Shown piece by piece: positions 1-64,000 of a DNA stretch of 64,000 nucleotides. This DNA is from Capsaspora owczarzaki ATCC 30864 (taxonomy: Eukaryota; Opisthokonta; Filasterea). The DNA is taken from positions 874,530 to 938,529 of the forward strand of contig NW_011887298.1 of the NCBI RefSeq assembly GCF_000151315.2. The letters are read 5' to 3'. Numbering within the stretch: the first letter of the stretch is position 1; each line of letters begins with the position of its first letter. A program made the translations under genes and the position numbers. The notes under the pieces are model-generated. The model saw only the letters and a program-made list of their open reading frames with translations. It made no database searches and had not been told where the DNA came from.

Positions 1-2116
1 AGAAGATCTCGTTCCTGATTGGCACGCTGACGCTGCACCACGACAACCAGGTAGGAGTCCACAGCGAGAGGAGCAGACGAGGGACATGAGAGTTCCCCTT
101 TGGTCCTGTTTTTCCCCTCTCCCTTCAACGATGCTTGTGATCCATCGTTCAAAATGCAACTTGCCAGCAAACATCAATCAACATTATGAGCAAAGCTGGA
201 GAGTGACAAAAATCAAGGTCAAAAACAAAGAGCGACTTGGAAAACTAGAAAAACTTGGCTGCGATTCGTAACCCTGAAAATCCGGGTTTTTTCAATTTTG
301 AACATACTTTAACTCAAGTTGCTCAGAAGGACTGCTGTTCGATTGGGAGCATTTCAGCAATGTTTGGTCTTGTCCTGATGATATCAACGGTTTTACAGTG
401 AAATTTTGCCACCAAGGTGCAATCGTTTGGTATGGAAAAACTCAGTTTGTCACTCACCCCTCAATCCACTCCCTTGAAACAGATTCACCTCTTGGAATAC
501 GGCGATGACGACCAAACCGTCACACCGACCGTCTTCTCGCATCCTCAAGGCGAAGTCTGGTCGATTGCTGCCAGCCCGTCGCACGTCGATATCTTTGCCA
601 CCAGCTATTTGAAGCGTACGAAGTCGCCCCTCCTTTTGAACGCTTGGTTGTTTTCATCATGTTTATCAGACCTTGGCTAATGTCACTTTGTGCAGCGCTC
701 GATGGCAAGGCTCAGATTCGCTCAAAGTTGTTCAAGATGCCCGAACACGACGACATTGGTGGCGAGATTCTGCCTCTGACAGAGCTGTTTGAATTCACCG
801 GGCACAACTCGAGCATTTCATGGTAAGAGGTGTTTGACGCGTTCACTGCTGATTCGATTTCGAGAGAAGTGGGTTGTCTCACTTTGTTTGTTTGGTTGTT
901 TCGGGCCTTTGTTTTGCTTTTTTTTTTTTGCCTTTTTTCAGCTTGTCGTGGAATCCCATTCTGACTTCGCAAGTGGCCGTTGTGGATGAAGAATCAATCC
1001 AGCTGTGGGATTTGAATGCCGAGGAAACGTCTGCAAAGGTTTGTTGGCGCTCGTTGGTCGTTTGTTGCCAGGCGTTCCTCTGACGCATTTCTTGGTCCGG
1101 TGTCAACACTTGCAGGTGAAAACTAGCGTCAAGCCGGATACCAAGCGCGCCAAGTTGAGCGCAGGCCGATGGCATCCCCATAGCGGCGGCCCGTTTGCTG
1201 TCGCCATGGACACGAGTGTTCGAGCGTGGGACATGCGCACATCAGAGTTCGTCGTAGTCTTTTTGTTTTTTTTTTTCGAATCTGCGTGTCTAGTTGGCCA
1301 GCTGATACTCACGTTCTTCTCTAAACCTCTCCTTCCTCTCTCCCCCCCCCCCACAACCACCACCATCCATTCATCAGGCCGGCCTGGGTTGTGGAACACG
1401 CACATTCGCAAGCTATTCGAGACATTGATTTCAACCCCAATCGCCAGTACATCATGGCGACGGCTGGCGACGATTGCAAGGTCAAATTCTGGGACGTTCG
1501 CAAGCCAGCGACGCCCTTGAAGGTGCTGCAGCACCACTCTCATTGGTACGGGTGAACGAATGTCGCCTCTATGATCCTGTTGTCAGATTTGAACTGTTGC
1601 TCACCTTTGGCCGATTGCTCCCGAATCTATGTGACAACTACTAGGGTTTGGGCGGTTCGGTACAATCCTGCACACGATCAGCTGGTTCTCACAGCCAGCT
1701 CGGACAATCGCGTGGTTCTGGCTGATGCAGTTTCCATCTCCTCCGACCCCGACGGCTCTGTGAGAAACGCCGCAGCTCTCGATGACGACGACGAACCGAC
1801 CACTTCTCGCAAACCTGAGCAGTACGTGTGTTGTTGTTTTTTTGTTGTTGGTAGCGTCAGACAGCCCACTCACACAAGTTCCGTTTTTTTGCTCTTTTTT
1901 TTTTTTTCTTTTTTTTTTTTTTGGCTCCACCTCCTCAGTCGCCCTGCGCCGAAAGATAAGCTGGTTCACACGTACGAGGAGCACGAAGACAGTGTCTACA
2001 GCGTCGAGTGGAGCTCGGTCGACCCCTGGCGGTTTGCCTCGCTGTCGTACGACGGGCGTGTTGTGCTCAACCGTGTCCCGCAAGAGGAAATGTACAGCGT
2101 CATGATGCTCACCTGA
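1..2116 (+). CDS. EIPR1: EARP/GARP-interacting WD40 protein EIPR1 (TSSC1), 3' part
   Basis: WD40 beta-propeller protein. In animals EIPR1 binds the EARP and GARP tethering complexes and helps endosomal recycling and dense-core vesicle biogenesis. The 5' end lies outside the window. Exons read as 1-50, 483-615, 696-822, 942-1038, 1116-about 1250, about 1378-1545, 1645-1821 and 1939-2116. Blocks collinear with human EIPR1, recalled from memory, include GDDCKVKFWDVRKP, HSHWVWAVRYNP, TYEEHEDSVYSVEWSS and the terminal SLSYDGRVVLNRVP. An acidic insert precedes the last blade, as in the human protein. Phases agree at every junction except exon 5 to 6, where the visible GT donors (1251, 1254, 1257) and the AG at 1376-1377 do not keep the required frame. 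That intron or the local sequence is therefore uncertain. It converges on the next gene, 170 bp away. Confidence 0.9.
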
Positions 2117-2163
2117 GTTCTTTTGTTTGTTGACCAAAAACCCATGGGTTTGAAGTTGAACTA

Positions 2164-2219
2164 AAATCACAAAGAATCACAAAAAATCACAAAAAATCAC
2201 AAAAAATCACAAAAAATCA
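2164..2219. repeat. Tandem decamer repeat in the EIPR1 3' flank
   Basis: About five head-to-tail copies of a 10-bp unit (AATCACAAAA with minor variants) lie between the convergent 3' ends of EIPR1 and the VIT/VWA gene. It is a simple satellite with no coding sense. It could affect 3'-end formation, but nothing in the sequence shows this. Confidence 0.8.
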
Positions 2220-2286
2220 AACAACAACGGCAAACAAACGACCCTTTACACAACAGACGAAACATCATTTCTGACAAAGCGTCAAT

Positions 2287-5187
2287 TTACAATGAAGCAG
2301 TCACCTCACGGACAAGGTCTGCGGGCGAGCGAGGGGACGACTCGGCCTTCAGGGTCTTCTTGAGCCAGGAGTTGGCCTTGTTGGCAATCATCTCCCAGTC
2401 CTCAGCAAACTGCGAGAGCTTGGTCTGCAGGTAGGCGAGAGCAAGGGCGGCCGCCACGACACCAGCAGAGACGCCGAGCGACGCCGCCAACGTCTGGAAG
2501 AGGCCAGGAGCGACGCCGAGAGCGGTGGCAAGGGCTTGTGTTGGCTCGAATGCACCATCAATCAGCTGCAGGTTGACAATCGTCTGAAGCGTCTGGCTCG
2601 GGTCGGCGGCACGACCAGCGGGACGGCTTTGCTGCTGGGCCATGAAAAGGCTTTGAGGCTGAAGATCCAGTCTCTCTTGGCCGAGCTCTGCTGCCATCAT
2701 GCATTCGTTTACAGAATCATCAGCGAAAAGACCGAAACCTTCGGCCTCCTCTTCGTCATCGTCGGAAGAGGCGCGAGACAATTTCATTTCCTTCTCCTTC
2801 CTCGGCATGGGAGCGGCGGCGGCGGCTGCGCTGGAACGAGCAAACGACATGGAGGGCATAGCCATGGCAGGCTTGGCCACGGCGCCATCCAGCATGGCGT
2901 TGCTGCCGCTGCTGCTGCGACTCTTCTTCCTCTTGTCCGCCGAATACGACTCGTACGCCATGGGCGAAGGCGCTGCCGAAGGCGCTGAAGCATAGGACAA
3001 ACGCTGTGCCTGTGCCTGCATGGGAGCAGCACCGCCGGGCGCTGGCGGCGGAGGAGCGGGGCTCGAGCCAAACATGGAGCCGATCGCGCCAGTCACTTGG
3101 CCAAAGAAGCCGCTGTTTGAGCTGGTTGATGTAGGAGGAGCAGCAGAGCGCATACGAGGAGCGCCACCGCCATAGCCGCCGCGACCGCCCAATGGCGCGG
3201 AGATGCTCGACGCTGGGGAAAGCGTTGGCGTGTTTCGCACGACAGGCTGTGGCTTGGGCACAATGTAGGACTCGCCAAACCAGCTCGACTGGAACTGAGG
3301 CTGGTTGGGACGCTTCTCGATGGCAATGAAGGACGTGTGGCGCGAAGCGAGCGAGTAGGTCGTGCCAAGGCGGACAATCTCCTTCTTGATGGCATCGTCG
3401 GTGGCGCGCTTGTAGCCTCCGGTGGACTGGTGCATAAACGACGTGCCTTCCTCGAGGTCGCGAATCATGGTGCGGGCGGCCATGCGGTGGATGGTGTTGC
3501 CCTCGAGCGTCTCCTCCTCCTTGACATCGAGCGCCACCTCCAGCGGGCCGTCAGGCGAGATGGCGTGGATGGTGACCTGCTTGGGAGCGGGGACGCCCGG
3601 CTTGAGGAAGGCAAAGATCAGGAAGCGCGAGCCGTCAAAGACCGGGGGAACGGTGAACGGCGCCTGGCGGAAGGGACGCTCAGCGGGCTCGGGCTTCTTG
3701 TAGCCAAGCAGACTCTTGACCTTGGGCGGCTCCACGACCGCGGCGGGAATCTCGTCGAGGCCCCAGTTGACGCGAACATCGGTGAGCGAGGGCTGGATGG
3801 CGTCCTTGAGTTGGCGCATGACCTTGGTCTCCATGCGCTCGCCATCGACGACAAACTGGGCGTTGCCCTTGCCGGCGCGCGCAATGCCTTCGACCAGGTG
3901 GTGACTGACACCAGAGCCGATGCCGAGCGCAAAGTAGCGGGCGTTCTTGCTGTCCGAGTTGACCTGCGCAATGACTTGGTCCGTGTTGCTGACCTGGCCG
4001 TCGGTGAGCACAAAGACTTGGCGCGGGAAGTCTGCGCGAGTCTTCATGCGCTCGATGGCGCGCAGCGGGGCGAGGAGCTCGGTGCCGCCGAGGTTGGCGT
4101 CCATGGTGGAGACGTGCTTGAGAGCCGTGTTCAGGTTGGCCTGGGAGTAGCCCACGGCTTCCGGGAAGAGGGTCTGGTACGAGTCGCCAAAGCCGACAAT
4201 GTTGAAGCGGCTATTGGTGGGCAGTGACTTGAGGAAGAGCGTCAAGGCGTTGCGCGCCTGCAGAATCTGCGAGCCACCCATCGAGCCACTGCGGTCAACC
4301 ACAAAGATCACCTCGCACTTGATGTCGTCGAGCTCAAAGTGCGGCACAAGCGTGAGCATCATGGCGCGGGAGCCGTTGGCCTCGGGGTCGGTCTCGAGGC
4401 ACAGCCGAGGCTCGTGCGGGGTCTGGGTCTCGACAAGGACAATCAGATCGCGGTCGAGCGCGGTCAGGCCGGCAGCCAGCGCAATCTGGGCGCGCTGCGG
4501 GGTGGCAGAGTTCTGCGTGACGGCAATGCCGTGCGTGGGGGAGGACGCCTTTGTGATGGGAGAGCGCATCTCGCAGTTGACGTTCAGGCTGAGCCCGTAC
4601 GGCGCGCGGCCAAGGCCCCAGTAGTTGAAGTGCGAGATGACGCCCGTGGACGGGACTGCCTCCTGGGTGTCGCGGTACGGGGTGTAGCGCGGGGCGACGG
4701 TGGTCGGGAGCAAAAAGCGCACAGCATCGCCCTCGACCTTGAGCGCGACAATGTACGTGATGCGAATGGCGCACGTCTTGCCCGGAGGCAGGTTGCCGAC
4801 CTTGATGGAGAAGATGTCAGCGCGGGCCTGCTCGAGCAGGTAGGCGCCGTCGCCGCGCGCAACGGCCTCGGTATACTCGCGACGCGCCTCCTCTTTTTCC
4901 TTGACAACGCCCGAGACGAGCTGGCCGTCGATTTCGGCCTCAAACTCGCAGACGGCGGCGCCTTCGTCGAGCGGGAAGACGTACCTGGCCTCAATCGGCA
5001 CAGACTCGTAGTTTGAGTACTGCTGGGTGAGCGTCACTTCCGTGACCATGTCGACGACGTTCGCCTCGACGTGGACGCCGTGCAGCGGGATGGGCGCAGA
5101 CGGGATGATCGAGTCCGTGTGCACGTCAACGCGGTACAGACCGCACAGGATCTGCACGGTGCCAGGCTGGACAATCACAGTCGTCAT
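2287..5187 (-). CDS. VIT and von Willebrand factor A domain protein (VWA5A / vault-PARP-like), intronless
   Basis: Single-exon gene of about 966 codons. I chose the ATG at 5187-5185; the frame stays open slightly further upstream but has no earlier ATG. Residues about 25-155 form a VIT domain (beta-strands with VTLTQQYSN, YVFPLDEGAAV and LPPGKTCAIRITY). A VWA domain begins near residue 295 with the MIDAS motif DRSGSMGG. The later MIDAS positions are present (Thr in GGTEL, Asp in LTDGQ), so metal binding looks intact. A Gly/Ala/Pro/Ser-rich linker follows, then a C-terminal helical region (NLQLIDGAF onward) like that of VWA5A-type proteins. No PARP, inter-alpha-trypsin-inhibitor or signal sequence is visible. 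A cytosolic scaffold or protease-inhibitor-like role is inference. The lack of introns is unusual here, where most genes have 3-13; retroposition is one possible cause. Confidence 0.87.
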   Translation of the reverse strand: MTTVIVQPGTVQILCGLYRVDVHTDSIIPSAPIPLHGVHVEANVVDMVTEVTLTQQYSNYESVPIEARYVFPLDEGAAVCEFEAEIDGQLVSGVVKEKEEARREYTEAVARGDGAYLLEQARADIFSIKVGNLPPGKTCAIRITYIVALKVEGDAVRFLLPTTVAPRYTPYRDTQEAVPSTGVISHFNYWGLGRAPYGLSLNVNCEMRSPITKASSPTHGIAVTQNSATPQRAQIALAAGLTALDRDLIVLVETQTPHEPRLCLETDPEANGSRAMMLTLVPHFELDDIKCEVIFVVDRSGSMGGSQILQARNALTLFLKSLPTNSRFNIVGFGDSYQTLFPEAVGYSQANLNTALKHVSTMDANLGGTELLAPLRAIERMKTRADFPRQVFVLTDGQVSNTDQVIAQVNSDSKNARYFALGIGSGVSHHLVEGIARAGKGNAQFVVDGERMETKVMRQLKDAIQPSLTDVRVNWGLDEIPAAVVEPPKVKSLLGYKKPEPAERPFRQAPFTVPPVFDGSRFLIFAFLKPGVPAPKQVTIHAISPDGPLEVALDVKEEETLEGNTIHRMAARTMIRDLEEGTSFMHQSTGGYKRATDDAIKKEIVRLGTTYSLASRHTSFIAIEKRPNQPQFQSSWFGESYIVPKPQPVVRNTPTLSPASSISAPLGGRGGYGGGAPRMRSAAPPTSTSSNSGFFGQVTGAIGSMFGSSPAPPPPAPGGAAPMQAQAQRLSYASAPSAAPSPMAYESYSADKRKKSRSSSGSNAMLDGAVAKPAMAMPSMSFARSSAAAAAAPMPRKEKEMKLSRASSDDDEEEAEGFGLFADDSVNECMMAAELGQERLDLQPQSLFMAQQQSRPAGRAADPSQTLQTIVNLQLIDGAFEPTQALATALGVAPGLFQTLAASLGVSAGVVAAALALAYLQTKLSQFAEDWEMIANKANSWLKKTLKAESSPRSPADLVREVTASL

Positions 5188-6101
5188 GGTTGAGTTGTTG
5201 AAATTGGGAAGAATTTTGGTCAAATTTGGGATTTTTTTTTTTTGCTTGGGATTGATTCTGGTTTGAGAAGAACAGCGATTGCGCAGAGATCAGAGGACAA
5301 GAGTAACAACAAGTGAGTCAGTGATGGAGAATGGAGAATGGAGAATGGAGAAGCAGGAAGGAAGACAGAAGAGGAGGAGGAGGAATATGGGAAAAAAAAA
5401 AAAAAAAACAAGAATACAGGACGCGTCAGATTGACGAGCAATGCTTTTTTTTTTTTACCGAGAGCGAGACAGCGAGAGATGCGGTTGTGCAAAAACGGAG
5501 GTTGACAACAGCAGCAGTGAGGAATGTGTAGTGCTTTTTTGCTTTTTGTGCTGTTTGTTGTTGGAACAAACAAAGAACAAAGTCAAAAATATCAAGAAAA
5601 AAAATGTGGAATGATTTGGAAAAACCCGAAATGGAAGCTGGTATTTGAACTGGAAAAAAAAAAAGAATACGACGTCATTGCTGTGACGTTATGGCTCAGG
5701 ACGGATGTCCAAGTCATCGTCGTTGTCGTCGTCGTCCGTCAGACAGTCAGACAGGATGTAAAATGCTGGATGGAGGAGTTGTATTGGTACAGCGCTTTAT
5801 TGGAGGCATTGAAATAGCAGCACACACATCGATGGATGAGAACGAGAACCGAACAACGAGAACGATTTTGACATGGTCACAAGTAAAACATAAACATGGT
5901 GTAGTGCGCGCAAAATAGCAAAAGAGAATGCTAGATTGAAAATCGTCGTTATTCAGCACATTCCACAACAAGAAGGGAGGAGATGAAGCAACTCCTGAGC
6001 CACCAAACCATGAAATGTCGTCACAACGCACACACACAAACATCCAGACATCCAAAAACCACACAAACGCGACATCACACTTCAAAACAAAAAAACAACA
6101 C
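5188..6101. other. Intergenic: VIT/VWA 5' flank and XRN1 3' flank
   Basis: No supported gene. The VIT/VWA promoter should lie at the left and the XRN1 terminator at the right. There are four tandem copies of a 7-bp ATGGAGA unit at about 5323-5351, A-runs at 5392-5408 and 5655-5663, and two CRE-like half sites facing each other at about 5671-5690 (GACGTCAT and TGACGTTA). Binding at these sites is not shown. Confidence 0.5.
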
Positions 6102-9100
6102 TCAAGCATCATCGTTGCCAAGAAGATCAAAGGCGTTGGCAAAGTTCGCCGCCTGCTTGCCCTTGCCGCCCTTGCCAGCACGTGCTGCACTCGGAGAAGC
6201 CGCCGCAGCAGCTTTGCCGGCTTGGGGAGATGCCGCAACCTCGACGTGGCGCACGTTGGATGCGTGCACTGCATGCGTGGGCGCGGTAATGTTGAGCAGG
6301 TAAGCCAGCGGAATGGCGGCACCGCGACGGTCTTGGCATCTGAGTCAACGCACAAACGTCAAGATGGGACAGGGATCAGGTCAGTTCTTGATCGTCACGA
6401 TAAAACAAAAGCAGAACCAAACAACAGCAACAACAACAAAAAAAGGCAAAAACAAAACACAACAACAAAATACTCACCGATTGTGAAGCGTCGTGCCAGA
6501 CAAGAGAGGGCGGTCGAATGCAACCTCCACGCAATCCCCCAGCACGGAAATGACCGTACCCTGTGTAACGTTAATGTTTCCAAAAAGTCAAGTCAAAACA
6601 AAACGTTGAGCGACCCAATCCATCGCAATGTTTCACATCCGCGCCAATTCACTCCTCACCTTCTCGCCGAAAGGAACAGATCCATGCGACATGAGATACA
6701 CGACGCGATGTCCGGGGCGAACAACTGTATGCCCAGCGCCGGTGGCTCGGCTGCGTGACAGCGGAACGTCGCAAGGGCTCAGCATCTCGGTGTGGCTCAA
6801 GCCCTTCACGTTCACGCGCTTCTGCTCAGGTCGGTCACACAAAACGAGAACAAGTGACAAGGTTAGATGGCTTTCATCCACAAACGACGACCAGAAATTT
6901 TTCAAACAAATAATCTTGCATTCATTTTCGCGCGGCACAAAATCAAACTCACCTTGTCAGCCAAGCTGTTAATTCGCTGAGCCTCGCCCTCGATCAGTGA
7001 CACCACAACGTCAGACAATGCATGTGCGTCGCAGGAAATAAGGGGCAGCTTGGCGGCCGGGCATTCGCGGAGCCAAGAGAGGAGCTGTCAAAATAAAATC
7101 AGCAAAAGTCAACTCCACCGCAATCACACACTTCATGCGCAATGGCGGACCTGGCTCAGGCGAGAGCGAGCATGCTGATCAATGCTGGAAAGAGCGGTCG
7201 CCACTGAAGATTCGCTGGGATCGGCCTTGAGGAGCTCGTCACTGGACGCCTCTGCGGAGACAGTCTCGGCGGTTGACTCTGCATTTGCATCGCCGGCAGC
7301 GGGGGCAGAAGCCGTCCCAAACACAAAATCAAGCGGATAGTCGTCCAAGTTGGGATTGCGCTCAACAGCAGCAAACAGGTCTGGGAAGGCTTCCTTGAAT
7401 GCAATCACCAAGTCGATGGCACGCTGCGAGTACTCCCACTGAGGACCGCCGCGACGGCTGGAAAGAACAAAGGAAAAGTGGCGCAAGCGTTCAGCAACGA
7501 CAACTCGCAGTTGCAACAAGACAAGACAACAAAGAGCGCGTTTTCTACTGACCTTCTGTCATCATTCGAGCCTTCCACGCGGCGCGTGTAGCCATGAACT
7601 TGGAGAGCTCGTCGGTGGAACTTGATGCCGAGGCCGACATCCACGGCGAGCTTCTTGTCAAGCTGCGACAAACGAAGAGCAAATCACATAGATTGAGAAA
7701 CACGAACAAGAAGCACCTCCCAAACGAACGAGACTCCGACAAACCTTGATGGTAATGCTGCCAGACAAACGGGACAGCACCAATGCAGACACTCCTGTTC
7801 GCTGAGCGACATTGGCTGAAGACGAAGGAAACGCAGTGAGAAAATCGACCAGCCTCTGAAAAACCACCAAACAAAAAAAAAAAAGTCCAACTTGAAACCT
7901 CATACCGACACCAAAGTACTCCTCTTGCTTGGTGTTCAACAGCAAGCGGCTCATGGCCGAATCCAAATCGCCGGCACTGGCGGCAGCACTGACGCTGACA
8001 TCGGCGGTGTGTGCATCAGCAGAAAGCTTGGTGATGTTTCCAAGCTGCCCATACGTCGGCCCGGCAGTCAAGAGTAGGACTGGCGAGTTCAGTGTGAAGC
8101 GAGCATTAGCCGGACGTGCCTCCGTCTCCACAAAGCTGCATGATGTACGGAAGAAGAAAAAAAAGAAACACAGACCAAGAGTGAGCGCGCTCGAGAAACT
8201 CTCAATTGATTAATAAGAGAGCGCCCCTCGCCTTACCGTTCGTCCACGCGCGGAATACGACGCAGTACGACTTGAACGGCGTATCGCTCGGTTTTTTCGG
8301 CAAACTCTTTGATCAGAGCGCCGTCCACGGTTTGGCGCATGCCCTCAAACGGAGCGGCCTCGACAATCAAGTGCATGGAGGGGATGTCAATGCCTTGCGT
8401 CTTCAAGTACTGCTCCTGGAGCCGCGCGACCATGGCAGGCCAGCCCTCAGTCAGTTCCGAGCGCACAATCTGGCCCTTCTTGGACAGCCGGAGAACACCT
8501 TCGGGCTCGTACACTGCAACCCTGTTGTTTGGATTGTAATCAAAAAAGCGGATGAGACTCCTCCTGTGAACAAAACCGGTCTTGTTTTTTTCCCCCAACG
8601 CCAAACCCAAAGAAGAAAGCAACTTACACACGAGCTTCCAGGAGATGAGGATAGTTGACAGCACAGATGCTGCCCAAAAGGGCTCGGGCACTTTGGGCAA
8701 TCTTGGCTTTGGTAATGACACGGGCAAGCGTGGGGACTTCTGACAGCCGACCGTCGGCAGACGCGATGGCGGCTTGCAAGGTCTCGTCGTCGCCGTCAGG
8801 AACAGCCAACACCATCGACGCGTTTTTGGACGCCGAGCCGAACGGTGTGACGCCCACAGCTCGCAATGCAGGCGACAGAGCCAGACCACGGATGGAAGGG
8901 AATCCAGCCGGTGGTGGGATCAGTCCAGTCCAGCATCCTTCCAAAATGATGGGCTGGAACTTGCTCGAGCGAGCAGGCGGCGTGTAATCTTGGGCACTTG
9001 CGTTGGCAGAAAACGCCGGCAGCGGGGAGGAGGAGGAGGAGGAGGAGGAGCCGGCGTCTCCGCTGTCGGATTTGCGAACTGGCGACGGTACGTGCAGACC

Positions 9101-12085
9101 CTTGCCAGGAGCGTGCACAAAGAGCTGTGCCTGACCCAGCGAGCCGCGGGTGCGCTCTTCGGCCGTAAGACTGCCACTCGCCAGCGCAGTGCGCACCTCT
9201 GCTCTCAGTCGCTCAATATCAATGAAGGGAATGAGCAGCACGTCCTTGTACTCGCGCCCTTTTTCGTCGGGAATGACGCGGTGATCGGTTCGGTAAAACT
9301 CTGCGAGAGCCCCCGTCATCAGCGGGCGAAGGGGCGCCGGGAGGAATTGCGCGCTGGCAAGGGGCAGCACGGCAAGCAGCTGCTCATAAGGATTGAGCGG
9401 GCTGTCGGCGGGAAAATGAATTTGGCCATACAGCTCTCCCAGATTGACCATGTCGGAGGCGAATGGAGCAAAGTGGTACGGGAAGTACCAAGACCACGAC
9501 GCCAGACCCTGAGTGTAGTAGTGCAAGACCCACACCAAGCCCTCAAGGTAGTGCTTGATCAGCTTGCGCAACGAAGGCGTGTTTGAAACAACGTCGTCAA
9601 AGTAGGTTGCATAGTACGAGCTCTTGTAGCTGGCTTCGTCTGTTGGGGCGGGTGCAGCAGTTGGGGCGGGTGCAGCAGTTGGAGCAGGTGCAGCAGCTGG
9701 AGCAGGTGCGGCAGTTGGAGCAGGTGCGGCAGTTGGAGAGAGTTGCGGCTGAGACTTTGGCTGGACCTTGAGCAGGGCTTGCAGGCCTGCAGTCGCCGCG
9801 TGGTTGATGCCAGCAGCTTGCGGCGCGACCTGGGCAGCAGGCTGCTGGGGCTGTTGAGCCGCAGCCTTTGCGGGCGGTTCTGAATACACTGCGCCGGATT
9901 TGGCGCCTTGCTTCATGACCGAAGTTGGCAATCCCCACATGGCAGGACGAGACGAAGCAGACTTGGATTCCTGGGTTGAGGGCTGCTGCGACTGCTGCTG
10001 TTGTTGTTGTTGATGCTGCTGCTGCTGCTGCTGCTGTTGTTGCTGGTGGTGCAAGTACGCCATTTGAGCATACTGCTGTTGCATCATAAAGTACTGCTGC
10101 TGGTGCATCTGCATCATGGCAGGTGTCATGGGAACAAGACCTTGGGGCGTTTGTGCCATGGGAATGACACCTTGAGGAGTCTGCACCATCACAACAGGTG
10201 GCAGTCCTTGCATGGGTTGGGGGAAGGGCGGCTGGGGACCAGGCACCTGTTGCTGATGGGCAGGTTGCTGTTGTTGCTGCTGCGGTTGCTGTGGCTGCTG
10301 CTGCTGCTCCCCTGGGGCTTGCGCTTGACCGGGGCGGGAAGCCATTTCTGCAAACGATGCCGACAAGCTCACGATCGCAGGATCCACAAACTCGGCACTC
10401 GCAGAAGGGGCTGTGTCAGTCGTCTCCGGCTCGGTGGTAGAGGGCTTGGCAGGCTTGGTCGCACGCGTCGCATGCGCGTCGAACAACTGGCGCTCACGGC
10501 GAGAGAGATGGGCAAACAGCTGCTCCAAGAAGGCAATGTTGACAACAACCGTGCTGGCATTGACGAGGTAGTCGTTGAGCGAGTTGCGCACCTGGCGGTA
10601 AGCCTCGAATGCAAAATCCAGACCGCCCGAATCAATGTCAAAGCCAGGCATGTGCGGCAAAAAGTCGTTTCCGATGATAAAGCACAAAAAGATAAAGTCG
10701 TCAATGGTGCGCTCGAGGTTCCAAGCCGAGACCGACTGTGACGTGAGCGCTGGGGTGGCGGCCTTCTGTTGCTGCTCCATCAGCTTCTCGAGAGGACCAT
10801 GACGAAGTCCGTCGCTTCGCTTAAACCCGGCCGAGAGACCAAACTCCATGTCCAAGTACTCGCGCAGCAGCCCAATGTACAGCAGCTGCAGCTCGTCGGT
10901 CGCCTGGAAGGCCACTTCACTTCGCGCATCAGCAGCATTCACGCTGGCCTTCTTTGAGCGGAAGAGCACCTTCTCGCGCAGAATGGCAAAATGCGGTTCG
11001 TGCATGGCGAGCGATAGCATGATCAAATCGGCGTCCAATCCGTACATGCAGTGGCGAGTGTTTGGATTGTAACCTGGCTGAGACTGTCATCACAGATGAC
11101 GAAGATGGCATTGTCAGCAAGACAAATCGAAGCGACACTCAAAATGAAAACGGTGCTTTTCGTACCTTCTGCGCTCGAATCCAGTCAACAATCTTGTGCT
11201 CGCCTTCACCGGGCGTTCGATGGCCCGAGAGGATGACCTGGAGGGAGCTCCACTGAGGGCTCTCTGTGATTTTGCGCTGTGAAACCAAAGAAAATCACAA
11301 AAACAGAAACAGGACGTGAGGACTTTGCTTTCGCTCCGCAAGGTGCGCAACAGGTCCCTTCCTCCGATCTCTCTCGACAGCTGGCATATACCTTGATGTA
11401 GTAGCTCAAGTACGCCTCCATGCGATCCATAAACTCTGTGCCAGGAGTGATGCAATTTGCGTCGAACGGCAGAGCGCGTGCCTCTGCCTCAATCTCCTCG
11501 ATCGGCTTGGCGCCTACGGGTGTAGCAAACAGCACAAGCATGTTTGAAGTGAGCATCAACCTTCTGTTTGACGTGACAAACCATAGGGAGGAAGAGCGGA
11601 ACTCCTTGTTACCAGTGAGATCGCCAATGGCGCTGGCTTCCGTGCGCGCCTTCTCTGCTGCGCGTGCAGTCTTGAGACGGCGCTGGCGCTGCTGGTTCAT
11701 CTTTGCCCGCGGCGCAACACCGTCGATGGCAATGTAGACGAGCTTCTGTGGGCGAGCAACCTCGACGAGGCGATCAATCGCAGCGAACATGGCAGACATC
11801 ATCTCGAGCTCGGAGATGGCGGCGGCCCCAGCATCGTCCTTGCCATGGCTTGCGTTGTGCGCGATTCCGTTGAAATCGAGGTAGAGGTTGTCTGTGGGGT
11901 CGGGGGGGGCGGGAGAGTGGGATCCAGCAACGCCAGTGAGCAAGCGCTATTCATGCATTGTGCAATGGAAGCGAGAGACCGAGCTTGAGCGTACCAAAGA
12001 GCGGCGCATCGTTGCTTGGTCCGATGGTGCGCAGAATGAGCGGATAGCGCTCAACCAGCGCGCGAGTCAAGCGGATGACGCCCAT
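6102..12085 (-). CDS. XRN1: 5'-3' exoribonuclease XRN1
   Basis: Cytoplasmic processive 5'-3' exoribonuclease that degrades decapped mRNA. Fourteen exons (genomic, 5' to 3' on the minus strand): 12085-11995, 11891-11613, 11513-11392, 11276-11166, 11083-8628, 8563-8237, 8135-7906, 7815-7745, 7662-7553, 7457-7151, 7084-6953, 6821-6660, 6560-6478, 6339-6102. Their lengths sum to 4719 nt, giving 1572 aa with consistent phases; human XRN1 is about 1700. It starts MGVIRLTRALVERYP. Active-site segments are all visible: YLDFNGIAHN, the basic pocket MNQQRQRRLK, CITPGTEFM, PGEGEHKI, GLDADLIM and IIGNDFLPHMP. A long Pro/Gln/Ala linker splits the catalytic core in exon 5. XRN1-type D1-D3 and SH3-like segments follow (VPFGEKGTVISVLG, GTTLHNRC), which separates it from nuclear XRN2. 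Confidence 0.95.
9640..9740 (-). repeat. 18-bp tandem repeat inside XRN1 (Ala-Pro-Ala-Pro-Thr-Ala units)
   Basis: Near-identical 18-bp units in the XRN1 linker encode APAPTA hexapeptides. At about 10000-10041 the same linker has a CAG/CAA-type tract coding for polyglutamine, with more Q-rich sequence to 10310. The unit length keeps the frame, so copy-number changes would alter only linker length. Confidence 0.85.
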
Positions 12086-12372
12086 CGAGCAAAGGTCGGC
12101 AAAGAAGGGGAAAAGAGTGAGCATTGAATGAAAAACCATTGACTTTTTTTTTTTCATCCCCAACGCAACGCACTTTTGCGCATTCGTATTCCGTCTCTTT
12201 CATCACAGTTCAGTTTGTTTTTTTTTTTTTTTCACTCTTCTCACTCATCGCTCATAAGGTTCTCAAAACGTCCGACTTCCAACTCAGTCCCCGTTCTTCT
12301 TTTTTTTCGGTTTTTTATTTTTTATTTTTTTACCCTTTTTTTTTTTGTGCTGTTCTCTCTGCTTCCGTCATC
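12086..12372. promoter_or_regulatory. Short bidirectional promoter region between XRN1 and AKT
   Basis: Only 287 bp separate the XRN1 start codon (minus) from the AKT start codon (plus), so both promoters and 5' leaders share this interval. It is strongly T-rich on the plus strand (runs near 12145, 12220, 12300 and 12335). No TATA box was identified. A nucleosome-excluding poly-T promoter is inference. Confidence 0.55.
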
Positions 12373-12503
12373 ATGGCTACGACTACCCCGACTGCGAATA
12401 CGACCACTTCGACAGCTCCATTCACCATTGTCAAGGAAGGCCTGTTGTACAAGCGAGGCAAGTAGAAGCAGCAAAACACACACAAAAACACGACAAATAT
12501 TCT

Positions 12504-12539
<36 letters not shown>

Positions 12540-13402
12540 TTCTTGCCTTTGCGGATTGATTGATTCCTGCGATTGTGAGGAGGGGAGCTGTCCGAAGGCC
12601 AGCGCGTTGCCTGTCGCTTCACGTTGTACCATTGAGCATATCTTGTTCATTTGGTCTTGCTCCCTGCTCTGGACCTTCCTCGGCCTCCGCATCGTTTCGG
12701 TTGGGGTTGCACCTTGACGACGTCCAACCTTTAAAAAAAAAAAAAAACCAACAACCACTTTATTTCCATTGAAGGTCAAAGGCGGGGGAATGCGCTGTCC
12801 TGGGGCTTTGTCTGCGCGGCGCGAGATTGGCTATGCGTGGCGTTGCTTGGAAGGACGGGACGCGGGATTGGGGCGGGGAGGGGCGCGAACAAGAACGAAA
12901 AAGGGCGGCTTTTTTTTTTTTTTTTGGTTTTCTCGTATCGATCTAACTCGACCTTTGGCGTCCGCTTGCTTGGAGGCGTGAGTCGAGGTCGGTCGCCTCG
13001 GCATGGGCGGCGCTGCTGTGGTGCTGATGTGAGGCACGCAGCGGATGCCGGTCTGCACGCACTCTGGCCAGCAGCGAAAAACCAGAGTTCAGGAAAGAAA
13101 GGGAAAAAAAAAAAAAAAAAAGCCGCCATTTCGAGTTTTTTATTTTTTTTTATTTCAAAAAAAAACAAGCGGAAGTTTTTTTTTTTTGAAGTTTTTCTTG
13201 TATCACAAGTTTGTCAATCACAACCGAATGCTTCGTCCTCGATACTGGTTTCCAACGAATCGAGCTCTCGTGCGTGCCGAAACTCGCTCTCCTGAGCTCT
13301 GAACTGTCGGTCTTCGGAAGAGCATCGAATTTTTTTTTGTTTTTTTTTTATGGTTTCTTTTTTTCCTGAATTTTTTTTTTCCTTTTCCTTGTTTTTTGTT
13401 CT

Positions 13403-13449
<47 letters not shown>

Positions 13450-15325
13450 GCTTTTCCATCCGATCTGATTGCGATTTTTCGCCTCGATTGAGCAATGATG
13501 CCCTCCTCGACGACAACACTCGAACGGCGTCGAGAGAGGACAAATTGTCGAGTGAGCAACCTGATTGACTGTTCGGAACAACGCACGAAACAGAGCTGAA
13601 GGAGAGGAGGAGAAAGGGGGGGGGGAAATACCACCCCCTGCTAGTCACGCTGGAAAGAATTTACCGTGCACTGACGATGATGACCTGATGACCACGATCA
13701 AGTGAGGTGGGACACAGTGCGTTGGACTGACTTGCTGAAATCTCAATGTCACCAAAAACCCCACACAAACAGGCGAGTTCATCAAGACATGGCGCCCGCG
13801 TTACTTCCAACTGTGCAGCGACGGCTCGTTCCGCGGCTTCAAGGAGTCCAAGCCAGTCGCTGACGAAGAGCCGCTCAACCTGTTCCACGTCTCCAACTGC
13901 CGCATCAAGCTCGCAGACAAGATCAAGAAGACGGCCTTCACCATCACCTTCTTCCAGCTCACCTCGTACATTGAGCGCATCTTTTACACGGAGACCAAGG
14001 AGGACCGCGAGGACTGGATCAAGCACATTCGCTCCATCGCCGACCGGCTCCAGGACGAGCAGGCCAAGTCGCCCGAGCCGTCCGAGGCGTCTGCAGACAA
14101 GAAGCTCAACCTGGAAGACTTTGAGATTCTAAAAGTCCTCGGCCGCGGCACCTTTGGCAAGGTAGTACTTGCCCGCAAGAAGGACACGCGCGAAATTATG
14201 GCCATCAAGATTCTCAAGAAGGAGGTCATCATGGCCAAGGATGAGGTTGCACACACCATGACCGAGAACCGAGTTTTGCAGAAGGTATGCAGGCCGATCT
14301 GTTTGTTTGTGAGATGTTTTGTTACATTTTGTGCACTCATTTTTTATTTTTATTTTTTTTTTGGCTGTCCTCTTTGTGTGTTCTGCCACATCGCAGGTTC
14401 GCCATCCTTTCCTCACAGAACTAAAATATAGCTTCCAAACGGAGGATCGACTGTGCTTTGTCATGGAGTACGTCAACGGAGGAGAGCTCTTCTTCCATCT
14501 CTCGCGTGAGCGCAAGTTCCCAGAGGAGCGTGCCAAGTTCTACGCTGCCGAAATCCTCTTGGCAATCACGCATCTTCACGACCTAGACATTGTTTACAGA
14601 GATTTGAAGGTAGGGCTCGCTACAAGTCGTCAGCTGAGGGTTTTTTTTTTCTGTGTTTTGCTCACTGTTTTCTGTCTCCCTTTCACCCCCCCCCCCACCT
14701 TCTTCTCATTTAGCTCGAAAATTTGCTCATCGACAAGGAGGGCCACATCAAGATTACCGACTTTGGTCTGTGCAAGGAAGATGTCGGCTTTGGAAACACG
14801 ACCAAGACCTTCTGCGGCACGCCCGAATATTTGGCACCCGAGGTGCTCGAGGACAACGACTATGGCCGCGCAGTGGACTGGTGGGGCCTTGGTGTTGTCT
14901 TGTACGAGATGCTCTGCGGCCACCTGCCCTTCTACAACCGCGACCACGAGGTGCTCTTTGAGCTCATCCTCAAGGAGGAGATCAAGTTCCCTTCGTCCCT
15001 CAGCCCTGCCGCTGCCTCGCTCCTGGCGCAATTGTTGCAAAAGGATCCCAAGAACCGCCTCGGCAATGGAACGCGCGACGGCCGCGAGATTATGGAGCAT
15101 CCCTTCTTTGCCAACATCAACTTTGACGACATGTACAACCGTCGCGTGCCTCCGCCCTTCCTGCCCAAGGTTGCATCGGATATCGACACGAGCAACTTTG
15201 ACGCCGACTTTACTTCGGAATCCACGCAACTCACCCCGCCAGAAGAGAGTGCGCTGAGAAAGACTGCTGACGCTGAGTTCCAGAACTTTACCTTTGTCGC
15301 CGACAGCACATTGAAGCAGCAGTAA
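12373..15325 (+). CDS. AKT: RAC/AKT serine-threonine protein kinase
   Basis: AGC kinase acting downstream of PI3K and recruited to membranes through its PH domain. Exons 12373-12457, 13773-14284, 14397-14609 and 14714-15325 give 473 aa with consistent phases; human AKT1 is 480. The PH domain (about residues 18-120) has [20 protein letters not shown], matching the phosphoinositide-binding Lys and Arg of AKT. The kinase domain (about 146-404) has [22 protein letters not shown] and TDFGLCK, and an activation loop [14 protein letters not shown] with the PDK1-site Thr. The C-terminal hydrophobic motif FQNFTF supplies the TORC2-type site, with Thr as phospho-acceptor. Intron 1 is about 1.3 kb, far longer than the others, rich in homopolymers, and starts with GC rather than GT. 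Divergent from XRN1. Confidence 0.95.
12458..12459 (+). other. Non-canonical GC splice donor of AKT intron 1
   Basis: Exon 1 ends AAGCGAG and is followed by GCAAGT. Joining here to the acceptor AG at 13771-13772 restores Arg-Gly-Glu-Phe-Ile-Lys, exactly the AKT PH-domain sequence. The downstream GT in the same string gives the wrong residues. Apart from the C this is a strong U2-type donor consensus, as is usual for GC-AG introns. Confidence 0.8.
12507..13448 (+). repeat. Homopolymer tracts in AKT intron 1
   Basis: Uninterrupted T runs include about 30 nt at 12507-12536 and about 42 nt at 13407-13448, with several A or T runs of 14-18 nt between. Similar tracts occur in other introns and leaders of the window. 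They are on the sense strand but too far upstream to be the polypyrimidine tract for the acceptor at 13771. Confidence 0.85.
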
Positions 15326-15905
15326 AGAAAAAAACCGCAAAGGCATGACGACGCATGTTACAACACTCACAAAAAAAAGCAAGCCAAGTCTACTCTTCCC
15401 CCTCCCTCCCTCTCCCAAGCGAAAAAAAAAAATCGAAAAAAAAAAAGTTCTAGCGCTTGATTTCTGCTTTTTCTCAATGCAAAGAACTTTGCTCTGCCCT
15501 TGATGGACATTATGTTGCATGTTTATCGCTGTTGCTGTTGATTGTGTTGTTGTTGTTGTTGTTGTTTTTGTTTTTGTGTGTCTGGGTTGCGCTCTCACCT
15601 AGCGTGAACTGACCGGCTTCGTTTCTGTATCTCTTTGCATGCTGTTGCTTTCTGTGTTCCTCCCGCTTCCTTTTTGCCTTTATTTCAGTGTGTCTGTTTT
15701 GTTGCAAATCCATTGTGTCAATCATCATCTGAGTTGTTTCGAACTGGGTTTTTGTTTTTGTTTGTTTGTTTGTTTTTCCATCGCATCATCCACATTGTTG
15801 AATCCAAACACCGACCCTCGTCGTGCTTGTCTCATTGAGTCATCCACTCCGATCTGCCATCGACTCTCAGCCAAGCTCAGTCTCTGAAAAAAAAAAAACA
15901 ATCGC
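15326..15905. other. Intergenic: AKT 3' flank and RELCH leader
   Basis: No supported gene. The segment is T/G-rich, with a TTG-repeat run near 15530-15575 and GTTT repeats near 15755-15775. A run of twelve A's ends just before the RELCH start codon. It must hold the AKT polyadenylation signals and the RELCH promoter, neither of which I can place. Confidence 0.45.
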
Positions 15906-16260
15906 ATGTCCCAGCCATCTGCGGACTCGGTCGCCGAATGGCTCCTCGCGCGGCAGTTCCACCTGACTGCGCTCGAGCTGCACATGGAGCTCGTTGAGAG
16001 TGGCAGTCGCGATGTGCCTGCCCTCAGCCAGTTCATGGCCTCGCTCGACGCAACCAGCGCGCGAAACGCACCAGGTGTTCCAGGTGAGAAAAGGGCAATC
16101 CAATTCCAGCCAAAACGCCGACAGCCTCGCCAGAACAGCGATTTGCCGGACCTTCCCGAGCTGCATTGCGCGTTTGGTGAATGCGTCAACGTTCGTTCTT
16201 TGGTGCTGTCGTTGGCTTGTTTCTCTTGACTCTGCCAAAGGCTGACCTCGATCAAAGAAC

Positions 16261-16305
<45 letters not shown>

Positions 16306-19300
16306 AAAATTCAAAAGCAAAAAACGAGATCTCACATTCTTGGATTCGAGGAGTGGGCAAAAAAAGTGGTCGAGACCGAAAGTGAAGAATGAAGCGAGTA
16401 GATCACGATTCCGGTGGCGCTGGGTCGGAGCGGCAACCGGGAAGCGGTCGTTTTGGGACGGAGAAGAGCTGGAAGTGTGCTGACGTTTTGCTCTCACTCT
16501 GCATCATAGTGGCGCGGGCAAGCCAGGCAGCTGCAATGCAACAGCACGCTGCAATCGACGAGCTGTACACAAACATGGAGCAGCAAGACCTGCTGCAGGA
16601 GAAGGAGGAGCGGCTGGCCGTGGTCGAGTTTGAGCTGCGAACCGCGCAAGACTCCATCAAGGCGCTCAAGGAGTCGATCGCACTCACGGCCAGCAACAAC
16701 GCTGGTGGCGCACCCAGCCAGCTGCATCTCAACCTGCCGGCAGTGGACGACGAAGCGCGGCTCCGGTCGCCAATCAAGCCCTACGAGCAGCGCGCGCTCA
16801 ACTACCTCGTCAACACGTACCTCCTCGAGGCCAGCTACCGTCTCACATCCATTACCTTCTCCGATGAGGTGACAAACCAGAATGTCGAGAGCTGGGAGGA
16901 TGTCGGCGCCAACATGGACCAGCCGCCGCGACTGCTCGAAATCTTCCGCCGTCTGTACAGCCACGTCTCGTTCAAGGAACAGGGCAAGTCGCAGCTCTCG
17001 AGTCTGGAAACGGAGGTAGATTCCTTGCGATCCGAACTCGCTGCGGCCAAGGCCTCCATCAAGAAGCTGGCCGCGGAGAACACCCAGCTCAAAAGCCGGG
17101 TGCAAGCAGGGCCCAGTGTGGCTGCCCCCGTCGCTGCCAAGAATCCCGACGAGTTGCCAGCTGCTCGGAAGGTAGGGCGGTGTAGCGGACTGTGTTGTGA
17201 CTGGTGTATTCTGTGTTGCGCCTCCTCATCTGTTTGACCGTTTTGGTTTTGTTTTGGTTTGTTTGTTTTGGTGTTGTTTTGTGTTCTTGGCTCTCTCATT
17301 TCTGCCATGGCAGCTCGTACTCCCCCAAACCCCCATCCACAGCCGACTTCTTGGCGCTCTCCAAAAGGACTCTTCGTCGCGCATCAATATCGAGATCGCT
17401 TCCGTTCCGGACGACAGCGAAGGCCTGGTTTGGGTGCTTGGTCGCTCACTTCCGAATGTCGTTCCGAACGTTCTGCTCAACAAGCGAGAGGTACGGTCAT
17501 AACACGTGTCAGGTTGCTGTTCTATTGGTGAGAGGTGAAGGAGGCAAAGTGCTGTCGTGTGCTGAAGCTGACCGTTGGGCGTCTTCGGCACAATTTCAAT
17601 CTAGGAATTGGTTCCGCTGATCCTGGCCGGTATTCGCCTGCATCCCGACAAGCCCGCAAGAGAAGCCCTGCTGAATCAGCTGTTCAGCCTGGTCAAAAAG
17701 CCAGAGCCGACCCAACGCGCCGTCATTGTGAGTGGCTGCTCTTCGCTTGCCGCATGCCTGCCAGACGCCCGAATTGCGAGCGAGTTTTTGCCCCAAGCAT
17801 GGGAGTTGGTAGCAAACAAGTACGTGGAGCGTCGCATCTTGGTGGCCGACTTGTGCGGCGCGATTGCTCCGTTCTTGGCGCCTAAATTCCGCGAGGCGGC
17901 GCTCTTGGACAACTTGAAAACCTTGCTGGAAGACAAGAGTGAGGAGGTGCGCGAGGCAGCTGTCAAGTCGTTTGCGCTCACTGTCTCCGTCATGGGCACG
18001 AGCACATCGGCAGCAGCGTGCTTGGAGAAGATCCAGAGCATGCTGCTGACTGCCTTGAAAGATCCGGTGGACAAGGTCGTCGCCGTCTCGCGGCAGCAGC
18101 TGCTCCCCGCCTTTTGCGAGTGGAGCGCGGAACTTGGTGTGCTGCAGTCCAAGTTTGGAACGTCGCTCCTCCAGAACGTCACCAAAGCCATCAGCTCGGA
18201 CGGTCGCCGTCAACTGGCTGACACTTCCGTCATGGAGATGGAGCTCACTTTCGGCGTCGTCCGAATGGTCCTCCCATTCTTGTTTTACCACGTCATCAGG
18301 ACATCGCCGTTCTATGTTCCGGCGACCTTCACCCAGCCTCCCGCACATCTCGCCGCGGAGGCGAACGGCGAACCTGCGCCACCGACTGCCGCTGGCTCGG
18401 AAGAAGTTGATCTCTTCCACTTGGATCTTCTTCTTGGCGACGATGCAACTGCATCCAAGTACCGCACGCAGCTCGACACCTTCATTGCTCAGCACGCTGT
18501 CGCGCCCGAGTCGCTCAAGCACAATGCCAGCTTCTGGCCTGCCCTGAACTGGATGGTTGAGACCTTGTAAGTGTGTGTTTTTGAACAGCAGCGTTTCATT
18601 GCTGGTTGTCGCGATTTGTGCCATTTTCCCTTGATTCTTGTTTCTTGTTTCTTTTCTGTTTTCTTATCTTCTGACCTGCTTTGTTTACTCTTTGCACAGC
18701 ATTCCTAATCTGTTGAGCATTGCCGTCTCGGTGGACATTTCCAACGCTTCGTGCGTCCGTGATCTAGTGCTGGCTATTTCACGCCTTGTGAAGATATTTG
18801 GAAGTGCATTTGCGCTGCAAGTCGTCAAGCCGCTTTTCTTGCAAGTGTTGAATGCATCTGCCTCCAACGAGGTTGAGCTGCTTGCGCGTACGTTGACCGA
18901 GTTCTATTTGACTGGTGAAAATTCGTTGATGTCGACTGATCCTGTTTTTTTTTTTTTTTTGTTTGTTTGTTTGTTTGTTTTTGCATCTGCCCCACCCTCG
19001 CGCTCTCTCTAGTTCGAACGCGTCGCACGCGTACCCTTTCCATCTACGTTCAAGGCGTGCTGGCCGCATTGCCCGAGCCTGTGGCCAAGCCAGAAGTGTT
19101 GAACTACATCAAGCAGCTGACTCTGAATGTTGCCCTGCAACAGGGTCAGTGGCTGCTTGACCAGATGCCCGCCTTGACCGCCGTCGTTGCCGATCTGTGG
19201 TATGTCTCCGATGCGTGTCGGTTGTGTTTGCTTGGGGTTTGTGTTTGTGTGTGTTTCCGCGTGTCTTCGTGTGATGTTTCTCATTTGCTCCGTTCCTTGG

Positions 19301-20638
19301 CTCCGGGCAGCGAACATCGCATTTTTGTCAAGGAGATGGTCGAGATCATGTGGGATTTGTTGGTACATCCGACGCTGGCCGTACGCTTGTGCATCGTGGA
19401 GGTTTTCCGTGTGTTGGTCAAATTTGTCGACCCGCAAACCACCGCCAAGCGAGTCCTGCCTGCTCTTATTACGCTTTCATCTGATCCCGAACCGTACGAC
19501 CGAATTGCTGCGCTTGTGTGGAGATGCGTGCAACGGCGTGTTGACTCATCGTTATTTGTTTGTTTGTCTGTTGGTTGGTCTTTGTTGTTTGTTTGGGGTT
19601 TGTTTCATCAACCGCTGTTTTGCAGAGAGGTACGACACGCCAGTATCGCCACGTTTGGCTCCATCGCAATCAGCAGCCCTGAAAAGCCTATTGTGGAAAA
19701 GGTCAAGATGCAATTCCTCACGCTTCTGGAAGACCCCGACCGAACGATTGCTGTTGAGGTTCTCAACACCTTCCGCGCAATCATTCCGCAAGCTGAGCCT
19801 CAATTCCGCGATGAATGTGAGTGCATCTAGGAGGGGGAATTGACTGTTGGACATTTGCGTTTCTTTTATTGTTCGGCGACTGACCATGCTTTGGTTCATT
19901 TGGGCTCTCCTCCCCCCCTTCTCTGACTGGCTCTGTAGTCATCATCCACCGAGTTTGTCTCATGTCAACCAGTTTGGGCGAAGATCGCACCAACGCGGCG
20001 ACGCCGAACATTCTCGAGCCTGCCGAGCTGCGAGCTCGTGCGGGTGTAGCAACCGCACTTCTTGATGCCATGAAGGCAACGCTGCAATGCTGTGAGGCTT
20101 GCGCTCGCTTGGTCTTGTTTTGTTGTTGCTGGAAGAGTTTCTTCTCATGTTTTCTGGTTGATTCTCCACAGTCATCGCCGACGAGATCATTGCTGACGGT
20201 GTGGCTCCCGCAATTCGGCAATTGCGCAAGGCCGTGACATTGTTTTCTGATTCGCAACGCGAAGACTTGGATCGGTTGATTGCTGAGTGTGATGCCAAGA
20301 TTATGGCTCGCAATTCTTTGAGGTAATCAAATCTTGACTTATTGTTGGATGACTGGCCTTCTGGTGACGACTGTCTCACTTCTCTTGACAGCTTAAAGAG
20401 CGAGGATTCGACCCGCAACAAGCTCATCAAGGGCCTCATTGCCGCTGCCAAGAACGAGCCAATGCCACCGTCCCGCCCATCTGCCCCTTCCGTTAGCTCG
20501 TACACGGCCGGCGCAGGCACGGGCAATCTCAGCATCACCACTTCATCCGGTGGCCCTGTGCCCGTGACGCAAACGAATGCCGTGCAAGAGAACAAGGCGC
20601 TCAAGAGCATGACTGATCTCTTCCGTCGCAACAAGTAA
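15906..20638 (+). CDS. RELCH: LisH / coiled-coil / HEAT-repeat protein RELCH (KIAA1468-like)
   Basis: In animals RELCH binds Rab11 and OSBP and promotes cholesterol transfer from recycling endosomes to the trans-Golgi. Exons: 15906-16083, 16510-17171, 17314-17490, 17605-18566, 18700-18887 (or to 18914), 19013-19199, 19311-19493, 19626-19816, 19939-20091, 20172-20322, 20392-20638; about 1092 aa with consistent phases. The N-terminus has a LisH-type motif (EWLLARQFHLTALELHMEL). Coiled coil follows (KEERLAVVEFELRTAQ), then the family block RALNYLVNTYLLEASYRLTS with FSDE and W-DVG. The rest is HEAT-like helices, with LITLSSDPEPEVRHASIATF and VKMQFLTLLEDPDR matching human RELCH by memory. Exon 5 has two possible donors 27 nt apart that give the same phase, so alternative splicing is possible. 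It ends in a Ser/Thr-rich tail. Confidence 0.9.
16265..16304 (+). repeat. Poly-A tract (about 40 nt) in RELCH intron 1
   Basis: An uninterrupted A run lies on the sense strand of the first RELCH intron. Unlike most tracts in the window, which are T on the sense strand, this one is inverted. No flanking target-site duplication or SINE-like body is obvious, so I do not call it a retroposon tail. Confidence 0.85.
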
Positions 20639-20739
20639 CACTCTCCGTGCCTTCCCGACTTTTTTTCCTGTTTGATCGGGTTGACAACAATCCAGTGTGT
20701 TTGATACTCCTACACCTCGTCATGTTTGCAGAAGTAAAT

Positions 20740-21190
20740 TTCAAATGCAATACAGAACGAGAGAAAATTTGGTGCTGTTCAGATTTGGGAATCCACCACG
20801 GAAGCCATCTTTGCGATGACCACAGATAAGATTCGGCAGAGGAAGACGAGCCGCACAGGATCACCGCGACACGTCCACTGGTGCTGTTGCCCAATGCGTG
20901 CAGTCCAGCGAGCGTTGAACGAAAAGGGGCGTCACTGGCATGACGATAGCTCTCGTCCAGCTCATCGATGATGAGGAGCACCCTGAGGTTCAAATCCCGC
21001 AACTGGTCGAGCAGGACGTTGTGTGCACACCTGTCGTCGCACTGCCGCAGTACCTCATCAGGGGCGCCCAGAGCTTGGAGAATGGCAGAGAATGCGCCAT
21101 GGCGATGATTCAGCGCATGATTTGGATTCGCGGCACCAGTGTAGTTGATGTAGTGGAAGAACACTCGGCCAGAGCTGTCCCGTCGTGTAC
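20740..21190 (-). pseudogene. P-loop NTPase fragment (Walker B region only)
   Basis: An open minus-strand frame carries SGRVFFHYINYTG, then a helix-rich stretch and the hydrophobic strand plus acidic motif LRVLLIIDELDES, typical of Walker B in STAND/AAA-type NTPases. A sensor-like strand follows (GRVAVILCGSSSS). This arrangement recalls NTPase domains of Crinkler-like and NLR-like proteins, but that is inference. No Walker A (GxxxxGK) lies upstream before the frame closes, and no clear gene end follows: the frame runs into the antisense of the RELCH 3' end. It is most likely a decayed or partial copy. It lies on the same strand as the coiled-coil frame and the LRR gene upstream. Confidence 0.45.
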
Positions 21191-21297
21191 CAGAGGTCTA
21201 GGGTCGTGGCTCAATAACTCTTTTGTTTATTCACTATTTTAAAGCAGGGTGGCCGACTTCAAACATCGTGTTCCTACTTTGGGATGTCGCTCTACAT

Positions 21298-21780
21298 CTA
21301 TTCATGATCACCGTCATAGTCATCTTCATAATCATCATCATACCCCTCGACAGCAAGTTCGGAGCGCAGTTGTTGAAGCTCCTGCTCTTTGACAACAAGC
21401 ATCTGATCTTTGGCAGCAATCATCTGATCTTTGACAGCAATCATCTGATCTTTGGCAGCGAGCATCTGTTCTTTGGCAGCGAGCATCTGGTCTTTGGTAG
21501 CGAGCATCTGGTCTTTGGTAGCGAGCATCTGGTCTTTGGCAGCCAACTCCAGGTTTTTGACAGCCAGCTCGGAGCGGAATCGCAGAGTTTCAGTCGGAAG
21601 AGTGACTGAAGTTTGAGACTCGGTGTATTTCCGAGCACGAACAGCAGTCCGCTGGCTGTTCAGTGAAGGTTGAGACTCGGTGTATTCCCGAGCGTATTCC
21701 CGAACAGCAGTCCACTGGCTGTCCAGCTCCCTACTCGCAAACCGATTTTCGCCACAACAAGTGAATGGTTTGCTTTTCAA
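21298..21780 (-). pseudogene. Heptad-repeat coiled-coil reading frame, probable gene fragment
   Basis: The open frame has no ATG at its beginning; the first Met is inside the repeat. Its core is about eight to nine tandem heptapeptides of the type AAKDQML (variants ATKDQML, AAKEQML, AVKDQMI), preceded by two diverged copies of a longer unit containing TAVR and YTESQ. It ends with an acidic tail (EGYDDDYEDDYDGDHE) and a stop. A long parallel coiled coil is predicted from the periodicity. It may be an exon of a larger gene whose other exons I cannot join in phase, or a relic. The function is unknown. Confidence 0.4.
21410..21560 (-). repeat. 21-bp tandem repeat encoding AAKDQML heptads
   Basis: Consecutive 21-bp units differ at only a few bases (plus-strand form GAGCATCTGGTCTTTGG with a variable ending). 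High identity between units suggests recent slippage or unequal crossover within a coding coiled coil. Confidence 0.85.
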
Positions 21781-21909
21781 CTGACTTCATACGACAATTC
21801 AATAAACATGCAAAGTCCTACTTCAGCTTGCAAGTGGTATTGCCCGATCGCCGGAGCGCAGAGACTCCAACCTCGGTCAAGTAATTCGTACCCAAGCTAG
21901 TGTTGTCGG

Positions 21910-23020
21910 TTACGTGGTCAGACTGTGGCATGAGTCCAACGACCGTCCAAGAAGCATGAAGAAGCAATCGACACTTACTAGAGTTCGGTCAGCGTCCTGT
22001 TCAGTTTGAGTGCCTCAGCAATCGCGCTCGCTCCACCATCGCCAATCTGATTGGAGTTCAGACTGTCCATCCCCTCCGTACGTGAGCACTCGATATGCCA
22101 TGGGCTGGATCCCTCAACTATGTTCTCGTGAAAGTGAGATGACTCACTGGAGCATAGACAGCCTCTTGTTTGCTTTGAGTGCCTCTGCAATCGCCCTCGC
22201 TCCATCATCCTTAAGCTGATTAGAGAACAAGCTGTGTGTCCATCAGTCAGCAGGGACCTTTGCTGGATCACTCACAATACGTCAGTTCAAGGGAGACGAC
22301 TTACAGGAGCTTAGTCAGCGTTGTGTTCACTTTGAGTGCTTCAGCAATTGCCTGCGCTCCGGCGTCGCCAATCTGATTGCCGTACAGACTGTCCGGTGAC
22401 TTGCATCATTCAGAAAGACCGTTGCTGGAGCATTCACAGTGCATCGGTTGAAAGTGAGACGACTTACTTGAGGTAAGTCAACCTCATGTTCACTTTGAGT
22501 GTCTCGGCAATCGCGCGCGCTCCAGCATCGCCAATCTGATTTTGGCCCAGACTGTCCATCGCCTCCATCAGTGAGCATTTTGACTACCCTCTGTTGAAAT
22601 CACTCACTCGAATGCATCAGTGATTGCAAAATGACTTACTTCAGATCTGTCAGCGTCGTGTTGACTTTGAGTGTCTCAGCAATTGCGCGCGCTCCAGCGT
22701 CGCCGAGCTGATTCTCATCCAGACTGTGCGTCCCCTCCACCAATGAGCCACTTTGAATACCCTGCTTGTGACGACCCATTCACGCGCATCAGTGATTGCG
22801 AAATGACTTACTTGAGCCTGTTCAGCCTCCTGTTCTCTTTGAGCGCCTCGGCAATCGCCCACGCTTCATCCTCGCCAATCTGACTGCAATCCATGCTGTC
22901 ATCCATATCGTCAATATGCGCGTTTGCCACACTGTCCAATAACCTCGGCTTTTTCTCTTACTCGAGCGCTTTGCACGCATTCTCGACTTTGTCAAACAAC
23001 TCGCGTTGTCTCTCGCTCAT
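21910..23020 (-). CDS. Small leucine-rich-repeat protein, one LRR per 84-nt exon (NLRC3/RNH1-type repeats)
   Basis: Exon 1 (23020-22962) starts MSERQRELFDKVENACKAL. Six exons of exactly 84 nt follow: 22895-22812, 22723-22640, 22551-22468, 22388-22305, 22231-22148, 22062-21979. Each begins and ends in phase 2 and encodes one 28-residue ribonuclease-inhibitor-type repeat, consensus LxxNQIGDAGARAIAEALK. Introns are 66-88 nt with GTAAGT or GTGAGT donors and ACAG acceptors, and are similar to each other, so exon plus intron was duplicated as a unit. The 3' end is uncertain: an ACAG at 21923-21926 would add a 13-nt last exon (21922-21910) ending in a stop, giving about 193 aa. No signal peptide, NACHT or other effector domain is attached. 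A protein-binding role is inferred from the fold. Confidence 0.72.
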
Positions 23021-23735
23021 ATTCTGGCATGACAGCATTGCAAGAGCGTTCAATCAAAGTATATGTAACAATCAAAACAAAGACTGCGCCCTTTTCCACT
23101 CAAAGCTGACGTTTCGATTCTTCTTGGACCAAAACGCAACGTCGAACATTCGACTCTCGATAAAGTACAGTACTGTATGCAATCAGGCCATCACCATGCA
23201 CACAGAAGCGAATCCGACAAGCGCCTACCGTATCAAGTTGGCTGTGCGATCTTTTATGACCTCAAGCGTCCAAATGCTGCAGATCAACGATTAGTTGTGC
23301 GATATGTCTCTCGGGACGAATATCGACGCCAGGTCCTTGGCGCTGACTGTCAAGTGTCCTGATGATGTGATTCGACCAGAACTATGTGATTAGTTCGAGC
23401 AGGAGCCACAGCAGTGGTTTCCGCGCTCCCGATCACGAAGCGAAGATCCACGGCAATAATTTGCGCTGCGTTGGCGATCGAAACAACACAAGCTGGTTGC
23501 CGTGCTTTTAGTTCGATGATGTTCACTTTGATCTTCTTATTTTTTTGTTTGATTGTCTTATTGTTTGTCTGATTATTCTTGAAGCAAACAACCCTTCCAA
23601 TCTGCACTGAGAACCGGAGCAATTGCATCAACAACCGATCGACCTTTCGAATTTTACGACTAAAACTCCAAAAACTCCAAAAACACGCAGTCTCTTTTTG
23701 TCTCTTTTTGGAGCTTTTTCTACTGTTTCTTTCCA
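23021..23735. promoter_or_regulatory. Intergenic region between the divergent LRR and acyltransferase genes
   Basis: No gene is supported here. The LRR gene reads left and the acyltransferase right, so both promoters should lie within these 715 bp. The region is AT-richer than the flanking exons, with TTGTTTGT-type repeats near 23540-23575 and T-rich sequence just before the start codon at 23736. Confidence 0.45.
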
Positions 23736-26108
23736 ATGACGTTGCTGGACGTGCTTCTTCACCCGTGGTCGCTGCAAGTCGCCGGCCTGGTGACGATTCT
23801 CGGCGTCTTCAAGTTCTGCGAGAGTCGTGCTGCGATGCGTGGCTGCCACCGCCGTGCAATGCCTCGTGCGTTTTTCGTTTGCATTTGCGTTGTTGAGCCT
23901 TCGACTGTCTCGCTCGCGTTTTTTCGTCAGCGGGTTGCGTATCGACTGCGCTCTGCCTCGGCTCGATTCTTCTCGCGCCCATTTGAGCAATCATCACTGA
24001 GCGAGGGCGCGTGAAAGGCGTGAGAGGCAGGTGGAACGTGAGCAAAGAACTGAGTAGGACAAACCCGCCCCGCTCGTGGCGTGTACCCATTTTATCATTC
24101 TAGCCAAAATGACACCCCACACTGCCCCCCCCTCAACTCATCGGACCAAAGGTGCATGAGAGAGCGTTTTTCGATCATTTGCAAAAGTCAACCATTGCAG
24201 GCATCTGTGCTTTGGAGTGGCGAGTCGGTGTGAGACTGGGCCTCACAGTGAAACGTGTCATTGCTTTTTGACCACGACTTCCCCCCCCCCCACATGTCAC
24301 CCCCTCTGTCACTCTGATCTGACCCGACCCAATGCGACGATGGTGAAACAATCGTACCCATATTGTTTGTGACTCGTTTTGCTGATTTCGCTACTCGTTC
24401 TCTGTTGGAAATTCACAGCAATGGTCGACAAGGCGCTCCGCGTCGTCTTCTTCACCATTCTCGTTGGCCCGTTCGCATGGTTTATGGACACCACCGTCCT
24501 GCCCTTCCCGATCGTCATCCCGTCGTGCATTGTACGTTGCTCTTTTGTTACTTGTGCTCTTGAATTCATTTCGACGGAAGCAGAAAAAAAAAACGCAATC
24601 TTGAGCAAGATTCGCTTCCGAGACGTTGACTTCGTGTCGGAGAACGCTTGTTTGAAAATATGCGATCGACAACCCTTCGGATTCTCGTCCAACATTGTGT
24701 TGCAAACTCGAACTTTGCTATGGAGCCCTGTTGTTTTGGTGCAACAAGCAATGTGTGCTGACTTGTGGCTTTCTTGCTGTCTTCCTCTAGTTGTACCTCT
24801 TCACATACACGGATTTGTGCGAGCAGTCCGGCGGCCGCAAACCCGTCGCTCGCAAGTGGCCTGTATTCGAGCTGCTCCGAGTAAGCATTTGATTTGACGT
24901 TTTCTCTGCGTCGAACAATCTTTTCCGTCCGCTCACGCAACGGTGGGGGAAACACATTTATAGAAATACTTTAGCGTCTCCATCGTCAAGACCGCAGACC
25001 TCGATCCCAAGAAGCAATACATTTTTGGCTGCCATCCGCATGGCATTTTGCCTTTCGGCACGATGGTGGGCATGGGCTACCAGTTCCCTGGCGGTTTTGC
25101 CGATCTGTTTCCTGGTAAGCATTTGCATGCATGCGCGGGTGCTGGGCGAGTCGGGGCCCCGGGCGTGTCGTTGTTTTGCACCTCTTCATCCACCCATTCC
25201 TCTCTTGCTCTGTTGAAATTGAGCAGGCGTCGACTATCGCGTTCTGGCAGCGACGTTCTGCTTTTATCTCCCCCTCTACCGCGACCTCCTGCTCGCCAGT
25301 GGTGTGGTGGACGCAGCTCGCTACTCTGCTCACAAGATCATGCGTAATGGCTACTCCATCACGCTTGTCCCTGGCGGAGGTGAGTTAAGCAATTTGCGTT
25401 TTGCGTTTCGAGTGGTTCCAAACGGAAATATCCCATCACTCTCCCTCTCTATCGTCAATCTAATTATCCTTCGTACTCTTGTTATTACCTGCTTTGCTAT
25501 TTTCAGCAACTGAAGCACTGTACGCCAACCCAGACAAGGACGTGGTGGTGCTGAAAAAGCGACGCGGTTTCGTTCGCCTTGCCCTGGTACGTTTTTCTTT
25601 TCTTCGTACCTGCATTCAATGGTTTTTTGTGTTTGTGGTCGTCTAACCTTTGCTTTCTGCACAAACAACTGTCGATTCATCCTGTAGGAGCACGGCGCGT
25701 CTCTGGTCCCTGTTTTCGGCTTTGTAAGGATGAAACTTTTTCATTTGAAATCTGAGTCAACCATCGTTGTCCTTGAAGCTAACCTTCCTCTCTTCATCTG
25801 CGGCACAGAACGAAAACAACACGTTCAAGCAAATGGCATCAGACAACAAGACCATGCACGCATTGAAGAAGCAATTCCAGAGCATCTTTGGCATTTCGCT
25901 GCCTCTGATCACCAACATCATTCCTCGTCGAACCAAGGTCACGGTGGTCGTCGGTCGGCCGATCGAGGTTCCCAAGTCGCCCGAGCCCAGCGATGAGCAG
26001 GTTCAAAAGTACCTCGATCTGTACATTGAAGGGCTCAAGCAGCTGTACCGGGAAAACAAGGACAAGTACAATGAGCCGAGCACCAAGCCAGACCTTGAAG
26101 TGCTTTAA
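23736..26108 (+). CDS. DGAT2-family diacylglycerol/monoacylglycerol acyltransferase
   Basis: ER acyltransferase of the DGAT2/MOGAT family, making triacylglycerol or related neutral lipids from acyl-CoA. Exons 23736-23865, 24419-24531, 24791-24880, 24964-25114, 25227-25379, 25507-25586, 25688-25723 and 25809-26108 give 350 aa with consistent phases. The N-terminus has hydrophobic membrane segments. The catalytic motif is FGCHPHGILPFG (family HPHG). RRGFVRLALEHGASLVPVF matches the family RKGFVKLALRHGADLVPIY block, and the final motif is VVVGRPIEVP. Exon 1 is the least certain: it fits in phase and supplies a membrane helix, but the next in-frame ATG at 24421 could also start the protein. Substrate (DAG, MAG or wax alcohol) cannot be told from sequence. 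Its 3' end converges on the next gene, 245 bp away. Confidence 0.9.
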
Positions 26109-26353
26109 TTTTGTTGTTCTTAATGCTGTTTGAATGTTTTTGCGCTTTTGTTCCAATTCACTCGATTTCGCACCCAAAGTACAGTGTTCGTTACAGGACA
26201 GTAGTATGTTTTGAGAAGAAAAAAAAGTGGCTGAAGGCGCGGACAACAGTGTATTCGAACGTTCAACTGAAGCAACACTGAGCAGACAACGACTTGCCCA
26301 GCCTCAGAACAAGAAAAGCGGGTTCGAACCAGAACAAAGCACCTGCCGAGTGG

Positions 26354-27626
26354 TTACTTAGGCGGGTAGCCCTGGGGAGGGTAACCCTGCTGGGGAGGGT
26401 AACCCTGCTGCGGCGGGTAGCCCTGTTGCGGCGGGTAGCCCTGTTGCGGCGGGTAGCCCTGCTGCGGCGGGTAGCCCTGCTGCGGCGGGTAGCCTTGCTG
26501 GGGCGGGTAGCCCTGGGGCTGAGGCTGGCCCTGGATGTAAGCGTTGCGGTTGGGGTCGGCGACGACAACAACTTGACCGGCACGGACACCAGGGTGAACA
26601 GAGCTGGGCTGACCAACAGGCATGCGCTTGTCAAGCTCGACTTCCTGCTGGGTCAGCAGGCAGCCCTGGAACATGATGTAGCAGCATTGAACAACGCAAT
26701 CGGCTGCCAACGAAAAAAAGGAGAAAAATGAGCACAATCTGCAGCAACCGAGCACAATCTGCAGCAACCATCCACAAAAATCAAGCCGACCGATCTCGCG
26801 ACTCGTACCTTCGAACGGAATCGGAACAAACAGGCCAACAATGAAGAAAACCCACGAGAAGATGCAAGCAAAGAGAATGAGGAACGAGTCAAACCAAGTG
26901 TTCTGAACGACCAAAGAAATGACAACGTGAGCGGTTTGCAGAGCTTCAACGACACTGTTTGGGGATATGCCATCATCGACTAGTACCTGGACATAGAAGC
27001 TCGACTGGATGAGCCAGCGGTTGCCAGAAAGAGCACACCAGAAGCAGAAGAACGATTCGAGGCAGAGGCAAAAGTAAGGGCAGCCACGAGCAGTGTCGCC
27101 GCAGCAGTCACCGCAGATAACACCGCCGCAGCAAGCTGTCGAGAGTCAAAAAGAATGAAACATGAGAACATTGGTATGAGCACAAAAGACAATGAAACAA
27201 CGGAACAGCTATTGGAAAAAAAAAAAAAACGTACAGTAGCGGTTCTTGAGGTCGTTCTCGAGAATACGGACACGCTGGGTGAAGACAAAGCACCAGGGAA
27301 GACAGCATCCGTAGAGGAAGCTCACTGTGTGTACGAAAGAACGAAGGGGGGGGGGGTGAGAAATGCAACACTTGTCGGCAAAAGCTCCAAATCAAGAACA
27401 AGTGAGCCAGGATGACGTACGGGGCGAAGCGCACGGGGCGGCGCAGATGCCAACCTCCCAGGTGTTCTCGTAAGCTGTGCAACGTGATCACAATAGAATT
27501 GGAAGCAAAAAAAAAAACCAAGAGCGACATGAACGTGAGCGAAACCAAAAAAAAGCAATGGAAAAGAGTTGAAGTTTTAAAAAAAAAAATACAATAGAAA
27601 ACAATAAAGAATCAACGAGCCGACAT
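26354..27626 (-). CDS. Small Cys-rich membrane protein with XYPPX (GYPPQQ) tail
   Basis: Exons 27626-27617 (10 nt), 27474-27421, 27324-27235, 27135-26987, 26902-26809 and 26703-26354 give 248 aa with consistent phases. The tiny first exon (ATGTCGGCTC) is the least certain part. The body is rich in Cys and aromatics: WEVGICAAPCA, LYGCCLPWCFVF and SCCGGVICGDCCGD. A hydrophobic helix follows (FLILFACIFSWVFFIVGLFV), then CCYIMFQGCLLTQQEVELDK. The C-terminus is a run of GYPPQQ hexapeptides ending GYPPK, the XYPPX-type repeat found in annexin and rhodopsin tails and many protist membrane proteins. The clustered cysteines suggest palmitoylation or metal binding. I cannot name the family or its function. 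Confidence 0.7.
26357..26520 (-). repeat. 18-bp tandem repeat encoding GYPPQQ
   Basis: About nine in-frame copies of an 18-bp unit (plus strand GGGTAGCCCTGCTGCGGC) code for the C-terminal GYPPQQ array. Copies are nearly identical, so length polymorphism between strains is likely. Confidence 0.85.
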
Positions 27627-28601
27627 TTTGAGAAGTTTTGTCGGCCTGGGAGAAATGAAAAAGCGGGCAGGGAAATGTGTGATGCTGATGGAATGGAGTG
27701 GGTACAGCTAGCAGAGAGAGAGTGGAGGACGGAATGGAGAAGAGCGCCGAAAGTCGAAAGGGAAAGAAAAAAAAAGAAAAAAAAAGTTCACAAACGACCC
27801 ATGAAGAAGAGCAAGCAAGGAAGCGCAGTCCATCGCAGTGGTCGGTTTGGTGTGATGGTTTGTCGCTCCCTCACGGTGGCATGTTGGTCGCACTCAGCCG
27901 TCGGCGCCAGCGGGAGAAGGGACGGGCTTAAGAGCATGTTCGATCTATCCAAAAAAAAAAAAAAAAAAAAAAAGAATCGTCTTCTTTGCATTGCGCTCGC
28001 TCTGTGCTGCTGCGCGGGCTGCCACTGGCTGTGGGAGAGTCCACAGCCCAAGTGCATTGAGGATGCGCTGCCATTCTTGCCGCGCTGGTCTGCTTGCTTT
28101 GTTTGTGACTCGCTTCCCGCCATTCGCCATTTTTTTTATTATTTTTTTTAATTTTTTTTTTTTTTTTTAGATGCTTTTTAGATCGCTTTTTTTCATTATG
28201 CATTGCTGAGAGGATACATTGTGGAGCGACATTGGGTGCCCCATGCAAAGTGCTGCGATGGAAGACCACACAAAAGATTCAGAGAGAAGAGTAGGGAAAA
28301 GTAGGGAGAAGCGAAAAACGCACAATCGGCGACTTTCTTGTCGATAGATTTGCCCATGCTCAGAAAAAAAAAAAAAAGTGAACATTGTATCTTAGCACTC
28401 AAAATAGGAAAAACGGGCAAAAATGGCGAATTGTTTTGCTGGCTAACTTTCTTTTTTGAAGACAACAACAAGAACAACAACAACAACAACAACAACGAAA
28501 CAACAACAAAACAAGAACAAGTGTGAAACAAACCCAAACTCTTGCTCACGTTTCTACTCAGATAAACACTTTTTTTTTTGTTCGGTTTATGGTCGCCTTG
28601 T
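27627..28601. other. Intergenic: 5' flank of the Cys-rich gene and 3' flank of the HMG-WWE gene
   Basis: No supported gene. It has purine-rich and poly-A tracts (27950-27973, 28363-28377), a T run at 28149-28169 and an AAC-repeat at about 28464-28510. Both neighbours read leftward, so the Cys-rich gene's promoter and the HMG gene's 3' end share this segment. Confidence 0.45.
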
Positions 28602-31243
28602 TTAATGTCGCTGGCGGCGAATGCTGCAGGGCTGCTTGCGGCCCTTGAAGGAGCAGGTCATGCGGTTAAAGTCGATCGTAACGGGGACGTTCTTGATCGA
28701 GAGCGAAACGACGGCCGCAGAGCCGCCGGCCTTCTTGTGCTTCTTGTAGGCAGAGTTGACGAGCTTGGAGGAAGCGTCGTCCCACTTTTGCCAGTCCTTG
28801 CCCTCCTGGACCTCCCAGAAGTGGCGGCTCCCGTCAGTGTGCGAGCTGGCCGATGCCTCCTCGCTGCTCGAGCTCTTCTTGGGGGCTGCCACAGCAGTCG
28901 CAGCAGCGGCAGCAGCGGGGGAGATGGAGGACTTTGCTGTCCCGAAGGTAGACTCGTCAGCAACGTGCATCGCTTCCAGCTTCTTGGTGATTTCGCGCGA
29001 CTTTCGCTGGAGCTTGGCGAGGGACTTTTCCTCCTCCTGGAGACGCTGGGCCTCTTCCAAAACAGCCTTCTGGTGCAAGGAGAGACTCTTGAGGAAGGCG
29101 ACGCGGCGGCTCTCGTCGCTCTTCTTGGCAGCGCTGACTTCGTCCTCCCAGTACGCCTTCTCGCGCGCATTGAGGCTAGACCACTTCTCGCCGAGCTGCT
29201 TTTGCAAGTCGGAGAACTTGATGCCTTCGTGATCGGCGAGGTACGTTTCGCGGGTGCTCTTGACGAACTGGAGGTACGGCGTAATGCCAGTGACCTGCGG
29301 CAGGCGCTCGAGCAGATCGGTCATCTCGGGGGTCAGGCGGCTGGGGCGCTTGGGACGATGCGAGTCGCCGTCGTCACCGCCGTCGCCCTTCGAGGCACGC
29401 GACGTCTTGCGCTCCTTTCGGGCAGCCTCGCGCTGAGCCACGAGCTCCGGGTTGGCGGCGTTGAAAGACTCGAGCTCCTTCTGGTACTTGCGGACGTCGT
29501 TCTCGTACGACTTTTTGAACTTTTCGCGCTGATCCTCCGTCAGATTCTTCCAGCGCTCACCGAGCAGCCTGGCGATGTCCTTGTACGGCACGTTCGGATT
29601 TTGCTCACGGACTGCCGCTCGGTGCTTTTCCGAGAACTTGATGAAGGCGGTACTGCGTGAGAGGGACGAAACAAAGACCAAAACCAAAAAAGAAAAAAAA
29701 TGAGTCTTGAGCATTGTTTGTGCAAAAAATACCCCCTTGTACTCTAGTACTCTTGGAATGTTGGATGGGGAAACTCGCACATCCCGAAGGCTAGCTTTTC
29801 CGGAATACTTACGCGGGCCGGTGGGGTTCGCCAGGGAGACGCTCGGACTTTTGACGGTTCTTGGCGACCTTGGCCATCTCGGGATGCTCGGCAAGGTACT
29901 CTTCCATGTCTGCCTTATACTTGACGAGAAGGGCCTCGGCTTGACGCTCAAACTCCTTCTTTTTGGCGGGAGGGAGCTCCTTCCACTCCTTGGCAATCAG
30001 GGAGATGATTTCCTGCACAGAGAGGTCGGTGCGCTTCTGCTTGAGCGACTCGCGGCGCCTCTTGACGAAGAGGGCGTAGCCGTTCGGCGGGCGCTTGGGC
30101 GCGTTGGGATCCTTTTCCATGGCGTCCTTCTTGCGACGGCCGCGGATGCGCAGAGGCTCGGAGCTCACCTTGTTCTGCTGGACCGCCCAGCCAAACAGCA
30201 CGCTCAGCAAGAAGACGTTGTCCTTGATGGGCTTGCGAGCTTTGATCTGCGGAGGAGGAAGTAAAACGAACGAGTCAGTCCGCAAGCAAGAAGAAAAAAA
30301 AACAAGCGAGACAGCAAGGCAAGGCAAGACAAACAATAACACATACCACGCTGAGAAGTTTGGTGAAGCGAGCGCGAATCACTGACGCCGAAAGCTTGTC
30401 CGTCTTCAATGCCTCCCAGTCGATCGTGTCAACGGAAGCCTGCTCGTCTGCCTCGAACACCTGGGCAAGCTTGGCCAAGATGACTTTGTCGTCGGCATGG
30501 AACTCTGGCGGGAAGGCTGTTCGAGGAGGAGGGGAGAAATGTGAGGATGTTGGAGCAAAAAAAAAAAAAAAATGCCAAGAAACGCCTTCCACAAATCAAA
30601 ACAAGCACTCGCACCACCACGTTACCTTTGCTCTTGGAGTGCTCATCATCGTCGTCATCGTCATGATCCTCGCCCTCTTCTTCGTCCTCCTCTTCTTCTC
30701 CTTCTTCGTTCTCCTCTTCTTCCTCGTCTTCGTGATCGTCGTTCCACTCCGAGATGAAGGCGGCGGCGTTGTGCGCCTGCTTTTCGACGTGCTCGTCGTC
30801 GTGCTCCTCGTCGTCGTCATCGTCGTCGGGGTATGCAGGAGGCGTGTGCTTGTGGTGCGCGGGCTCCAGGCGGGCCTTCTTGCTGGCGGCCGCAGCAGCA
30901 GCCGGAGGAGCCGTTGCGCGGCGCTTTTGCGCACTGGCTGCTGAAGAAGCAGCAACTACCAAATTGGTGAGGCATTCGCAGCGAGTGAGTTTTGGGAGGA
31001 AGGAGGCAGCAATCCTCAGCAAGAGCACCATTTTTGGCGATTTTGCGTTTGAAAGTACAAAAAGCGCGCCATTTTTTTTTTCTTTGGTTTTTTTCTATTT
31101 TTCTGAATGCAATGTCGCATTCAAAGTGCTCAGGGTGGATGCGCGATAAGCCCTTCAAGCGACAGGGGGCCGTGCCCAGCATGAAACGGGGGGTGCAGGG
31201 CAAAGGTTGAGCGATGAAGCTTACCAATTGGAGTTTTGACCAT
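28602..31243 (-). CDS. UBF-like protein: acidic region, Myb-like segment, three HMG boxes and a C-terminal WWE domain
   Basis: Exons 31243-31225, 30955-30626, 30516-30347, 30246-29813 and 29652-28602 give 667 aa with consistent phases. Order: MVKTPIG start; Ala-rich and strongly acidic Asp/Glu region (about 45-115); Myb-like helices (about 127-180, IDWEALKTDKLSASVIRARF) resembling the segment before HMG box 1 of human UBTF; HMG box 1 (about 220-290, DPNAPKRPPNGYALFVK), box 2 (about 315-385, LLGERWKNLTEDQREKF), box 3 (about 437-505, LGEKWSSLNAREKAYW); coiled coil; and a C-terminal WWE domain (about 592-665: FWEVQEGKDWQKWDD, SIKNVPVTIDF, CSIRRQ). HMG boxes bind or bend DNA; WWE domains in RNF146 and PARPs bind iso-ADP-ribose or assist ADP-ribose signalling. 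The conserved WWE Glu in the helix appears replaced (LVNSAY). Nuclear or nucleolar action is inferred. Confidence 0.85.
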
Positions 31244-33963
31244 TTTGAAGAGCAAAGGTCCTGACAAAAAGGGAGGTCTGGCGGGCTTTAGTGGACGAGC
31301 GTAGGACAAGGAACGAACAGAAAAAAAAAAAAAAAAAAACAGGATTCAAAAAAAAAACGGTGAGTCAAAAGCACAAATTAAAATGAAGCAAAACCGGTTT
31401 TTGAGGCTACGAAAATGGACAAATCAACCCGGTCCGAGTACGAAACTGTTCACTACCGCCCTCCACGCCGTATCGGAAGCCAAGTTGAAAAAAAAAAAAG
31501 CAATGTGGGCCTTTTGGCATAAAGCGCAGCCGTTCAACGCGCGGACGCGCTGTTGCCGGCCTCTACTCTGCGCCATGCACTACCAGATCAAGGGCATTGA
31601 GTGGGTGGTGCGGGGCGGGTGGCGCCCGTGACCAATGCGGGGAAACGCGCGACAAACGCCAAACGCAACAAGGCAATAGAAAACCTGAAAGCGCTTTTTT
31701 TTTTCTTTTTCCTTCAAAAAACAGGTTTTTGTTCTAACCAGCGCGACTAACAAAACGTACCCTGGTTTTTTGAAATTTCAACAATGAACTCGCGTGGATT
31801 TAAAATGTTTTGGCACTATGAAAATGTAGCAAAGTGCTTTTGAAGTTCTGGAGCAAGAAAAGCGGCGTTCATACAGCACTCCATCTGCGACAATGACGGC
31901 AATCGCTGTCTCATATCCAAGGTCGTTTGTTGCCTTGTCGTCGTTGTCGTCTGAAATCGTTCATGCAACAATCTTCTCAGTCTCTGCGAAACAACAATCC
32001 CCGATTCAGCCAGAAATCAAGTCGCTCTCTCACCCAGTTCACTTGAGCGGCTCTACTTGGTCACATGAAGGGACTCAGAACTCGACTCTGAGCTCCTGAC
32101 AAGTGCTGCAAAGGCCAGATCGGGCGCAAAACGCCTGAGATGCAGAAAATTTTCGCTGAAACGCCGGGAGCTCTCCCTGGTCCTGGCCTATCCGAATGTA
32201 CATCCGCGTTGTTGAGCCTCATTTCCAACTCCACAAGACTCTGCACCCTCGACCAAATGCGCGCTTTTCGCTCTTAATAGTCAGTCTTGTTTTGTTTCGT
32301 TTGGAGTTGAAAGATTGCTTCATTCGCTATGATGCTGAATCGCGTCTGCTTCACTTTCTCGCTCCTTCTCTGATGAGTCTGGTGAACAAACATGGAAAAA
32401 CCTCCCACGCAAGCAAGCGATGGTAAAACCCGCGCGAGGTGGGCAGCAAGGGCGCTCGAAGGGAAGGATGGACGAAAACCATGTGCTTTGGTTGAACTCC
32501 GCTTGCCCGAGTCCAGCCTTCCTCCCCTCTCTCCCGATCACGACGCTTGGGCCCCATGGTGTTGCTACAGTAGCACTGCTACGGTGCTCTCCATCGCCGC
32601 AGTCGCAACCGACGGGTCTGGTTGAGGACATCGATCGTTCTCCATCTTCGCCATGTGCTTTTTTTTTTTTTTTTTTTTTTGGCGCGATCTCTCCATCTTC
32701 CACATCTGGTAAGGCATTTCCACCGACCTTCGACTTGGTTCTCATTTTGAGAGTCTGTCTTTATTTGTTACTCTGCCGTGCTTCTTTTTTTGTTTCGCAC
32801 TCTTTTTCTGTCTTGTCGATGGATGATATCTGAGATTCGTCTCGCGCAATTGCTAGCCAAAGGGTCCGCGTTTCGCGTGTGTGAGGACTTCTCACTGCAC
32901 CTCTTGGCGATGAAGCAACCAACTTATAGTCATAGTTACTCTGACGACACTTTTTTTTTGCGTTCTCTTCTGTTGCTTCAGATCGTTGTTTTCGCTTTTC
33001 GCATTGTCCTCATGGTATTCGTTCGACTCTATTGATAGTTTTGTAGGATCAAACGTCATATACATTGCAATCTGTTCATGGCTTGCCCGGGAATCCAACG
33101 CGCAAAGTTTTAAAGGTAACAAACAAACTCCACCGAGTCTTTTTCTTGTTATCTTTGATCCCTCCTGCTAAGATGATGAATTTTCGAAAATATTATAATC
33201 TGTCAATCCTCTGACCGAGAGAGTGAAGACACCTTAATCGAAGAACGACCGCAATCAACGGCGTGCACTGAAATATCTTTTGTCCTTTTTCTACTCTCCT
33301 ATCTGCTTTGTCTTGCTTGGTTTCCGTGGTGGTTTTTCTTGCTCTCACTCATCGGCTCCTGTGTTTCAATCGTGTCTTTGCCGTTCGCAATGATAGGTAC
33401 TGTTTTCGCTGAAATGGCAAACCATTCGATGTCACAATTCATAAATAAACATCAACCTGGAGATTCGTCTCAAATCGTGCATCAGTCGTTGTCGTGAGTT
33501 ACTGTTCACCACACCAGAGCATCACAGAAAGAAGCACAACGACCGCAAAAAGCTCAGACTCTGGCTATGAATGCAATCCTTCAAATGTTCTGCAGACATT
33601 TCAAAGCACCAATCGACGACTCTGCAAGTACATAGCACACAATTCAAGTTTGAACCCAAAGGAGAGAGAGATCAGGTGGCTGGTGTTTACCACATTGCAC
33701 CAATATCGCGGATGGTCGTGCAATCTGCAAAGTGTTTCAAAGCATTGACGAGCTGAGAGAAGCTTGGACGGAATTATGGCGTCGAGTTCCAGCAAATTGT
33801 CATCATGTTGTAGAGCATACAGTTCCCTAAGACGGTCAGTCTGAGCAAATGTGAGCTCAGTTCATCTTTTTTTTTCTTTTTTTTTCATCTTTCTTTCTTT
33901 TTGTTTTTGGTTTGTTGGTGTGTTTTCCTCCTTTTTGCTCTCTCTTGCTCTCCTTGCTCGCAT
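31244..33963. other. 2.7-kb gene-poor spacer between divergent HMG-WWE and BIG genes
   Basis: I see no conserved protein gene apart from a possible transposase remnant near the right end (separate entry). It contains A-runs (31321-31339, 31489-31499), a T run of about 22 nt at 32659-32680, and an AT-rich stretch at 32900-33500 with lower GC than its surroundings. Promoters for both flanking genes must lie at the two ends. Confidence 0.5.
33645..33830 (+). mobile_element. Possible remnant of a Tc1/mariner-type transposase C-terminus
   Basis: One frame reads NSSLNPKERE, like the SPDLNPIE block of Tc1/mariner DDE transposases. Another frame reads FQSIDELREAWTELWRRVPAN and continues HHVVEHTVP to a stop. 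This resembles the family tail (a SxxELxxAxxEEWxxIP pattern followed by an SMPRR-like block). The two pieces are in different frames, so the element is decayed. No terminal inverted repeats or TA duplications were found. The match is short and recalled from memory, so the call is tentative. Confidence 0.3.
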
Positions 33964-36900
33964 ATGATCACAAGCGTAATGTTCCTGTCCCGAGCCTTGC
34001 GAAAAATCCTCAGCGAGAAGGACACTCGAAAGTTCCCAAAGCTGCGCGAGGCCTGCGACAGCGCTCTCGGTAAGCAGTACCACAACCCCACCAGACAGAA
34101 GCCGACAAGCAAAATCGAGATTGATGCTCCCTTGCAAGCGAGTCGAGGTTGAGTTGTATGATGGGAGGAGTCGCCGAGAGAATGAGAGAACGAGAGTGGG
34201 AGGAAAAAGTTGAGTGAGCGTGCATTAGAGCGACTGCCGTTTCAGCACGCGCGTTTGCGGGGGGGGGGAGTCTGTGGAGGTGACCGAGTCGCAGTGTATG
34301 CGTCACCTCTCGTGATCATATACTTGAGGCATGGGGAGCGAGGCGAGAGTGGGGGCCAGGAGGAAAGGCACGGGGGGAAAGGGCGATGCTGTCGTCGTTC
34401 TCGTGCGGGTCCTCCTCGCCGTACCACCCTCTTCAGCACGTCGTGAAAGCGCTGTCGACCAGCAAGTGAGAACGCACGCCGCGCGGGTATCCAAGCAAGC
34501 GTGGTGCGCTGCTTCGGCTCCCTTCTTTTTTTTTTTTTTTCTTTTTTTTTTCGTTTTCTTTTTTTTTTTTTTTTCTTTTTCTTTTATTTCTTTCATTTGG
34601 CCTGCTTTTCCTCTGCGATCGCCGCTCGCTTCGCTGTCGCCCAGCAGCCCCGCACTCTGGCTTTGTCCATTGCCGTGTCCGTCTAGTCCACTTCCCGAAG
34701 CAGGCTCGCCCGCCACTTGATCTGGACGCGCAACTCGCTCAAACTGCCACGGCTGCAAACCAGGGTTTTTTATTTTCTTTTTTTTTCCTTTTTTTTTCTT
34801 TTTTTTGTTTTTTTTTGTTTGATTAGAGCTAGAGCTTGCAGCGTTTTGTCGAGCGTTGGATGCAATCTTCAACTTACTTTTGTCTGTGATGTCATCGTTC
34901 TTGTTGTTGGCGTTGTTTTTGTCTGTGTGTCTCAGCGGACGTCGATGTGGAAATCGCTGCTCAGGAGAAGAAGACGGGCATTCATATTGCAGCGAGGTTT
35001 GTCGTTTCCAACTTGGACCAAGCTATGTGTGCTTGTTTGTGACATTGTGGACGGACGACGCATGCGAATTTGCGTGGACTGAGAATCACTGACGTCTGAG
35101 AATTTTGTGGGGACGTTGGTTGGCGACTTGCAGCGACAATGACTTGGAAATCACACCGGCGTCCCCGATGCCGCCGCCCACCTCAAAGGACAACTTTGTC
35201 AACGCCGACAAGTACTTTTTGCCCTTCCAGCTGGCATGCGAGACTCAGAATGTCAAAATCACAGTCACCACCCTGGATTGTTTGCAGGTACGTGCTTGAT
35301 GATTCATGCTGCTACTCATCGGTTCGTCGACACTGATCGTGCCACCTGTTGTAACACCTGGCGTGCGTGTGCTCTTTGAACCCCCCGCCCCCTTGTTCCT
35401 CCTCTTGCTTTGGATCTGACCAGAAACTGATCGCTTATGGACACTTGCGTGGAGACTTGCCGCTCAAGTCCAACCCAAACAAGAAGCTCATCGACCTCAT
35501 CGTTGAATCCATTTGCAGCTGTTTCATCAACGACAGCACGGATGAGCAAGTCCAGTTGCAAATCATCAAGGTAAGACGGTGGTGGCTCGGTTTGCGTTTG
35601 GCCGGGCATTTGGCTTGAAAAACTGGGCTGACCACCTAGAATCTTGATCTCCACACCCACTCATATTCCCACGACAGGCTTTGCTCACAGCAGTCACATC
35701 CAACACTTGCGAAATTCACGATGCTGCCCTGTTAAAAGTCGTGCGCACCTGTTACAATATTTTCTTGGCGAGCAGAAATATTGTCAACCAAACCACGGCC
35801 AAGGGCACGCTAACTCAAATGCTGAATGTGATCTTTTTGCGCTTGGAGCAACAAGGAGTGAGTATATTTTCCTTTTATTATGTCGACTGACGGGCTGAGC
35901 GAGCAACAGCATTTGGGTGTGGAACTGACAAACTGCGGTTTTTTGTTTGTTTGGTTGGTTGGTTGCAGATTTCCACCTCGATTGATGCCAGCCACTCCAT
36001 CAGTGCCAATGGTGGGGAGGATGATGACGATGGAGAGGACGGTGGAGCTTCGACATCCATTGCCGCCCAGGAGTTGGCCGCTACGTTTGCCGCTGCTGAG
36101 CAAGCTGCCGCGGCCGCGGCTGCTGCTGCGGCTGCAGCTGCAACTGTCGTCGACACGCCTGCACAACCATCTACTTCAGAGGAATCGCAGGCGAGCGCGG
36201 AAGGTGCAGAACCCTCAGAGGACGCGCCCGCTTCTCCCGAACAGCCTGCAGCTTCAGTCGGCGACTCGGGGAACGAACCCGCGGCGGAACCCACGCAAGA
36301 ATCTGCTGCCCCTGTTGACAACGCTCCAGCTGACGCTAGCGCGACACCCGCCCCTGTCACCCCAGCCAAAACCACCCCCATCACCCTCAAGCCTCCACAA
36401 GCTGGCGCGCAGCCTGGCAAGTATGGCTACTGCATCGTCTGTGGTATTCCGGCCAACCATTGGTGCGCGCAGACCCGCGAACCCGTGTGCAGTGTGGAAT
36501 GCAAACGCCTCTATCTCGACCACATTCAAACGGCCGAGGCAACTGCTGGCAACGCCGATCCGTCGGGTCAAGACTTGCCTGCGGGCGTGCGCTTTGCTCA
36601 CGTGGCCCAGCGAGACGCCTACCTTGTCTTCCGCTCGCTGTGCCGGCTGTCGATGCGCCCATTGCCAGAGAACCACGTGGACAACCGCTCAAATGAGCTG
36701 CGATCCAAAATCCTCTCGCTCGAGCTGCTCCTCAACATTTTGCAAAATGCTGGCCCCGTCTTCCAGTCATCCGAGAGTCTGATCAACGCCATTCGCAACT
36801 ACCTTTGCTTGTCCCTGAGCAAGAACGGTGTTTCACCCGTCCCGATCGTGTTTGAGCTGTCGCTGTCCATCTTCCTCACCATTCTGTCGCTGTTCAAGGC

Positions 36901-39900
36901 ACATCTCAAGCCGCAGCTGGAAATTTTCTTCAAGGACATCTTCCTCAACATTCTGTCCTCGCCATCGAGCGCCTTCCAGCACAAGTGGATGATTATGCTC
37001 GCCATGAGCAAGATCTGCGCCGACCCGCAGATTGTCGTCGATCTCTATGTCAACTACGACTGCGATCTGACCATGGAGAACATTTTCGAGAAACTCGTCA
37101 ACGACCTCGCGCGCGTGGCGCAAGGCCGCAACCAGACCGAGCTCGGTGCCACCCCCGCACAGCAGCAAGCAATGAAGGTGAAGGGCTTGGAGACGGTGGT
37201 GACCATCCTCCACTGCTTGGTCGAGTGGACGCGCGAGCTCGAGAACGAGCGCACTCAGACAATCGATGCGCGGCTGATGCAAAACCTCGCGGGAGGCGAT
37301 CAAGCCGCTGGTGCCGGTGCGAACGTGGCGCTGTCGGCTTCTTCTGCCGCCGCCGAGACGGCCTCCATCCACTCGAACGACGGCACCAACGGCACGACGA
37401 CGAGCGTGCCCATGTCCCAATCGCCCAGCAGCAGCAACCTCACGCAGAGCCACAACAACCTGGTTCTGCCCTCGAGCGCGCAGCAGACGCCTGCGCTCGT
37501 CCCTTCTTCGGGCGCTGGCACTCCGTCGACCAACGGTGGCAGTGTGACGCCTGTCGACTTTGAGACGCTCAAGCGCACCAAGGAAATTCTCGAGGAGGGT
37601 CTTGCTCGGTTTATCGAAAAGCCCCGCAAGGCAATCCAATTCCTGCAACAGCAAGGTGTAGTGGGCCAAACCGCGCCCGAGGTTGCCCACTTTTTGATGA
37701 CCAACGAGCGCCTCAGCCGGACGGCCATTGGCGAGTTCTTGGGCGATGCCGATGCTTTCTGCATCGAAGTCATGTACGCGTATGTGGACCACCAGGCCTT
37801 CAACAACCTGTCGCTGGTCGAGGCCCTGCGCAAGTTCCTCGAGGGCTTCCGTCTGCCAGGCGAGGCCCAGAAAATTGACCGTCTGATGGAAAAGTTTGCC
37901 CAACGCTACTGCAAGGACAACCCCGAAAACCCTTACTTTAGCAATGCTGATACGGCCTATGTCTTAGCATTCAGCGTCATCATGCTGACCACCGATCTGC
38001 ACAGCCGTCACATCCAGAAGAAGATGACCAAGGCCGAGTTTGTGCGCAACAACCGCGGCATTAACGACTCGAAGGATTTGCCGAAAGAATACCTGGAATC
38101 CATCTACGACGAGATTGCCAAGCAGGGCATTCGCATGCGTTCGGAAAAGCCGGGCAAGGTTGCTGTGCATGGCGGTGACTTGCTGTCCGAGAAACAGCGC
38201 AAGGACTTGTACAACAAGGAAATGGAGTACATGCTCGAGGCTGCCGAGGCCAGCCTGAAGGACAAGGTCCGCCACACCAAGCCCTTCATTCTCGCCACGT
38301 CTGCCGAGCACGCCAAGCACATGTTCAAGGTTGCCTGGACGTCCATGCTTGCGTCGCTTTCGATTCCGCTCAAGAACAGCGACGACCCTTACATTGTGTC
38401 GTTGTGCCTGGATGGTTTCCGCTATGCCATCCACACTGCGTGCATCTTTGCTCTCGATCTGGAACGCGACGCCTTCGTTCAGTCCCTGGTCAAGTTCACG
38501 CCCGGTATCGGCGGCGTGGTGGACATTAAGCCCAAAAACATCGAAACCATCAAGACCTTGGTGCAGATTGCCCGCACGGACGGCAACTTTTTGAAGCAGT
38601 CGTGGCATCCCATTCTCAAGGTCATCTCGCAGCTCGACTTGGGTCAAGTGATTGGCACCGCGCCGCTCGCAGGCAACACGCCTGCTGCCGCTCCCTCTGC
38701 TGCTGCTCGATTTGTCGGCATGTTCACGGGCCTTGGTCAGTCTTCGACCGACCTGCGTGGTCCAAACAGCCCTGCATCGCGTCGCTCGCTCGTCGGAACC
38801 GGCGGTGCTTCCTCTGGCAGCGCATCTGTTGGCGCGGGTGGTGCGGGTTCGGTGCCAGGTGGCGCCGGCGCAGGGTTGAGTGGTCAAGGCGCTGGGCACC
38901 CCAGCGCGCTTGGCGGGTTGCTGTCGCAGTCGGGCTCACAGCTCATGTCGTCGGCTGCGTCGTACGCGGCGTCCGCAATTGCCGCGGCAAACGCATCCGC
39001 AGCTGCAGGTGCCTCCATCTACCAAACCACCTTCTTGCAAGGGCCGAACGTGGTGGATGCTCAGCCTGTGCAGGCGCGTCCTCTCGCTCAGTCCATCTTT
39101 TCAGAGCATAGTGTGCGAAGTGAGCATTCGGTTTTGGCTCAGCAATCGAATGCTGCTGCTGCTGCTGCCGCCGCCGCTGCCGCCGCCGCTTCTTCGTCCA
39201 GCTTGTCGCCCTCACACTCGTCCATTGCGACACCCCTCCGAAGCTCGGCCCTGCCGACAGTGGACAATCAGACGGACGACATTAACGGCACGCAGAGCTT
39301 TTCGGTTGCCATCGATCGCGTGTTTACGCAGTCGAGTCGTCTGGATGGTGACGCCATTGAAGAGTTTGTGCGCTGGCTGTGTGCCGTCTCCCTTGATGAA
39401 TTGCAGGCCCCCGGCAACCCTCGCATGTTTTGTTTGCAAAAGATTATCGAGGTGTGCAGCTACAACATGGGCCGTCTGCGCTTTGAGTGGTCGCGCATCT
39501 GGTCTGTGATTGGCGATTACTTCAACAAGGTTGGTTGCCTGGCCAATTTGGACGTGGCTCTTTTCGCGGTTGACGTGCTGCGCCAAATGTCCATGAAGTT
39601 CCTCGAGAAGGGCGAGCTCGCCCAATTCCACTTCCAGAAGGATTTCCTCAAGCCGTTCGAGTACATTATGTCGCACAACAAGTCTGTGACGATTCGCGAC
39701 ATGGTTGTGCGCTGCCTGTGGCAGATGGTGCAAGCCAAAGCCAAGAACATCAAGTCCGGTTGGAAGAACATTTTCTTTGTCTTTTCCATTGCAGCCAGCG
39801 ATGAAGACGAGGGCATCGTGTCGCTCGCCTTCCGAAGCGCATTGTTGATTCTCGAAAACCACTTTGATCTCGCGGCCGATAGTTTCCTCGACGCCATGAA

Positions 39901-40630
39901 CTGCCTGACCGAGTTTGCATGCAACCAGGCCTACCCCGATGTCAGCCAGGATGCCGTTCGTCTCATTGACGTCTCTGCCATGCGCGTCGCGCACAATCCC
40001 ACCCTCTTTACAGAGTCTGAGCAGTCGCTTGCCACCGACGGCGAGGATCGGCTCTGGGTTCGCGGTTGGTTCCCGATCATCTTTGCCCTGTCGCGCATCA
40101 TTAATCGCTGCAAGATTGACGCCCGGACACGGTTAGGGTTTTGTTGTTTTCTTTTTAGTTTTTGCTGGTGTTGGAAACTTTTTTTCCTCGGTGGACAAGG
40201 TGGCTCTTGGTGGACGATTGTGCTGGTCGAGCTTTTACTTACAGTGATTATTTGATGCTTCTTCCTCCTCTGTGTGTTTCTTTGAGCAGTGCCCTTGATG
40301 TGCTGTTCGAGGTGGTCAAGACGTACGGAGCTGATTTCAAGCCACAGTGGTGGCGCGATCTTTTTGCCGTGATCTTCCGTATCTTTGACGATAACAAGAT
40401 GCCCGACTCTGTCGCTGAACGGAACGAGTGGATGAACACGACGTGCAACAGCGCCGTGTTCAAGGTGGTCGATCTGTTCTCGCACTTTTACGAAACCCTG
40501 TCGGCCATTCTGCTTGCCGATCTGTTTGACTGTTTGCATTGGTGCATCACCCAAGGTATGATTGGCCTCTGTTGGAGAATGGATTGTAGTATTCTTGGGT
40601 TGTGAGCTCATCATTGCGCACGCCCGTTTG

Positions 40631-40666
<36 letters not shown>

Positions 40667-42164
40667 TGGGACCAGACAATGAGCAACTTGCTCGGTCTGG
40701 CATTCATTGCTTGCAGGTCTTTATCATGACGAACGGACCCAAGTTCGATGCGGATGTGTGGTCGACTGTTTCGGGACAGGTCAAACGCATTTTCAATTCA
40801 ACTGTGCCCCATTCTCTGATGTCGTAGTACCAGCATCAACTCTTGCAACAGCAACAGCAGCAGCACCAGCACCAGCACCACCAGCACCACCACACTGACG
40901 CGGAAGAGCCTGAGCATGGTCGCGAGCCAGGTAAAAATTGAATCGAGTTTGTTGATTGAGAGTTATTGGTGAGATGAGGGGCTTTTCCTTTTGTGTGTTC
41001 ACTTTGCTCACGCTGTAACTACTGTGGGTTGCCGTTGCTACGCCTGTTGCAGCCGTGCCAAAGGAGCGAGTGATCAACTTTACATCCATCATTATCAAGT
41101 GTGTCGTGCAGCTTGAATTGATTGCGGCCGTGGAGCGCGTGCTCTTCAACTCGATTGATTCCTTGACGGCTGCCGAAGCGACCACCCCAACGCCAGCACA
41201 GCCTGCTGCCACTGCCTCGTCCGCGGAACCAAAGACGGCCGTTCCTACTTCAGACGACGCCGCTGCCGCCGGTACGGCTTTGGCTGTCGATCCAAACGCG
41301 CTCGGCTCCTTCCGGTTGATGGCCAATGGCAACATTAGTGTGCTGCTTGAGTGCTTGGAGCAAGCCCATGACTTTGCCAAGCGCTTTAACGGCAACTACG
41401 ATTTGCGCACTGCCTTGTGGAAGGCCGGTACGTGTAAATCGCGGAAACGAGGCTCCTTGTTCTCGCGGTGTTTCTCACCAATGCGATCTGGGGGTGGGGT
41501 TTTCTTTGTTTGTTTGCTTGTTGTGTTGGTAGGTTTCATGAAGCAAATGCCCAATCTCTTGAAGCAAGAAACGACCAGTCTCGCAGCCACTCTCAAAGTT
41601 CTCTTCCGACTCTTCAACGACGATGCCCGCACTGAAATGTGGACGGCGGCGGAATCTCGCATCTTGATGTATGTGTTGACGCAGCGAGGCCAGGTTTTTT
41701 GTTTTGCGAGGGGGAGGGGGAGGAAGGCATTTTGTACATTTATGTGGATCAAACCCCCGCTGACTTGGCTTGCTCTCCCTTGCACACAGTCTGGGCCAGT
41801 CCGTGTTCAAGTACTATTGCACCATTGCGGCCGAGAAGCAACGCGATGTGTGGAACCCTGTTCTCATCCTGCTGCTCGACTCCATTTCCCGCCTTACAGA
41901 TGCACGGGTAAGTGTTGTCGTTATGGTAGTCGTCGTAGTCGTTTTCCCTGGCGCTTGCCATCAAACATTGGTGCCCACACTCGCTCTCACTGTCTCTTTG
42001 CAATTTGACGCTCGCAGTTCCGAAAGCAAGTTCAATCCCTCTATCCCTATATTGTCAAGAGCCTTGCGTTCGAGTTGAAGCCAAACCTGCGAGTGTCCAT
42101 TCAACGTTTGCTGGAACGCACCGGTGCTGAATTTGGCATTGTCGTTCCAGCCACCGCTCCGTAA
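33964..42164 (+). CDS. ARFGEF: Large Sec7-domain ARF guanine-nucleotide exchange factor BIG (ARFGEF1/2)
   Basis: Golgi/TGN GEF activating ARF GTPases. Exons: 33964-34069, 34936-34996, 35134-35287, 35424-35570, 35678-35857, 35969-40131, 40290-40555, 40676-40930, 41053-41427, 41533-41668, 41790-41907, 42018-42164; about 2035 codons, all phases consistent. The start may instead be the ATG at 33979 ([11 protein letters not shown], the usual BIG beginning). The DCB domain has [13 protein letters not shown] and [17 protein letters not shown] zf-HIT-like finger (CIVCG, HWC, VCSVECK) lies near 36425-36520. The HUS domain follows, then Sec7 (about 37560-38160) with catalytic [17 protein letters not shown], then HDS domains ([30 protein letters not shown]). 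Ala- and Gly/Ser-rich linkers enlarge it relative to human (about 1800 aa). An in-frame TAG at 40825-40827 interrupts an otherwise perfect model. Confidence 0.93.
40632..40663 (+). repeat. Poly-T tract (about 32 nt) in an ARFGEF intron
   Basis: An uninterrupted T run lies on the sense strand 10-45 nt before the acceptor at 40674-40675, so it can act as an extreme polypyrimidine tract. It fills much of a 120-nt intron. Confidence 0.85.
40825..40827 (+). other. In-frame TAG within ARFGEF exon 8
   Basis: Exon 8 starts at 40676 and reads [14 protein letters not shown] through [11 protein letters not shown], homologous to BIG (IFKTTIPHVLL in human). TAG follows, then an open Gln/His-rich stretch (YQHQLLQQQ onward) to a donor at 40931 whose phase fits the next conserved exon. 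A 24-nt intron (GTGCCC at 40804 to the TAG) would remove the stop and stay in frame but is extremely short. Other options are stop read-through, sequencing error or a damaged allele. Confidence 0.7.
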
Positions 42165-42409
42165 TGGCACTTTTTTGGCCCATTCGGTTTGCGCTGGCTT
42201 TTCTCTCTTTTTTTGCTCTTTTTTTGCTCTTTTTTGCTCTTTTTTTTTCTCTCTCTCTCGTCTTCCCTGTCTCTGTTCTCTGCTTGTTCCTGACCTCTCG
42301 GCTTGCGCCTGTTTCTGGCTCTCGCTCCATGTAGTTGATAAAATTTGTTCATTGCGACACCATGCAGAAGGCGCAACAAACACGCATTGAAAAAAGGAAG
42401 ATCAAAAAA

Positions 42410-43612
42410 TCAAAACCTCCGGTAATCAAATGTGTCTTGAATCTGACTGACGGTCGTCCAAATGCACTCCTCCATGTTGCGCTCGTACTCTGTCTTGAGG
42501 AAGGCAAAGAACAAGGCAAGCGAGGGGAGGGCGAGCAAGAGGACAAAGTCCACGCCTGAGAAAACGTAGAACGGGCACGAGACCGGCAGCACTGCTTGCA
42601 AAAGCGTCGCGGGCTCGTCGTGCAGCACGTTCAGGATGCCGGCCACTGCAAGGTAAATCTTGGAGCGGGGAGACGGACCCTCAACATTCAAAGTCGGCTT
42701 GGAGATAATCCTGATGGTGGTGCCCCATATCAACAATCGCTGGGCCCACATAAACACGACATAGACCCAAAAGCAGACCTTGCTGTCGGGGTAGCTGCAA
42801 AACCAAACCAAAAAAAGCAACAAGGCGAGTCGATTTGGTGAGACGAAGTGTTGCCAAAATAAAAGGGAACAAAAAAATTCAAAGAAAATTCAAAAAACAA
42901 AAGGCTCAAACGTACATCGTCATCATCAGCGTAGTAATGAGATAGCCAAGAAAGGCAGCGTAATAGCATGTTTCGGTGCGAACGACAGTGTCTTTCACAC
43001 GAGCAAGAGTCGAATTGACTTCCGGCAGTTTGTTGGTGGCGCTTGCGGCGACCTGAGGAGGAGCTGGACGAAGAGGAGCACGGAACAATCAGTCAGCAAT
43101 GGTTATTCAACGCAAGTGGACACGAGAACAACATGCAGATCACGTACTGGCAGATCGATGCTTGAACTGGTGGTTGAGAGCAAGGCCCAACAACAAGCTG
43201 ACAACGCCGTGCAGAACGACGTTGGAGATGAACAAGCCAGCATCCAGGGTGGTTTCGTCGTCGAAATTGGCATACCGAGCAGCATCGACAGCCCCTCCAA
43301 AAAATCCAAAATCCAAAAATCCAAAATCCAAAATCCAAAATCCAATCCACGTTTGTCGCACCTTGCCGTCATTGCCAAAAAGTAAGCGACCCAGAAATTG
43401 TTGGAAATGTTGTCCGTGCGAATGCGCCTGTTGAAGACGCGGACACTGTTGAACTTGACCATCGTGACTATGCTAAAGACGAGCGCCGTGATGGCCGTGG
43501 TCACAAAGATGCTGAAGCTGCCGGGGTAGTGCAGCCAGCCGCCCACAGGCAGGTCGCTGCTGTTCGACGGGCACTCGGCCAGCTGCCGACCTTCAAAGTA
43601 GTCGTGCAGCAT
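42410..43612 (-). CDS. Multi-pass membrane protein of unknown family
   Basis: Exons 43612-43351, 43294-43148, 43063-42916 and 42794-42410 give 313 aa with consistent phases. It starts MLHDYFEGRQLAE. About six or seven hydrophobic segments are visible: FSIFVTTAITALVFSIVTMV; NFWVAYFLAMTA; LFISNVVLHGVVSLLLGLAL; YYAAFLGYLITTLMMTMI; CFWVYVVFMWAQRLLIWGTTI; FYVFSGVDFVLLLALPSLAL. The C-terminus is short and charged (KTEYERNMEEC onward). The first intron is only 56 nt and consists of an octamer-like repeat, so the border between exons 1 and 2 is less sure; the more consensus-like donor at 43361 would break the frame. I do not recognise the family. It is divergent from the EBP gene, but nothing shows they work together. 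Confidence 0.68.
43295..43350 (-). repeat. 56-nt intron made of GGATTTTT-type tandem repeats
   Basis: On the coding strand the whole inferred intron is a run of seven GGATTTTT/GGATTTTG-like units, beginning GTGGATTGG and ending TTTTTTGGAG. The repeat supplies both a pyrimidine-rich tract and the AG acceptor. Confidence 0.65.
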
Positions 43613-44406
43613 CGTATGTCGGTGGTTGGTGGTTGACTTGGAAGACAGCCGAATGGAAGGCAAAGGGGTGAAAAGGGAAGGCAAGCCGAGCCAAGCAACG
43701 CACCGCGAGTTGGGGGTGGGGGTGTTTTTTTCTTCCTTTTGTTAGACTTGTGGTTGAGTCTGAGTTGCAGAGGCAGAGGCGAAACAAGCGATGGTGAGTG
43801 AATGCGAAACAGCGGCAATGCAAATTCAAAGAAAAATAGGAAAAATAAAAAATATAAAATAAAATAAAAATCGCAATGCAAAGTCCATACAAAACGTAAA
43901 AATAATAGAATAGAATAAAAAAATCGCAATGCAAATCCTACAAAAAATGAATATAAAAGATATAAAAAAATAATAGAATCACGAGTGGCGGGAAAAGCGA
44001 TGATGACGACGGGCTTTGTTGTTAAGGCTGAGACTGGAAAACAGCCGATGAAGAAGAAGCTGAGCACAAGAGAGGCAACAGAAATGGAAGGGAAGCGAAG
44101 CGAAGGGAAGGGAAGGGAAGGGAGGAGGATCAAGGGATGAAGATGGAAGAAGAGAGAGCAAGGGAAAGGTCGGGGAAACAGTGACCGCGAGCGTAGCAAA
44201 GGCTCGTTTTAAACAAAAACATATAGACAAAAAAAAACATACCACAAACAAAAAGAGCAAAATGCAAGACTGCGAAAACACAAAACCAAAACAGCTCAGA
44301 AAGGGTGTGAAAGGAACTCGACCGCTTTTCCAAAAAAAAATCCAGCATCTAAATAATATTCTCTGTATTCAATCTTCATTATTTGTAGCGGTTGCACTCC
44401 ACCACC
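43613..44406. promoter_or_regulatory. Divergent promoter region between the membrane-protein and EBP genes
   Basis: About 790 bp without a supported gene, between two start codons facing away from each other. It includes an A-rich stretch with repeated AAAATA-type words (43830-43980), a GGGAA pentamer run (44103-44125) and T/A-rich sequence just before the EBP start. Specific elements cannot be assigned. Confidence 0.45.
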
Positions 44407-45473
<1,067 letters not shown>

Positions 45474-47972
45474 GCATTTCCGTCCCCTCGTTTGGAGCAT
45501 TGTGCTGCGAGAACAGAAGTTTGCCATTTGTTCAAACGGGAATTTCCGGTGAGCTTTGCATGAACGTGCTCCGAAATACAAAACGCCCACAGCGTCAAGA
45601 ATAAAATATTTCAGAAACAAAACCCCAGGTTTCCCCTTTCGCTCGTCCAAGGGATGAAACAACTAACCGTCCCCGGCGGTGATGGTTTATCAGAGAAAAA
45701 TCTATCTATCATGACTGGAGCAAGGGGAGGACACGGGGGTCGTGGGAAGAGTCGAAAGGAGCGATCGGAGTGCGTTTTCGAAAATAGAAGGTTTTAGCCA
45801 CATCGACCATAGACCCCACATAAACCCCAGCCCCATTCAAGTCCACTCAGCAGGCTCGTGATTCTCCAAAACCAATAGACAAAATGAGTCAATTTATTTT
45901 ATTTGGTCTCAGTCCATTTTTGCTTTTTTTTTTCTTTTTTTTTTTTTTCTTCACTTCAGGTGGGTATGCTTTTTGGCGCGAAAATCAAAAGACATCAACT
46001 CTCGCATCTGCATGTGCCATCGCGCGCGCTTCGGCCCACCGCTCTCGCTCACACCCCTCACACACTCACACACCCACATACTTCACTCATGCGCGGGTCG
46101 AGGCACGGTGGCGCTGGCCTCCTTTCTCCTTTTAGCCTTGGTGTGTTCCGGTCTGCTGAGACCGACCTTTTTACTCTCTCTCTCTCTCTCTCTCTTCCTA
46201 TCCTCACACCCACTCTCCCTCGTGGCCTTCGTGGCCCTTCCATTGCTGTTCATGCTGGCGGTCGCCGAGTCGCTTGGCCGAAATGCGGCGGCTGCCAACG
46301 CTCAGCGGCTGGTCTGATTGGTTCCTTCCTTACCCCTCAAAGTTCTGATGACGCTGTTTTGCTGGCTGCACTCGGTCCTTGTCTCCCCCGTTTCCCCCCC
46401 CCACCCTGGCGCCCGGACATCATCATGATGCCACCATCTCTTCTGATGCTTCTGTCTCTATTTTCTTCAGTGCAGCTCGCTTTGCACTCGCGTCGGGGCC
46501 GCAGAGGACGCCGGCTTTTTGTGGGTTTTCAGCACACGCATCAAAAAAAAAATAAGGGCAAAAAAAACCCATAACAGTTTTCCACCTCGGAGCGCCGTCA
46601 CGAAGGAGGGGAAATGTCGATGGGACTCGTGCAGAATTGTGCTGGAATAAGGAGAAGGATTGCTTGTTGTCGCTCCTCAGGTGTGGCTGCTGTTGTGGAC
46701 CCCCCTTCTGCTTCTGGGGGTAAGAATACTGCAATGAGAGGTTGGTTGCAGGACGTCATCGTTCACCCGTTTCATCTCCATTGCCCTCGTCTCTCTTTGA
46801 CATTTGTATTCAATGTCGAGTCGCCTGATTCATTCCGGTCACCACTCTTTCACGCTCGTGTGCGTGCGAGGGATGATCGTTGTGGCTGGGCTGTTTCAAA
46901 CACGAAAGAGAACGCTCGGCACTTGGTCTTGTTTTCTTTCTCCCTCGAGTGCCCGCACCTTCCTCGGTCCCAGCCACGCTGTCCCTTGTCTCCATCCCTT
47001 GCTCTGGCTTGAAAGCAGCCTCTCCAATGACGAGTGATATTTCGTCTGGTTGTTTTTTTCTTCCGTGTTTTTGGTCTTCTAGTGTGTTCTTTGAAAAGGC
47101 ACGAAAGAGCGGTCATTTCTTTTTTTTTTTTTTTTTTTTCTTTTTTTTTTCTGCTTTTTTTTTTTCTGAACTCTTGGCAATTGGTGACGCGAAAGTGCTT
47201 TTGCGGCACTCTTTGAAAGTCGAAGAGAGAGAGAGGAGCCGTGGCACTCGTCTCTATCCACAATGAAGCGCGAAAAGCCCAAAAAAATTTTAAAAAAAAT
47301 CATGGGGTTGTGATGTGTGGGAGGAGGTTGAGGGGCAAAGTTGAAGGGCGTGAACCCGCCAATTTTGCACCTTGGCAAAAGGATTTTGGTGCATTGTCTC
47401 TCCAATGTCGAATACTATTCGCTAGTGTGCAGTTTTGCGGTAGTTTTGTGGGTGATTTGACGTTGGGTGGAGCTGGTGGGAGCGGTGGTTGAACGTTCGG
47501 TAGCATGACAAAATTTGCCACCAATTTCGATTCTGAATGGTGGACCATTGCATCACCCAATGAGCCAAGCAAATCATCAACCCTCCACTTCCTTTTTCAC
47601 TTCTTGCCATCATTGGTGTGTTAGGATGGAAACTCAGCCTCAGAAGAGAGAGAAAGCGAGAGAACGAACTTTAACACGCCAACAAATCCAAAAACTCACA
47701 CGTTGTTCATGCGAATATTTAGACGTTTTGAACGTGGCACTTTTTCACATCAGCACTCTGCATTGCGTATTGCGTGGCAATTACACTTTGTTATTCGTGC
47801 TATTGTATTGCCAGCTCACTTGTTGACTTTGTGTGCTTGTTTGCTGACCTCAGAAAGGCTCGCTCGTTCTCCTCTCTCTTACAAGAACCGTCTGTCGCTT
47901 CTGGAACTGTCAAACACACACATCCTCAAACTCGCTCAAAAGGCTTCACGAATACACACCGCGACCTCGCAA
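45474..47972. other. 2.5-kb spacer between EBP and ULK/ATG1
   Basis: I find no protein gene here that I would defend. Open frames exist (for example about 45903-46574, plus) but are made of low-complexity pyrimidine-derived peptide. Visible features are T runs (45934-45949, 47119-47139), a TC dinucleotide repeat at about 46172-46194, a C run near 46395 and an A run at 46542. The EBP 3' end lies at the left and the ULK promoter and leader at the right; an upstream non-coding ULK exon is possible. Confidence 0.45.
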
Positions 47973-50900
47973 ATGGCGCTTCAACGTCACACGCGACCAG
48001 GCGATCCTGCTGCGCCAACAGGGTCGGATGCCGAGGCCGCTCTCAAGATTGTCGGGAGATACGTCTACCATCCTCAAACAGACCGCATCGGTCGCGGATC
48101 CTTTGCCACCGTCTACCGAGCGCGCTACGCTGATGTATGTAACTGGTTGTTGTTGGTCTGGTGTGCGTCTTCTGGCATTGGGTGGTTTTGCTGGTCCTCA
48201 TTGTACTCTCTGCTCCGTCCTCTCCCCCCCCCTTCGTCTGGCAGGCACCCGGATACGTTGCCATTAAGCGAATCAAAAAGCAAAAACTCAGCGCACGCCT
48301 CAACGAGAACTTGGATCGCGAAGTTGATATTTTGCGCCTCGTCAAGCATCCGCACATTGTTCAGCTCTACGAAATCCAGGCTTCCAAGGAGAATGTGTAC
48401 CTCATCATGGAGTACTGTGATGGTGGGGACTTGTCACAATTCATTCGCAAGAAAAAACTGCTCCCCGAAGAGCTTGTTCGCTCTTACACGCAACAAATTG
48501 GTAAGCACCGGCTTTTTTTTTTTTTGTTTGTTTTTTTTTTTCTTTACTTTGAACAACCCTCTTGTCGATGACTGCTTTTGTGTTCTCACTTTCTGACTCC
48601 ACGCACAGCTTCCGCTCTTGAAGCTCTGCGCATGTTCAACATTGTGCACCGAGATCTCAAGCCGCAAAATCTCATGCTGGTCAAGCGAGAAACCGTCATC
48701 AAGATTGCCGACTTTGGCTTTGCGCGCTACCTTCAGACCGACACCATGGCGGAAACTCTGTGTGGCTCACCACTGTACATGGCGCCAGAGATTCTTGAAT
48801 CCAAGCAATACGATGCCAAGGGCGACTTGTGGAGCGTTGGCGTCATTCTGTACGAATGTCTGGTCGGGCACGCGCCATTCCGTGCCGACAACTATCTCGA
48901 GCTGCTCCGCACCATCAAAACATCCAAGGACCGGATACCACTCCCGCCGAACGCGTCGATTGAGTGCCGCGACGTGATTGCTGGTCTGATGTGCGTCGAT
49001 CCAGAGCGACGCATTGGGTTTGACGATTTCTTTGCCCACCCGTTCGTCGCCCTCCAGCAGTACAAGACTCGTTTGCGCACGCTCGACCCTGGCTTTGCCA
49101 AGCAGGATGAGGAACAGCGCCAACTCGCCGTTGCCAAGCATTTGGCGTCGGCATCACCCGTCCCGGCCGACGCTTCCGCTTCTCAAAGGCTTCAGGCGAC
49201 CCAAGCCACGCGCAGACCTTCACACCCGACTGACGTGGTGGACCCTATTATCGCTGCCTCTGACGCCCGACAGGAAGGACGGCCCCGCGCTGCCACTCAC
49301 AGCGGCGGCGACACTCGAACCCACCTGGCTCAGGCGCAAGCCCAGGCCGAGCGCCCCGCCCAGCCCATTGCCCAAACCGGCAAGTCCCAAGCCGTTCAAA
49401 TCCTCTCGGCAGTCCAACGCGCCGCCACCGCTGCAGCAGCCACAGCAGCAGCTGCTGTCATCAACCGCGTCACCTCCAGCCCAAACTTGGCGGCGAACCC
49501 TGCCCGATCGACGCCCAGCCGCGGGTCTGTCTCTCGGCCACCCCGCGCTGAAACTCCGCCTGGTGTCTCCTCGTTGGATGAATTCACCTTTACCGACGGC
49601 ACACCTGCCGACAATGGCCGCTCTCCTGCCGACTCTGGCCAGTTTGTTGAAAGCCAGCCTGTCAGCCGGCCCAACAGCGCCATGAACGCCTTCACCGCGG
49701 CACCAGCTCTCGTGTCCACCAAGCCCCAGCCCCAAACGGTGCAAGGCCTTGCCGGCTCGGTCGAAGACTATGTGCTGGTCGGTCCCTCCCAGCAAGTGTC
49801 GGTCAACGCTTTTGCCGACGCTGTGGCCCGCAACAAGGTCCCTAGCTCTCGCTTTGTTCCACCGAGCACCACCACCACCACCACCACCACCACCGCTACC
49901 ACTACCACCACCACAGCTTCCTCTGGCATGCCTGTCCCGCAAAAGAGCGGCGCCTCGGTTGCAATGAATCAAGCCATGACTGACGACCTTCGCCAGCACT
50001 CTCCTGGCACCGACGCCAACCGTGGCGAGCAAGCCGAACCTGACGAAGAAGACGAGCGCACCCTGCAAACCGCGTCCCCCACTTTGGGTGAACGATTTGG
50101 CGAGCATCGTGACAACAGTTTTGCTTCTCGTGTTCCGCTGACCAACCCAGCCACCAACTTCCGTGAACGTGCCAAAACATACGCATTCGGCACCTCGCCT
50201 TCTCGAGGCAGCACTCCGCACACCCCGCCTGCCGACGAAGATCGCGCTGTCCAACTGGCTCTGGCGACGTCGCCCACCAACAACACCACGCCGCACTCCC
50301 CGACCTTGATGGGCACTAGCCGCGTGATTCTGAACAAGTTTGCGGACTTGTTCTACTCTTCTTCTGCATCCTCCAATGTGCAGCCCGTCACCGATGCCTA
50401 CCTTCTCGGCACTTCCCCCTCGCGTCGCGCCATGTCCTCGTCCTCGCGCTCCTTTGACGAGGTATGTCCGGCATAGGTTTTCACGAGGGATTTGTATTGG
50501 TTGGTTGGTTGGTGGGTTTGTTTGTTCGTTCGTTCGTTTGTTTGTTCGTTCGTTCGTTCGTTCGTTTGTGTTGTTTGTTGGGCTCACCGCATTCGCTTCC
50601 GTCGTTGGCTTTTGACAGAATGTCTTGTTCAGTCGCATTGAATCGGCTGCGCAGCATGCGTTCGCCGTTCAGCGCTTGGCCAAGATTCTCAACAGCGGCC
50701 AGCAGTCGACAGGACCGTTGAATGACGACGGCACTCAGGCGCTGCTCTTGTACATGCGCGCACTCGAGTTTTACTTTGAGGGCATCAACCTGTCCCGACA
50801 GCTCGTGCGCAACAACGCCAGCATCCCCTCGGATGTCAACTCGATGATTCAGCTGCTCCGTAGCAAGATCAACGACTGCATCGACTCGGTGGATAGCCTC

Positions 50901-51338
50901 CGCTCCCGCGTGCCGCCAAACGCTCCCCTTTCCTTCGACTTGTCCGTTGAGAAGGTCATTTACGAGAATTCCATCATGCTGGCCCGGGAGGCCGCAGTTC
51001 GCGAGTTACTCGGACACTTCCAGGATGCGCAGGAGGCGTACTGGTGTGCGTACTTTTTGCTCGAATCGCTGCTGATGGACCGCGGCGAGACTCCGCTGGA
51101 AGAGTCTGACAAGGCCCTCGTCAAGCGCTACTCGGCCTCGGTCTCAAAGCGCATCCACATTCTGCAGCAACGCCTGTCGACCAGCAATGGCTCCCAGCCC
51201 ATCTCCCTGTCCAGCTCGGTTGCTGCTGGCTCACCGACCCATCAGCAGAACGCTCTGGCGGCTCAGTTGACTGCCTTTACGACCGGCAACAGTCTGTACC
51301 AACATGGTGGTCAACTATTTGGCGTGTCTCCCGAGTAA
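47973..51338 (+). CDS. ATG1: ULK/ATG1 autophagy-initiating serine-threonine kinase
   Basis: Autophagy-initiation kinase acting with ATG13 and FIP200/ATG17. Exons 47973-48134, 48245-48500, 48609-50461 and 50619-51338 give 996 aa with consistent phases; human ULK1 is about 1050. The N-terminal kinase domain has RIGRGSFATVYRAR, YVAIKRI, VHRDLKPQN and ADFGFAR, and the activation loop METLCGSPLYMAPE has the Thr matching ULK1 T180. A long Ser/Thr/Pro/Ala-rich disordered linker follows with a threonine homopolymer from an ACC repeat (about 49868-49915). It contains EDYVLVGP, resembling the ULK1 LIR region DDFVMVP that binds ATG8. The C-terminal exon is helical (SRIESAAQHAFAVQRLAKIL onward) and fits the tandem-MIT EAT domain that binds ATG13. 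Confidence 0.92.
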
Positions 51339-51591
51339 AAAGGAAAAAACAGACAGTCCGATCGATCGATCTGTTTGTTCCACTCGCAGATCCTTCATTT
51401 TCATTTTGTTTGATTCTCTGCCTCAACGTAGAGGACACCGAGAGGTTTCTGCAACTGTACAATGTACATTATGTGATTTTAAACGATAAAAAAAATACAA
51501 ACTAATGAATTACAGATCTAACAAATGCTCGTTTCATTGGCTCAAAATGTTCAGGTTCGATCAGGTTCCATCTTAATCATTTCCACCAGCA

Positions 51592-53238
51592 TCACTGATC
51601 ATCACCATTATCGTCACTTTCCTCATCATCATCATCATCGTCGTCGTCATCAGCATGACGCGCCGCGGCTTCACGACGGGCAGCGTCTTGACGAATCAGC
51701 TTCTCTCGTTCTTCGGTTGAAGCGCGCTGAGCCAACAGCCAGCTTTCCCACTTTTGCAGACGCGCTTCGCGCTGAGCGTCGGTCTCCTCGACCTTGTAGG
51801 ATGTACGACCGTCCCACTTTGCGGCTTCCAGACGGCGCCCTCCAAACCAGCGGCCATTCATGAGCTCGACACACTTGCCGGCATCTTCAGGAAGGTCGAA
51901 TTTGACAGACACCACTCCGAGTGGGTTTCGATCAAAGATGGTCACCTTGCGTACAACGCCGCATTTGCCACATTCGCTTTCCATGTCCTCCTTGAGCTCG
52001 TTCAGCTCGTTGGGATTGTCGTCAAATTCTTCGGGCGAGAAGACATTGCTAATAATCACAGTGCTCGCGCCCCGCTTGTTCTCCATCGGAACAAACTCGT
52101 CCCAGCCGTACAGCTTTTGCATCACTTTTTGCCGACGTGCTTTGACTTGCTTGAGCTGCTTGGCATTGTTGATGACGGGGCCGTGGTGTTGTGGTGGCGG
52201 CGCTTGGTCTGACTGTACCGAGGTTCCTGCCTCCTTGGCGCCGCCCTTGGCACCTGCGACCGCAGCCTTCGCACCCTTGGAGGCAGACCCGCCCTTGCTG
52301 GCTTCCTTGCTCGATTCTTTGTGACTAAATTTGGCGGCCTCGACGTGAATTGGGTGCTTGCCTCGAAAAAGCGACCCGTCCAAAAAGTCCAGCGCCAGCT
52401 GAACGGACTCTGCTCGATTGTAGCTGCACAGCGCGTCGCCCTTGGGTACGCCATTGGCATCCGTGTAGACCTTGACCTTGAGCTCATTCGTGTTCATGTC
52501 AAAGCGAATAATGCCGCATTGCGACATGTATTCGGCAAACTCTTCGGCATCCACGTCGTACGGCAGCCCAGTCACATAGACGTTGGAGTTTTTGAAAGCC
52601 GGGGCGTCGCCTTCTTGACTTTTGCTTGCTGCAGCTGCTTTGGGCGCACCTTTCCCAGGTCGACCAGGTCCAGCAGCTGCGGGAGGCTTGACGAGCTCGT
52701 CTTCATCATCGTGCTGCTCCATCCGCATGCGTTTGTACTCCCGATGTGCGGCCTCCGCATCCATCTCGCTGCCATTGGGAGCACTGTTGCCCGTAGCAAC
52801 CTGCTGGCCGCCTGATTCAAGATCCGCGCGGGTCCGCCGCGTTGTTGACGCTTCAGTAGTGGTTGATGGCGCAGCTGCCGCCGCGTTCTCATTCCCGCCA
52901 TAGCTCAACTGATACGAGTAGATGAATGCTTCATCGAGACGTGGAAACCACGCCTTTGCGCGACCGTCCCACTCGTAGATTGTCCCGTCGGTCGGGTCGA
53001 GATATGCAGGATTCTCGGCTGGCTTGTTGACGGGAGCCATCGCTGCGTGTGATCCGCCCGACTCGATTTGCGCAACAAGCAGCATTGCTTCGTAAGCAGC
53101 CCGCGAGGCCTCGTCATCGTCACCGGCTGCGTCGTTTGCGAAACGACGAGCGTCAGCGCTCGACGACGGGCTGGATGCTGACTGGGTCGCGACGCCGCCG
53201 ACCAATCCAGGCCCTGCGTTCGTAGAAGCGCCATTCAT
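51592..53238 (-). CDS. HTATSF1: Tat-SF1 / CUS2-like U2 snRNP-associated splicing factor
   Basis: RNA-binding protein that helps U2 snRNP and links splicing to transcription elongation. No intron is evident in this frame. The Tat-SF1 signature DGTIYEWDGRAKAWFPRLDE is present. RRM1 has NVYVTGLPYDVDAEEF and DALCSYNRAESVQLAL. RRM2, the UHM-like domain, begins STVIISNVFSPEEFDDNP and includes DRNPLGVVSVKF and GRWFGGRRLEAAKWDG. The C-terminus is short and acidic (poly-Asp) compared with the long human acidic tail. I placed the start at 53238, the first ATG in this frame. A better-looking beginning (MQKFTPFVAEDDDDDND) starts at 53486 in another frame, so an unrecognised intron or leader frame across the poly-Ala/Gln-type triplet repeat (53240-53272) is possible. 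Convergent with ULK. Confidence 0.88.
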   Translation of the reverse strand: MNGASTNAGPGLVGGVATQSASSPSSSADARRFANDAAGDDDEASRAAYEAMLLVAQIESGGSHAAMAPVNKPAENPAYLDPTDGTIYEWDGRAKAWFPRLDEAFIYSYQLSYGGNENAAAAAPSTTTEASTTRRTRADLESGGQQVATGNSAPNGSEMDAEAAHREYKRMRMEQHDDEDELVKPPAAAGPGRPGKGAPKAAAASKSQEGDAPAFKNSNVYVTGLPYDVDAEEFAEYMSQCGIIRFDMNTNELKVKVYTDANGVPKGDALCSYNRAESVQLALDFLDGSLFRGKHPIHVEAAKFSHKESSKEASKGGSASKGAKAAVAGAKGGAKEAGTSVQSDQAPPPQHHGPVINNAKQLKQVKARRQKVMQKLYGWDEFVPMENKRGASTVIISNVFSPEEFDDNPNELNELKEDMESECGKCGVVRKVTIFDRNPLGVVSVKFDLPEDAGKCVELMNGRWFGGRRLEAAKWDGRTSYKVEETDAQREARLQKWESWLLAQRASTEEREKLIRQDAARREAAARHADDDDDDDDDEESDDNGDDQ

Positions 53239-53272
<34 letters not shown>

Positions 53273-53745
53273 CTCGTCGACGTCGCAGCGGCGCCGGGGC
53301 GAACGGCAATCCAGTGCGCTGGTGGGGCTGGTGCTGGTGCCACTGATCCTGATCCTGATCCGAGCCAGACATTGCTGATGCATGAGCATGAGCAGAAGTA
53401 GTAGTAGGAGCAGCGGTGGTTTGGGCGACTCCGCGATCGTTGTCGTCGTCGTCGTCCTCGGCGACAAACGGAGTGAACTTTTGCATTGGGCGTTTGCTCT
53501 TTGTATGGAGCTTGTATGGAGCTTGTATGAAGACTGGGTGTATGGATTGCGTTCGTTGAATGTTACGAATCTTGTTTGGTTGTACAAAGGCTTTGTTTTT
53601 TTAAAAAAAAAAGCTACAAAAGAAGCCCTGATGGAAGAAGGAAAATAAAATAGACGCACAAAAGACACTGGACAAACAATGTAAAAGACGCTTCGCTTCA
53701 CCCACTGTTGTTGTAGAAAACTTGCACAGAACCAGGGGATGGAAA
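53239..53745. other. Tat-SF1 upstream region and TRF4-like 3' flank
   Basis: The left part carries a 12-copy GCA/CTG triplet run (53240-53272) and an open minus-strand frame starting at 53486 with acidic and His/Gln-rich sequence. It may be the true Tat-SF1 N-terminus or an upstream frame. From 53487 to 53745 there is no gene sign beyond A-rich sequence expected for a leader and the neighbouring 3' end. Confidence 0.4.
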
Positions 53746-56700
53746 TCACTCGCCATCCTCCGTTTCTGCGGCAGTGTAATCGATACTGCGAGAGCGGGTG
53801 CGACGGGTAAACTCGGGATGCTGCTGCTGTTGCTGCTGCGAGAAGGAGGCAGACTCCAGATCCGTTGTGCTCGGCTGGCTGTCGACCTTGGGCGTGGGCG
53901 CGTTTGAGAACAGCACATCGAGTAGTCCATACGGAGAGCGTCGCGAAACGGCGGCATCCTGGGACGAACTCAGCAAGAATCTCAGGGCGTTGCGGAACTC
54001 GAGTTGAACGCGCCAGAACATGAACGACGGCGCGCCAACATTGTTGGCAGCGTTGTGCGGATCTTCGATGGCAGCCACGTTGGGAGGGAAGTTTGACTGG
54101 ATGATCTTCTTGTTACGAATCGAAACGCAAAACTGGGTCGAGTCAAAGTGATTGCCAAAGCGGTCCAGGAAGGCAAGCAGCAACAAGGCGAGCTGCGAGC
54201 TCGGTGGGTTGGTCTGCAGCAAGAACGTGACAAGGAGAACAATGCCATAGGAGGTCAGGCCGCCGCTGTAGGCTTCGTTCAGACCCTTGCTGTGCAAGTA
54301 CTGCTTCAAGACCATCACGAGTGGAGCAAGCATTGGGTACGCGCTAATCTGCGAGCGCACAAAGTCGCGCGCTAGAATGCCCGAGTGCGACAGGGGCCCA
54401 CGCGAAGTATCGTGGAAGCTGACATCCACTGGGATGCGCAGGCCGCCAATCGTGGCAACAAACTTGACCACGGGAATGCGAGACGTCTCGATTGCGCGAA
54501 CACCCGAACACCACGGGAAAGCGGTGAGCCGAGCTGCCAATTCCGCAACCGCACTCTGGGCAGGCGCCCCAGAATTGGGAGCCATGGGGGGTCGGACAAC
54601 GACCAGATCAATGTCGCTGTGTGGAAGGCTGAGGCCATAGCTGTACGAGCCATACAGCACGACATACGAGTTTGGCCAGATGCTCAGCACGACGCCTTGC
54701 ACGTGGTGAATGGCAGTTTGAACGTTCGGCGCATTGGATTGCGCGGTTTTGCTGACGTACTGGTAAAACCTCAAAATGTCGTCGTGCAGCTCAGTAATCA
54801 AGTTCTTGTTGAGGAAGCTGAGGATGGGAGGGAAGGCCAAGGATACTTGCTCGTTCATTTCGGACGTGGAAGCGGACATGGGTGGCGGAGGGGCGATCAA
54901 AGTGATGTCGGAATCACGGTGGCGTTGCTGCAGCTCTTGCATTTGCAAGAGATGAGCTTGGCTTTGCATTTGCTGCTGCTGAAGTTGCTGTTGTTGAAGC
55001 TGTTGTTGCTGGTGTGCCTGCTGTTGCTGAAGTATCTGCTGTTGCTGCAGCTGCTGTATTGACAACGGGTAGCCACCGCCTTGCAGCATTGCAGCTAGGT
55101 GAGGTGCAAACGGTTGTCCTGGCTCGTGAAGGACGACCACCGGCACATGTGCTTGTGCGAGAGGTTCGGTCGGGAAAGGCCCCGCGCCTGCGGGATCTTG
55201 AGTTGGCAAGGCAGAAGAAATAGGACGACCAGCTGCTGCAACGTGAGCGTATGGATCGTGTGGATTGGCCATTGCCACAGTCCGCATGGCAGCAGCGGCA
55301 GCAGCAGATTCGTCCAGGCGTACCGGGTGGCCGATCGCTTTGCTAGCGTCGGAAGGGATGCCACCTCCAGCCCGCGTCGAATGCACGTCTTGCGCATGTG
55401 CGACGCTTTCCAAAGGTGCTCCACCTGGCGGCTTGTAGAGCTGGTACCAGGAGTCCGGCGACTCGAGCTGCAGTGCTTGGAGCTGCTGGTCGTCGACCGT
55501 CACCAGTTTAAACAGCTGGGGGTTGTTAGACGACGTCTGAGCGTGCAACACACGTGCTGCTGCTGGTACAGGAGCCACTGCGGCAACGGTGGTTGTTGTG
55601 CCGATGGCAACGCGCGACGCTCGAGCCGCGAGAGGAGGGTTTGCTGCCGTTCCTGCGTTGTGGGCTGTGGAGGCGACGGCATTGGTCGCGCTTGAGCTCG
55701 GTGGTTGAGACGCAGTTCGGGATGCAGACCGCTTGCTTGCTGGTTGGTTGGCCGAGTTGGTCGACGTGCCAACCGACAGCGACGCTGCGTACGAGGGTGG
55801 AGGGGCATGAGCGGGTGCCGCAGCTTGCGTAGTAACAGATGCAGCAGGTCGCGAGGAGGGCTGTTGCTGGTGCATGGGCTGTGGTTGATGGGGTGAGTGG
55901 GAATGACTTGCTGCCGAGGGGGCGTGAGCGGTGCTGACGGGTGAAACAGGCACAGAAGCCACCTTCTGGTTTTCGGCTGAGGACAGGTCCTCAACGCTCA
56001 GAGCCGCTGCACGCGCTCCCGACAGCCCAGAAATGCTAATGTTGCTGCCAGGGCCGTCATCGAGACTACGCGACGAGGACAAGGGCTTTGACTTGGATTC
56101 GAGGGAGTTTGAGCGTCGAGAGCCGCGGGATTGTGGGTGCTGTTGTTGCTGCTGAGGCTGTTGCTGCTGAGACTGCTCATGTCGTTGTTGTTGTTGTTGC
56201 TGCTGATGATGGTGATGATGGTGATGATGTTGCTGTTGCTGCTGTTGCTGTTGCTGCGGATGTTGATGCGGTGCTGCCTGGTGTTGCTGGCGGACGTGCT
56301 GTTGGTGTTGATCGCGCAACGTGGCCTCGGCAGCAGTTATGGCCGTGATTGCGTGGCCTGGTGGCGTGACGGTATGCGAGCTAGAGTCTGCGAGCGCGTC
56401 GAGCTGCACATTAAAATCACCCAGCTTCAGAAGCACGGCACCCGAAAGCGCGACCGGAGGCAGAAGAGAAGCCGACGCGGACGGTGACGAAGGGAGAGTT
56501 TGGGTAGGCGACTGCAGCCCCACCTGGTCGGACGTTGGCAAACCTCCAAACTCTGTCAGGACTCGCATGTGGGCACTGGCATCGCTGTCGGGGCTGTCAA
56601 AGTCGTCAGCATAGCTGTCATGCGCGAGTCTGCGCGAAGGTGCGCGCGTAGTCTCGGAAGCTGGCTCTGTGCTATTCGAGTTGTCCATTCCAGCAAGGAG

Positions 56701-59700
56701 CGGGAAGAACTCGGACAAGTGTGCCTCGGGATCGGGTTGCCCAGACACGACGTTGCTGGCCTTGCTCTTCTTCTTCTTTTTCTTCTTCTTCTTCTTGTTG
56801 GCTGCCTTCGAAGGCGCGACGTCAACTTCAACGGCGATGCTTGCAATAAATTGGTTGGCGTCTGGTTCATCCTCATCGTCCAGATCAAAGCTCGCGTCGA
56901 GAGTGTGCCCATCTGCGTGGGTCGTCACATCAGCGTCGATGACATTGGAAGCGCCCCCGGCAGCAGCGGCACGACCGGGCGTTGGCGTGCTGTGCGTGGG
57001 ATTGCGCATGCTGGCAAGCGGAGACGGGGAGGCAGGCACGGAAGCAGAGTTGCCGCCCACCAGCGAGCCTGGAAGCGAAGGGAGCGAGCGTCCGAGAGAA
57101 GTGGCCATGCCAGGTGTTGCGAGTGCGGCGACAGGCGTCGCGCCATGACTGGAACGACGTTTGTGGCCTTTGGTTTGGCGCCCCAGTGCTCCAGGTGCAA
57201 GGGCGCTGTGGCCTTGCGCCAAGAGTGATGGTGCAGGCAAAAGGGAGGGTTGCAACCCTCCAGCAGCATGCTTGGTTTGACTGCCGGGCGAAGTGCTGCC
57301 GGCATTTCCGACCGCGGATAGCGCGAGTGGAGAGTGGGCTGGGCTGGAGGAGGAGCGGGCGACCCGACTAGACTTTCCATTGGTCAGAGCAGCATTGGAG
57401 TTTCCTGCGACGGTGGCGCCAGGCGATACGCACGAGCTCAACAGATCGTTTGCGACTTCGAGCGCATAGGCATTTGCCAGGCGGATGCTAACTTTGCGAA
57501 GCAGCCGATCCACCAAGGTGTTGGCGCGCCAGAGTGGCGTCAGGAAGACGTGCTGGACAAAATTGTGCTCGAGAGCGTGGTGGCCGAAAAACCCGCGGGA
57601 TACCCACTCGCGGCCATTAATGTCAAAAAACAGCTCCAGCAGCGAGCTCAGGGCAGAAATGGGATTTTGCAGGCGTGGTGCCTCTGTGTGGAACAGTGGC
57701 GCAATTTCGCTGCCAAGCTTGTTCTCCACAATCTTCTTTTGCTCCGCGTAGGGCAGCCGCGCCCAGAACGCGACGAGCTCGGGCCGCAGAGGATCCCGCG
57801 GCTTGTCTTTCCGTGGAAGTTGATACGGCCGCTTCTCGCTCGGAGCGCGCGGATCAATGTTGTGCTGCTGAAAGTAGGCCGTCCACAGCGATTGCTCGAT
57901 TCGGGACGCAGCAAACATGGCCAGCGAAAAGTTGGCGTCGAGAAACCAGTCCGGCTCCTCCCACTGCCATTGACGGGTGGTCGTGTTCCACTTGACGCGA
58001 CATGGCTTGCGCAAAAACTGGCCTCGCGAAACGGCACGAAGCGTCCGCAAAAGCTGGTGAGCGCTCTCCAAAGACCAGAAGCACTCGGGGTCCAGCGTCA
58101 ACGTGTCCAGATACGACTCTGAGTCGCACAAGCGCAGATCGGCCTCGAGCTTGGCACCGGCATCGGCCGCCTCGCACCACAGCGGCTGGGTGAACTGGTT
58201 TGGACGGCGCCAAATAAACGAGTTGGACCAGCGAGTCTTTGGCCCGGCCGCGCCCATCGCAGAGTTGGAACCGCCCGACGAACCTGCGGCGTTGTTGCCA
58301 GACAGGGTGGAATTGGACGAGCCGTTGGTCGCAAGGGGCGCAAAGCTAAAACCAGTACTGGACGCCGCCGATCCGCCAAAAGAGGCGGACGCTGACGGGG
58401 AAGCGTACGAGCTCAACAAGGCGCTCGCTTGGCTCGAGCTAAGTTGAGAAGTGGCGGTGGCGAGATTAAATGCGGCTGTCGCGCCCACCGACACCTCGAT
58501 GAAAGGATTGGAATTGATTTGGTTGCGGCGAGCAAGCGAGATTGGCTGCAGCTGCAGAGGAGGTGGAGGAATGTGGCTTCGAGCTGAATCCACGGACGGG
58601 CTTTCGCTGATTTGGCGCAAGGACGAACCCTCTTGTTGGCTGCTTGCCCCGAACGCAGGGAGAGAGCCAGACGAGCCTGNNNNNNNNNNNNNNNNNNNNN
58701 NNNNNNNNNNNNNNNNNNNNNNNNNNNNNNNNNNNNNNNNNNNNNNNNNNNNNNNNNNNNNNNNNNNNNNNNNNNNNNNNNNNNNNNNNNNNNNNNNNNN
58801 NNNNNNNNNNNNNNNNNNNNNNNNNNNNNNNNNNNNNNNNNNNNNNNNNNNNNNNNNNNNNNNNNNNNNNNNNNNNNNNNNNNNNNNNNNNNNNNNNNNN
58901 NNNNNNNNNNNNNNNNNNNNNNNNNNNNNNNNNNNNNNNNNNNNNNNNNNNNNNNNNNNNNNNNNNNNNNNNNNNNNNNNNNNNNNNNNNNNNNNNNNNN
59001 NNNNNNNNNNNNNNNNNNNNNNNNNNNNNNNNNNNNNNNNNNNNNNNNNNNNNNNNNNNNNNNNNNNNNNNNNNNNNNNNNNNNNNNNNNNNNNNNNNNN
59101 NNNNNNNNAGTGCTCCACGTGTTTGCTCAAGGTGTGGTGGTCGCCCACACTGCTTGCTATTGGCGGTAGCTCATGCTCGTTGGCTGAAATTGAGGCAGAC
59201 TTGAAGAGCTGAGACTTGGCGACAGAAGCGTTGTAGGTCGTGGTGTGGAGAGTGGAAGAGGCAGAGGAGTGCGAGGAAGGAGCCGCCGGGGCCGAGTGAG
59301 TGGATGCCACGGACGATAGCGACGAGCTGGAGGCGTACGTGGAAAGCTCATAGTCGGTCGCGATTGGTGATGAAGGAGGCAAGGAGTGGGCCGTGCCCCC
59401 TCCCAACGCGGCAGCCATCACGGGAGACACGGGAGCGCTACTCCGCCGTTGAAGATGCGATGTCCGCAAAGCAGGCGATCCAGTCAACGGGGACGCGGAC
59501 AGGCCGCTTCCGAGCGCGGGTGCCGCAGAGCCGGAGGCAGAGTCGTTGTGAAAAAAGCTGCTCGCCCGCCGCAGAGTGATGATGGTGATGGTGATGGTGG
59601 TGGTGATGCGCAGTGTGGTGTGCGTGATGATGCTTTTGCGAACTTGCCGCCGAAGGCGAGGCGGACGAAGGGCCGACAGACATGCCCACCGTTCCTTCAA

Positions 59701-60037
59701 CGCTGCTGAACGTTCCATCGCCTTTCCGTGCCTTAATAAAGTGCATTTCACACAAAGCTTGGACAATATCCGTACTTTGAGTAGTGAGGGCGACAGCGCG
59801 CTGGTCTGGCGCAAGCTGCAAAAACCACTTGATCAAGCTCGCCTCATGCTGACGATCGGCGGTCGACTGTGGCAATGGGGGTTGCAATGGCGCTAATACT
59901 GAGAGAGATGCTGTGCTTGGAGGTGCGGCTGACATTGGCGACGACGACAAGGACGACGACAAGGACGACAACGGCGGCGGTTGCTGCGTTGGCTGCAGCG
60001 ATGACGCCGGCGCGGGTGACTGGTGGTGTACTGTCAT
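53746..60037 (-). CDS. Giant TRF4-like (TENT4-type) nucleotidyltransferase with an unrecognised N-terminal domain
   Basis: Over 2000 codons, interrupted by 429 N. The C-terminal third holds a nucleotidyltransferase/PAP-associated module: YVVLYGSYSYGLSLPHSDID (GS motif plus DxD), IPVDVSF (third carboxylate), VLKQYLHSKGLNEAYSGGLT and an IEDPHNAANNVG block. All match TRF4/TENT4 non-canonical poly(A) polymerases that tail RNAs. Upstream are Gln/His/Ser-rich linkers and a Lys run (56766-56800). About 57420-58240 encodes a roughly 270-residue region rich in Trp and Phe (SFIWRRPNQF, CFWSLESAHQLLRTL, DLRPELVAFWARLPY-like), which I cannot assign. The proposed start is the ATG at 60037, in a frame reading MTVHHQSPAPA and EASLIKWFLQLAPDQ. 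To join the main frame it must shift near the T6 run at about 59548-59553. The N gap makes total length unknown. Confidence 0.75.
58680..59108. other. Assembly gap (429 N)
   Basis: A run of N inside the TRF4-like coding region. Both sides are open in the minus-strand frame with Ser/Ala/Pro-rich sequence, so the gap probably hides low-complexity coding DNA. Its true length and frame are unknown. Confidence 0.99.
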
Positions 60038-61159
60038 CGTCCGCTCATGAGGACTGTCGCAAGAGGCTGATCGACCCAGCAAAAACAATAAGAAATGTTC
60101 AGGATGGACGGAGGGGTTTACAAGCCAATTTCGAGCTGAACGACGACGACGACGACGTTGAGAGCAACCTAGATTCTCAGAAAACGAGAAGCGCTCGTGT
60201 TTGACGCTTTCTTGAGTGTAGTGTTTTCCTGTTTCACACACCATTGTTTGATTCAACATGTTCATCCGTAAAGTGAGACAATGACAGAGACAGACAGACA
60301 GCGGGGTTGTGGGAATGGAGCAGAGTGTGCGAGTGATTGAGTAACAACGTGAGAGTGAGCAAAAGCGAGAGAGACGGACAATCAAGCGAGATGGTGAGTG
60401 CTTGGATCCAGCGAGAGCACACTCAAAACGGGGAGAGGAAGACGGTCTTCTTGTGGGAGTAGCTGCATTGATGAGAGTGAGCGTGAGAGAGAGCGAGAGA
60501 GCGAGAGAGCGAGAGAAGGGAAAGCGAGCGACGCAAAACGGCGCAACAAGAGCCAGAGAGAGAGAGACAAGACAGGGACACACACGAGTCAGACTGGGGG
60601 GTGGCCGCCTGCTTGTGAAGCAAGTCAAATGGACAAGCACACACCCCACCCCAACTCCCTCCAGCTTTAGCAGTTACTGAGAGACGTGAGAAGCGCAACC
60701 AGAGCAGCAGTGCGTTTGGCGCGCAACAGTCTCTCTCTCTCTCTCTCTTGCTGTCTCTCGCTGTCTCTCTCTCTGTGGGTGTCTCTCGCTGTCTGAATGT
60801 GTTGCTGAGGGGACGACATTTTGCTCCAGACAGAGCGTGGAGCACAGAGACACAACATGGACGACGCGAGACCAAAGGAACAAACAAGATGCTTCACAAT
60901 GCAAGGACGACGACGACGTACAATGGAAAATGCACTCGGCGTGGACGGTCCAAAAAAAAAAAAAAAAAAAAAGGACTAGAAAAATCTGTCTGTTTTGTTG
61001 GATTTTCATGTTGTAGCTGTGTGCAGTGAGTGTGTGTGTTCCACATCATCATCATCATCAGCATCAATGCAATAATAGCGTTCTTTGAGCTGACTCTCAT
61101 CTATTTGTGAATATCTGCACATTTTGAGATGGAGTTCAGTTTCTTCTGTTTGGCTTGTA

Positions 61160-61207
<48 letters not shown>

Positions 61208-61360
61208 GCTTTCTTCACTCACTTTGCATTGCGCCTTTTTTTTTTTTTTTTTTTTCCCTCCACCCTCCTCCTCATCCACCATACACACACACACACGCAC
61301 ATAGAGTCGTCCCCTTTCGCTTTATCCACGCGATCACTGTGACAAAAGGCCACTCCTCAA
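60038..61360. promoter_or_regulatory. Divergent region between the TRF4-like and L27m genes
   Basis: No conserved gene is seen, though the TRF4-like frame stays open on the minus strand to about 60649 and could extend the N-terminus. It includes GA/CT-rich purine-pyrimidine tracts (60480-60570, 60729-60760), an A run at 60952-60972, a (CAT)n-type run at 61046-61060 and the two long T tracts before L27m. Confidence 0.5.
61163..61206 (+). repeat. 44-nt poly-T tract upstream of L27m
   Basis: An uninterrupted T run of about 44 nt, followed by another of about 20 nt at 61236-61255, ends roughly 105 bp before the L27m start codon. It is the longest T tract in the window and lies where a promoter or 5' leader is expected. 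Confidence 0.9.
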
Positions 61361-62083
61361 ATGATACTCGCGTCAATCTCACTCACAGGCAGCCGCATGC
61401 TCGCTGCTGGGCCTGTCCGCGCTGCGCTGGCTGCCGCTGCCCCGCGCGCCATCACTGCTGCGGCACTGACATGCAGCTTCAATGTCGCGCATGTCACGGC
61501 GCCAACAGCGGGCGGCCTCGGCGGCGCGCAGTCGATGCTGGGCGTCCGCTTTGCCTCAAAGAAGGCGTCGAAGGCGTCGCGCAACGGCGGTCAGTCGCCG
61601 GGCCAGCGCCTGGGCATCAAGGAGTACGACGGAAGCCCCGTCATTGCTGGGAATATTATCGTGAGGCAGCGTGGAACGCCCTTCCGCGCAGGGCTCAATG
61701 TTGGCTGCGGACGCGACCACACTCTGTTTGCACTCAAGAACGGCCGCGTCCGGTTTACCCGCGAGCACGTCAAGTGGGGCAGCGAGCACTTCCAGCACCG
61801 AACAATCCGATACGTGCACGTTATCGAGCACCCGCACAGCATGCCATTGCAGATGATCCAGTACGCCGGACCCATCCCTGGCTTTGTTTCGTCCCCAGCC
61901 TCCATCGCACCAACCGTCAAGGCGCTCCCACGCGTCTCCCGAACTGTGCTCAGTCCCGAGGACTTGCCTCCTGTGGCAGAGCTGGCGTCAGTGGCACTGA
62001 CCAGCACTGCAATTGCGCCTCCTCAGCCTCGGCGGACGCGAGCTGCGTCTTCCGCACCAGCCTCAGCTACTCCATCGTCGTAG
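61361..62083 (+). CDS. MRPL27: Mitochondrial large-subunit ribosomal protein bL27m
   Basis: Single exon, 240 aa. The N-terminus ([17 protein letters not shown] onward) is Ala/Arg-rich without acids, as expected of a mitochondrial targeting peptide. The L27 core is unmistakable: [58 protein letters not shown] and GRVRF. bL27 sits near the peptidyl-transferase centre and contacts the P-site tRNA. The C-terminal extension (about 90 residues, Pro/Ala-rich) exceeds the bacterial protein (about 85 aa in total), as is common for mitochondrial forms. Met at residue 13 is an alternative start that would still leave a presequence. Confidence 0.94.
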
Positions 62084-62646
62084 TGGTGTTAGTTGATGAT
62101 GTTGTTGTTGTTTGTTGTTTGTTGTTTGTTTGTTTGTTTGTTCTGTCCCTAATTGTACCAACAAGTCCCTTGAAAAATCCGATCATACAGTATGAAAAAA
62201 CCGGTATTACGATACGAAACTATGCTCCCCACAATCCCATCCACAAGTAGCTCAATCGTCCAAAGAAGACGAGTGTATTTCCCCCTCTCTCTCTCTCTTT
62301 GACTATAATCCTCCTTCCAACTGAAACCGAACTCTTTCTTTCTCTCTCAATCTTCAGCGTCTGTCTCTTCTTCTTCGTCATCGGTCGACTACACCTCCCA
62401 GATTTTTTTTTTCTACCTTTTTCCCTTCCAATTTCAATGCTCCAGCTCCAGCTCCATTCATTCACTTCAGTTCCCATTTTTTCCATCGCGTACCAACACT
62501 CACCAAACGTTTGGACGTGGCTACTTTTTTTTCTACCCCACACAAAGTCCAATACAAAGCCAAACAAGCCAAAACCCCCACTTCCTTTTGACTTTGGCTG
62601 GTTGTCTCGCTGGTTGTTTGCCGACTATTTTGCGACTCTGATCAAC
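62084..62646. other. Intergenic: L27m 3' flank and GINT1-like promoter
   Basis: No gene supported. It has a TTG/GTTT repeat at 62098-62140 and a long pyrimidine-rich stretch (62280-62420) with CTCTCT runs, then a T run at 62525-62532 before the next start codon at 62647. Possible TATA or initiator elements were not identified. Confidence 0.45.
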
Positions 62647-64000
62647 ATGGCTGGTCTTCCGAGCCTGCTCAAGGTGGCGCTGAAGCGAGCGCAGCCGGCA
62701 GTGCGAGCGGTGTGGACGTGTCTACGCCTCGTCCTGCAGCCGGCCGTCCTGCTCACCATCGCGCTGGTCTTCACGTCGTGGCGGATGTACGCCCAACTCA
62801 ACGTGCGCTGCGGGTGGGACAATGGCGGCTCGTGGTCGGCTGGCCTCGCGTACGGACCGTCGCCCCTCGAGCTACGTCTGTCGCCGCTGCCCGCCATCGA
62901 CTGCGCGCTGGTCTCGGACGAGCTGGTGACGTTCGTCGCAGATCCGTTCCTGCTCAACTACCCGAAGGGAACGCACAACTGGTACATGTTCTTTGAGGCC
63001 AAGCACGCCGAGTCCTGGCATGGCGACATTGGCATGGCCACCAGCAGAGACAATGGCGCTTCGTGGGCCTACTCGAACATTGTGCTGAACGAGAACTTTC
63101 ACCTGTCGTACCCGTTTACCATTTCGGACGTGACCGTGCAAGGGACGCCGTCCGCCAATCTGGCCGACCAGTACTTTATGCCCGAATCCGGCGCCATCCA
63201 GGAAATTCGTCTGTACGGTCCCGACCTGCAGCTGGATCCCGCCAGGCATCCGGCAGGAGTGTATTCGTCGGATACGCCCAAGCCAATGACGCAGTGGGTG
63301 CATGTGCACACCTTGATGAGTGGAAAGCCATTCCTCGACTCGAGCCTGATTTGGCACGACGATCGCTGGTGGCTGTGGACGGCTGTCAACAAGGAGCTCT
63401 TGCTCTACTACAGCGAGCCTGGTCCGACTGCTGCGCCTGGCTCCCATCCAAACTCACTGCTCAGCGTTACTTGGCACCTCCACCCGAAAAGCCCGCTGCG
63501 CGACTCGTCCTGCTCGTGGTGGCGTCCGGGCGGCCGCCCCATTGTCTATCGCGACCATGTGTATCTCATGGCACAAGACGACACCGTTACCTATGGTGGA
63601 TCCGTCCGCATTCTCCGCGTCACCGAGCTCAACACCACCAGCTACAAGGAAAAGTCCGTTCGCTCCATTGTCCCCGCCGATCTTGTCGCTGGGCGATTCC
63701 CGTTCGACAAGGCCGGCATTCTCGATGATGATGATTACGACGATGACGACGAGCAGCATGCTGGGACTGCCGACGTGAACAAGGGCAACGTCGCCACGAT
63801 TGGCCGCATTCCCATTCCTTCCCTCGACCAGTACAACTACATTACGGAGGCTGGAGTGAAGCCGTTCGGGTGGGCGTCAAAGCGGCTCCATCACATTGAT
63901 GCGCAGGAGGTTTCGCCGGGAGTCTGGATTGCATCCGTGGACGGCGACAGTCAGGTGAACAAGGTGCTCATGTTCAAGGCGATTGCGATCGGTCTCTTGG
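62647..64000 (+). CDS. GINT1-like beta-propeller membrane protein, 5' part
   Basis: The frame is open from the ATG at 62647 through the window end. A basic N-terminus is followed by one transmembrane segment (PAVLLTIALVFTSWRMYAQ), so it looks like a type II Golgi protein. The body resembles the N-terminal five-bladed propeller of plant GINT1 (glucosamine inositolphosphorylceramide transferase 1): VADPFLLNYPKG, WYMFFEAK, GDIGMATSRDNGASW, NENFHLSYPF, YFMPESGAIQEIRLY, LDSSLIWHDDRWWLW, RPGGRPIVYRDHVYLMAQD and RLHHIDAQEVSPGVWIASVDGD. In plants this precedes a GT64 domain; any such domain here lies beyond the window. A glycosphingolipid role is inference; a GH43-like hydrolase is the alternative. 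An acidic Asp loop interrupts the propeller (about 63723-63750). Confidence 0.8.
   Translation, partial: MAGLPSLLKVALKRAQPAVRAVWTCLRLVLQPAVLLTIALVFTSWRMYAQLNVRCGWDNGGSWSAGLAYGPSPLELRLSPLPAIDCALVSDELVTFVADPFLLNYPKGTHNWYMFFEAKHAESWHGDIGMATSRDNGASWAYSNIVLNENFHLSYPFTISDVTVQGTPSANLADQYFMPESGAIQEIRLYGPDLQLDPARHPAGVYSSDTPKPMTQWVHVHTLMSGKPFLDSSLIWHDDRWWLWTAVNKELLLYYSEPGPTAAPGSHPNSLLSVTWHLHPKSPLRDSSCSWWRPGGRPIVYRDHVYLMAQDDTVTYGGSVRILRVTELNTTSYKEKSVRSIVPADLVAGRFPFDKAGILDDDDYDDDDEQHAGTADVNKGNVATIGRIPIPSLDQYNYITEAGVKPFGWASKRLHHIDAQEVSPGVWIASVDGDSQVNKVLMFKAIAIGLL

Follow-up and report, generated by a model that had tools for sequence, protein, structure and literature searches.

The question raised by this locus is what a WWE domain does at the end of a protein that also carries HMG boxes. 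The gene lies at 28602..31243 on the minus strand of the window (the whole stretch of 64,000 nucleotides that was analysed), like all of its features given below; it combines a WWE domain with three DNA-bending HMG boxes in Capsaspora owczarzaki, a single-celled relative of animals. Published sequences support this identification of the genome: the 99-nt coWts targeting arm of PMC10959527 is present over its full length (99 of 99 nt), and both GAPDH primers of PMC9170242 fit exactly within one GAPDH locus. The 90-nt coYki arm of PMC9170242, on the other hand, found no counterpart. WWE domains are described as poly-ADP-ribose (PAR)-binding modules in several proteins (PMC11269756), and a first-pass annotation of the locus proposed a factor that resembles the rDNA transcription factor UBF and is coupled to PAR signalling. 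We favour, with a probability of about 0.5, a different reading: the gene would code for an HMGB-kind nuclear architectural protein of C. owczarzaki, whose WWE domain docks another protein without reading PAR.

The fusion of HMG boxes and WWE domain is real at the level of the gene. Read from 31243 to 28602, in agreement with the coordinates first proposed, the spliced model gives an open translation of 667 amino acids in five exons, whose stop codon ends at 28602 and whose four introns all run GT..AG. Exon 1 (31225..31243) provides the ATG and a GTAAG donor, exon 2 (30626..30955) codes for most of the N-terminus, exon 3 (30347..30516) for a helical region (residues 117–173), and exon 4 (29813..30246) for a basic stretch, the whole of HMG box 1 and the first part of HMG box 2. 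Exon 5 (28602..29652, 1,051 nt) codes for most of HMG box 2, HMG box 3, a further helix, a linker, the WWE domain and the stop, in a single open frame. In exons 2–5 the coding log-odds of the model frame, trained on two reading frames that neighbour the gene, lie between 0.53 and 0.77 bits per codon, and those of the other two frames of the same strand are negative; each of the four introns gives negative values in every frame of the gene strand. Exon 1 is also negative in all three frames, and since this 19-nt exon, the weakest part of the gene model, lacks a coding signal by itself, the start of the protein is uncertain.

It could be argued that the exon coding for the WWE domain is part of another transcript or gene, and that the fusion is an error of modelling. 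We regard this as very improbable. A single exon holds HMG box 3, the WWE domain and the greater part of HMG box 2, so that the fusion does not depend on the prediction of any splice site. In that exon the coding signal is unbroken: the model frame is positive in all seven blocks of 150 nt, including those of the linker and of the WWE domain, and outscores the other five frames in each block (some reverse frames are positive, at 0.40 at most). None of the four donor motifs that were searched for was found in 28602–28990. The fusion originally claimed for 28602..31243 is thus borne out by the five-exon gene, by the Pfam matches to HMG_box and WWE, and by the continuous coding signal of exon 5.

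The protein begins with an acidic stretch (residues 49–113, net charge −40; 30636..30830), which is followed by the helical region, the three HMG boxes, a coiled-coil-like helix and the C-terminal WWE domain. The Pfam HMG_box profile scores the whole protein at 137.6 bits over three stretches, all above the cut-off. Box 1 (residues 223–290; 29896..30099; 68.3 bits) is followed by an extension EHPEM, and box 2 (56.7 bits; its exon-5 part at 29463..29651) by an extension NPEL. Box 3 (29118..29282; 40.8 bits) is divergent and has a net charge of −1, and may therefore not bind DNA. A Pfam match to MlaC (30.3 bits against a cut-off of 26; residues 334–399, about 29409–29606) overlaps HMG box 2 and looks spurious. 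The helix after box 3 (residues 512–548; 28962..29072) is heptad-patterned and possibly forms a coiled coil: seven of its nine a/d positions are L, I, V or M (P 0.0046 against shuffles, for a stretch picked by eye). The helical region that precedes the boxes had been called Myb-like; the search of Pfam with this region gave no significant match, and the model of the exon-3 region, with three helices, is of low confidence (pLDDT 58.9, pTM 0.30). The only two matches of the N-terminal region among PDB sequences, both to the protein CP312R (E 0.1 and 0.13), were taken as chance.

The best match of the protein among PDB sequences is the A-B tandem of HMGB1 (E 5.2e-18). Like the proteins of the HMGB1 type, it has tandem HMG boxes and an acidic region; unlike them, it has three boxes and an acidic region that is N-terminal, and it carries in addition a coiled-coil-like helix and a WWE domain. 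HMG boxes were found in at least 10 places of the genome, and among these places only the present gene shows three boxes. The others, under names that are our reading of the frames, include a two-box HMGB gene (C4), a two-box frame of 934 amino acids (C8), an HMG-PHD gene (C3), an SSRP1-like gene (C14) and a SMARCE1-like gene (C1).

The identity of the C-terminal domain (residues 596–664; 28614..28820) is supported by profiles and by the predicted fold. The WWE profile (PF02825) scores 24.8 bits in the whole protein, against a curated cut-off of 21.1 (E 3e-5), and 29.8 bits (E 8.1e-7) when the C-terminal 78 amino acids are searched alone. A profile built from the WWE pieces of RNF146, DTX1 and TRIP12 gives 14.0 bits, which is equalled by none of 5000 shuffles (the best reaches 9.1); the assignment of residues 590–667 or so to a WWE domain is upheld by these searches. 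The AlphaFold2 model (window 28602–28868, 88 amino acids, single-sequence input; pLDDT 76.8, pTM 0.57) consists of two strands, a helix and five more strands, which corresponds to the half beta-barrel with one helix of the WWE fold. When this model is compared to the PDB with Foldseek, WWE-bearing chains occupy ranks 1 to 22 among the best 50 of 252 matches with E <= 10, and rank 23 is an unrelated protein with a probability of 0.16. Ranks 1 and 2 are TRIP12 and ranks 4–6 are HUWE1; the first of these (E 9.5e-4, probability 1.00) is the only match with E <= 0.001. A phmmer search of PDB sequences with the WWE domain alone returned four matches, none of them a WWE domain. The likeness to TRIP12 extends to a TIDFN strand. 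The protein differs from TRIP12 and HUWE1 in that Pfam finds no HECT domain in it, and in that the TRIP12 positions that contact the ligand are changed.

The latter difference bears directly on the function of the domain. In the pocket of WWE domains, according to PMC11269756, a conserved Gln grips the adenine, a Tyr and an Arg grip the proximal phosphate, and the contacts of TRIP12 include Tyr809, Asn820, Thr823, Thr825 and Arg827; the TRIP12 sequence is consistent with this numbering and places the pocket Gln at 818. MAFFT put the middle or the C-terminal part out of place when the domain was aligned with known WWE domains, and the HMM alignment was used instead. In the latter, TRIP12 Tyr809 corresponds to Val642, and the alignment stops just after Met649; gapless extension past this point pairs Gln818 with Cys651, Asn820 with Phe653, Thr823 with Arg656, Thr825 with Gln658 and Arg827 with Cys660. 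All six of the TRIP12 ligand positions that were compared are changed, the last five by gapless extension. The length from the Tyr position to the closing R-R is the same as in TRIP12 and in the first WWE domain of DTX1, where the Tyr, the Gln and the Arg are all retained; that of RNF146 is longer by one residue.

Single changes in WWE domains are reported to be sufficient to suppress binding: the W611A, Q668A and Q668R variants of ZAP do not bind PAR (PMC8853533), and RNF146 R163A serves as a non-binding control (PMC7404130). Canonical PAR reading by the Capsaspora domain is therefore unlikely, as far as alignment can tell, since Val, Cys and Cys stand where the pocket has Tyr, Gln and Arg, and the change of the Gln alone (ZAP) or of the Arg alone (RNF146) abolishes binding. 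The domain appears, from the alignment and the structural model, to have kept the WWE fold and lost the residues that hold ADP-ribose. It is basic (net charge +10), and it might have a non-canonical way of binding PAR or a different nucleotide.

The proposal that the protein is a PAR reader, which would target its DNA-bending boxes to sites of ADP-ribosylation, has to be considered in the context of the genome. Matches to the PARP catalytic domain are found in 12 places and matches to PARG in 4, and PAR metabolism looks to be present. In an exon-by-exon search of the genome, the only other place above the WWE cut-off is a WWE-PARP gene (L001 1–3210, that is, C10:1068116–1071325), in which we read a WWE domain, a SAP-like stretch, a second WWE domain and a PARP catalytic domain; the second WWE domain is scored by Pfam, while the first, which is a spliced stretch, and the SAP-like stretch were recognised by eye. 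The occurrence of a PARP in a WWE-bearing gene, like the PAR binding of WWE domains from several other proteins, speaks in favour of a reader. On the contrary, both WWE stretches of this PARP gene retain the pocket Gln and Arg, unlike that of the gene studied here. Together with the changed pocket and the effect of single Gln or Arg changes in ZAP and RNF146, this makes a PAR reader improbable, and the role that was first attributed to the WWE domain is not supported. The genome search for HMG boxes found none in the WWE-PARP gene, which also differs from the present gene by its PARP catalytic domain. No paralogue of the C-terminal 165 amino acids was detected in the genome: of the three matches with E <= 1, one is to the present gene and the others have E values of 0.092 and 0.149.

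Another explanation is that the protein is a UBF-like factor older than animals, with a dimerisation-like N-terminus and three boxes, which acts at rDNA and in which the WWE domain replaces the C-terminal acidic tail. In UBTF, six boxes stand between an N-terminal dimerisation domain and a C-terminal acidic tail, and boxes 1–3 of the UBF dimer make the enhancesome loop, according to PMC10435976; a survey places the versions of UBF, which are defined by box 5, within Metazoa (PMC9438803). The general arrangement is reminiscent of UBF, with a helical region ahead of the tandem boxes, an acidic stretch, and extensions of the form [HN]P[ED][LM] after boxes 1 and 2. The evidence that most favours kinship is in these extensions: when the 15 residues that follow boxes 1 and 2 are compared in fixed register to those that follow UBF boxes 1 and 2, P is 5e-4 and 6e-3, against 0.037 to 0.98 for the controls (four other boxes of the genome, two of HMGB1, one of TFAM, and UBF box 4), values which are optimistic because the motifs had been noticed before the test. 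The segment after box 3 is matched by 77 of 5000 shuffles in the comparison to UBF box 3 and by 23 of 2000 in that to box 6. A single local alignment with UBF runs through the N-terminus and boxes 1–3 with a score of 216, a figure that has no shuffle control. It is also in favour of this explanation that boxes 1–3 are the part of UBF described as forming the enhancesome loop, and that the genome offers no other three-box gene among the HMG places found, which are a lower bound, and no match to UBF box 5 (PF14887) at E <= 10, in a search of six frames, exon by exon, that had no positive-control genome.

The other comparisons argue against membership of UBF. The human UBF sequence used was confirmed against a PDB chain over residues 103–192 alone. 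The similarity of the region before the boxes to the N-terminus of UBF, which the first-pass annotation had pointed to, does not rise above chance: its local score of 31 is matched by 685 of 5000 shuffles, and the end-to-end score by 3361 of 5000. Box by box, only box 1 prefers its own counterpart (UBF box 1, score 109); for boxes 2 and 3, too, UBF box 1 is the best match (113 and 67), ahead of their own counterparts, which score 74 and 53. Boxes 1 and 2 both score higher with the two-box HMGB gene of the same genome (140 each at best) than with any UBF box (109 and 113), and conversely, human UBF used as a query in the genome finds the HMGB gene (E 5.1e-5) ahead of box 1 (5.1e-4) and box 2 (0.048) of the present gene. 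Instead of five or six boxes including box 5, there are three, with nothing that corresponds to boxes 4–6, and the acidic region lies at the opposite end of the protein, whose C-terminus is a basic WWE domain. The resemblance to UBF lies in the extensions after boxes 1 and 2; the number of boxes, the place of the acidic region, the lack of a box 5 match, the N-terminal similarity, which is not significant, and the box-by-box matches weaken the case. Kinship to UBF is weakly indicated by the sequence, membership of UBF is not established, and it is possible that the protein works like the three-box core of UBF. We consider the UBF-like explanation as a whole to be unlikely, if a serious candidate. 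Its more specific form is more doubtful still: a UBF-type enhancesome factor from before animals, whose three-box core would already have been present in their unicellular relatives, with the acidic region moved to the front and an ADP-ribose-blind WWE domain as a docking tail at rDNA.

The apparent loss of the ADP-ribose pocket makes a chromatin docking factor more likely than an ADP-ribose reader. In the HMGB-kind architectural protein that we favour, which would be nuclear, the three HMG boxes would attach to DNA and bend it. In HMGB proteins, acidic tails modulate DNA binding or contact histones, and the N-terminal acidic stretch may do the same here. The helix that follows box 3 may pair two copies of the protein. 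The WWE domain would most likely dock a partner, for example one from the ubiquitin or PARP pathways, or else a chromatin protein.

The first-pass annotation knew of no described protein with this order of domains. A literature search at the level of titles likewise found no published description of an HMG-box/WWE fusion among the matches listed, and the portions of the literature on Capsaspora and WWE domains that were available do not mention the gene. In collections of prokaryotic and viral contigs, 131 and 14 pattern matches were obtained, of which none was confirmed as a relative; these collections are poor in eukaryotes, so that the result does not bear on the spread of the fusion. If the protein is UBF-like, the animal rDNA chromatin factor would be older than the survey cited above placed it (PMC9438803), and Capsaspora, whose genes have reportedly been disrupted in one study (PMC9170242), could serve as a test organism. 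If it is not, the gene provides a candidate for a WWE domain that has kept its fold and lost its ADP-ribose pocket once joined to a DNA-bending protein. It is important to note that the name of the domain alone is then insufficient to annotate WWE proteins as PAR readers.

Last, we note the frames that surround the gene in the window. On the minus strand are a frame with VIT and von Willebrand A domains (2290–5289) and an XRN1-like 5'-3' exonuclease frame with XRN_M, XRN_N and XRN1_D1 (8627–11086), and a run of N (about 58416–59209) falls within a long minus-strand frame. On the plus strand, a frame at 13739–14428 with a PH domain and then the first part of a protein kinase is AKT-like by its arrangement, the name being our reading; BIG-type Sec7 ARF exchange factor frames are found at 35891–40252, with Sec7, HUS and HDS, and at 41019–42005, with BIG2_C. 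A protein kinase frame (48572–50473, plus strand) and an RRM frame (51595–53562, minus strand) lie further along.
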